Origin: Deltaproteobacteria bacterium
GTDB lineage: Bacteria; Myxococcota_A; Polyangia; JAAYKL01
Length of the DNA stretch: 40,973 nt
Assembly (NCBI GenBank): GCA_030591725.1
Contig: JAUVAN010000004.1
Location: 1-40,973 of the forward strand
Direction: 5' to 3'
In this document: piece after piece, positions 1 through 40,973 of the stretch
Layout of the letters: each line of letters starts with the position of its first letter
Numbering within the stretch: position 1 is the stretch's first letter
The notes under the pieces: model-generated
Told to the model about the DNA's origin: nothing
The model's input: only the letters and a program-made list of their open reading frames with translations
Database searches by the model: none
Position numbers and translations under genes: made by a program

Positions 1-2
1 GA

Positions 3-104
3 GATAAAATACAGACGGAGCTGGAGAGAATAGCGGAATTTCACGAGAAGAACACCATTCCCCTGATCGGAAAACGGCTGAGCCGAATGCCCGGGACTAA
101 TTAA
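3..104 (+). CDS. C-terminal fragment of an unidentified protein (5' end outside window)
   Basis: Frame 3 is open from the window edge (DKIQTELERIAEFHEKNTIPLIGKRLSRMPGTN) to TAA at 102-104. Confidence 0.5.
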   Translation, partial: DKIQTELERIAEFHEKNTIPLIGKRLSRMPGTN

Positions 105-148
105 TCCGGGTTAGATTCATGCAAGGGGTCAGTTCTCTGCTGGAACGC

Positions 149-499
149 TCACTTTTTCTCGGGAACCCCGACAATTCCAACTGACGATCCCGCGCGGCAA
201 TAACCGGAACATGAGTACCCGGCCTGGGCCTCGCACACGCAGATCTCGCCCTCAGCGCACCCGCTGGTGATCTTCTCGCCACCTTCATCGGGACCATTGG
301 AGTCGGTGACAGAACATTGCCTGCGCTCACCTTCGGGGGGATCTTTCACGATGGGTTTCACGCCCTCGGGTTCAGGCTCGGCCGTGGGCTCCGGAACTGG
401 AACCTCATCCACCGAAGAAGCAGGCGTTTCCTCTACCGCAGCAACCGGGGCTCCGCCACAGGACGCAAGCATGGCAAAAATCAGTATCGCAAATCTCAT
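149..499 (-). CDS. putative Cys-rich lipoprotein
   Basis: Start at MRFAILIFAMLASCGG (lipobox LASC) preceded by GGAGGTAGCG; Glu/Pro-rich linker then Cys-rich C-terminus. The upstream part of the listed ORF is likely non-coding. Confidence 0.7.
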   Translation of the reverse strand: MRFAILIFAMLASCGGAPVAAVEETPASSVDEVPVPEPTAEPEPEGVKPIVKDPPEGERRQCSVTDSNGPDEGGEKITSGCAEGEICVCEAQAGYSCSGYCRAGSSVGIVGVPEKK

Positions 500-575
500 C
501 GCTACCTCCGGTAAACGATTGCATATGACTCCAAAAACGTACGATATTTGCGGATTGTTGTCATGTGGACCAATG

Positions 576-1196
576 TCACTCGACCAGCGCCGGAAGAACG
601 ATTCTTTCGACACCGAGGATGGAGCCGGACTCCACGGGAAGGCAAACTCCCTCGGCAACAAGCGGCTCCTGGTCAAGAACGACGCATTTGCTCTCCAGGG
701 GACACTCCACAGCTGGGTTAACATGGGGGATGATGCTACACGGCGCAAAACAATATCTGGACTCGTCAGCCCCCGCGTAGTCCCCGGGGATTGTGTCCGG
801 GTCGTATACGCAGGCTCCCGGACCGGCGGATGAGTGGGTTGAGCAGAAGATCATAACAAAGAGAGCACAGCCACTCCGTTCCATGTCCTCGCGATTGATG
901 CAGACGGATTCGTCCGGCCAGAGTTCACCACCAAGCCAGGAGCAAATTCCCCTTCCCACCTCATCGCCGTGATACTCTGCCCCATACACGGACAGCGCGC
1001 AGGGCTGCCGACAGGCACACTCCTCATCACGAAAGCGGACAGGCATCAGTCCCTGGTCGCATCGATCCCCCGAAGCGCAACATTCCTGTCCGAGGCTCCC
1101 GCAATCATCGACGCTTCCGTCGTTGTCCGAGCCCTCGATCCCCTGGACATGATGGCAGGCGGCAATGGCCACGAACACCAGTGGCAAGATCTTCAT
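576..1196 (-). CDS. putative Cys-rich lipoprotein
   Basis: MKILPLVFVAIAAC lipobox-like signal; about 16 cysteines, resembling Cys-rich secreted proteins common in Myxococcota. Confidence 0.65.
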   Translation of the reverse strand: MKILPLVFVAIAACHHVQGIEGSDNDGSVDDCGSLGQECCASGDRCDQGLMPVRFRDEECACRQPCALSVYGAEYHGDEVGRGICSWLGGELWPDESVCINREDMERSGCALFVMIFCSTHSSAGPGACVYDPDTIPGDYAGADESRYCFAPCSIIPHVNPAVECPLESKCVVLDQEPLVAEGVCLPVESGSILGVERIVLPALVE

Positions 1197-1297
1197 TTTG
1201 CTTTTCCAACTCATCGCAATCCGAGTATACGCAATCCTGGACAAATCGCCTTCCGATTATGGGTTGAACATGAAGAAATAGTGCGCATGTTTACCAT

Positions 1298-1582
1298 ATG
1301 AAACGGCCCGGAAAATTGGTTCATTACCTGGTCATTGCGATGCTGACACTCGTTGTGGCAGCGTTGAGTTCGGGTTGTAGCTTCAACCTCGGCTCCAAGA
1401 AAGTAACCGCGAGGCCGGGAATCCACTTGCCGGGAAACGCTTATACGGAGCCTGATGGAGACCTGGTGTATCACGAGACCTCTTCGCTAAAAGGAGATAG
1501 CTTTCTATTGATCTTCAGAATCAGGGACCGAAAATCGGGCGATAAGGAGAGCAGATTCCCCTCCCCACCGTGGGCGAGATGA
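1298..1582 (+). CDS. small putative lipoprotein
   Basis: N-terminal signal with lipobox (VVAALSSGC); short, no recognised family. Confidence 0.5.
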   Translation: MKRPGKLVHYLVIAMLTLVVAALSSGCSFNLGSKKVTARPGIHLPGNAYTEPDGDLVYHETSSLKGDSFLLIFRIRDRKSGDKESRFPSPPWAR

Positions 1583-1615
1583 TGAACGTCAGGTTTTTCC
1601 AGGGAAGGTGTTTGA

Positions 1616-3361
1616 TCAGGAGAGGTCTGCGATAACCGCCTTGACCGCTTCCCCGACGCTATTCGTGGAGCCGGTTCCTCCGAGGTCACCGGTGAGGTTC
1701 TGGCCGGCGGCGTAGAATTTCTCCGTCCCCTTGCCGACGAGCTCGGCGGCTTTCATGGCGACTTTCTTCTGATCGTCGTCTAGCCGCCCGGTGTTGTCGT
1801 TCCCCATGTGCTCCAGGAGCGCCGCCATTGCCCAGAGCGATGCGCCCGGGTTGATCTGGTTCGGCTCGAGATCGGGGGCGGTTCCGTGACCGGGTTCGGA
1901 AACTACGATGCCGGTGCTTACCGTGTAATTGAAGCTCGGCATCATGCCGATACCACCGATCTTGCTGGCTTCGGCATCGGTGAGGAAGTCCATCGTCAGG
2001 TTCGAGCCGATGACGGAATCGATTTCTTCCGGGTGCTCGACAGTATAGCGGCAGTAGTCCTTGATCTGCATGTACTTGATATCGAGATCGGCGTACTTAC
2101 TCTCGTCCGTAATCTTCCTGGCCTCAGCGATGAAGAGCTCGTCGCCCTTGAGCCCCTCGGAGCTGAGGATGAAGGTTGTCTTCTTGCCTCTGTTTATCGT
2201 GTCGTCCAGAGCGTAACGAACGAGATACTGCGAGTTCTTGGCGGTAATACGACGGAAGTTGATCGACTCGGTATCGGTGGATTTACCTTCGCCGATATAG
2301 AAGCCCTCGTTGTTCTGTCGATAACAGCGCGTGTCGATTCTCTTGTCGGTGAAGTTGTAGTTCTTCCCCTCAAAACGGCGCATGAAGCCGATATCCTGCC
2401 CCAGTTCCTTTTCCTCGACCGTCTTGAACATCGCTCCCGCGAGCGGCAACAGGAAGTCGCTGCCATAGAACTTGGAAGTCGCGACGACCTTGAACCAGTC
2501 CGGGTTCTTGGCGATACGCTGGAGCATGTTGTCAAAAATGGTGACTTCCAGGGTGATCCCCGGGAATTCTTTTTCCACTCCCTTTGCCAGGTCGACAAAG
2601 GCGCCGTCGGATTCCTTGAGGATATTCGCTTTTTGAGTGACATAGACCTTGTCTATGCCTTTTTCCTTGGCGTACTTGAACGCCTCTCGAATGATGGAAG
2701 CCGACTTGTCCGTGATGATCTTGGCGTCGGTGAAGTCGGTGCCTTTGAGATGAGGCGAATCGGAGATTACACCCTCGGGTCCGACGAAGACCGCCATGTT
2801 GACATCGACGGGAACGTATTTTTGCGGCGCGACGTTCCGGAAGTCACGTACGCAGGCGTCCGAAAGGAGCTTCTTGCGAGCAAACACGTTGATGCTCGAG
2901 GGCGTTCCCTTCCCCGAGAGCGTGCCGGTGGATCCCTTGAAAGCGTAGCCTACCTTGTTGATATGCCCCATGAATCCGTCTGCCGGAACCAGGACGTTGA
3001 CCTTGAGCAACGAATTTGCGGCGTCCTTTATAAAGGGAAGGTCGCCCTCGTTGACGTTGGGATATTTTCCCTTGATGGCGGCAAGGTCGGAGTTGATCAG
3101 AAACTCCAGCGTCTCGGGCACCTTGCCGTTCTTATCATTCAGCAACTGGATACCGAAGTTGTCCGTGAGCCTTTTCAGGAGCCGCAACCCGATGGTTAGC
3201 GTTGCGTCGTTCTCTTCGCTTATCCAGTTGAATTTGTACTCACTGCCGGTGAGCTTGCTCGCGCGAGCGAGCGCTGCGTCGGCAACATCCTTGACAACTT
3301 CACTCGCGTCTTCCGCGCGATCGTCACCCGGAAAATACAAAATATCGATGGTTTTGGTCAT
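1616..3361 (-). CDS. isocitrate/isopropylmalate dehydrogenase-family protein (probable isocitrate dehydrogenase) with apparent internal domain duplication
   Basis: VTQKANILKESDGAF, IFDNMLQRI, NLTMDFLTD, EPGHGTAPDLEPNQINPGASLWAMAALLEHMG and DLGGTGSTNSVGEAV match beta-decarboxylating dehydrogenase motifs; sits directly after aclBA and acn. Confidence 0.85.
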   Translation of the reverse strand: MTKTIDILYFPGDDRAEDASEVVKDVADAALARASKLTGSEYKFNWISEENDATLTIGLRLLKRLTDNFGIQLLNDKNGKVPETLEFLINSDLAAIKGKYPNVNEGDLPFIKDAANSLLKVNVLVPADGFMGHINKVGYAFKGSTGTLSGKGTPSSINVFARKKLLSDACVRDFRNVAPQKYVPVDVNMAVFVGPEGVISDSPHLKGTDFTDAKIITDKSASIIREAFKYAKEKGIDKVYVTQKANILKESDGAFVDLAKGVEKEFPGITLEVTIFDNMLQRIAKNPDWFKVVATSKFYGSDFLLPLAGAMFKTVEEKELGQDIGFMRRFEGKNYNFTDKRIDTRCYRQNNEGFYIGEGKSTDTESINFRRITAKNSQYLVRYALDDTINRGKKTTFILSSEGLKGDELFIAEARKITDESKYADLDIKYMQIKDYCRYTVEHPEEIDSVIGSNLTMDFLTDAEASKIGGIGMMPSFNYTVSTGIVVSEPGHGTAPDLEPNQINPGASLWAMAALLEHMGNDNTGRLDDDQKKVAMKAAELVGKGTEKFYAAGQNLTGDLGGTGSTNSVGEAVKAVIADLS

Positions 3362-3455
3362 CTTGACATCTCCATTTTTTGCATCTGGTCTTTTGTTTTT
3401 GGTTTATTGCGCGATTGTCGCACAAATCCCGATTCTCTTTGTGTCCCCTACAACT

Positions 3456-5309
3456 CTAGTAATAGAGTATGTCGTCCAATGGATGGCGATAGAGAGGCTG
3501 CTTCAGACGTTTCTGGTCAAAAACGTGCCCCATCATCCCGATTGTACGTCCGAGAATAAACAGGCTGTTCAACCCCTCGAGATCCAGTACCTCTTGCATC
3601 TCCTGAGCGGTGAATGCGCCTGACGATCTCATCATGTCCGTGAACAGAATGCCGATGCAACCATCGACATTGAGAATCAGGTTGTTGCGCTTGGAGGTCG
3701 TTACTTCCTCCACCTTGAGGGCGAAATCGAGGATGTCGGTATTGGGGAAGTTCTTCTTGGCGTACTCTTTCATGAGCGTAACGCGCTGGTCCGGATTCTG
3801 AACGCTCTTGATGAGGTGCCCGATGCCGGGAATGTTGATACCGGCCTGTTTCATTTCGGTGACGAACTCCAACGGCGACTTCTTGGCATCCGATGCCCCG
3901 GAGAAGTACTTTGCCGCGCCGTGCACGGCGCCGCCGAACCGCGGACCGATGGTCAGCATACCGCTGACGATGCATGAAATGAGATCCTTGCCCGCGCGAG
4001 CGGTGACAATGGCGTTGTGCGCGCCGGACACCGCAGCGCCGTGATCGGCGGTGATCATTACGGCCATCTCGAGGAATTTGGTGGCCCATGTCGGAAGCAA
4101 TTTCTTGAACCACAGCAGGCTGATAACACCTCCGATACCAATGTCGTTCTTGAACACATCCGAAATGGTCATCGAACGCTCGGAACCGTAAGGACCGCCG
4201 TAGGCCAGCTCGTCGCCGCTGTCGTCCGAAATCGTGGCAACGAAGTTCCTCGGCTTGCGGATGACTTTGTCCTTCAATGCCTTGGCGTAGTCCATCGGCA
4301 TTGCGGGCGCTTCTGTCAACGGGATTGGTTTGTGTTTCCCGTCCGCCACCATCTTGTCGTACGTTTCCTTGATAACGACATCGTAGGTCTCGAACGAATC
4401 GGGAACGATCGCGCCTGCTTCGCGCAGGGCTTCATTCTTGGCGGTGGCTGTCTCGGAAGCCTTGTCCGCCCTTGCGCCGGCGTGTCCAAACTGGACTTCC
4501 GTCTTGAAGATACCCGCGCAGGTGCCGATGTTCCACATCACGAGCGGCTTGGTAATTTTCCCTTCCTTGAGAGCTGCGACGATCTTGTACTCGTCCTCGC
4601 CGCCAACTTCTCCGAGCGCAACGATCATCTTGATAGCGGGATTGGCTTCGTAGCGGAACAGATGGTCGGTCAGCGTACTGAAGGGATAGCGGTCGCCACC
4701 GATCGCAACTCCCTCGTACAGTCCGTCCGTATTGCGGCCGATGATATTGTTGGCCTCGTTGGAGAGACCGCCCGACTTGGAGACGAATCCCACCGAGCCG
4801 GCGCGGTGCAGTTTGGACTCGACGATGTTGTCCAGCATGCCACCGGTGTTGCCGATCTTGAAAGCGCCGGCAACGATTCCGCCGACCGTGGCGGGTCCGA
4901 TGAGTATCTTTCCACCAATCTTTTTGGCCTTGGCGGTGATCTCCTTGGCATAGCGCTCCGGCATGCCTTCCGCGATGACGGTGATCACGCGGAGCTGTTC
5001 GTAGTCCAGCGCCTCCATCGTCGTGGGGAAGGCGGAACGGAACGAAGCAAAGTTGACCATCGTCTCTATTTTGCCGTGATTTTTCATCACGTCGCCGATT
5101 GTCGGATAGATCGGAATCAGGAGTTCCTTTTCCCCCATAAAGGCCTTGTGAAGCCCGCCTTTCAGAGCGGTCGGGTTGACGATTGCGGTAACGCTCGGCT
5201 TCTCTCTATTGCTGACGTAATCGAAGTCCAGCATTCGCTGGATTGCGTTCCGCTGATAGCCATAGATTACAGCTTCGGTATTCTTGTCGAATAGCATGTA
5301 GTCTTTCAT
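3456..5309 (-). CDS. aclA: ATP-citrate lyase large subunit (succinyl-CoA synthetase alpha-like + citrate synthase-like domains)
   Basis: Phospho-His region QFGHAGARADKASETATAKNEALREAGA; citrate-synthase-like C-terminus VDGCIGILFTDMMRSSG...LFILGRTIGMMGHVFDQKRLKQPLYRHPLDDI; 617 aa; adjacent aclB. Confidence 0.95.
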   Translation of the reverse strand: MKDYMLFDKNTEAVIYGYQRNAIQRMLDFDYVSNREKPSVTAIVNPTALKGGLHKAFMGEKELLIPIYPTIGDVMKNHGKIETMVNFASFRSAFPTTMEALDYEQLRVITVIAEGMPERYAKEITAKAKKIGGKILIGPATVGGIVAGAFKIGNTGGMLDNIVESKLHRAGSVGFVSKSGGLSNEANNIIGRNTDGLYEGVAIGGDRYPFSTLTDHLFRYEANPAIKMIVALGEVGGEDEYKIVAALKEGKITKPLVMWNIGTCAGIFKTEVQFGHAGARADKASETATAKNEALREAGAIVPDSFETYDVVIKETYDKMVADGKHKPIPLTEAPAMPMDYAKALKDKVIRKPRNFVATISDDSGDELAYGGPYGSERSMTISDVFKNDIGIGGVISLLWFKKLLPTWATKFLEMAVMITADHGAAVSGAHNAIVTARAGKDLISCIVSGMLTIGPRFGGAVHGAAKYFSGASDAKKSPLEFVTEMKQAGINIPGIGHLIKSVQNPDQRVTLMKEYAKKNFPNTDILDFALKVEEVTTSKRNNLILNVDGCIGILFTDMMRSSGAFTAQEMQEVLDLEGLNSLFILGRTIGMMGHVFDQKRLKQPLYRHPLDDILYY

Positions 5310-5318
5310 TTTTACCTC

Positions 5319-6587
5319 CTATTTCTCTTCCAGGCCAAGGCTTACGATTTTTGTCATATGAGTTTCGGGCCCGTAGACTTCGATCGGCACGCCGAGAGTC
5401 TTGCCCAGCTCACTCATCAGATCCAACCCCTCTTTGTAGTTGGGTCCACCACGTCGCACGTAGATTTTCACATCATTCTTTATCAACTTGTCCTTGTACT
5501 CCTTGAGGGCCTTGATGATGCCGGTGAAGGTCTTGGCAATGTCGGTGAAGTTGGCGATGCCGCCGCCGATGAGCAGAACCTTCCCCTTGGGGTGCTTTGT
5601 CCTGGTCATCAGATCCAGAACGGTCTTGGTGTACTCGTAGGTCAGCTCGGTGTTCGGATTGCCGCTGTATTCGCCATAGATCGCAATTTCTTCCGCTTTT
5701 CCGAGGTCGGCGATCGTGTCGGCATAGATCACACTTGCGCCGCCGCCGGCTACGAGTGTCCAGACTCTGCCTTTCGGATTGATCAGGGTCAGCTTGAGAG
5801 AGGCGCCGGTCTTCTCGTCGAGACTCTTGATGTACGCCTCTTCCTTGGTCATCGCTCGTCCAAACGGCGGAGGGAAATCCGTCTCGCCCCATTTTTCGAC
5901 GCACTCGTAAAGCGCCGTGTCGTCGAGGCGCGCGACCATGTCGAGCGGGAAGATGTTGTCGCCACTCATCGCAAACGGGTTGATCTCGAGATAAGCGAAA
6001 TGCAAGTCAGCATAATATTTGTACAGACCCTTGATGTACTTGGTCACCAGCTCTCGCTTCTTGTCGTCCAGCTCCGCCGGAAGCTTCGCGGCCACGTCGA
6101 TGGTCTCGATATCCGTGCTGGCCGGGACATCAATTTCCGATACCGTGTCCCACACTTCCTCGATATCCATGCCGCCCTTGGTCGAAAAATAGATAGTGTC
6201 GCCGGTCACATTGGACTTGATGGCGAGATAGTACTCCTCCTCGTGCTTGACCATTGGCTCGATGATGAAATGAGTGAGCGAATCGGTGATCTTGCCGACC
6301 TTTGTCTCCTTGTTCATCCGCTCATCGATCCACTTGCGTACTTCGCTCAGGTTCTTGTTGATGAGCAGAAGCCCGTGCTTGCCGCGCTTGCCGAAAAGCT
6401 GGTCCGGCTTTGCCACGAGTGGCTTGTCTTTGAGCCAGGGATTTTCTTTTGCCAGAGTATCCCAGTTGGTGTTTTCATCCACGAGCGCAATCTCACCCTC
6501 GTATCCGAAGCTCCCTCCCAGATATTCCGGCAGATATTTCGCCAGCATCCTCTTTCCATAGAATTCTCTTATTCCCCGTTGTGCCAT
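5319..6587 (-). CDS. aclB: ATP-citrate lyase small subunit (succinyl-CoA synthetase beta-like, ATP-grasp)
   Basis: MAQRGIREFYGKRMLAKYL..., HFAYLEINPFAM, LVAGGGASVIYADTIADLG, LLIGGGIANFTDIAKTF; 422 aa; immediately upstream of aclA as in aclBA operons. Confidence 0.95.
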   Translation of the reverse strand: MAQRGIREFYGKRMLAKYLPEYLGGSFGYEGEIALVDENTNWDTLAKENPWLKDKPLVAKPDQLFGKRGKHGLLLINKNLSEVRKWIDERMNKETKVGKITDSLTHFIIEPMVKHEEEYYLAIKSNVTGDTIYFSTKGGMDIEEVWDTVSEIDVPASTDIETIDVAAKLPAELDDKKRELVTKYIKGLYKYYADLHFAYLEINPFAMSGDNIFPLDMVARLDDTALYECVEKWGETDFPPPFGRAMTKEEAYIKSLDEKTGASLKLTLINPKGRVWTLVAGGGASVIYADTIADLGKAEEIAIYGEYSGNPNTELTYEYTKTVLDLMTRTKHPKGKVLLIGGGIANFTDIAKTFTGIIKALKEYKDKLIKNDVKIYVRRGGPNYKEGLDLMSELGKTLGVPIEVYGPETHMTKIVSLGLEEK

Positions 6588-6656
6588 TTTCGACTCCTTT
6601 TTCTATTCTTTCCCAATTCTTTTTTCGATTTGGTTTACTCTCGACAGCGCCGTGTT

Positions 6657-8582
6657 CTAGAGGAAATTCAACATCCCGCCCGCCAGGATGATTTTCTTCT
6701 GACGCTCCGAAAGTTTGGCGCTCACAGTGAACGTTGTTCCCTTGGTGACGTTCTTCACAACTGCAACACCGTCGCCGGCGATGATATCGCGAACCTTTTC
6801 AATCTCGAGCTTGTCACCCTGATCGACCGCATCGAGATCGTCGGGGTTGTCGAAATTGAAAGGAATGATACCGAAGTTGATCAGGTTGGCGATGTGGATG
6901 CGCTCATACGACTTGGTAATGACCGCCTTCACGCCCATGTACATCGGACAGAGCGCCGCGTGCTCACGCGAAGAACCCTGTCCGTAACTCAGGCCGCCCA
7001 CGATGATGTTGAATTCGCCGTTCTCCTTGATTTTCTTCGCCCGGTTGAAAAACTCGGGATCGAGGACCTCAAAAAGAAACTCGGAATACTTGGGAACATT
7101 GGAGCGATATTTCATTTTCGCGCCGGCGGGTATGATGTGATCCGTCGTGATCTCATCACCGACCTTTATCGTCACTTCAGCCTTTATCGCATCGGGCAAC
7201 GGGTCGTTCTTCGGCGGGTCGCCGATATTGGGTCCGCGAACGATCTCGATCTTGCTCGGGTCCTCTGCGGGCGGAACGATCATGGTGTCGTCCACCAGGA
7301 ACTGGTCGGGCATCTCCACCTTTGGATACTCCATGTCGAGGTCGCGCGGATCGGTGATCTTTCCGGTGAGCACTGCTGCCGCCGCCGTTTCGCAGCTTAC
7401 CAAATAAGCATTTGCGCTCTTGGTGCCCGATCTATTGAGGAAGTTGCGGTTCGAGGTCCTCAGCGTCACCGCCTCTGACTTGGGCGACTGGCTGTTGCCG
7501 ATGCAGAAGCCGCAAGCGTTTTCTGCGAGCCGGCCGCCGGCCGAGAGCAGGTCGAAGAGCGACCCCTCCTTGGTCAACATTTGAAGAACCTGGCGCGAGC
7601 CGGGAGCAATGACGAGGCTGATATCGGGGGGCGCCGTTCCGCCCTTCACAATGCGCGCAGTGGTAGTGAGATCGACATATGAAGAATTGGTACAGCTTCC
7701 AACGCAAACTTGATCGACATGCATGCCGGCAAGCTCTTTTACAGTCTTGATGTTGCCCGGGCTGTGAGGCGCTGCCGCCAGCGGCACGACTTCGCTGAGG
7801 TTCAGCTCTACTACCTTGGCGTATTCGGCGTCGTCGTCGGCCTTGAACTCCGCCCAGTCGCCCTCGCGATTCTGCGCTTTCAAGAACTTGCGTGTCTCAT
7901 CATCGCTGGGGAAAATCGAGGTTGTGACACCGCATTCGGCGCCCATGTTGGTGATCGTGGCGCGCTCGGGAACCGAAAGGGTTGCCACGCCGGGGCCGCC
8001 ATACTCGAACAACATGCCCACATTACCCTTTGTGGTGAACATCTTCAGAACCGTGAGCACGACATCCTTTGCTGCTACCCATGGTTGCAGCTTGCCCGTC
8101 AGGTTGATTTTGACGACGTTGGGACAGGTGAGATAGAAAGCGCCGCCGCCCATGGCAACCGCCACGTCCAGGCCTCCGGCGCCCATGGCAATCATTCCGA
8201 TGCCGCCGCCCGTGGGCGTATGACTGTCGGAGCCGAGCAATGTCTTGCCCGGCTTGCCGAATCGCTCGAGGTGTACCTGATGGCAGATGCCGTTGCCGGA
8301 ACGGGAAAGATAGATTCCGTACTTCGCGGCCGCCCCTTGCAGGTATTTCTGGTCATCCGCGTTTTCATAACCTATCTGAATTGTATTGTGATCAACATAA
8401 CTTACGGCAAGTTCGTTCTTGACACGTTTGATGCCCATCGCCTCGAACTGCAAGTACGCCATCGTCCCGGTCGCATCCTGCGTCAAGGTCTGATCGATGC
8501 GAATGGCGATCTCTTTTCCGGGATCCCATTTTCCTTCTACGATGTGCTGCTCAATGATTTTCCGTGCCAAGCTCTTACCCAT
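6657..8582 (-). CDS. aconitate hydratase
   Basis: LLGSDSHTPTGGGIGMIAMGAGGLDVA, VCVGSCTNSSYVDL, ENACGFCIGNSQSP (4Fe-4S ligands), swivel domain GLSYGQGSSREHAA. Confidence 0.95.
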   Translation of the reverse strand: MGKSLARKIIEQHIVEGKWDPGKEIAIRIDQTLTQDATGTMAYLQFEAMGIKRVKNELAVSYVDHNTIQIGYENADDQKYLQGAAAKYGIYLSRSGNGICHQVHLERFGKPGKTLLGSDSHTPTGGGIGMIAMGAGGLDVAVAMGGGAFYLTCPNVVKINLTGKLQPWVAAKDVVLTVLKMFTTKGNVGMLFEYGGPGVATLSVPERATITNMGAECGVTTSIFPSDDETRKFLKAQNREGDWAEFKADDDAEYAKVVELNLSEVVPLAAAPHSPGNIKTVKELAGMHVDQVCVGSCTNSSYVDLTTTARIVKGGTAPPDISLVIAPGSRQVLQMLTKEGSLFDLLSAGGRLAENACGFCIGNSQSPKSEAVTLRTSNRNFLNRSGTKSANAYLVSCETAAAAVLTGKITDPRDLDMEYPKVEMPDQFLVDDTMIVPPAEDPSKIEIVRGPNIGDPPKNDPLPDAIKAEVTIKVGDEITTDHIIPAGAKMKYRSNVPKYSEFLFEVLDPEFFNRAKKIKENGEFNIIVGGLSYGQGSSREHAALCPMYMGVKAVITKSYERIHIANLINFGIIPFNFDNPDDLDAVDQGDKLEIEKVRDIIAGDGVAVVKNVTKGTTFTVSAKLSERQKKIILAGGMLNFL

Positions 8583-8830
8583 TGCCGTGCCTCTCTTTCT
8601 TCATTTCCTTGATTGAAACGGGAAACAATCACCCTCTTCCCGTTTTGCTTTTTCCCGATTTTACTTATGATCTTTATCACTTTGCGATTTCGTTTTGAGG
8701 TTCTCCATGTGGCATTTTCCTACATGCCGCTGCTTCTCAACGGCCCAAGAATTGCGCACCAAGTCCAAACTTTTCCTTAAGATTCAACTGGCTATGCCAT
8801 CAATTTTTCCTTTTTGCAATACTGCGCAAA

Positions 8831-8845
8831 CGTTCCTTTGGAACG
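8831..8845. terminator. short perfect hairpin downstream of the FAH-family gene
   Basis: CGTTCC-TTT-GGAACG (6-bp stem, 3-nt loop) between the FAH 3' end (8910) and acn; only a weak T-tract follows on the minus strand. Confidence 0.3.
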
Positions 8846-8909
8846 AGGTGAAAAATGAGTTTTATCGCGAAAATATGGAAAAATATGAAGATCTTACCCG
8901 GACTGGATA

Positions 8910-9779
8910 CTATCCCATCTCGCGCTTGACGGAGTTGGCGAGAATACCCACTCCTTCGAGATGCACTTCCATTCTGTCACCGTCCTGCAGGAAGACCGGA
9001 GGATCGCCAAACACCCCTACCCCGGCCGGAGTTCCAGTGACAATGATATCGCCGGGGAAGAGCGTCATTTGACATGACACGTAGGCAATGATCTCGGCGC
9101 AGGAAACAACCATCTCCGCAGTTCGAGCCTCCTGGCGAACCTGACCGTTGACAAACATCTTGATGCTCAGATCGTCAGGGTCGCCTATTTCATCACTGGA
9201 CACGACCCATGGACCAACCGGCCCAAAGGTGTCGAATCCCTTGCCGCGAAACCAGAGGCGATCACCGAACTGCGCCTCACGGCCACTGACATCGTTAAAC
9301 GCCGTTACTCCCGCAACATGAGAGAGCGCATCGCTGACTTCAACCGCTTTCGCAGTGCGCCCGATGACCAGCGCCATCTCGGCCTCGAAATCCGGCTTGC
9401 TCTCGTGGGTCGGAACGATCACTGTCGCCTCGTGCCCCACCAGTGAGCTCGTTGCCTTGGCAAAGAGCATCGGCTTTTCCGAGGCCTGCCGGTTCTGCTC
9501 CGCCGCGTGGGCGCTGTAGTTGCGACCGAGCGCCACAACCTTGGAGGTATCCGGCACGGGAGGAGCAAACCGAATCGAAGATAGCGGCTGTATGTGCCGG
9601 CTCTCGAAGCTGCCCGCGTCCACTTGCCGCGCGATCTCTTTATCAATGCCGGCAGCCAGAAGTCGACGCCAGCTGTGCGGCCATTGGGGCCATTGGCCAA
9701 CGATGTCGAGGACCTGATCGTCGCCCACGAGAACGCCCGGGCGTTCTCCGTCTGGGTGATAGAAGCTCAGCCATTTCAT
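8910..9779 (-). CDS. fumarylacetoacetate hydrolase family protein
   Basis: VVALGRNYSAHAAE, KPDFEAEMALVIGR, GVTAFNDVSGREAQ, GDIIVTGTPAGVG motifs of the FAH fold. Confidence 0.92.
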   Translation of the reverse strand: MKWLSFYHPDGERPGVLVGDDQVLDIVGQWPQWPHSWRRLLAAGIDKEIARQVDAGSFESRHIQPLSSIRFAPPVPDTSKVVALGRNYSAHAAEQNRQASEKPMLFAKATSSLVGHEATVIVPTHESKPDFEAEMALVIGRTAKAVEVSDALSHVAGVTAFNDVSGREAQFGDRLWFRGKGFDTFGPVGPWVVSSDEIGDPDDLSIKMFVNGQVRQEARTAEMVVSCAEIIAYVSCQMTLFPGDIIVTGTPAGVGVFGDPPVFLQDGDRMEVHLEGVGILANSVKREMG

Positions 9780-9817
9780 TTTGCCACTCCTTCCAGGCTA
9801 ATTCTGTTCCCGCGTTC

Positions 9818-9875
9818 TTGACACTTTCACCCACAGACGATATTGCGTTTTTCTATATATGCAATGCAAAGTGTC
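9818..9875 (+). promoter_or_regulatory. candidate promoter/operator of the rnf operon
   Basis: TTGACA (9818-9823) - 17 nt - TATTGC (9841-9846; weak -10), overlapped by inverted repeats GACACTTT (9820-9827)/AAAGTGTC (9868-9875) and ATTGC (9842-9846)/GCAAT (9861-9865). Confidence 0.35.
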
Positions 9876-9988
9876 CTTTCTCTTGGTAAGTGCATTGGCT
9901 TTCTTGGGCGTAAAAGCAAAATGACTTTGATGCGATTCTGGGCAAAACAACATTTGTGTTTTCATCTGTACGAAGGATGCTATCAGAC

Positions 9989-11338
9989 ATGGATATTTCA
10001 TTCTTTAGCAGAGGCATCAAGCTATCCCGGCAGGTAACATCCGGGAAGATCGAGCAGATTCCTCCTTCCGAACGGGTGGTACTGCCGCTTCAACAGGGAA
10101 GCGGTCCACCCGCCGAGCTATCAATCGAAATTGGAGATGCGGTCGAGGTAGGGCAGACGCTCGCCCGAGGCGCTTCCAATAGCGGGGCTGACCTCCACGC
10201 TTCGATCAGTGGCGAAGTAACGGCGATCGAAGATCTGCATTTTCCCAACGGGACCACGGTCAAGGCGCTGGTCATCGAAGGCGATGGCAAGGACACCTGG
10301 ATAGAGCCCGACCGAGATGACAAACCGTTGATTGCAAGCCCAGACGAACTGCTCGAACGCATTCGCTGCGGCGGTGTCATCCGCGAAGGCGGCGAGACCA
10401 AGTCCCTGGCACAAGTCATAGACGAGGCCATGTCTCCGCGCGGGCATCTCTTCTCCACCGGATCCACGGTCGCCAAGCCGGTCAGGCACATCGCCGTGCG
10501 CTTTGCCGACCAGGATCCACACCTCAACGCGCTCGCGGCCCTGACCGCAACAATCGGCGATGAAACCGCAGATCTCGATCTCGGAGTCAAGGTGCTCGCT
10601 GCGATTACCGGCGCCGAGCAAATTCATTTCGTGCTCGATAACAAGCAAAATTCGCCCGGCGTGGACAAGCTGGCTGAAGAAAACGATTACGTTGTTTTGC
10701 GCCTGGACGCGGCCAACTATCCCGACCTCTCCAGTCCGATGGTAGCCCGGGCGGTTTCCGGCAAGGAGCCCGACACCGCCTTCAAGAGAGTGCACGAAAA
10801 CGGCATCCTGGTTTTGGATGTGGACACCGTACTGCAAACGGCCCTCGCCGTGCGAGACCGGCGGCCGGTGGTAGACAGACTTATAACGGTCTACGGCCCG
10901 GCCGGAGCAGGCGTATTCAAAGCGCGGCTGGGCACACCGCTCGCCGATATCGTCTCGGCCGCAGGCCAGGAGAAAAATATCGGAAAAATGGTGCTCGGCG
11001 GACCGATGAAAGGTCTCGCCCACCACACTCTCGATTTTCCGCTCACCAAGGAGATTCCCGCAATAACGCTGTTCGCCCAGAATCAAGTGACCCTGGCGGT
11101 CAACGATCCGTGCGTCGGTTGCGGCCTGTGCGCGATGGTATGCCCAATACGCCTCACGCCCGGGATGCTCTCCAGGTACTGCGAGTTCAGCTCGTGGGAT
11201 CTGGCGCAAGAGGCGCATTTATTCTCGTGCATCGAGTGCGGCTGTTGCGCATATGTATGCCCGGCCGGCCGCTCGATGGTGCAGTTCATGGTTCAGGGCA
11301 AAACTGAGTTGCTCTCCACGCGGAGGTCGGAATCATGA
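9989..11338 (+). CDS. rnfC: Rnf complex subunit RnfC, divergent
   Basis: HASISGEVTAI barrel-sandwich domain, VLGGPMKGLAHHTLDFPLTKEIPAI, two 4Fe-4S motifs (CVGCGLCAMVCP, CIECGCCAYVCP); first gene of a full rnfCDGEAB order. Start chosen at MDISFF with AAGGA about 11 nt upstream; 9977 is an alternative. Confidence 0.9.
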   Translation: MDISFFSRGIKLSRQVTSGKIEQIPPSERVVLPLQQGSGPPAELSIEIGDAVEVGQTLARGASNSGADLHASISGEVTAIEDLHFPNGTTVKALVIEGDGKDTWIEPDRDDKPLIASPDELLERIRCGGVIREGGETKSLAQVIDEAMSPRGHLFSTGSTVAKPVRHIAVRFADQDPHLNALAALTATIGDETADLDLGVKVLAAITGAEQIHFVLDNKQNSPGVDKLAEENDYVVLRLDAANYPDLSSPMVARAVSGKEPDTAFKRVHENGILVLDVDTVLQTALAVRDRRPVVDRLITVYGPAGAGVFKARLGTPLADIVSAAGQEKNIGKMVLGGPMKGLAHHTLDFPLTKEIPAITLFAQNQVTLAVNDPCVGCGLCAMVCPIRLTPGMLSRYCEFSSWDLAQEAHLFSCIECGCCAYVCPAGRSMVQFMVQGKTELLSTRRSES

Positions 11339-12315
11339 CAAATCAACGACTTGTCGTTTCAATATCCCCTCATATAAAAAACGGCCGCACCGTGCGCCGC
11401 ATGATCGTGACTACGATAGCGGCTCTCATGCCGGCTACTCTCTGGGGATTCTATCAGTTCGGCCTCGATGCCGTAGCGCTCGTCGCGGTTGGAATCACCG
11501 CCGCGTGCGGTACCGAAGCGTTGATCAGCCGATTGGCCGGGAAGACGTCCTCTCTGGGTGACGGCCACGCAGTGCTCACTGGCCTCGTGCTCGCCCTGCT
11601 CGTGCCGGCCGGCGCACCGTTCTGGCTCGTAATCGTGGGAGCGGCAATGGCCATCCTGGTGGGCAAGATGCCGTTCGGTCCTCTGGGCGGAGCACCCATT
11701 TATCCAGCGCTCGTGGGGTTGTTGATCGTCGCGACCTCCTGGCCGAACGAGATAAAGAGCTATGTCCAGCCGACCACCGCGCCAATCGAGCTCAAGGCGC
11801 AGGGCGCGGCCGATGCTGAATTCCCGCGTGACGCGGTACTCATCGACCCCAGCGACGAGGCCGAATACAAAACCGCAGACCTCTTCCTCGGCAAACAGGT
11901 CGGGCCGATAGGCGTGATTTCCCCGTTGCTCCTCTTGCTCGGGGGGTTGTTCTTGATCCTGCGCCGGGTCTCCCGATGGCAGGCGCCGTTCGGATTTCTG
12001 ATCGGCATGGGCCTTGCCGCCGGGATCGGCCACGCGCTCGACCCGAGCGGTTGCGCTTCTGCGTCTTTTCACCTGTTCACCGGCTCGGCCATGTTCGGCG
12101 CGTTTTTCCTGTGCACCGACTGGTCGTCGACACCCGTAACCCCGTGGGGCATGTTCCTGTTTGGCTTGATCGGCGGCGGGTTGGCCGTGCTGCTCAGAAT
12201 TGCGGGCCTTCCTTACGGGGCCGTGCCGTGGGCCATCGTGATCATGTCACTGGCGACACCGATCTTTGACCGCATCACCCCCACGCCTTTCGGAAAGGTG
12301 GCGAGCCATGCGTAA
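11335..12315 (+). CDS. rnfD: Rnf complex membrane subunit RnfD, divergent
   Basis: Polytopic NqrB/RnfD-like protein (VGKMPFGPLGGAPIYPALVG, DLFLGKQVGPIGVISPLLLLLGGLFLILRR); ATGA overlap with rnfC. Confidence 0.9.
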   Translation: MTNQRLVVSISPHIKNGRTVRRMIVTTIAALMPATLWGFYQFGLDAVALVAVGITAACGTEALISRLAGKTSSLGDGHAVLTGLVLALLVPAGAPFWLVIVGAAMAILVGKMPFGPLGGAPIYPALVGLLIVATSWPNEIKSYVQPTTAPIELKAQGAADAEFPRDAVLIDPSDEAEYKTADLFLGKQVGPIGVISPLLLLLGGLFLILRRVSRWQAPFGFLIGMGLAAGIGHALDPSGCASASFHLFTGSAMFGAFFLCTDWSSTPVTPWGMFLFGLIGGGLAVLLRIAGLPYGAVPWAIVIMSLATPIFDRITPTPFGKVASHA

Positions 12316-12913
12316 CAAAATCTGGTTCATGGCGGTCGTGCTCGGCGTCGTGGCGTTCCTCGCCGGCCTGGCTCTGTCCGGGGTTAAAGGAATGACCACT
12401 CCGATTATTGAAAAACGCATCCTGGAACAAAAGATCAAACCCAGCCTCGACAAGTTTTTCGACGGGCTCGATCTGGAAAACGATTGCATTGAGGATCGAC
12501 AGGTTCTCGACCTCGGCAAGGACGCCCGCGGCCGAAAGCAAGTCACCACTCTGTTTTTGGGTAAAAAGGGCGGCAAGACCGTGGTCGCGGCGCTCCAGAC
12601 CAAGGCCGCAGGTTTCGGCGGCGACATAGAGGTGCTCACGGCTTTCAGCCTCGACGACAAGAAGATCCTCGGCGTAAAGACGCTGAGCCAATCCGAGACA
12701 ATGGGCCTTGGAGCCCGCGTTTCCAACGATGCCGAGCCGTTTATCCAGCAGTTTGGCGGAATGAATTACTCGGATGGAGTCGCAATGCGCTCGAACGGCG
12801 GGCAGGTGGACGCCATCTCCGGAGCAACGGTTTCGTCGGTGGCATTCACTGCGGCGGTAAACAGGGCGACTGTGCTCGTGGAAAAAAACGTGGACTCGGC
12901 CGCGGCGAATTAG
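12308..12913 (+). CDS. rnfG: Rnf complex subunit RnfG (FMN-binding)
   Basis: Single N-terminal TM, GLGARVSND, covalent FMN motif VDAISGATVSSVAF; overlaps rnfD. Confidence 0.92.
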   Translation: MRNKIWFMAVVLGVVAFLAGLALSGVKGMTTPIIEKRILEQKIKPSLDKFFDGLDLENDCIEDRQVLDLGKDARGRKQVTTLFLGKKGGKTVVAALQTKAAGFGGDIEVLTAFSLDDKKILGVKTLSQSETMGLGARVSNDAEPFIQQFGGMNYSDGVAMRSNGGQVDAISGATVSSVAFTAAVNRATVLVEKNVDSAAAN

Positions 12914-12925
12914 GAAGGCGTGAAC

Positions 12926-13567
12926 ATGAAGACATTGACCCAGGAGTTCACCAAGGGCCTTTGGGAGCAGATACCGCCCTTCCGGCTGGTGCTCGGACTA
13001 TGCCCTACCCTGGCGGTGACCAAATCGCTCGAAGGCGGATGGGGCATGGGCCTGGCCACCACGTTTGTGCTCGTCTGCTCAAACATCTTTATTTCGGCAT
13101 TGAGGAATGTCATTCCACCCAAGGTGCGCATCGCAACCTTCATCGTGATCATCGCCACTTTCGTCGTGATCACCGAGCTTGTCATGAAGGCCTACACACC
13201 GATGCTCTCTGAAACGCTGGGAGTCTTCATACCGCTCATCGTCGTCAACTGCATCATCCTCGGCAGGGCGGAGGCGTTCGCCTCCAAAAACGGAGTGGGG
13301 CGTTCCCTGCTCGACGGCCTGGGCATCGGACTCGGCTTCACCCTGGCACTCGCCGTGCTCGGCGCCCTTCGAGAATTGCTCGGCACCGGCAAGCTGACCA
13401 TGTTCGCCCAGGCGAATCTGGATTTAACAATCATCCCGCTCGGAGAGGGCCGTGAGTTTCTATTCAAATTCATGGTCGATCCTCCCGGAGCGTTTGTCTG
13501 TCTGGGAGCAATGCTTCTATTGATGAATCTAATAAGTGAACGATCAGCCAGGTCCAAGGCCGCGTGA
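12926..13567 (+). CDS. rnfE: Rnf complex membrane subunit RnfE
   Basis: RLVLGLCPTLAVT and IPLIVVNCIILGRAEAFAS, conserved Cys positions of RnfE/NqrD. Confidence 0.95.
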   Translation: MKTLTQEFTKGLWEQIPPFRLVLGLCPTLAVTKSLEGGWGMGLATTFVLVCSNIFISALRNVIPPKVRIATFIVIIATFVVITELVMKAYTPMLSETLGVFIPLIVVNCIILGRAEAFASKNGVGRSLLDGLGIGLGFTLALAVLGALRELLGTGKLTMFAQANLDLTIIPLGEGREFLFKFMVDPPGAFVCLGAMLLLMNLISERSARSKAA

Positions 13568-13577
13568 GGAGAAAATC

Positions 13578-14156
13578 ATGACCGAATACCTACTTCTCGT
13601 CGTTTACGCCGTCCTGGTCAACAACATCCTTCTGGCTCAGTTCCTGGGCAACTGTCCTTTCCTGGGAACCTCTCAAAAAATGAGCACGGCGACCGGGATG
13701 GCCATGGCGGTTATTTTCGTCCTGACTTTCGCGGGAGTGATCACCTGGGCGGTCCAGTGGTACGTGCTCGTTCCACTCGAGTTGGAATATCTGCAAACAA
13801 TCGCGTTCATCCTGGTAATAGCCGCGCTCGTTCAGTTGGTGGAGATCGTACTGCAAAAGACAGCTCCCGCGCTCTACAGCGCACTCGGGATATTTTTGCC
13901 GCTCATCACCACCAATTGTGCCGTGCTCGGCGTGGCGATCATCAATATCAAAGAGGATTACGATTTCGCAAATACCGTGGTCTTCTCCTTTGCCTCGGCG
14001 GTCGGGTTCGGCCTGGCCCTGGTTCTGTTCGCCGGGCTCAGGGAGCGGTTCGCCCTTTCGCGAATGCCCAAGGCACTTCAGGGCACCGTATCGGGCCTCA
14101 TCACCGCCGGATTGATGGCCCTGGCCTTCCAGGGTTTCATGAAGCTCGGAGGATAG
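13578..14156 (+). CDS. rnfA: Rnf complex membrane subunit RnfA
   Basis: NNILLAQFLGNCPFLGTS, LPLITTNCAVLGVAI typical of RnfA/NqrE. Confidence 0.96.
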   Translation: MTEYLLLVVYAVLVNNILLAQFLGNCPFLGTSQKMSTATGMAMAVIFVLTFAGVITWAVQWYVLVPLELEYLQTIAFILVIAALVQLVEIVLQKTAPALYSALGIFLPLITTNCAVLGVAIINIKEDYDFANTVVFSFASAVGFGLALVLFAGLRERFALSRMPKALQGTVSGLITAGLMALAFQGFMKLGG

Positions 14157-14160
14157 ACAA

Positions 14161-16239
14161 ATGGAAGTACTAGCAGCAGCGCTTGTCATCGGCGGAATCG
14201 GCATGATCTCAGCAATCGGCCTGGGTGTGGCCGCCAAGGTTTTCGCCGTGTACATCGACCCCAAGGTGGTCGAAGTCGACGAGGTTCTTCCCGGCGCAAA
14301 CTGTGGCGGTTGCGGCTATACAGGCTGCGCGGCAGCAGCGACGGCAGTGGTCAAGGGCAAGGCCGGACCAAACGTATGCGTCGTGGGTGGCCAGGAATGC
14401 GCCGAGGCAGTGGCCGCGATCATGGGCCTGTCGGCGGAGGAAGGCGAGGTTGGGATCGCCGAGTTGGGATGCAAATACGATGTAAGGAAAGCCCATCTCC
14501 TGTTCGATTACGACGGGATCGAGGATTGCCGGGCGGCCGCTCTGGTAAACGGCGGCGGCAAGGTCTGTTCCATGGGCTGCCTGGGATTCGGCACATGCAT
14601 AAGCGCCTGCCAGTTCGGAGCTCTATACAGAGGCGCGGACGGCCTGCCCGCGGTGGACAAGGAAAAATGCACCGCCTGTGGCGCCTGCGAGCGGATCTGC
14701 CCCAAGGGGATCATCCGGGTACAGACGCCGAGCCGGAAGTTCACTCATGTCCAGACCGATGACGATTGCGTGGCCCCTTGCCAGGCGACCTGTCCGGCGC
14801 AGATCGATATTCCGGCGTACATCGCCGCAATCGGACGAGGCGATTACGAGAAAGCTGTATGCATCATCAAGGAGAGCAACCCGTTCCCGCTGGTCTGCGG
14901 ACGCGTCTGCCCGCATGTCTGTGAGTCGGTCTGTCGGCGTAACGATATAGACGAGCCGGTAAACATCAATCACCTCAAGCGGTTTGCCGCAGACTTCGAG
15001 ATGAATTCAGGCAAGAGGTTCTTGCCGCAAGTCCTGCCCTCAAACGGCAAGCGAGTAGCCATCATCGGCGCGGGACCTGGAGGCCTGACCTGCGCCTACT
15101 ACCTGGCCCGCATGGGTTACTACGTCAAGGTTTTCGAGGCCATGCCCAAGCCCGGCGGGATGCTCCTCTACGGCATCCCCGAGTACCGCCTGCCGAAGAA
15201 AACCCTCGAGTGGGAGATCGGCGGCATCCTCGAGCTGGGTGTTGAGCTCGAGTGCGACAAGGCGCTCGGCAAGGACTTCACCATCGAAGATCTCTATGAG
15301 CAGGAATACGACGCAATTTTCCTCGCGGTCGGAGCCTGGGACTCACGGCGTCTGGGCGTCCCCGGAGAGCAGGACTTTCCCCAGGTGGCAAGCGGCACCG
15401 AATTCCTGATCAAGCGCGGTCTCGGAGAAGAAACGCCGGTCGGTAGCGATGTGATCATCGTGGGCGGCGGCAACACGGCAATGGATGCGGCGCGCACCTC
15501 CTGGCGGCTCGGCGCAGAAAACGTCTACCTGCTCTACAGACGCTCCCGCAAGGAGATGCCGGCCAACGACATCGAGGTGGACGAGGGCGAGCACGAGGGA
15601 ATCAAATACCACTTCCTGGCTGCCCCAACCAAGCTTATCGGCACGGGCGGCAAGCTCGATGCCATGGAGTTCCTCAAGATGGAACTGGGCGAGCCTGACG
15701 CATCCGGACGCCGACGCCCGGTGCCGATAGAGGGCTCGGAATCGAACATCCAGGCGGACAACGTCTTCAGCGCGATCGGTCAATCACCTGATCTCACCTG
15801 CCTGGACGCAGAGGGTGTCGCGACCGGGTTGAACCGCACCAAGTGGAACTCAATCGTGGCCGCCGATGGCACAATGCAAACCGATGTTGCCAATATCTTC
15901 TCTGGCGGCGACGCATGGCGCGGTGCGGCGACTGCGGTGGAGGCGATCAGAGACGGTCGTTTCGCGGCGCGGTCCATCAATCTGTTCCTCATGGGTGAGG
16001 AAATGACCTTGCCTTCCAACTGGTACGCCAAGGCGCCAAAGCTTCCCGGCATAGATGAGGGCATCAAGCTCGATACATCAGAACGCGCAAAGATGATCGA
16101 ACTCTCCGTTGACGAGCGGCGCATGAACTTCAACGAGGTTGAACTCGGAATTACCGAAGAGATGGCCAAAAAAGAGAGCGAGCGCTGCCTGCAATGCGGC
16201 GAGGTCTGTTATCAGGGTTACAGGGAGAAGGCGTCATGA
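14161..16239 (+). CDS. rnfB: RnfB fused to GltD/NfnB-like NAD(P)H-dependent FAD/Fe-S oxidoreductase
   Basis: N-terminus: TM + CGGCGYTGC 4Fe-4S + 2x4Fe-4S ferredoxin (CSMGCLGFGTCISAC; CTACGACERICP). From about 14749: Fer4_20-type region (CVAPCQATCPAQIDIPAYI...CGRVCPHVCESVCRR), FAD motif VAIIGAGPGGLTCAYYLARMG, NAD(P) motif VIIVGGGNTAMDAARTSWRLG...LLYRRSRKEMPA. Confidence 0.93.
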   Translation: MEVLAAALVIGGIGMISAIGLGVAAKVFAVYIDPKVVEVDEVLPGANCGGCGYTGCAAAATAVVKGKAGPNVCVVGGQECAEAVAAIMGLSAEEGEVGIAELGCKYDVRKAHLLFDYDGIEDCRAAALVNGGGKVCSMGCLGFGTCISACQFGALYRGADGLPAVDKEKCTACGACERICPKGIIRVQTPSRKFTHVQTDDDCVAPCQATCPAQIDIPAYIAAIGRGDYEKAVCIIKESNPFPLVCGRVCPHVCESVCRRNDIDEPVNINHLKRFAADFEMNSGKRFLPQVLPSNGKRVAIIGAGPGGLTCAYYLARMGYYVKVFEAMPKPGGMLLYGIPEYRLPKKTLEWEIGGILELGVELECDKALGKDFTIEDLYEQEYDAIFLAVGAWDSRRLGVPGEQDFPQVASGTEFLIKRGLGEETPVGSDVIIVGGGNTAMDAARTSWRLGAENVYLLYRRSRKEMPANDIEVDEGEHEGIKYHFLAAPTKLIGTGGKLDAMEFLKMELGEPDASGRRRPVPIEGSESNIQADNVFSAIGQSPDLTCLDAEGVATGLNRTKWNSIVAADGTMQTDVANIFSGGDAWRGAATAVEAIRDGRFAARSINLFLMGEEMTLPSNWYAKAPKLPGIDEGIKLDTSERAKMIELSVDERRMNFNEVELGITEEMAKKESERCLQCGEVCYQGYREKAS

Positions 16240-17450
16240 GAAGACCGCTTTGGTTCGGCTGGGCCGTGATTTGCGGCGTGGTGTTTGTCTGGGGATGTAC
16301 AGATCAGGAAACCGCATCCAAAGAGCCTTCGGCCGCGAAACAGGCACCGTTCAAGAGGATCCCGGACGGAGACGAAGATCCAGGGGACAATGGACCGGAC
16401 GACTCCACCGAGCTTTCCGGCGTGCCCGGCGACATGGGAAAGGTTGCGTTCACGCACTTTACACATGCCTCGAACAGTAAAAAGGGATACGGCATCCCCT
16501 GCCGCGAGTGCCATCACACAACGCCCCGGGACGAAGATCCGGCCCAGGGTTGTGCGGATGAGGGCTGTCACTACCCAGTCGAAAAGACATACGACCCGGC
16601 CCATGCCGGACCCGACGACAACATGCTTCTCTTCGGGAATGACCCGACTGCGACGGCCCCGGTCGCGTTCAATCACTTCACGCATGCTTCGTCCAGCGGT
16701 TACAAGACCGCGTGCACCCAGTGCCACCACACCGGCGATCTCATTGGTTGCTCCGAGTGCCATGAAAAGATTGCGACGAAAGCCGACGATGGCAAGGTTA
16801 TCCCCAAAACCAAGCGGGCATTTCACCTCAAGTGCAATGGTTGTCACCAGGCTATCAAGAAGAGCGACCCGGATTCAATAGCTCCCGTCAAATGCGCGGA
16901 TTGCCACGGTGGCCGCACGCCGGCCCGCCTGCCCGGCAGCCTTACCCTGGAGCGAGCCTATCACCTGAGCTGTGTAGGATGTCACAACCGGGTAAAGATG
17001 GCCGGGACGGGAACCCCGCCTGTAGATTGCGGCGACTGTCACAAGCAGGGCTCGCCAAAGATCCCGAGTCCCGAGCCCAAAGAGGAAAAAGCGGCGGAAA
17101 AACCAGCGCCGCAGGAGCAGCCGGCACCCAGCGCACCCACCGCGCAGGCCGCCGACGCCGGAACCGCAGAGCCGGCAAAGGACGAGGAACAAAGCAAGGG
17201 CCCGGAAAAGATCCTCATTGACCACGCGAAAAAGGCCAAGTCGGGCACCCCGTTTCCGCACAGCGCACACCAGGAACTCGGCGAACCATGCGCCAAGTGC
17301 CATCACCAGGGCCTCGATGATCCGTCCTGCCGCAACTGTCACAGCGAAACAGCTGACGCCAAGAAAATCTATCACAAGATCTGCATCGCCTGTCACAAGG
17401 AAAACGGCATCTCGGCCGGATGCGCGGACTGCCACCCCAAGGGCGAGTGA
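16236..17450 (+). CDS. 12-heme c-type cytochrome with class III (c3)-like motif arrangement, secreted/possible lipoprotein
   Basis: 11 CXXCH motifs (CRECH, CTQCH, CSECH, CNGCH, CADCH, CVGCH, CGDCH, CAKCH, CRNCH, CIACH, CADCH) plus one CX4CH (CADEGCH); N-terminal signal VVFVWGC; Pro/Ala/Glu-rich linker before the last four hemes; ATGA overlap with rnfB. Confidence 0.92.
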   Translation: MRRPLWFGWAVICGVVFVWGCTDQETASKEPSAAKQAPFKRIPDGDEDPGDNGPDDSTELSGVPGDMGKVAFTHFTHASNSKKGYGIPCRECHHTTPRDEDPAQGCADEGCHYPVEKTYDPAHAGPDDNMLLFGNDPTATAPVAFNHFTHASSSGYKTACTQCHHTGDLIGCSECHEKIATKADDGKVIPKTKRAFHLKCNGCHQAIKKSDPDSIAPVKCADCHGGRTPARLPGSLTLERAYHLSCVGCHNRVKMAGTGTPPVDCGDCHKQGSPKIPSPEPKEEKAAEKPAPQEQPAPSAPTAQAADAGTAEPAKDEEQSKGPEKILIDHAKKAKSGTPFPHSAHQELGEPCAKCHHQGLDDPSCRNCHSETADAKKIYHKICIACHKENGISAGCADCHPKGE

Positions 17451-17468
17451 CCGACGAAACCGCTCAAC

Positions 17469-18509
17469 CTAGAAGGTATTCCAGTTGATGACCATTCCCC
17501 ACTCCACCACGGTGAAACCGGTGCGGGTGAAGGTTGAGGGACTGGGTGTGGCCAGGACGCCGCAGATGGGTGAACCCTCAACCATCAGCCAGATCCGAAG
17601 CATGCTGTCTGGGGTGGGGGTGATGGAGACGCCCATATTCTGATCGATGATCGGGACCGGCTGCGGAAACACGTTGTAGCAAGGAGCGCTGGGCAGGTTG
17701 ACCGACCAGTAGTCCGAGAAATCCTGGATCTCGTCGGCGTTGAGTCCCATCAGAGGGAGGTTGTCGTCGAACCAGTCGAAGATCTCGGTCCCGTTTACGA
17801 CCCACCCCTCGGTCTCCTGGAAATTCCATATCACGGTAGACTCGTAGAACAGGTAGTCGTACGTGCCGTCAATCAACCCGGTCGGCTCGGCCCATACGTT
17901 CCAGCCGGTTCCGTAGGTCGGATCCGAAGCAACGATGCTGGTTACCGGGTTTGGCGACAGAGTGACGCTCACGTTCTGTCCTTGCTCGGGGTAGAGGTAA
18001 ATATACGGCGCGTCAGCGGTCATCTCCGTCAGATCGATGTCCTGCTCAACTGAGGCGCCCTCGGCCACGACCACGCCGAAGACCTCGCCAGCATAGATAT
18101 CCTGGTAGGCACACAGGTCGTACGTGTCCGCCGGCAATCCCGTAATAATGTAATCGCCGCTGGAGTCGGAATTTACCGGTCCGTATGAGGTGTACAGGGT
18201 CGTGCTCATGGCCGTAACCTGTGCCGTTGTGGCCGGGCCGCCGCCCTCGATGGTGAGGTTACCCCATATCTCACCGTCGGAATCCGTATCGGAATCGGTG
18301 TCCGAGTCGGTGTCGGAATCGGTGTCGGAATCGGTGTCGGAATCGGTGTCCGAGTCAGTGTCGGAATCAGTGTCCGAGTCGGTATCCGAGTCGGTGTCGG
18401 AATCTGAATCCGTTCCTCCGTCAACCTCGTTTTTCTCCACCGTGTCGCAGCCCAGGCACATCGCGCAAGCGCAAATCATGAGAACCAAGTTCCATTTCAA
18501 GGCAGTCAT
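17469..18509 (-). CDS. putative lipoprotein with (SDTD)n linker and carboxypeptidase-regulatory-like domain
   Basis: MTALKWNLVLMICACAMCLGC lipobox; (SDTD)n spacer; Ig/regulatory-like region GNLTIEGGGPATTAQVTAMSTTLYTSYGPVNSDSSGDYIITGLPADTYDL. Confidence 0.75.
   Translation of the reverse strand: MTALKWNLVLMICACAMCLGCDTVEKNEVDGGTDSDSDTDSDTDSDTDSDTDSDTDSDTDSDTDSDTDSDTDSDTDSDGEIWGNLTIEGGGPATTAQVTAMSTTLYTSYGPVNSDSSGDYIITGLPADTYDLCAYQDIYAGEVFGVVVAEGASVEQDIDLTEMTADAPYIYLYPEQGQNVSVTLSPNPVTSIVASDPTYGTGWNVWAEPTGLIDGTYDYLFYESTVIWNFQETEGWVVNGTEIFDWFDDNLPLMGLNADEIQDFSDYWSVNLPSAPCYNVFPQPVPIIDQNMGVSITPTPDSMLRIWLMVEGSPICGVLATPSPSTFTRTGFTVVEWGMVINWNTF
18278..18411 (-). repeat. in-frame 12-nt tandem repeat encoding Ser-Asp-Thr-Asp
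   Basis: About 11 degenerate copies of TCGGAATCGGTG read on the + strand. Confidence 0.85.
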
Positions 18510-18599
18510 TCTTCCCTCCGTTAATGTTTAATCAAATTGAATTATACGGGACTTTCAAAGGAGGGATCCGAAAAAAAGCAGGCTGGCGACTTATGCAGG

Positions 18600-19577
18600 C
18601 TACTTGGCGACCTTCTTGATCTCTTCCAACAGTTCGGGCAGAGCCTTGAAGAGATCGGCCACGACCCCGTAATCGGAGACCTGGAAGATCGGAGCCTCCT
18701 CGTCCTTATTGATCGCCACGATCACCTTTGAGGACTTCATGCCGGCAACATGTTGCAGCGCTCCGGAGAGGCCCACGGCGAAGTAGAGGTCAGGGGCAAC
18801 GATCTTGCCTGTCTGACCCACCTGGAAGTCGTTGTGGATATAACCGGCATCCACTGCGGCACGGGTAGCCCCGACGGCGCCGCCGAGGAGGTCGGCAAGA
18901 TCCTCGATCAGCTTGAAATTCTCCCCCGATTTCAGACCACGGCCACCGGACACGACGACTCCCGCCTCGGCCAGATCCGGGCGCGTCGATTCTGCCTTTT
19001 CGAAGCCCAAAAACTCTATCTTGCCCAGAATCTCGGGGGCCTGCGGCACGTCGATCTTCTCCACCGGGCTTGCGCCGGTCGGGCTGAAGGCCTCGAATTC
19101 CGTTGGGCGAATGGTGAGGATCTCTATCGGCGTATCGATAACGACAGTGCCGTTCACGTTGCCCGCGTACATGGGACGCGTGTAGTTGAGCTTCCCGTCG
19201 TTGAATGCCACCTGGACCACCTCGCTGGCCATCCCTGCACCCAGACGCGCAGCCAGGCGAGGTAGCACGTCCTTGCCTGTGGACGAGGCCGGGCTGACCA
19301 CCATCTGGAAGGCGCCGTCCACGACAACCTTCTCGATGATCGGCGCCCAGCGCTCCGCGAGTGCATTGTCGAGACCGTCCGCCTGCGCCAGGAAGACCTT
19401 CTGGGCGCCCAGAGCCGCGAGGGCTTCCGATTGTCCCGAGAGATCGTCGCCAAGAGCGAGTATGCTGTAAGTGCCGCCGATGTGAGAAGCTACCTCGGTG
19501 GCAAAGGTCACGGTTGAATTGGTGGCCTTCTTGACCTCACCGTCTTGAATTTGTGCAATTATCAGTACGTTACCCAT
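18600..19577 (-). CDS. etfA: electron transfer flavoprotein alpha subunit
   Basis: C-terminal FAD domain [40 protein letters not shown]...[29 protein letters not shown]. Confidence 0.96.
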
Positions 19578-19591
19578 GACATCCTCCTTGT

Positions 19592-20422
19592 CTACAGTAC
19601 CTTGGCTTCGTCCTGGAGCTTTTGAACGAGCTCCTGAACTGTTTCCAGGATCACGCCTGCACTGCGCGCGGCGGGTTGGGTGAAACTCACGGTTCGAACC
19701 TGAAGCGTCTGGTCTACTCCAAGGTCATCGAGGGTGAGCTTGTCGATGGGTTTCTTCTTGGCCTTCATGATGCCTCGCAGTGAAGCATAACGCGGCCCTT
19801 CCTGGTAATCCTTGCCTGTGGCAACGTTGTTATTGACACCGGTGGGGGTGACTATTCGCAGGTCTACCGAGAGCACTGCGGGAAATGCGACCTTGACCTT
19901 TGCGGCGCCGCCGTCAACCTCGCGGGTGACGGTCAGGCTGGACAGATCCTCGGGAGCCTCCACGTGGCCGGCAAAGGTGGCCTGCGGCCATCCGAGGATC
20001 TCCGCCAGCATCTGGGACGCCTGATTGGAGTCGCCGTCGACTGCCTGCTTGCCCATTATTACCAGATCGGGCTGCTCCTTCTCCACGAGCTTGGCCATTG
20101 TTCGAGCGACGATCATGGCGTCCAATTTGTCATCATCACCCGACACCAGGATTCCGCGATCGGCGCCCATGGCGAGGCATTGGCGGATCTGCTGGGTGAC
20201 CTCTTCTGGGCCGATGGTGACCACTACCACCTCACCGCGGAGCTTGCCGGATCCGACACCATCCTCCAAAATACGCAGCGCCGCCTCCACACCGTACTCA
20301 TCGAAGGGGTTGGGTTTCCACTCGAGCCCTTCCGACGTCACCTGCGTGGCGTCGCCGGATATCTTGACCTTGTTTGCGTTGTCCGGGTCCGCGACCCGCT
20401 TCATCGTAACGAGGATCTTCAC
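19592..20422 (-). CDS. etfB: electron transfer flavoprotein beta subunit
   Basis: MKILVTMKRVADPDNANKVK, NPFDEYGVEAALR, VIMGKQAVDGDSNQ; adjacent to etfA. Confidence 0.96.
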   Translation of the reverse strand: MKILVTMKRVADPDNANKVKISGDATQVTSEGLEWKPNPFDEYGVEAALRILEDGVGSGKLRGEVVVVTIGPEEVTQQIRQCLAMGADRGILVSGDDDKLDAMIVARTMAKLVEKEQPDLVIMGKQAVDGDSNQASQMLAEILGWPQATFAGHVEAPEDLSSLTVTREVDGGAAKVKVAFPAVLSVDLRIVTPTGVNNNVATGKDYQEGPRYASLRGIMKAKKKPIDKLTLDDLGVDQTLQVRTVSFTQPAARSAGVILETVQELVQKLQDEAKVL

Positions 20423-20462
20423 TATCGGCCTCCTCTACTGCTTTTGAATGGGGCCTCGCCCC

Positions 20463-20509
20463 GTTGTTCTCCTACCTGAGTTCACTCCATATCAAAGTGA
20501 ACGAACAAC
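20463..20509. promoter_or_regulatory. nested inverted repeat upstream of etfB (candidate operator)
   Basis: GTTGTTC(20463-20469)...GTTCACT(20480-20486)-9 nt-AGTGAAC(20496-20502)GAACAAC(20503-20509). Confidence 0.45.
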
Positions 20510-20597
20510 ATAAAGTGATATAATGAGTTCAAGAATGATGATCGTCATATTGCGGTTCGAGCGGTGATCTGAGTTTCGTGCAATATGGGTTTCCGAC

Positions 20598-23234
20598 CTA
20601 GATAAGAACCAGCTTGTTCGCTTGTGGGCCGACGCAGGTGACGATCATGCGGTTCCTTACCAGGTAGGCCCTGGCCGCCTCCACCACGTCGTCAGCGTTT
20701 GTTCGACGGATCTTTCCCGGATACTCCTCGTCCATCTCGGCTCCGAGGCCGTACAGGTATCCCAGAGAGGCGCTCCCGGCCCTGGCGCCCGCTTTCTGAC
20801 TCCCGATGGCCCGCGTGCCGATCAGGTGCTGCTTGACACGGCTCATCTCCGAAGCGGAGGGTCGGTGTTCGCGAATCCGCTCCACCTCGTTGAGCATTGC
20901 GTCCACCACTTGCTTCTCCTGCCCGGGGCCGGTGCTCGCGTACAGGACGAGATACCCCCGCTCGATTCCCTCCATGGAGACCGCCGTGACGGAATATGCC
21001 AGGCCCAATTTCTCCCTCACCCGCGAGAACAGCCTCCCACCGTGACCACCGAGGATCTCGACGAGGACATCCATGGCGAAACTGTCCGACGAATTGATGG
21101 TAGTGCCGGGGAATCCCACCACCAGGTGTGATTGTTCCCTGGGCATGGTCTTCGCCAGGCCGCGCGGCCCCTTCCCGGGTTTCCAGTCTGCCGGATCACG
21201 GTGTGGTTTTTTTTCGTTGGATTTGGTCACCAGGTGTCTCTCCGCAAGATCGATGACCTCCTGGGGATCGACGCCGCCCACCACCGCCAGGACCATCCTC
21301 CCGGCGCCGGTCGCTCTCTCGAGATATCCTCGTAATGATCCGGGTGTCAGGTCGCGCACGGTCTTTTCAGTGCCGAGCATGGATCTCCCGTACGGGTGCT
21401 TGCGAAAGAGCGTCTCCTGGAACAGCTTGAAGGCCTGGTAATCCAGGTTGTCCCGACTCATCCGGATCTCGTCGAGCAGAAGTTGTTTCTCCCGGTCAAT
21501 CTCTTCCTCGTCAAGAACGGGTTGCCTCAGGCACGTGGACATCAACGCAAACCCCTCGGAGAAGTTGCGAGAGAGAAACTCCCCGTATACGCCGAAGGTG
21601 TTTCTCCCGGCAAAGCCGGCCACCGAACAGGCCAGCGAATCCATCTCCATTGCGATCTGTCGGGCGTCCTTTGTGGTTGTTCCCCGCGTCAGGGAATTGG
21701 ACAGCAGCATGGCCAGACCCGACTGGGAAGCACGCTCATGCCGGAGGCCCCCCATGAAAGCCGCGCGCGCCGCCACGATTCTGGATGTGGTGTCAGTCTT
21801 GATGATCAGCGTGTCACCGCCGCTGAGCTTGTGAATTATGGTTTCGGGTCCAGAAGAGGTCTTGACCGTTTTGGCGGCCGCTTTCGCACCCTGTTTGAGC
21901 GCGCCCGTGAGCTCGTCGTTCAGCTTTGCGCTGTTGATCTCCGGGGTTCCCCGCCTTGTCCGAACCCATCCGACCTTCTCCTCGAATGCCCTGTGAGCGG
22001 GATCGGGAACCGTCGCGGCGATACTGGCGACAGCGGGGGTCAGGTATCTGCGCGCCACCTCAAGGAGTTGACCGGGTTGGGCAGTAGCGAGCCCTGCCAC
22101 GTAGCGGCGCTCGAGTTCCACGTCACCCGAGTGCAGGCCATAGTAACCGAGCTTTCTCGCAACACCGTCCACTGTCTCCTCTGCGTACGTCGACTCGCTC
22201 ATCAGGAGCGCCCGTGCCTTTTCAACCTCCCTCGGAGAAATGGCCTTCGCGGCGAGTTCGAACACCTGCGTGGAGATTGCCCGGGTGAGCTCCGTAAGGT
22301 TGCCCGGAGGCGCCACTGCGAAGACGGCGAAAACACCGACGTCTTTCAGGGTGAATGAGAAGGCCCTCACGTCGCTGGCGAGGCCCATCTTCCTGCGAAC
22401 GATAGACTCCAGCCTCGAACTCGCGCCCTGACCCAGGATCGCCGCGAGGAGATCCAGCGCGGGAATATCGTCGTGAGCGAATCCGGGTATGGGAAAACCG
22501 ATGGCGAGATTTGCTTCGGAGACAGGGAGCACACGGTGCGCCCTTCTGATACTACGCTGAGCGGGCTGTGGCTTTCGCGTCGTGCGGCGGGGAATTCTCG
22601 CTGCGGGCCATTTCGAGAAAGCCTTCCTCGTCAGGTCCAGCATGGCTTTCTCTTCGAAATCTCCGACGACAACCACCACGGTATTCCCGGGCACATACCA
22701 ACGACGGTAGAACTTCTGGACAATCTTGCGGTCAAAAGATCGAACGATCTTTGCATTGCCGATCACGGGTGACCCGTAATGGTGCTTGCGAAACACCTCG
22801 GAAAAAAGCATCTCGGTCGTTACCCGGGAAGGGCTGTCCTCGCCCATGCGAATCTCCTCCAGGATCACCTGCAGTTCGCTGGACAGCTCATCTCCATCGA
22901 GGGCCGCGTTCTGGACCGCGTCGGCGAGCACATCTATGCCCTTTGCGGCGAAGCGGCTCGCCATGGTCACGTGATAAACAGTCTCGTCGTGGGAAGTCCA
23001 CGCGTTGACGTATCCACCGGCGCGCTCAACGTCCCTGGCGATCTCGCCCACCGGTCGGCGCTGCGTACCCTTGAAGAGCATGTGCTCGAGAACGTGGGCC
23101 AGGCCTGATTCCTCGGGGCGCTCGTCCGCTTGCCCTGCTCTGATCCACACCTGGAACGCCACCACCGGTGCAGCGTGGGACTCTCTAAGAATGATTGTCA
23201 ATCCATTGGGCAGTTGCTTGATCGAGGTTTTCAT
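20598..23234 (-). CDS. M16 family zinc metallopeptidase, two tandem M16 units
   Basis: HVLEHMLFKG (HXXEH) in the N-half; the C-half (TMPREQSHLVVGFPGTTINSSDSFAMDVLVEILGG...) resembles M16 without a zinc motif. Confidence 0.93.
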   Translation of the reverse strand: MKTSIKQLPNGLTIILRESHAAPVVAFQVWIRAGQADERPEESGLAHVLEHMLFKGTQRRPVGEIARDVERAGGYVNAWTSHDETVYHVTMASRFAAKGIDVLADAVQNAALDGDELSSELQVILEEIRMGEDSPSRVTTEMLFSEVFRKHHYGSPVIGNAKIVRSFDRKIVQKFYRRWYVPGNTVVVVVGDFEEKAMLDLTRKAFSKWPAARIPRRTTRKPQPAQRSIRRAHRVLPVSEANLAIGFPIPGFAHDDIPALDLLAAILGQGASSRLESIVRRKMGLASDVRAFSFTLKDVGVFAVFAVAPPGNLTELTRAISTQVFELAAKAISPREVEKARALLMSESTYAEETVDGVARKLGYYGLHSGDVELERRYVAGLATAQPGQLLEVARRYLTPAVASIAATVPDPAHRAFEEKVGWVRTRRGTPEINSAKLNDELTGALKQGAKAAAKTVKTSSGPETIIHKLSGGDTLIIKTDTTSRIVAARAAFMGGLRHERASQSGLAMLLSNSLTRGTTTKDARQIAMEMDSLACSVAGFAGRNTFGVYGEFLSRNFSEGFALMSTCLRQPVLDEEEIDREKQLLLDEIRMSRDNLDYQAFKLFQETLFRKHPYGRSMLGTEKTVRDLTPGSLRGYLERATGAGRMVLAVVGGVDPQEVIDLAERHLVTKSNEKKPHRDPADWKPGKGPRGLAKTMPREQSHLVVGFPGTTINSSDSFAMDVLVEILGGHGGRLFSRVREKLGLAYSVTAVSMEGIERGYLVLYASTGPGQEKQVVDAMLNEVERIREHRPSASEMSRVKQHLIGTRAIGSQKAGARAGSASLGYLYGLGAEMDEEYPGKIRRTNADDVVEAARAYLVRNRMIVTCVGPQANKLVLI

Positions 23235-23256
23235 ACTGACCTTTTTGGGGCGGGGC

Positions 23257-24195
23257 TCATGCGAAAACGAAGAAGATTGCGACGCCGTACAACGCCAGGA
23301 GAATGATCCCGTCCGTCCTCCCGAGCCGCCACCCTACACGGACGAGAGGAATGAGAACGAGAACCGTCAAGACGAAGAAAATGATCTCCGGCGACAGGAG
23401 ATTCAGGGTCACAGGGATCGGCGAAATCATGGCGGCCGTACCGAGAATGAGCGTCATGTTGTACAGATTGGAGCCAACAACATTTCCCAGCGCGAGATCC
23501 GACTCCCCCTTTTTTGCGGCGACCACCGACGCGGCCAGCTCGGGAATCGAAGTGCCGAAAGCCACAATGGTCATCCCGATGACACGCTTGCTGATCCCAA
23601 AAGCCTCGGCGATACCCACCGCCCCCTCCACCATTCCCTCCGCTCCCACTGCGATGATGATTATGCCGCCGATCAGAAACAAGATGTGACGCGCCTTGAG
23701 GGCCGGGCGTTTCCAGCCGGGCGCCATGGTGGTTCGCTGCTGTTCCCTCATCGCCAGCTTGTAGCTGAACACCATGTAGCCGACGAATATGACCAGGAGG
23801 ATCACCCCGTCGATACGACTCACGGAGCTGCCCACCATCACCATGACCACGACGCCGAAGGTGACACCCACCACGATAGGTATATCTCTCCTCAATACCT
23901 CTGTTGCGACCGCGATGGGAGCGATGAGCGCCGAGATTCCCAGGACCAGGGCGATGTTGATTATGTTGGAGCCGATGACGTTGCCGAGCGCGATCTCGCT
24001 GTGGCCCCTTGCAGATGCCAAAGCGCTGACCACCAACTCCGGGGCGGACGTTCCGAAGGCCACGACCGTGAGGCCGATGATGAGAGAAGGGACGCCAAGA
24101 TATGCGGCCAGCTTGATGGATCCGCGCACCATACCCTCGGCGCCGAGCCATACACCGATACCACCGCCAACCAATAATATAATGTCCATCCACAT
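23257..24195 (-). CDS. calcium/sodium antiporter (CaCA family, YrbG-like)
   Basis: Two alpha-repeats: VVAFGTSAPELVVSALASARGHSEIALGNVIGSNIINI and IVAFGTSIPELAASVVAAKKGESDLALGNVVGSNLYNM. Confidence 0.95.
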   Translation of the reverse strand: MWMDIILLVGGGIGVWLGAEGMVRGSIKLAAYLGVPSLIIGLTVVAFGTSAPELVVSALASARGHSEIALGNVIGSNIINIALVLGISALIAPIAVATEVLRRDIPIVVGVTFGVVVMVMVGSSVSRIDGVILLVIFVGYMVFSYKLAMREQQRTTMAPGWKRPALKARHILFLIGGIIIIAVGAEGMVEGAVGIAEAFGISKRVIGMTIVAFGTSIPELAASVVAAKKGESDLALGNVVGSNLYNMTLILGTAAMISPIPVTLNLLSPEIIFFVLTVLVLIPLVRVGWRLGRTDGIILLALYGVAIFFVFA

Positions 24196-24289
24196 GATGA
24201 AGAAGGCTTCATAGCATGAAGAGCGATGTCACCCCATGTGAAAATGCACGGAGCATTCCAAAAGTCGACAATTTGAGGGGAGGCGGGAC

Positions 24290-24691
24290 TTATTTCTTGG
24301 CGTTGCGTTGCCGGGCTTGCTTGCGACGGCGGCGTTCGGCCTCACGGCGTTTGATACGCTTGAGCTCGCTGGGCTTGAAATAGTGCCTGCGGTTTTTTAG
24401 CTCGCGCAGTACACCCTCGCGAGCCAGGCGATTCTTGAGCTGGCGAATAGCCCGCTCCACGCGATCGTCTCTGACGACGACCTCGAGGGGACGGCACAGC
24501 ACGGCCTCTCCATAAGAGTCGGACTTGCGCCTCGGAGGCCTGTCATCATTCCTGTCGGAATAGCCCCTGTCCGAATCGCCGTTTCGATCTTCGTTCTCGG
24601 AACGCTCGACCCGGGCTTCGCTTTTCACGACGACCGGCGCTGTTTCCGTGGTTTCCTTGGTGTTGTCGTCCTGGACTTCGTCCATGCTCAT
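24290..24691 (-). CDS. rpsU: ribosomal protein bS21 with N-terminal extension
   Basis: Core LEVVVRDDRVERAIRQLKNRLAREGVLRELKNRRHYFKPSELKRIKRREAERRRRKQ; about 65-aa charged, low-complexity N-terminal extension; GGAGGAAATGGA upstream of ATG. Confidence 0.85.
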   Translation of the reverse strand: MSMDEVQDDNTKETTETAPVVVKSEARVERSENEDRNGDSDRGYSDRNDDRPPRRKSDSYGEAVLCRPLEVVVRDDRVERAIRQLKNRLAREGVLRELKNRRHYFKPSELKRIKRREAERRRRKQARQRNAKK

Positions 24692-24836
24692 TCCATTTCC
24701 TCCGTCAAGCACAAGAGCACAAGAGCACAATTGCCGGTACCGCCCCGGCGAAGAGAGTTGGCACCTTAGTAGCGGCTGCGGGGTTTGGCAAGGGAAAACA
24801 AGCCCATTCAGATTTATTGTGCAGTCTTTTCGGACC

Positions 24837-25400
24837 CTAATTCTTCTTCCCCTCCATCGACCGAACCATCTCCGTTTGCGGGAAGCCTTCCGGATACCAC
24901 TTCCAGTTCAGCGGCCCGGAGTACACGGGATTCTCTGCGGCCGCCGTTTCGACCACCTTCTTCAAGGCAACGTAGATCTCCTGGAAGGCGTCCCCCTTTT
25001 TGACGTCGCCCATCCAGCGGTAAGCCACGTTGGCTTTCTTACCGTCATCCAGGTAAATCCTCGGGCGTGCCTCGTCCGGGATTCCTGGTCTCGACGACGA
25101 TTCGATCGCCGCGAAATCCCAACGCCCCAGCATCGACCGCAACGCGCCGACCTCCGTCGGCGACATAGCAATTCGATATCTCTTCTCCTGGAGCCCTGGA
25201 TTCGCCTTGTCACCGGACTGGTCGACTACCCGACACATCCCGGTGCCGCTCGAAGACAGCCACAAGTCCCGGCCGCCCCATAGCCCCTGCACGTCCAGCA
25301 GAATTATCTTCGAGAAGTTCCCCGCGTGGTTCGCCCTCTCTCCATCAGAACCGGAGCAACCGACAACGAGCACCGCCACCAACAATAACAGGTTCTTCAT
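24837..25400 (-). CDS. putative lipoprotein
   Basis: MKNLLLLVAVLVVGCSGSDGE lipobox; no recognised domain. Confidence 0.75.
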   Translation of the reverse strand: MKNLLLLVAVLVVGCSGSDGERANHAGNFSKIILLDVQGLWGGRDLWLSSSGTGMCRVVDQSGDKANPGLQEKRYRIAMSPTEVGALRSMLGRWDFAAIESSSRPGIPDEARPRIYLDDGKKANVAYRWMGDVKKGDAFQEIYVALKKVVETAAAENPVYSGPLNWKWYPEGFPQTEMVRSMEGKKN

Positions 25401-25440
25401 TTCACACCTCCCGTAAGGGTTCCTCTCGTATTTGGGGTCC

Positions 25441-25860
25441 CTAAAGAAAAGGGTTTCGCACCTCCATGTTGAAATAGTTTTGACCGTTGCTCAGATCTTC
25501 TGAAAGCAATGTCGAGCAATCACAAAAATGCGCCGCTGCGACTATCAGGGAATCCCACCATGACAACTGGTATTTCTTCTGGCACTCACGAGCTTTGCGA
25601 ATGACCTTCTTATCGACGGGCAACGGCTCCCACGCAAACAGCGCCTCAACGTCTTTCCATGCTTCTTTCTCGCTGATACCCGGATTGAGTTTTCTCGTTA
25701 CGGTAACGTAGTATTCGCTACAGACTTGAGCGCTGATTCTCCCTGTTCTATTTTTCCACAGGTGCTCCAGTTCGGCCGCAGCTGCGGCTTGTTTATCGGG
25801 CAAACCGGAATCTCTGGAGTAGACGAGAATATTGGTATCGACAAATGTTTTATCGCTCAT
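25441..25860 (-). CDS. PIN-domain toxin (VapC-like)
   Basis: MSDKTFVDTNILVYSRD (PIN start), SAQVCSEYYV, LSWWDSLIVAAA, LLSEDLSNGQ acidic-residue pattern. Confidence 0.9.
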   Translation of the reverse strand: MSDKTFVDTNILVYSRDSGLPDKQAAAAAELEHLWKNRTGRISAQVCSEYYVTVTRKLNPGISEKEAWKDVEALFAWEPLPVDKKVIRKARECQKKYQLSWWDSLIVAAAHFCDCSTLLSEDLSNGQNYFNMEVRNPFL

Positions 25861-26077
25861 GGATTTCCTGGCGGGATGGATAACCCGATTCATCATGGAT
25901 GGGTTTTGGAGTGCGCTTCAAAAAGGACTTCATCGCCGTTTCGTAATTGCGCTCACTTTCCATTTTTTCCTTGAGGAAACTACTCAGCATTGCCGATACG
26001 CTGGTATCGTGCTCCGCCGCCCAGACTCTTGTCCACCTGCACACTTCGTCAGGCAGTGAGACGGTTACATTTTTCAT
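25850..26077 (-). CDS. ribbon-helix-helix type antitoxin
   Basis: MKNVTVSLPDEVCRWTRVWAAEHDTSVSAMLSSFLKEKM; overlaps the PIN toxin start by 11 nt. Confidence 0.85.
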   Translation of the reverse strand: MKNVTVSLPDEVCRWTRVWAAEHDTSVSAMLSSFLKEKMESERNYETAMKSFLKRTPKPIHDESGYPSRQEIHER

Positions 26078-26119
26078 TGCTGGCACCTCGCGTTCATTTA
26101 GCCCCGCACAGATTTCCCG

Positions 26120-26170
26120 TTACACTTATTTCGTGAAGCACTTTTCTCGTGCTACACTGTTTAAGTGTAA
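26120..26170. promoter_or_regulatory. nested inverted repeats upstream of the PIN/RHH module
   Basis: TTACACTTA (26120-26128) / TAAGTGTAA (26162-26170) enclosing AGCAC / GTGCT. Confidence 0.45.
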
Positions 26171-26399
26171 AACTTCCGAGATCGTCTGTCAACGAGTTGG
26201 TTTTCGTTTTCGGACAGTCAGGGGTCAGAGTATGGTTTGATAGGCGGCAGAGAAAATCACGCTGCTGTGGCGCCATAATAAAACTGTCCACTAAAACGGG
26301 GCAACGCCAAATCTCGTTTATTTTCTTGGGAAATGCTATGTTTTTTTCCAAACTATATCCATGGAGAAATGAAAAGCTCCGCAACAAAAAGGTGAGAAA

Positions 26400-27968
26400 A
26401 TGTCTTATTCAAGATTGATGGTGCTGCTTTCGGTTCTGCTCACGGCTGTTTGGGTCAACTCGTGCGCCGATGATCCATCAAGCAAAGATGACGCGGGCAC
26501 CGACACGGACACAGATACGGATACCGACACGGACATCGATACGGATACCGATACGGTGGCCTCACCCACATTCGATCCCGTTGCAGGTACTTACACGGCC
26601 GACCAAGAGGTCGTCATCTCGACGACCTCCACGGAGGCGACCATCTACTACACGACCGACGGAAGCGATCCCACGAGCAGTTCGACCGAGTACACGGCAG
26701 TGATCCCGGTCGCCGGGGACGGGACCACGATGACCATCAGGGCCATCGCTGCAATGGATGGCATGCTGGATAGCACTGTTGCCGAGGCTGTCTACGATAT
26801 CGACTATGATGAAGTGGCAACGCCGGCATTCAGTCCGGCCGCAGGGCATGTTGATCTCGGAACCAGCATCACCATCACCACCACGACCAGTGGCGCGACA
26901 ATCTGGTACACGACCGGGGACGGCACTCAGCCGGATCCAACTTGTGGAACGGGGACGTCGGGCACCGATGGAACTGCTACGGCGGATGTGACCATCGATG
27001 TCGACCAGGTCATCAAGGCCATGGGTTGCCAGACAGGGTGGGTCGATTCGGCCGTCGCAGAATCCTCCTACACTGTCTTGAGGATCTATGTCGCCGACAT
27101 GAACAACGACCGGATCGTCCGCATGGATGACATGACTGGCACGGGCTGGACGGCGTTCGGAACGAACGGAAGTGGGACCAACCAGTTCCACGGCCCGTAC
27201 GATGTCGCACTGGATTCTCTGGACAGGATCTACATCCTCGACAGGAACAATAATCGGATCGTCCGCATGGATGATATGAGCGGGACGAACTGGACCGTCC
27301 TGTGCGACAACCCGCCGTCCGGGTGTTCGTCAGGAAGCGGAACCAATCAGTTCAGCTTCCCAGAGAGCCTGGCCATCGACGCGTCGGACAGGATCTTCGT
27401 CGCCGACACTGGTAACCATCGGATCGTTCGCATGGATGACCTGAGCGGGACGAACTGGACCGTGCTGTGCGACAGCCCGCCGTCCGGATGTACTGCGGGG
27501 AGTGGAACCAACCAGTTCGACTGGCCGAGCGCCATCTCCGTGACCACGGGAGGACAGATCTACATCAGCGACACTTACAACCACAGGCTCGTACGCATGG
27601 ACGACATGGATGGGACGAACTGGATCACCTTCGGCACCTATGGCACCGGAACAAACGAGTTCAATTATCCGTATGGCATCTTCGCCAACTCCAGTGGACA
27701 CATCTACGTCGGTGATGGAAACAGCGGGCGTGTCGTGAGCATGGATGACATGAGTGGGACGAACTGGAAATCCTACAGTGGTACTGACCCGCTGGACTAC
27801 ACGACTGACGTCTTCGTCGACTCCTATGGACGGTTGTACATCGTTGATAACGGTGTCGACTTCATCGCCCGCATGGATGACATGATGGGCCTGAACTGGA
27901 TAACCCTGGGTACGCTCGGAAGCGGGATCAATCAGTTCATCGATCCGCGGGGTGTATTTGTGAGGTAG
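26400..27968 (+). CDS. lipoprotein with (DT)n linker, two chitobiase-C-terminal-like domains and an NHL-like beta-propeller
   Basis: Lipobox-like VLLTAVWVNSC; DTDTDTDTDTDIDTD linker; two FDPVAGTYTADQEVVISTTSTEATIYYTTDGSDPT-type modules; six RxxRMDDMSGTNW...GTNQF...IYVADxxN repeats. Confidence 0.85.
   Translation: MSYSRLMVLLSVLLTAVWVNSCADDPSSKDDAGTDTDTDTDTDTDIDTDTDTVASPTFDPVAGTYTADQEVVISTTSTEATIYYTTDGSDPTSSSTEYTAVIPVAGDGTTMTIRAIAAMDGMLDSTVAEAVYDIDYDEVATPAFSPAAGHVDLGTSITITTTTSGATIWYTTGDGTQPDPTCGTGTSGTDGTATADVTIDVDQVIKAMGCQTGWVDSAVAESSYTVLRIYVADMNNDRIVRMDDMTGTGWTAFGTNGSGTNQFHGPYDVALDSLDRIYILDRNNNRIVRMDDMSGTNWTVLCDNPPSGCSSGSGTNQFSFPESLAIDASDRIFVADTGNHRIVRMDDLSGTNWTVLCDSPPSGCTAGSGTNQFDWPSAISVTTGGQIYISDTYNHRLVRMDDMDGTNWITFGTYGTGTNEFNYPYGIFANSSGHIYVGDGNSGRVVSMDDMSGTNWKSYSGTDPLDYTTDVFVDSYGRLYIVDNGVDFIARMDDMMGLNWITLGTLGSGINQFIDPRGVFVR
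26499..26556 (+). repeat. degenerate GA(C/T)AC(G/A) tandem repeat encoding Asp-Thr linker
   Basis: accgacacggacacagatacggataccgacacggac... in frame within the propeller lipoprotein. Confidence 0.7.
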
Positions 27969-27992
27969 CAACCCCGTCGGATTGTCACCCCA

Positions 27993-28034
27993 AAGTACAA
28001 ATGTCGGGTCCTCTCCCAAGTAGAAATGTCGGGT
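27993..28034. repeat. two 17-nt direct repeats (16/17 identical), 25-bp period
   Basis: AAGTACAAATGTCGGGT (27993-28009) and AAGTAGAAATGTCGGGT (28018-28034) in the intergenic region. Confidence 0.8.
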
Positions 28035-28042
28035 TCAGGCTA

Positions 28043-29227
28043 TTACAACTTCGCGAGGGTTTCGCCGACCCGTATGATGCCGGCTTCGATGGCGTCCATA
28101 GAGGTGGCGTAGGAGAACCTCAAATGCCCCGGCGCGCCGAAGGCCGAACCGGGCACGATGGCCACCTGGGCTTTCTCCAGAAGGAGGGTGGCCAGGTCGA
28201 CGTCAGTGACGTCGCCACCCATGCGTTCGAGCACTGCGGACACGTCCGGAAGAACGTAGAACGCGCCTTTCGGCGTCACGCACTCGACCCCTGGCATGGC
28301 ATCGAGTCCCTGCACCATGACGTCGCGACGGTCCCTGTACTCTCGCAGCCATTCCGGGAGGAAATCCGCCGGAGTGGTGATCGCTGCCAGCGCAGCTGCC
28401 TGGGCCATGGACGCCGGGTTCGACGTGGACTGACCCTGGATCTTGGACATGGCCTTGATAACGTCCGGATCGCCGATTCCCCAGCCGATTCGCCAGCCTG
28501 TCATGGCAAAGGTCTTGGAGACGCCGTCCACGACGAATACTCGCGCGCCACCGTCCGAGGCCACGGACAGGGGCGAGACGTGCCTGGCTCCATCGTAAAT
28601 GAGGTCGCGGTAGATCTCGTCGGTGATGATCCAGAGCCCCATTGACAGCGCCTTCTCGGTGATGGCCTCCGTGGCCTCTCTCGAGTAAAGTGCGCCGGTG
28701 GGATTCGACGGTGTGTTGATAACCACCGCCTTCGTCTTCGGACCGGCGATCTTCTCCAGATCCTGCGGTGTCAGGGTCCAGTTATTTTTTGCCGTGGTCC
28801 GCGAAAAGACGGGCTCGCCACCCGCAAGCAACACCTGATCCGGGTAGGAAACCCAGTATGGTGTAGGAATCACCACCTGGTCGCCGGGATCCAGCACAGC
28901 CTGGAAAAAACCGAAAAGCGCGTGTTTTGCGCCCACTGTGATGATCACCTGTTCCGGCTTGCAACTGACGGAACGAACCTCCTCACTTTGAGCCGCAACA
29001 GCCTGTCTGAGGTCCGGGATTCCCGCCACCGGCGTGTAGCGCGTCATCCCTTTATCGAGGGCCGTTTTTGCGGCCTCCACGATGTGCCCCGGCGTGGCGA
29101 AATCGGGCTCCCCCGCGCTGAACGAAATCACGTCCACGCCACGACTCCTGAGCTCCTGCGCCTTCTGCGTCACCGCCAGGGTCACCGAAGGCCTGATCTT
29201 ATCAAGTCGACTCGATGTCTTTGTCAT
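28043..29227 (-). CDS. class I pyridoxal-phosphate aminotransferase (aspartate aminotransferase-like)
   Basis: VISFSAGEPDFATPGHIVEAA, YTPVAGIPDLRQAVA, VINTPSNPTGALYSREA, VDGVSKTFAMTGWRIGW (PLP Lys). Confidence 0.95.
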   Translation of the reverse strand: MTKTSSRLDKIRPSVTLAVTQKAQELRSRGVDVISFSAGEPDFATPGHIVEAAKTALDKGMTRYTPVAGIPDLRQAVAAQSEEVRSVSCKPEQVIITVGAKHALFGFFQAVLDPGDQVVIPTPYWVSYPDQVLLAGGEPVFSRTTAKNNWTLTPQDLEKIAGPKTKAVVINTPSNPTGALYSREATEAITEKALSMGLWIITDEIYRDLIYDGARHVSPLSVASDGGARVFVVDGVSKTFAMTGWRIGWGIGDPDVIKAMSKIQGQSTSNPASMAQAAALAAITTPADFLPEWLREYRDRRDVMVQGLDAMPGVECVTPKGAFYVLPDVSAVLERMGGDVTDVDLATLLLEKAQVAIVPGSAFGAPGHLRFSYATSMDAIEAGIIRVGETLAKL

Positions 29228-29242
29228 GGCTCATTCTCCTTT

Positions 29243-30337
29243 TTAACGATCCCGTTCATATCTCAATCCAGTCGCGTAAACAATCGAGATGAACACGAGC
29301 ACCGTGGCCGCAGGTACGAGCGCTGCGGCCGGCGCGTCGATGATCCCGGCGTCGAGCAGATTTTCGCCAAGGCGCCCCGCCACGTGATAACCCAGAAAGA
29401 TGGCGGCTGCGACCCCGACGGCCATTCCACGACGTCGCCATTGCCCCCGAAAGGCGAGAAACATGGTCACGAGCGCCATGGCCATGAAGCCAACCGGACC
29501 ACCGATACGGCGCCACAGGGCATAGCTCCAACGAGAGGTCGACACTCCCCCGGGAGGATCGCCCAGCAGTCGCCCGGTAGTAACGGACATTACCCACGGA
29601 AGAAAACCCAGCCTCTCACCCAGCTCGTCGAGCACCGGAACACTCACCTCGAGCACCTCGAACCCGAGCGCTGCGGGTGGAACCCCGAGCCCGTTCTCCA
29701 TAAATGCATGACCGTCGCGAAGCTTCAGTTCGAGGGTCCGATCGCCCTGCTGGAATCTTGCCGTAGCCTCCCTCGCGATGATCTGGATCGCTCTGCCGTC
29801 CCGCCGGGCGTCCTCTACCAGAACCCCTTTGAAGGTTCCGTCATCCACCGCGTCCACGAACATGACGAGGCCCCGTGCGGGTTCCACAAATCGGCCCGGC
29901 TCCACGCTGCTCACCAGCGCCTGTCCTGCAATGTCCATGGCGATTTCCCGCAACGCCCGCTGGGATCTCGGCGCCGCTTCCAGCCAGATCCACGCGCTGG
30001 CGGCGGTCACCAGGATCCCCAGGAGACACGGCCCCACGATCAACCGCGCTCGGCCGATTCCCGCAGAGTCGAGCCCGGTGATCTCCCCTCGAGCCGACAT
30101 CCCCCCTGCCACCGCAAAGACCGAGATCGCAAAAGCGGGCGTCAGCGCCCATCCGATCACCGGACTCACCCGGAGACCCAGCGCGGCGGCCAGCTCCGAA
30201 GCGCCGGCGTGCGCGCCCGCGAAGACCGGCGCGATGCGAAGAAGTTGCGAGGCCAGAAAGACTACCGCTGCGCCGAAGAGCGAGGCGCCCATCCAGGGGA
30301 GCATCTGCCGAACGATGTACAGGCCGAGACGAAACAT
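29243..30337 (-). CDS. LptF/LptG family permease (YjgP/YjgQ)
   Basis: N-terminal TMs + periplasmic domain + three C-terminal TMs; ...VMSVTTGRLLGDPPGGVSTSRWSYALWRRIGGPVGFMAMALVTMFLAFR, VAAAIFLGYHVAGRLGENL. Confidence 0.8.
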   Translation of the reverse strand: MFRLGLYIVRQMLPWMGASLFGAAVVFLASQLLRIAPVFAGAHAGASELAAALGLRVSPVIGWALTPAFAISVFAVAGGMSARGEITGLDSAGIGRARLIVGPCLLGILVTAASAWIWLEAAPRSQRALREIAMDIAGQALVSSVEPGRFVEPARGLVMFVDAVDDGTFKGVLVEDARRDGRAIQIIAREATARFQQGDRTLELKLRDGHAFMENGLGVPPAALGFEVLEVSVPVLDELGERLGFLPWVMSVTTGRLLGDPPGGVSTSRWSYALWRRIGGPVGFMAMALVTMFLAFRGQWRRRGMAVGVAAAIFLGYHVAGRLGENLLDAGIIDAPAAALVPAATVLVFISIVYATGLRYERDR

Positions 30338-30462
30338 GGCTCAGGGTAACTCAGAATCGATGCCCGGATCGAGTGCGCAGGAATAAAGATAGTGGACAGG
30401 GGGCCAGCCTCTGGTATGAACCGGGTCTTCAATGAGTTCATTGATGAAAGGAGATTTTTCTC

Positions 30463-31101
30463 ATGAGCGCCAAGGAAATTATCTTAGAGATTGTCGGGCT
30501 GGATAACAAGATAAGCGACCTGATGGACCGGTTCGAGGATATTCCAATCGGGGAGCGGATCGACGCCCTGTCCGTGATTTGCGACGAGGCCATGAAATCC
30601 ACCGGCCAGGATGACAGGGTTCCCATGTTACTCGTTCGGGCCACGGACATGGTGAGCACCCTCGAGAAGGACGCGGCGTTGATTCTCTCAAGAGGGCTGG
30701 ACCATCCCAACATGGACATCAGACAGCTCTCGGGGGAGGCGCTCCTCGCGTTTAGTGACGGGGTCGTGGCCGAGATTCTCCCGGCCGTGGACAGCGCACT
30801 CGAGGCCGGCGGACACGCTGCGCAGGAGATGCCTTTCATTCTGGCCCTCATGGAAGATCCCGAAGCTTCCGGGCAAATAGCCCGGTTCCTGGATCTGGAA
30901 GACTCGGATGCGGTCGTCGCGGCGATCGAGGCCCTCGCCGAACTTGGCGATCCGGACACCATCCCCGCGCTGACCAGGCTGGCAGATGACAAGCGACCCG
31001 TCACGATCGATGGGGAGGACGATGAAGACCTGCTCGATTGGACCGTGGGCAAGCTCGCGCGAGAAGCAGTTGAGATGATCGGGGTAGAAGAAGAGGAGTA
31101 A
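30463..31101 (+). CDS. HEAT-repeat-like protein
   Basis: Alpha-helical repeats: DAVVAAIEALAELGDPDTIPALTRLADDKRP; starts 19 nt after GAAAGGAGA. Confidence 0.7.
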   Translation: MSAKEIILEIVGLDNKISDLMDRFEDIPIGERIDALSVICDEAMKSTGQDDRVPMLLVRATDMVSTLEKDAALILSRGLDHPNMDIRQLSGEALLAFSDGVVAEILPAVDSALEAGGHAAQEMPFILALMEDPEASGQIARFLDLEDSDAVVAAIEALAELGDPDTIPALTRLADDKRPVTIDGEDDEDLLDWTVGKLAREAVEMIGVEEEE

Positions 31102-31106
31102 GAGTC

Positions 31107-32021
31107 ATGAAGCGTGATTTTCTTTCCGTCACCGATTTCACGAGCGAAGAGATACGGGAAAACCTCAACCTGGCGATAGAGGTCAAGGCAAAGACCGCTC
31201 GCAACGAGTGCCCGAACGTGCTCAATGGCGGCGTGGGCGCCCTGATCTTTCACAAGGCATCGCTCCGAACCCGCTGTTCCTTCGAGGTGGGCTTTCGGCA
31301 GCTCGGCGGGCACACGGTCTACATCACCGACAAGGAGATCGAGCTGGGCAAGCGCGAGTCAGTGCACGATGTCGCAAAGGTCATGTCGCGTTACTTCTCG
31401 GTGATCTGCCTCCGCACGTTCTCCCACAACGATGTTGTGGAGCTGGCGAAACACTCGGATGTTCCGGTGGTGAACATGCTCACCGACCTGCTCCATCCGT
31501 GTCAGCTCATGGGGGACATGCAGACCATACTGGAGCACAAGGGAACCATCGATAACCTCAAGGTCGCCTATCTGGGCGACGGCAACAATCTGACCAACTC
31601 GTGGATGCGCATGGCCCAGCGCGTCCCCATGGATCTGCACATCGGAACTTCTCCACAGACCCTCCCCGACGCGAAGATCCTCGAGGAAACGAAAAAGATC
31701 GGGCTGTCTCAGGTAACGGTACACAACGAGGCGATCTCGGCGGTGAAGGACGCGGACGTTATCTACACGGACGTGTGGGCGTCCATGGGCGAGAAGGACA
31801 AGGCCGCCCTGCGCGGCGAGCAGCTGGCCGGTTTCCAGATCAACCCGGATCTCGTCGCTCATGCCAGGAAGGACGCCATCGTGATGCACTGTCTGCCTGC
31901 GGAGATCGGGCGAGAGATCACATCCGAGGTGATGTACAGCCCGCAGTCTGTGGTCTTCGACCAGGCGGAGAATCGCCTCCACGCACAGAAGGCCGTTCTC
32001 ATCAAAATCCTGGAGAGTTGA
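31107..32021 (+). CDS. argF: ornithine carbamoyltransferase
   Basis: SLRTRCSFEVG (STRTR-type carbamoyl-phosphate loop), HPCQLMGDM, DVWASMGEK, HCLPAEIGREITSEV. Confidence 0.9.
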   Translation: MKRDFLSVTDFTSEEIRENLNLAIEVKAKTARNECPNVLNGGVGALIFHKASLRTRCSFEVGFRQLGGHTVYITDKEIELGKRESVHDVAKVMSRYFSVICLRTFSHNDVVELAKHSDVPVVNMLTDLLHPCQLMGDMQTILEHKGTIDNLKVAYLGDGNNLTNSWMRMAQRVPMDLHIGTSPQTLPDAKILEETKKIGLSQVTVHNEAISAVKDADVIYTDVWASMGEKDKAALRGEQLAGFQINPDLVAHARKDAIVMHCLPAEIGREITSEVMYSPQSVVFDQAENRLHAQKAVLIKILES

Positions 32022-32037
32022 TCCAGAGGGGGGTCAC

Positions 32038-32826
32038 ATGAACTTTTCGACACTCTTGTTCAATGTCAAAGGCGGCGTCGCGGAGATCACCATCAATCGT
32101 CCGGACGCAAACAACTCCCTGGACCTTGCTTGCGCGAAAGATCTCATGGACGCGGCCATACGATGCGACACGGCTCCGGAGATACGCGCTGCTATCATCA
32201 CCGGTTCCAAAAACACCTTTTGCCCCGGCGGAGATCTCAAGTCGTTTTACGCTCACGCGGATCAGCTGACTTCACACCTGAAAGAGGTGACCACCTATCT
32301 CCACGCGGCGATCTCCCGATTTGCGCGAGGAGACGCCCCTGTCATCACTGCGGTCAACGGAGTCGCTGCCGGCGCGGGGTTCAGCCTGGCGTGCGTCGGC
32401 GACATCATCATCGCCGGGGAGTCGGCTCGGTTCACCAGTGCGTACACGGGAGTCGGGCTCAGCCCGGACGGGGCGCTTACCTATTTTCTTCCACGGATGG
32501 TAGGCGTCAAGCGAGCCCTGGAGCTCACGTTGACCAACCCGGTGTTGAGCGCGGATAAGGCCATGGAGTGGGGTATCGTCGCCCAGGTGGTAGCCGATGC
32601 CGAGCTTCTTTTCGAGGCGAGGATCCTCGCAAGCAAACTCGCGTCCGGGCCCACCAGGGCCTTCGGGGCAACGAAGCGACTCCTGCACTCGGGCTGCACT
32701 GAAACCCTGGAAACACAGATGGAGCTGGAGAGTCGCGCCCTCGCCTGCGCGGCAGATACAAAAGACGCACAATCGGGAATCGTCGCCTTCATCAATCGTC
32801 ACAAACCCGAGTTCTCAGGCAGTTAA
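32038..32826 (+). CDS. enoyl-CoA hydratase/isomerase family protein
   Basis: ITGSKNTFCPGGDLKSF, AVNGVAAGAGFSLACVGDIIIAGESARF, crotonase oxyanion-hole pattern. Confidence 0.93.
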   Translation: MNFSTLLFNVKGGVAEITINRPDANNSLDLACAKDLMDAAIRCDTAPEIRAAIITGSKNTFCPGGDLKSFYAHADQLTSHLKEVTTYLHAAISRFARGDAPVITAVNGVAAGAGFSLACVGDIIIAGESARFTSAYTGVGLSPDGALTYFLPRMVGVKRALELTLTNPVLSADKAMEWGIVAQVVADAELLFEARILASKLASGPTRAFGATKRLLHSGCTETLETQMELESRALACAADTKDAQSGIVAFINRHKPEFSGS

Positions 32827-33797
32827 TCGGCCGATCTCAAGAGATAATCCAACAATAGCGGGTTGAATCGCTCCCTCGCATCCACGTTCGGAGAGTGACC
32901 GGCGCCGTCCAGCACTCGCAAGCGAAGATCCGGAATCACCTGCTGCACGAAGTCGATATCTTCCCTGGTGACGTCCTCATCACCGGTGCCCCAGATCAGC
33001 ATCACCGGTTTTTTCAGCTCTCCCACTCGCCGGTACGCGTCGCGATAATCGCCCACGGCGTCGGTTCTGAACATGGAAATCACAGAGCGCTCGAATCCTT
33101 CGTAGGTAGTCTGGCGCACAAAGAGACGCTCGTAATAGCCCGGGTTCTTTTCCGCCGCTTTCCACAGGTTTGCGGCGCGACCCGTCAACGTATCCACCAT
33201 CACCGTGCGAACCAGAAACGGGCCCAGGATCGGTATCCCGCAGATTATGAACGGAGCGCGGTTTTCCACGGAATCCACCACGGGGGATACCAGGACGAGA
33301 CTACGGACGCGCCTGGGATAGGTCGAGGTGAAGTTGGTTGCTGTCGCGCCACCCATGGAGTGACCCACGAGATCAACCGGATCTTTCAACCCCAGAGCGT
33401 CGAGTAACTCTGTCAGTTGCCGCAGGTAGAGATCTCGATCGTATTCCACGTTCGGGCGGTCGGATCTGCCTCGGCCGAACTTGTCGTACCGAAGCACCCG
33501 AAACCCGGCTCCTACCAGATCGTCCATCTGAAAATCCCAGTCCCAGGCAGGGATCGTCGCGCCGTGTATCAGCACTACCAACGGCCCATCACGGGGACCG
33601 GCCAGCTCGTAACCTGTCACCCCGTCTCCGAGAGCCACGTAGGTGCCGCCGAGACTTTTTCGGGCCGCTTCGTCGAGATCGTTCACCTCCCGATCCGCCG
33701 CAATGTACCAGCCGGTCATGCCAAGCACAGCGAAACCAAGAATCACCGCCGCGAACCGTACCGAGGTGACTTTCTTGACGGTTTTGTTGTCAACCAT
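32823..33797 (-). CDS. alpha/beta hydrolase
   Basis: LVVLIHGATIPAWDW, VDLVGHSMGGATA (GxSxG), LDGAGHSPNVDARE; N-terminal TM. Start at MVDNKTVKK rather than the longer ORF start. Confidence 0.92.
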   Translation of the reverse strand: MVDNKTVKKVTSVRFAAVILGFAVLGMTGWYIAADREVNDLDEAARKSLGGTYVALGDGVTGYELAGPRDGPLVVLIHGATIPAWDWDFQMDDLVGAGFRVLRYDKFGRGRSDRPNVEYDRDLYLRQLTELLDALGLKDPVDLVGHSMGGATATNFTSTYPRRVRSLVLVSPVVDSVENRAPFIICGIPILGPFLVRTVMVDTLTGRAANLWKAAEKNPGYYERLFVRQTTYEGFERSVISMFRTDAVGDYRDAYRRVGELKKPVMLIWGTGDEDVTREDIDFVQQVIPDLRLRVLDGAGHSPNVDARERFNPLLLDYLLRSAD

Positions 33798-33864
33798 GAT
33801 GCTCAATGAATACAGTCTAATTAATCCTCGCACAATCGCGTGGAAGGGCGTTTGGGAGAAACCC

Positions 33865-34578
33865 ATGACAAATCTCATCACCATGTTCCTTGCCGTCGGG
33901 GCGATCGGTTTGCTCGCAGTTGGTTGCACAGGTGAGGACACAACTGTGGAAAACGGAGTTGCGGGCGACGTGGTTCCGGAGGTAGTGCCGAGCGGCGACG
34001 CAGGTCGCAGGTTGCTTTTTCAACTGCGCTGCGACGAGGGTCACGGTGGGATGTGCGGAGAGCTGGCCCTCATGTACAAGAAGGGATACGGAGGCATCAA
34101 GAGCGCTGCAAAGGCAAAGGAGTTCTACAGGAAGTCCTGTGATCTCGGTGTGGAGCAATCATGCGTGGACGTCGGCGTGGAGTTGACCTGGGAAAAGGAG
34201 CTCGAGATAGTCACCAGGGATTGTGAAAAGGGGAATCCTTTTTCCTGCAATAACATGGGATACATACTGTGGATGGGAAAAGAGGTGAAGCACGACTTGC
34301 CGGCGGCCCGAAAGGCGCTGACGAAGGCCTGCGACAGCGGTTACTCGGCGTCGTGCAGGGGTCTTGTCAAGATGTGGAACCTGGGTCTCGGCGGTCAGAA
34401 GGACGAAAAGAAAGCCAAGCAATACATAGCGAAGGCCAAAAAGGCGCTCGAGGCGGAGGAGGCGCGGAAGGCAAAGTACCTGCACATGATCCCAACCGAT
34501 AAACTCCCGGTGGGGAAACTCCGCAAGGGAACCCTGGAGCGCCCCCCCATGGAAGCGCGCTCCGGAAAAACCGACTAA
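33865..34578 (+). CDS. Sel1-repeat lipoprotein
   Basis: MTNLITMFLAVGAIGLLAVGC lipobox; LALMYKKGYGGIKSAAKAKEFYRKSCDLGVEQSC-type Sel1 repeats. Confidence 0.85.
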   Translation: MTNLITMFLAVGAIGLLAVGCTGEDTTVENGVAGDVVPEVVPSGDAGRRLLFQLRCDEGHGGMCGELALMYKKGYGGIKSAAKAKEFYRKSCDLGVEQSCVDVGVELTWEKELEIVTRDCEKGNPFSCNNMGYILWMGKEVKHDLPAARKALTKACDSGYSASCRGLVKMWNLGLGGQKDEKKAKQYIAKAKKALEAEEARKAKYLHMIPTDKLPVGKLRKGTLERPPMEARSGKTD

Positions 34579-34609
34579 ACGTACCCGCTTTTCAAACAAG
34601 GAGCATGAC

Positions 34610-35467
34610 ATGGATATTTTGATGATCGTAACCCTCGTCGGTATAAGCGTCGCCGGACTGGCGGCCATTCTCGCCATCTGGATGGAACGGGATCCCAGAC
34701 GCCCGGCCAAGTTCACCGCAGCGCTGTCCGTCCTCATACTCATGGCGACCGGCGTGATGATTCTCCAGTCCATCATCGACGAGAGGGATCAGGTGGAGAA
34801 GGAAAAGACTTCGGCGGCGAAGCAGGACAAGCTGGAGGGAGACATCGCCCGAATGATGCAAACCCTGGACAGACTCGCCACCGAGTCCGACGATCCGCAG
34901 CTCCAGGCCTTCATGGCGACGGAGCTCGAGGCCCAGGCCCGCACCAACCCCGAGGTGGTCCAGAAACTTGCACAGCGCTTCTCGGACAACGGAGATGATC
35001 CGGCGAAGAAGCTGGGCAAGCACCTGTCGAGTTCCGAGGTGGAGAAGATCGATCGAAAGGGACACCTCAAGGTCAAAAAGAAGACCAAGAAGAAAAAGAC
35101 GGACGACAAGAAGAAAGACAAGAAAAAGGAAAAGAAAAAGGAAAAGGACAAGAAGGACGCGAAGGACGCGAAGGACGGGGACACCCCGGCGGCGGCTCCC
35201 AGGGGGGCTTCTGCCCCGCGCGGCATCGCGATCCCGGTGGAGAGCGGGGACACCACTTCGGCGGTACCCGTGGGCGCTGTTGCCCCGCGCGGCATCGCGA
35301 TCTCCGTGGACGACGACAAAAAAAGCAAAAAGGAAAAGAAGAAGGCCAAGAAAAAAGCAAAGAAGGAAACGAAAAAGGCCAAGAAGAAGGCCAAAGACGC
35401 CAAGAAGAAGGCCAAGGACGCCAAGAAGAAGGCCAAGAAGAAGACTGGCGGGCTCTCGTTCCCGTAG
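34610..35467 (+). CDS. membrane-anchored protein with long Lys-rich, histone-tail-like C-terminus
   Basis: Two N-terminal TM segments (LMIVTLVGISVAGLAAILAIWM; ALSVLILMATGVMILQSII); two KKxKKKxK blocks separated by PRGIAI repeats. Confidence 0.75.
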   Translation: MDILMIVTLVGISVAGLAAILAIWMERDPRRPAKFTAALSVLILMATGVMILQSIIDERDQVEKEKTSAAKQDKLEGDIARMMQTLDRLATESDDPQLQAFMATELEAQARTNPEVVQKLAQRFSDNGDDPAKKLGKHLSSSEVEKIDRKGHLKVKKKTKKKKTDDKKKDKKKEKKKEKDKKDAKDAKDGDTPAAAPRGASAPRGIAIPVESGDTTSAVPVGAVAPRGIAISVDDDKKSKKEKKKAKKKAKKETKKAKKKAKDAKKKAKDAKKKAKKKTGGLSFP

Positions 35468-35487
35468 TAGCTCCTATCTCAAAAGTG

Positions 35488-35493
35488 TATAAT
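35488..35493 (+). promoter_or_regulatory. TATAAT -10-like element 7 nt upstream of the add start codon
   Basis: TATAAT-acaatat-ATG; no convincing -35 at 35465-35470. Confidence 0.4.
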
Positions 35494-35500
35494 ACAATAT

Positions 35501-36595
35501 ATGGACTTCGATAAAATAGCGCTTGAACCAATCCGGCTTGACGAAGCTTTTTTTCACAAATTACCAAAGGTGGATCTGCACGTTCACCTCGACGGTTCTC
35601 TTCGGCTGGAAACAATACTTGATCTGGCGATAAAGGATAAAATTCCCCTGGGGATCGAAACTATTGACGATCTCAAGGCAATCCTCAAACCCGGCTATCG
35701 CCACAAGTCCCTCGACGACTATCTCAAGGGATTCGACATCACTCTCAAGGTAATGCAGACAGACGAGGCCCTGTATCGAACCGCCTACGAGCTTGCGCAG
35801 GACGCAGCGATGGAGAACATCGAGTACATGGAGGTTCGCTATTCACCGATCCTCCATACGCGAAAGAAGCTCTCCCTGGCGGCGATCCTCGAGTCGGTAC
35901 TCGCGGGGCTACGCGACGCCAACAAGGACTTCGGTATAGAGAGCGGCGTCATCGTGAGCGGCATACGCAACATCTCTCCCGCCATCAGCATGAGACTCGC
36001 GGAACTATCAGTGGCGTTCAAAAATCGCGGAGTGGTGGGCTTCGACCTGGCGGGAAGCGAGTACAATTTCCCGGCAAAGGATCACCTGAAGGCGTTCAAT
36101 CTCATCCTGTCCAACAACGTCAACGTGACCATCCACGCGGGAGAGGCCTACGGTCCCGAGAGCATACACCAGGCGTTACACTACTGCGGCGCGCACAGGG
36201 TGGGGCACGGTACCAGGCTGCGGGAGGACGGCGATCTGCTCAACTATGTCAACGATCACCGCATCCCCCTGGAGATCTGTCTGTCGAGCAACGTGCAGAC
36301 CGGCGCGGTCGCGGATCTGGAGGAACACCCTTTCCGCTTCTATCACGACCTGGGGTTGAGGGTGACGCTCAACACCGACAACCGGACCATCACGGACACC
36401 ACCATGACCAGGGAATATCTCCTGGCCTACGAAAACTTCGATCTCCTTCCTCTGGATATCCTCGATCTGGTCATGGGCGGCGTGAAATCGGCCTTCATCC
36501 CGTACGAGTTCAAGCGCGATTCCATTCGACGCACAAAGGACAAGGTCAAAAAGATGCTCGTCGAGGAAGCCGTGAAACAGGGCGTTACTCCCTGA
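35501..36595 (+). CDS. add: adenosine deaminase family protein
   Basis: KVDLHVHLDGSLRLETI, GVVGFDLAGSEYNFP, VTIHAGEAYGPESIHQAL, RVGHGTRL, LEICLSSNVQT, LRVTLNTDNRTITDT. Confidence 0.94.
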   Translation: MDFDKIALEPIRLDEAFFHKLPKVDLHVHLDGSLRLETILDLAIKDKIPLGIETIDDLKAILKPGYRHKSLDDYLKGFDITLKVMQTDEALYRTAYELAQDAAMENIEYMEVRYSPILHTRKKLSLAAILESVLAGLRDANKDFGIESGVIVSGIRNISPAISMRLAELSVAFKNRGVVGFDLAGSEYNFPAKDHLKAFNLILSNNVNVTIHAGEAYGPESIHQALHYCGAHRVGHGTRLREDGDLLNYVNDHRIPLEICLSSNVQTGAVADLEEHPFRFYHDLGLRVTLNTDNRTITDTTMTREYLLAYENFDLLPLDILDLVMGGVKSAFIPYEFKRDSIRRTKDKVKKMLVEEAVKQGVTP

Positions 36596-38699
36596 CCTCC
36601 ACTATCACCGAGATGATCTCGTCCCCCTCTTCGATGAGATCTACGACCTCCATACCCTCGACGACCCGGCCGAAGACCGTATAGTTGCCATCGAGGTGGG
36701 GCTGGTCGGAGATGGTCACGAAGAACTGGGATCCCCCTGTATCCTTGCCCGAAAGAGCCATTCCCACGGTTCCTCGGGCATAAGGAATCGACGACACCTC
36801 GCACCTGATGTTGTACCCGGGATCTCCCAGACCGGTCCCGGTGGAGTCTCCCGCCTGGATGACGAAGTTGGGCACTACCCGGTGGATCTCGGTTCCGTCA
36901 TAGAAGCCGGACTCGGCGAGGGCCACGAAGCTGGACACGGTCCCCGGCGCGATATCCGGCAGGAGCTTCATCCTGAACGTACCCCGGTCCGTGTTGACCC
37001 TGACTGTCACCTTCCTGGCGCTCCAGGTGGATTTGACGTCCGCCGATATGGGGTGGGCCGGCGCGAGGGGCGGGAGCACCATCGTCGTATCGACACCAAG
37101 CTCTTTTTGAGCGGCCAGGACGATTCCCCTTATCGCAGGCCTCTGATCAAGGGCCATTTTCTTTAGAAGGCCGACTCCCGCCGGATCGCCAAGAGCCGAG
37201 ATCGCACCGCAGGCGGAGATCAACGGCGCGGACAGATCGTCGCGGGGGGTGAACTTCGCAACCGCCTTCTCAATGGCGGCGATCACCTTGCGATCCGCCT
37301 TCTTTCCCTCCATGAAATATTCTGTGTGCATGGCAATCATGTCCATGGCGGCGGACGAGATGATGGCGCGATCACTGCCGACGGCAGCAAGAATCGCGGC
37401 GGTTGCCTCGGGTGTTCCGATACCGACAATGGCTTCGAGGGCTGCCATGGAAACCCTGGGATCCGGGGTCTCCACCATATCCACGAGGATCTCCAGATCC
37501 CTTGCCCGGGTTTCCTTGTTGGCGCCCAGCCTCATCGCCAGCATGCGCTTGCCGACGTGCGGCCTTTTCGGATCGCAGGATACCAGGGCCAGGTGATCAC
37601 GGCTCGACACGAGTCTTGACAGACAGCGGACGAGCGCGGCGCCCGCCGGTCTCGGCTCCGCGATCTTCTCATCAACCACGACGCCTATTCCCCTTGCGAG
37701 ATCGACTACTTCCTCGAGGTCGGTGCACTCCCTTGTTTGCTCCAGCGCGGCGCGCGCGACGTGTACCCACTCACCGGTGAGAAGTTGCGGATCCTTTTCT
37801 ATCGCATCGGCGATAAGCGCGAGCGCAGCTGCGGCCATCGCGCACCGTGTCTCCCCCTTTACCAACGCCAGAGACGATATCGCCGTTGCGGCTACTTTTG
37901 GATCCGGATCTGCGGCAGCGGCCAGAAGGGTCTTCTCGTCCAGACCGCCTCGCCGGCCAAGCGCACGCAAGGCATACGCACGCACCATCGCGCAATCATC
38001 TTGCGCTACAATCGCCCGCAAGGTCGCGTTAACTTCGTCGGGACGAAGTGGCGGATCGGCGATGCGGTAGAGGGCAAACGCGGCCATGAAACGAACCTCT
38101 CGTGATCCGTCGTGAAGGTGACTCGCCACCACAGACACCACGTCGCCTTCAACCCGGATCTTCCGTTGACCCAGAATGCCCATCGCGCGTATGGCCGCCG
38201 CGCGAACCTCAACTCGATCATCGCCGATGAACGGGAGAATAACTCCAACCACATTATCCGATCCGGTTCTGGCAAGGGCGTCCAGCAAGGTCCCGAAGGA
38301 CGCGGTATCCGGTTGGTCGGACAGTTTTTTTCTCAGCGCGATCGTGGCGCTCTGGGGAGCCTCTTCGCCGAAGAGGCCCATGGAAAAGACGGCTGCTTCA
38401 ACAACGCGGGCTTCCCTGTCATCCATCATCTCGATCAGGGTTGGGATGGAGTCCGGATCTCCGATCCTGCCCATTGCCATGGCCGCGCCAGCACGGATAT
38501 CGACGTCCGGATAGACGGCAAGTTCGTGGAGATCCGAGGTGGCGCGTCGACGGTCCTGCGCGTCGAAGATGATGGTCATCGGATCGGTGACCTTTTTTAC
38601 TCCTTCCACCGAGATATTCCCCTGAACGCTGCCGCCGCATGCCGCCGCAAGGCAAACCGCGACCGACAGGCACAGGGGAAAGCGACGATTCCACGACAT
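36585..38699 (-). CDS. lipoprotein: HEAT-repeat array fused to C-terminal cyclophilin-type peptidyl-prolyl isomerase
   Basis: Signal VAVCLAAACGG; repeated helical HEAT units; C-terminal TDRGTFRMKLLPDIAPGTVSSFVALAESGFYDGTEIHRVVPNFVIQAGDSTGTG...GTVGMALSGKDTGGSQFFVTISDQPHLDGNYTVFGRVVEGM. Confidence 0.92.
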   Translation of the reverse strand: MSWNRRFPLCLSVAVCLAAACGGSVQGNISVEGVKKVTDPMTIIFDAQDRRRATSDLHELAVYPDVDIRAGAAMAMGRIGDPDSIPTLIEMMDDREARVVEAAVFSMGLFGEEAPQSATIALRKKLSDQPDTASFGTLLDALARTGSDNVVGVILPFIGDDRVEVRAAAIRAMGILGQRKIRVEGDVVSVVASHLHDGSREVRFMAAFALYRIADPPLRPDEVNATLRAIVAQDDCAMVRAYALRALGRRGGLDEKTLLAAAADPDPKVAATAISSLALVKGETRCAMAAAALALIADAIEKDPQLLTGEWVHVARAALEQTRECTDLEEVVDLARGIGVVVDEKIAEPRPAGAALVRCLSRLVSSRDHLALVSCDPKRPHVGKRMLAMRLGANKETRARDLEILVDMVETPDPRVSMAALEAIVGIGTPEATAAILAAVGSDRAIISSAAMDMIAMHTEYFMEGKKADRKVIAAIEKAVAKFTPRDDLSAPLISACGAISALGDPAGVGLLKKMALDQRPAIRGIVLAAQKELGVDTTMVLPPLAPAHPISADVKSTWSARKVTVRVNTDRGTFRMKLLPDIAPGTVSSFVALAESGFYDGTEIHRVVPNFVIQAGDSTGTGLGDPGYNIRCEVSSIPYARGTVGMALSGKDTGGSQFFVTISDQPHLDGNYTVFGRVVEGMEVVDLIEEGDEIISVIVEVRE

Positions 38700-39523
38700 C
38701 AGTAGTTTGTCACCACAATCTCACCCACCGGACCTCGGCGGGTGCTCACGGAGTTTATCTGCCGGGCGGCCTCGATCTCGGCGATTTCATATTCCGCGTA
38801 CCGCTCGTGTACCCACTTCACATTTGAATTGGACAGCATCGCGAAGACGCCACGGGCGGATAGCTTGTCAAAGACGTCCGCGAGCCTCTCCTGGTTGTCC
38901 ATGCCGAAGCCACGCTTCTGATACGCGGTGAAGTTGGCGGTCTTGGACAGTGGAATGTACGGAGGATCGAAGTACACGAAGTCATTCTTTTTTGCGAACG
39001 ACAGCACTTTCTCGAACCCCCGTTCGAGCATCCTGGAATTCGCTAGCCGGGACGAACAGGCGCGGAGGGTGGGCTCGGCGCAGATGGTGGGGTTCACGTA
39101 CCGGCCGAACGGGACGTTGAACTTGCCGGTGCTGTTCACCCTGTAGAGCCCGTTGAAACCGGTGTGGTTGAGGAAGATCATGCGGGCGGCCCGCTTCACC
39201 GGGTCCAGATCCCCGGGATCCTGTTCCCTGATGCGGTAGTAATATTCCTTGTCGTATACATGGACCTTGAGCGCCTCGATGAGCTCGTCCACCCGATCGC
39301 GAACGGTGCAATAGCATTCGATGAGCTCCCCGTTGGTGTCCGAGAGCGTCGCCCGCTTGGGGCCAAGATCGAAGAAAACCGCACCGGCGCCCACGAAAGG
39401 CTCGTAATAGCGCCCATAAGATGGTGGATATAGATCGCGCAGCCACTTCAAGACCTTGCGCTTCCCACCTACCCACTTGAGAAACGGTTTTGCCCCGTTT
39501 CTTTTTGTCGCCTTAGTCGCCAT
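38699..39523 (-). CDS. dam: DNA adenine methylase (D12 class, Dam-like)
   Basis: KPFLKWVGGKRK (FxGxG-type), YYEPFVGAGAVFF, DFVYFDPPYIPL (DPPY), NHTGFNGLYRVNSTGKFNVPFG. Confidence 0.94.
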   Translation of the reverse strand: MATKATKRNGAKPFLKWVGGKRKVLKWLRDLYPPSYGRYYEPFVGAGAVFFDLGPKRATLSDTNGELIECYCTVRDRVDELIEALKVHVYDKEYYYRIREQDPGDLDPVKRAARMIFLNHTGFNGLYRVNSTGKFNVPFGRYVNPTICAEPTLRACSSRLANSRMLERGFEKVLSFAKKNDFVYFDPPYIPLSKTANFTAYQKRGFGMDNQERLADVFDKLSARGVFAMLSNSNVKWVHERYAEYEIAEIEAARQINSVSTRRGPVGEIVVTNY

Positions 39524-39606
39524 GCAGGTATTCCGTGACCCGAATAATCTGTTCGCATGTACAGTATCAACGACTGATCCGGGGAATCAAGTAGTTAGTT
39601 TGAACC

Positions 39607-39894
39607 TCAGGAAGGGACTTCGGCTCCGGGTGCCCGTGCGGCAACCACCGGTTTGGGGAAGCACTGGAGGGCAGTGGCATCACCACTGTCCAATATGACG
39701 AACACACACGTGTACCCGGGGTTGGTTTTCGGTGTGAATTCATACACTTCGGAGTTCGAGCCCCAGGTGTCGATCTCATACTCTGCGGTTGGTTTTTCCA
39801 GGGGGAAACTGCCAACATCGATCGGGCCGTCGCATCCCGTGATGGTCAAAATAGCCAGACTCGCCACAAATACTAATCCCATTATCTTTTTCAT
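39607..39894 (-). CDS. small putative lipoprotein
   Basis: MKKIMGLVFVASLAILTITGCDG lipobox; no recognised domain. Confidence 0.7.
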   Translation of the reverse strand: MKKIMGLVFVASLAILTITGCDGPIDVGSFPLEKPTAEYEIDTWGSNSEVYEFTPKTNPGYTCVFVILDSGDATALQCFPKPVVAARAPGAEVPS

Positions 39895-39940
39895 CTGTCT
39901 TCTCCTGGTTAACTGGTTGTTTTCCCTCAAAATGAGTGCC

Positions 39941-40973
39941 CTACCCTTCCTTCAAGATCCACCCGGTGCGGACAATCCACGCGGTTTCGATGGCGTCCTG
40001 CAGGAAAGGTTGCAGCACCTCTGCGGGTCTCGCTCCGCCGGATCCCGGCACTTCGAGGGTAATCTCCACGGCCACGCGCTCGCCTGTTGGCCCGAGTCGA
40101 AGATCGGGCGGTATCCGGTCGAGCACCCGTGCGTCTCGAACAAAGGGCCGAACGTCGATCTTCTTTGTCTTGTTCTTGCGAGTTCGTTCGATCTCGATGC
40201 TGTCGGATGCAAGGATCTTTTCGACAGCGGCTTCGACATCCGAACGAATTGCATCCAGGAACACAACGTACCGCGCCGCCTCGAGGGCCTTTGCGAGTTT
40301 TTTATCGCCGTCGGCCAGTCGCCTGATGGAGGTTACCTCCATGTCCGGTGGAACAGCGTGGCGCAACAGCTCGATAATTTCCTCATCCCGTGGAGGATCC
40401 ACCAGATGGAGATCCATCGGCTCCGCGAGGCCGGATGTTCCAAGGGGCAACGGCGGCGCCGTCTCTATCTTGGGTTTGGGGTGAAATCCACGGGTGTATT
40501 GTACTTTGAGGCCCGCCCTTCGAAGGCTTCTGGTGATATGCCGCATCACGTCAAGGTGCCCGATGAAGGCCTGCCTGCCCCATTTTGCCAGGGTCATGCG
40601 AACCCTCACGGACTCCACCTCCGGACCCGGCAGCGGCTTCGGACGGGGAGTTCCCCTTGATTTGTGAACGGAACTACTCGTCGGCATCACACTCGGCTCG
40701 CGCTTCGTCCTTAGTGGAACGTCATCCCGTCGACACTGAAGCCCGCAGGTGTGACACACGAACTCCGTCGCCTCTCCCGTTTGTGCACCGTACCTCCCGC
40801 ACGGCCGGGTGGTGAGGGCTTCACCCGCTCTTTTTCGCTCGGTGTTCAGGAAATCGGCGGTCAGGCCCACATCCACGTGATTCCACGGCAAGGCCGCCTC
40901 GTCGGGAATTTCCTCGAGAAATGTGTCCACATGATGACCATCGAACACCGTCTCCCAGACTTTCTCCTTGAAC
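39941..40973 (-). CDS. radical SAM protein C-terminal region fused to DUF2344 (TIGR03936-like); 5' end outside window
   Basis: VRMTLAKWGRQAFIGHLDVMRHITRSLRRAGLKVQYTRGFHPKPKIETAPPLPLGTSG typical of DUF2344; frame remains open upstream to the window edge (FKEKVWETVFDGHH...). Confidence 0.85.
   Translation of the reverse strand, partial: FKEKVWETVFDGHHVDTFLEEIPDEAALPWNHVDVGLTADFLNTERKRAGEALTTRPCGRYGAQTGEATEFVCHTCGLQCRRDDVPLRTKREPSVMPTSSSVHKSRGTPRPKPLPGPEVESVRVRMTLAKWGRQAFIGHLDVMRHITRSLRRAGLKVQYTRGFHPKPKIETAPPLPLGTSGLAEPMDLHLVDPPRDEEIIELLRHAVPPDMEVTSIRRLADGDKKLAKALEAARYVVFLDAIRSDVEAAVEKILASDSIEIERTRKNKTKKIDVRPFVRDARVLDRIPPDLRLGPTGERVAVEITLEVPGSGGARPAEVLQPFLQDAIETAWIVRTGWILKEG

Follow-up and report, generated by a model that had tools for sequence, protein, structure and literature searches.

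A compact isocitrate dehydrogenase-like protein with a duplicated small domain encoded in an ATP-citrate lyase operon of Myxococcota

Introduction

Monomeric isocitrate dehydrogenases (IDHs) are the textbook case of passage from dimer to monomer by domain duplication, and their sequences lie too far from those of dimeric IDHs for the step to be traced. In these type III enzymes the first copy of the small domain gives a Lys and an Asp to the active site, and the second gives a Tyr and the DxxxD motif. A related division of labor exists in the yeast and human IDH3 heterodimers, where the site of one subunit receives its Lys and Asp from the partner. Type III enzymes (PF03971; Azotobacter, Corynebacterium; structures 1itw and 2b0t; Campylobacter, 7y1u) consist of one chain whose two ends build a large domain around a duplicated small domain, and their cofactor motif is usually of the NADP+ type. 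Ordinary dimeric NAD-IDHs and mitochondrial IDH3 (PF00180; PRK08997, TIGR00175; 6ltf, 6lky, 5yvt) have one small domain per chain and active sites shared by two chains. IDHs are sorted into types I, II and III, the last of ~740 residues (PMC8287583, PMC4360740), with an origin by duplication given in the passage of PMC5979607 that cites Yasutake 2002. The duplicated plan is also found in each subunit of the dimeric AbIDH2, which both its sequence and its length of 745 residues place in type III (PMC5979607).

The protein described here, hereafter compact IDH, is apparently a smaller IDH that has escaped description. In the open-access literature searched, which mostly excludes subscription journals, no account of a duplicated IDH of ~580 residues was found, nor was such a class found in Pfam, NCBIfam or the PDB; an already described short monomeric class, which would have spoken against the original prediction, was thus not found in these sources. 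Since the compact chain can still be aligned to dimeric NAD-IDHs over each of its halves, the route from dimer to monomer becomes directly accessible to study, including the residues given up by each copy and the choice between one and two events. The exchange of a classical, usually NADP+-linked, IDH gene for that of a predicted NAD+ enzyme in an otherwise unchanged citrate lyase operon is furthermore a testable cofactor change by gene displacement, in the setting of a reversible or reductive TCA cycle.

The compact IDH gene and its family

The window is the whole stretch of DNA analyzed, 40,973 nucleotides of contig JAUVAN010000004.1 from a Deltaproteobacteria metagenome-assembled genome (MAG; GCA_030591725.1). 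Compact IDH is encoded by the last gene of a minus-strand operon with the order acn-aclB-aclA-idh:

6657-8582, minus strand: aconitase (NF005558, 910 bits, over the cut-off)
5319-6587, minus strand: aclB, ATP-citrate lyase beta (Citrate_bind, Citrate_synth_N)
3456-5309, minus strand: aclA, ATP-citrate lyase alpha (Citrate_synt, Ligase_CoA)
1616-3361, minus strand: compact IDH gene, intact ORF with ATG start, 581 residues, 63.7 kDa (Pfam and profile matches)

The protein matches Pfam Iso_dh (PF00180) in two stretches with 150.9 bits, above the gathering cut-off of 27 (E 7e-44), and its relatives score 126-154 bits. It remains below the curated NCBIfam cut-offs of PRK08997 (158.8 versus 510) and TIGR00175 (138.4 versus 432.4). 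PF03971 gives no match to it at E 1, nor to any protein of its genome at E 0.001 (86% complete MAG), while the monomeric IDH of a sister species scores 1291 bits against this model. Its length of 581 residues (579-580 in relatives) agrees with the shortfall of ~160 residues from classical monomeric IDHs of ~740 noted in the original prediction. Compact IDH is not filed under type III, because it has neither the sequence match nor the length of that class, though it would work alike.

PF00180 also covers dehydrogenases acting on homoisocitrate, isopropylmalate or tartrate, and the NCBIfam scores of compact IDH are scattered across the IDH, homoisocitrate and isopropylmalate models, every one below its cut-off. 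A pseudo-dimeric beta-decarboxylating dehydrogenase for one of these other substrates is nevertheless very improbable: the highest NCBIfam and PDB sequence matches are IDHs, the gene sits in an aconitase-ATP-citrate lyase operon in which sister species keep an IDH, and it is the sole PF00180 gene found in the 86% complete genome, where no PF03971 IDH was found.

Internal duplication of the small domain

The chain is divided into four segments, all on the minus strand:

2867-3361, minus strand: single large domain, N-terminal part, residues 1-165 (assigned by way of the alignment with ordinary IDHs and model secondary structure)
2426-2857, minus strand: small-domain copy 1, about residues 169-312, K244 and D277 kept, Tyr and DxxxD lost (HMM, model, self-comparison)
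1958-2386, minus strand: small-domain copy 2, about residues 326-468, R348, Y355, D458 and D462 kept, KAN lost (HMM, model, self-comparison)
1619-1954, minus strand: single large domain, C-terminal part, residues 470-581, with the cofactor loop (alignment to ordinary IDHs and model)

An HMM of the small domain (131 positions) built from nine ordinary NAD-IDHs, with compact sequences left out, matches compact IDH twice, at residues 212-301 with an i-E of 3.7e-19 and at 342-465 with one of 1.3e-9; each relative likewise has two matches. Comparison of the compact-family profile with itself yields a single outlying diagonal among 441, at offset 157 (z 4.83; the second reaches 2.82). The order of secondary structure in the predicted model repeats at offsets 155-157 (H219/H374, E238/E395, H249/H406, E270/E427, H276/H433, E292/E449, H297/H454). 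Pairwise BLASTP between the two copies gives no match. A chance repeat as source of the signal is ruled out by the double HMM matches, the outlying diagonal and the repeated secondary structure.

Alignment to ordinary enzymes leads to the same division. Dimeric NAD-IDHs share about 26-37% identity with compact IDH in both halves, as well as the family, the NAD+ motif and the catalytic residues. Those from bacteria of the same class align twice, their small domain (about 100-240) matching query residues 134-311 and again part of 325-580. In the profile alignment (E 2.9e-27; 1.7e-30 with a broader set) ordinary IDHs cover residues 128-300 and then 458-576, leaving 301-457 as extra, which means that the large domain is present once and the small domain twice. 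Compact IDH therefore departs from ordinary dimeric enzymes, which have one small domain per chain. MAFFT placed every ordinary small domain onto copy 2, and the HMM match at 342-465 rules out that this copy is an unrelated insertion, the outcome that would have contradicted the original prediction. The two similar segments reported there do exist at the residues given, but ~100 residues was too short: the period, recovered by self-comparison, is 157.

Active site and cofactor

The residues of the putative active site map as follows:

2846-2896, minus strand: substrate-binding segment S156-x-N158-x3-R162...R172 (sequence motif, invariant in relatives)
2630-2632, minus strand: catalytic Lys244, in KAN (KGN in relatives; motif and alignment)
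2531-2533, minus strand: metal Asp277, in FDN (motif and alignment)
2297-2299, minus strand: catalytic Tyr355, in RQNNEGFY (motif and alignment)
1976-1990, minus strand: metal-binding D458xxxD462, in NLTMDFLTD (motif and alignment)
1868-1888, minus strand: NAD+-type cofactor motif H492-G-T-A-P-D497-L498 (sequence; NAD-type Iso_dh rows share D497)

In the numbering of E. coli IDH, S156, N158, R162 and R172, which sit before copy 1, correspond to S113, N115, R119 and R129 with a constant shift of 43. Likewise, K244 corresponds to K230, D277 to D283, R348 and Y355 to R153 and Y160, and D458 and D462 to D307 and D311. All ten compact IDH residues are invariant in a five-row alignment of relatives, and the full substrate, metal and catalytic set of an IDH is present in the chain. 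Copy 1 is without the Tyr and DxxxD, copy 2 is without the KAN lysine, and both together hold exactly one full set. The positions originally proposed for K244, D277, Y355, D458 and D462 were right, as were the losses of DxxxD from copy 1 and of KAN from copy 2. The E. coli NADP+ enzyme has K344-Y345 where compact IDH has D497-L498. D497, at the 2'-phosphate position (K344 in E. coli), is invariant together with ordinary NAD-type rows of the alignment, and compact IDH is predicted from this motif to use NAD+.

Predicted structure and working model

The AlphaFold model built from 15 rows has a mean pLDDT of 77 and a pTM of 0.76, with low-confidence stretches at residues 145-155 and 492-501. With five close relatives as the only input the pLDDT was a poor 51, and it rose to 77 once ordinary IDH halves were added. 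Ordinary N-halves were left out because MAFFT put ordinary small domains on copy 2; in the model, copy 2 and the C-terminal part lean on ordinary IDHs, and copy 1 is backed by compact sequences only. Foldseek against the PDB places type III monomeric IDHs at the top (7y1u, 3.4e-12; 2b0t, 4.7e-12; 1itw, 6.0e-12) in alignments that span the whole compact chain at 12-14% identity. Dimeric IDHs and IDH3 come next, IDH3 alpha with a TM-score up to 0.80 by target length. By query length the TM-scores are modest for all targets (0.3-0.54), probably from differing or poorly set domain orientation in the model. Sequence-profile matches to the PDB reached dimeric IDHs, and none of the 60 matches listed is named monomeric IDH.

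These data support the idea of a single-chain pseudo-dimer with an active site split between copies: the double HMM matches, the one large domain, the residues and the fold all point the same way. The operon, the replacement in situ and the predicted use of NAD+ go beyond the original prediction. We consider it quite probable that the gene encodes such an IDH, derived from an ordinary PF00180 enzyme via tandem duplication of the small domain. Along the chain, the two small copies, 1 before 2, would lie between the N-terminal and the C-terminal parts of the large domain. Copy 1 would stand in for the partner subunit, contributing the Lys and a single metal Asp; copy 2 would act as the small domain proper to the subunit and contribute the Arg, Tyr and DxxxD; and the sole large domain would supply the substrate Ser, Asn and Arg residues and the NAD+ loop. 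One chain would thus build one active site on the type III plan, in a protein 160 residues smaller and of a different sequence family. IDH3 heterodimers work alike, with the difference that in compact IDH the lender is copy 1 of the same chain; they are made from separate genes and have regulatory subunits, whereas copy 1 is without a large domain of its own. The type III plan, with a large domain from both ends around a duplicated small domain, is present in compact IDH when compared with the AbIDH2 domain limits of PMC5979607.

Sequence cannot tell oligomeric state, and dimers or tetramers occur among type III IDHs with this architecture (PMC5979607, PMC8287583). Two 64-kDa chains of compact IDH could accordingly form a homodimer, or copy 1 could be regulatory like IDH3 beta/gamma; we regard this as rather unlikely, as the full residue set in each chain means that catalysis needs no dimer. 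A monomer with one complete site is the state we infer.

Relatives and distribution

A motif of the form Asn-hydrophobic-x-not-Gly-Asp...(Ser/Thr)Asp...Gly-x-x-Gly, of which a stricter form was first tried on the window, was searched in 85,462 species genomes. It returned 66 matches; five are relatives with 64-67% identity and the others ordinary Iso_dh proteins:

L119: relative in Deltaproteobacteria NP119 (motif scan)
L076: relative in M3003 (motif scan)
L107: relative in Myxococcota MAG.451 (motif scan)
L072: relative in KLAP109 (motif scan)
L096: relative in Myxococcales S139, with an assembly gap (motif scan)

The six genomes, that of the window and five Myxococcota MAGs, are a lower bound since the scan misses members without the motif. 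In all five relatives aclA lies directly before the compact IDH gene. No full-length relative was found among 378 genomes drawn from the phylum, own genome aside, and tblastn in plasmids gave ordinary Iso_dh only. Sampling of class and phylum around one genome (G406) comprised five known genomes, all positive, which is not counted as class-wide presence. Strict single-protein pattern scans of the genome and viral contigs returned nothing because 8-residue patterns are too strict, and a pattern based on the KAN-to-NxEGxY spacing failed to detect even the window, since its Lys244 is AAA. Degenerate probe alignments with invented variation were applied to viral contigs only, two patterns each, and their rows carry no evidence.

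Replacement of the classical gene in the citrate lyase operon

Two genomes of the same genus share the operon, with acn, aclB and aclA 93-95% identical, and in both a classical monomeric IDH gene (PF03971, about 1290 bits) directly follows aclA. This is the operon slot of compact IDH, which replaced the classical gene in situ:

1594-3454, no strand assigned: stretch differing from sister species, where the classical monomeric IDH gene lies (DNA comparison)

Homology to the same-genus DNA breaks off with the stop codon of aclA (window 3455) and restarts within 11-1593 in pieces 85-92% identical, a range that holds for the flanking DNA on either side; in one of these genomes (G002), window 11-101 has its match at the end of the gene adjoining idh. 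No remnant of the classical IDH gene was found in the window. Other family members with ATP-citrate lyase (G009, G011) also carry PF03971, which makes the classical gene the likelier earlier state. The GC and third-position GC of the compact gene (55.4/75.1%) match those of aclA (55.8/73.9%), so that the replacement need not be very recent. Reductive TCA genes including IDH were repeatedly transferred horizontally in Chlorobiales (PMC9560492), and displacement as such is therefore not new.

An assembly artifact joining a foreign gene to the contig might be suspected in a MAG of 513 contigs with 4.3% contamination, given a gene near a contig end and same-genus genomes without it, yet it is rejected on the same-genus DNA flanking both sides (3455 onward and pieces within 11-1593), the GC match to the neighbors and the same aclA-idh order in relatives.

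In the stretch from an acuC-like gene to idh (window 1-1616; L041 1424-3727), no two of the genus's three species agree. Blocks are reordered, a DEAD-box helicase gene is present in one species and absent from another, and the stretch looks like a variable spot.

No citrate synthase besides ATP-citrate lyase alpha was found in the genome (86% complete MAG) and five POR_N-type oxidoreductase genes were found. This gene content is in keeping with a TCA cycle that is reductive or reversible, in which compact IDH would act in the acn-acl branch from 2-oxoglutarate through isocitrate and citrate to acetyl-CoA, or in reverse. Three loci of the same class (L045, L046 and L049, in G036, G052 and G058) have acn-aclB-aclA, with neither PF03971 nor compact IDH (tblastn) found.

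One duplication or two

Compact IDH and type III could descend from one duplication, compact IDH being a conserved relic or intermediate and type III having later grown by about 160 residues and diverged beyond detectable sequence similarity. Domain order and residue allocation are the same in both, Foldseek gives its lowest E-values with type III, and an unusual DxxxD context is shared: in each type the first Asp follows a residue other than Gly and precedes an aromatic one (MDFLTD versus RDYLTD/RDYNTD). Weak profile matches are moreover colinear, copy 1 (192-255) with 235-301 and copy 2 plus the C-terminal part (410-521) with 528-655. These matches are, however, insignificant (E 0.05 and 0.45) and no better than that between ordinary and type III IDHs (E 0.0016), while compact and ordinary IDHs are related at 1.7e-30; compact IDH is thus not measurably nearer type III (E 0.05) than ordinary IDHs are. 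Residue allocation does not discriminate between origins because it is forced on the fold by a tandem small-domain duplication, the DxxxD helix continuing into the large domain's C-terminal part. The distribution so far of six genomes also speaks against the shared origin, which we hold to be doubtful.

The compact family sits on a very long stem (2.75 changes per column in a tree without copy 2), and its nearest ordinary relative is weakly placed; the small-domain tree likewise places the compact copies weakly. Two duplication events are favored over one. On balance we lean towards the hypothesis that compact IDH represents a fourth structural type of IDH, born from a second, independent small-domain duplication, NAD+-linked, housed in Myxococcota ATP-citrate lyase operons and displacing the classical gene in place.

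Other features of the window

On the plus strand, an rnf cluster (9956-14156) ends with a 692-residue ORF (14161-16239) that is a fusion of an RnfB-type Fe-S domain (PF04060) with a GltD/NfnB-like FAD/NAD(P) oxidoreductase (PF14691, PF07992). The listed start of the next ORF (16194-17450, plus strand), multihaem cytochrome-like with many CxxCH motifs, overlaps the 3' end of this fusion. The minus-strand ORF at 17469-18509 has a lipoprotein-like N-terminus followed by a long Asp-Ser/Asp-Thr repeat, and that at 20598-23234 (minus strand, 878 residues) seemingly combines two M16-peptidase-like halves in a single chain.
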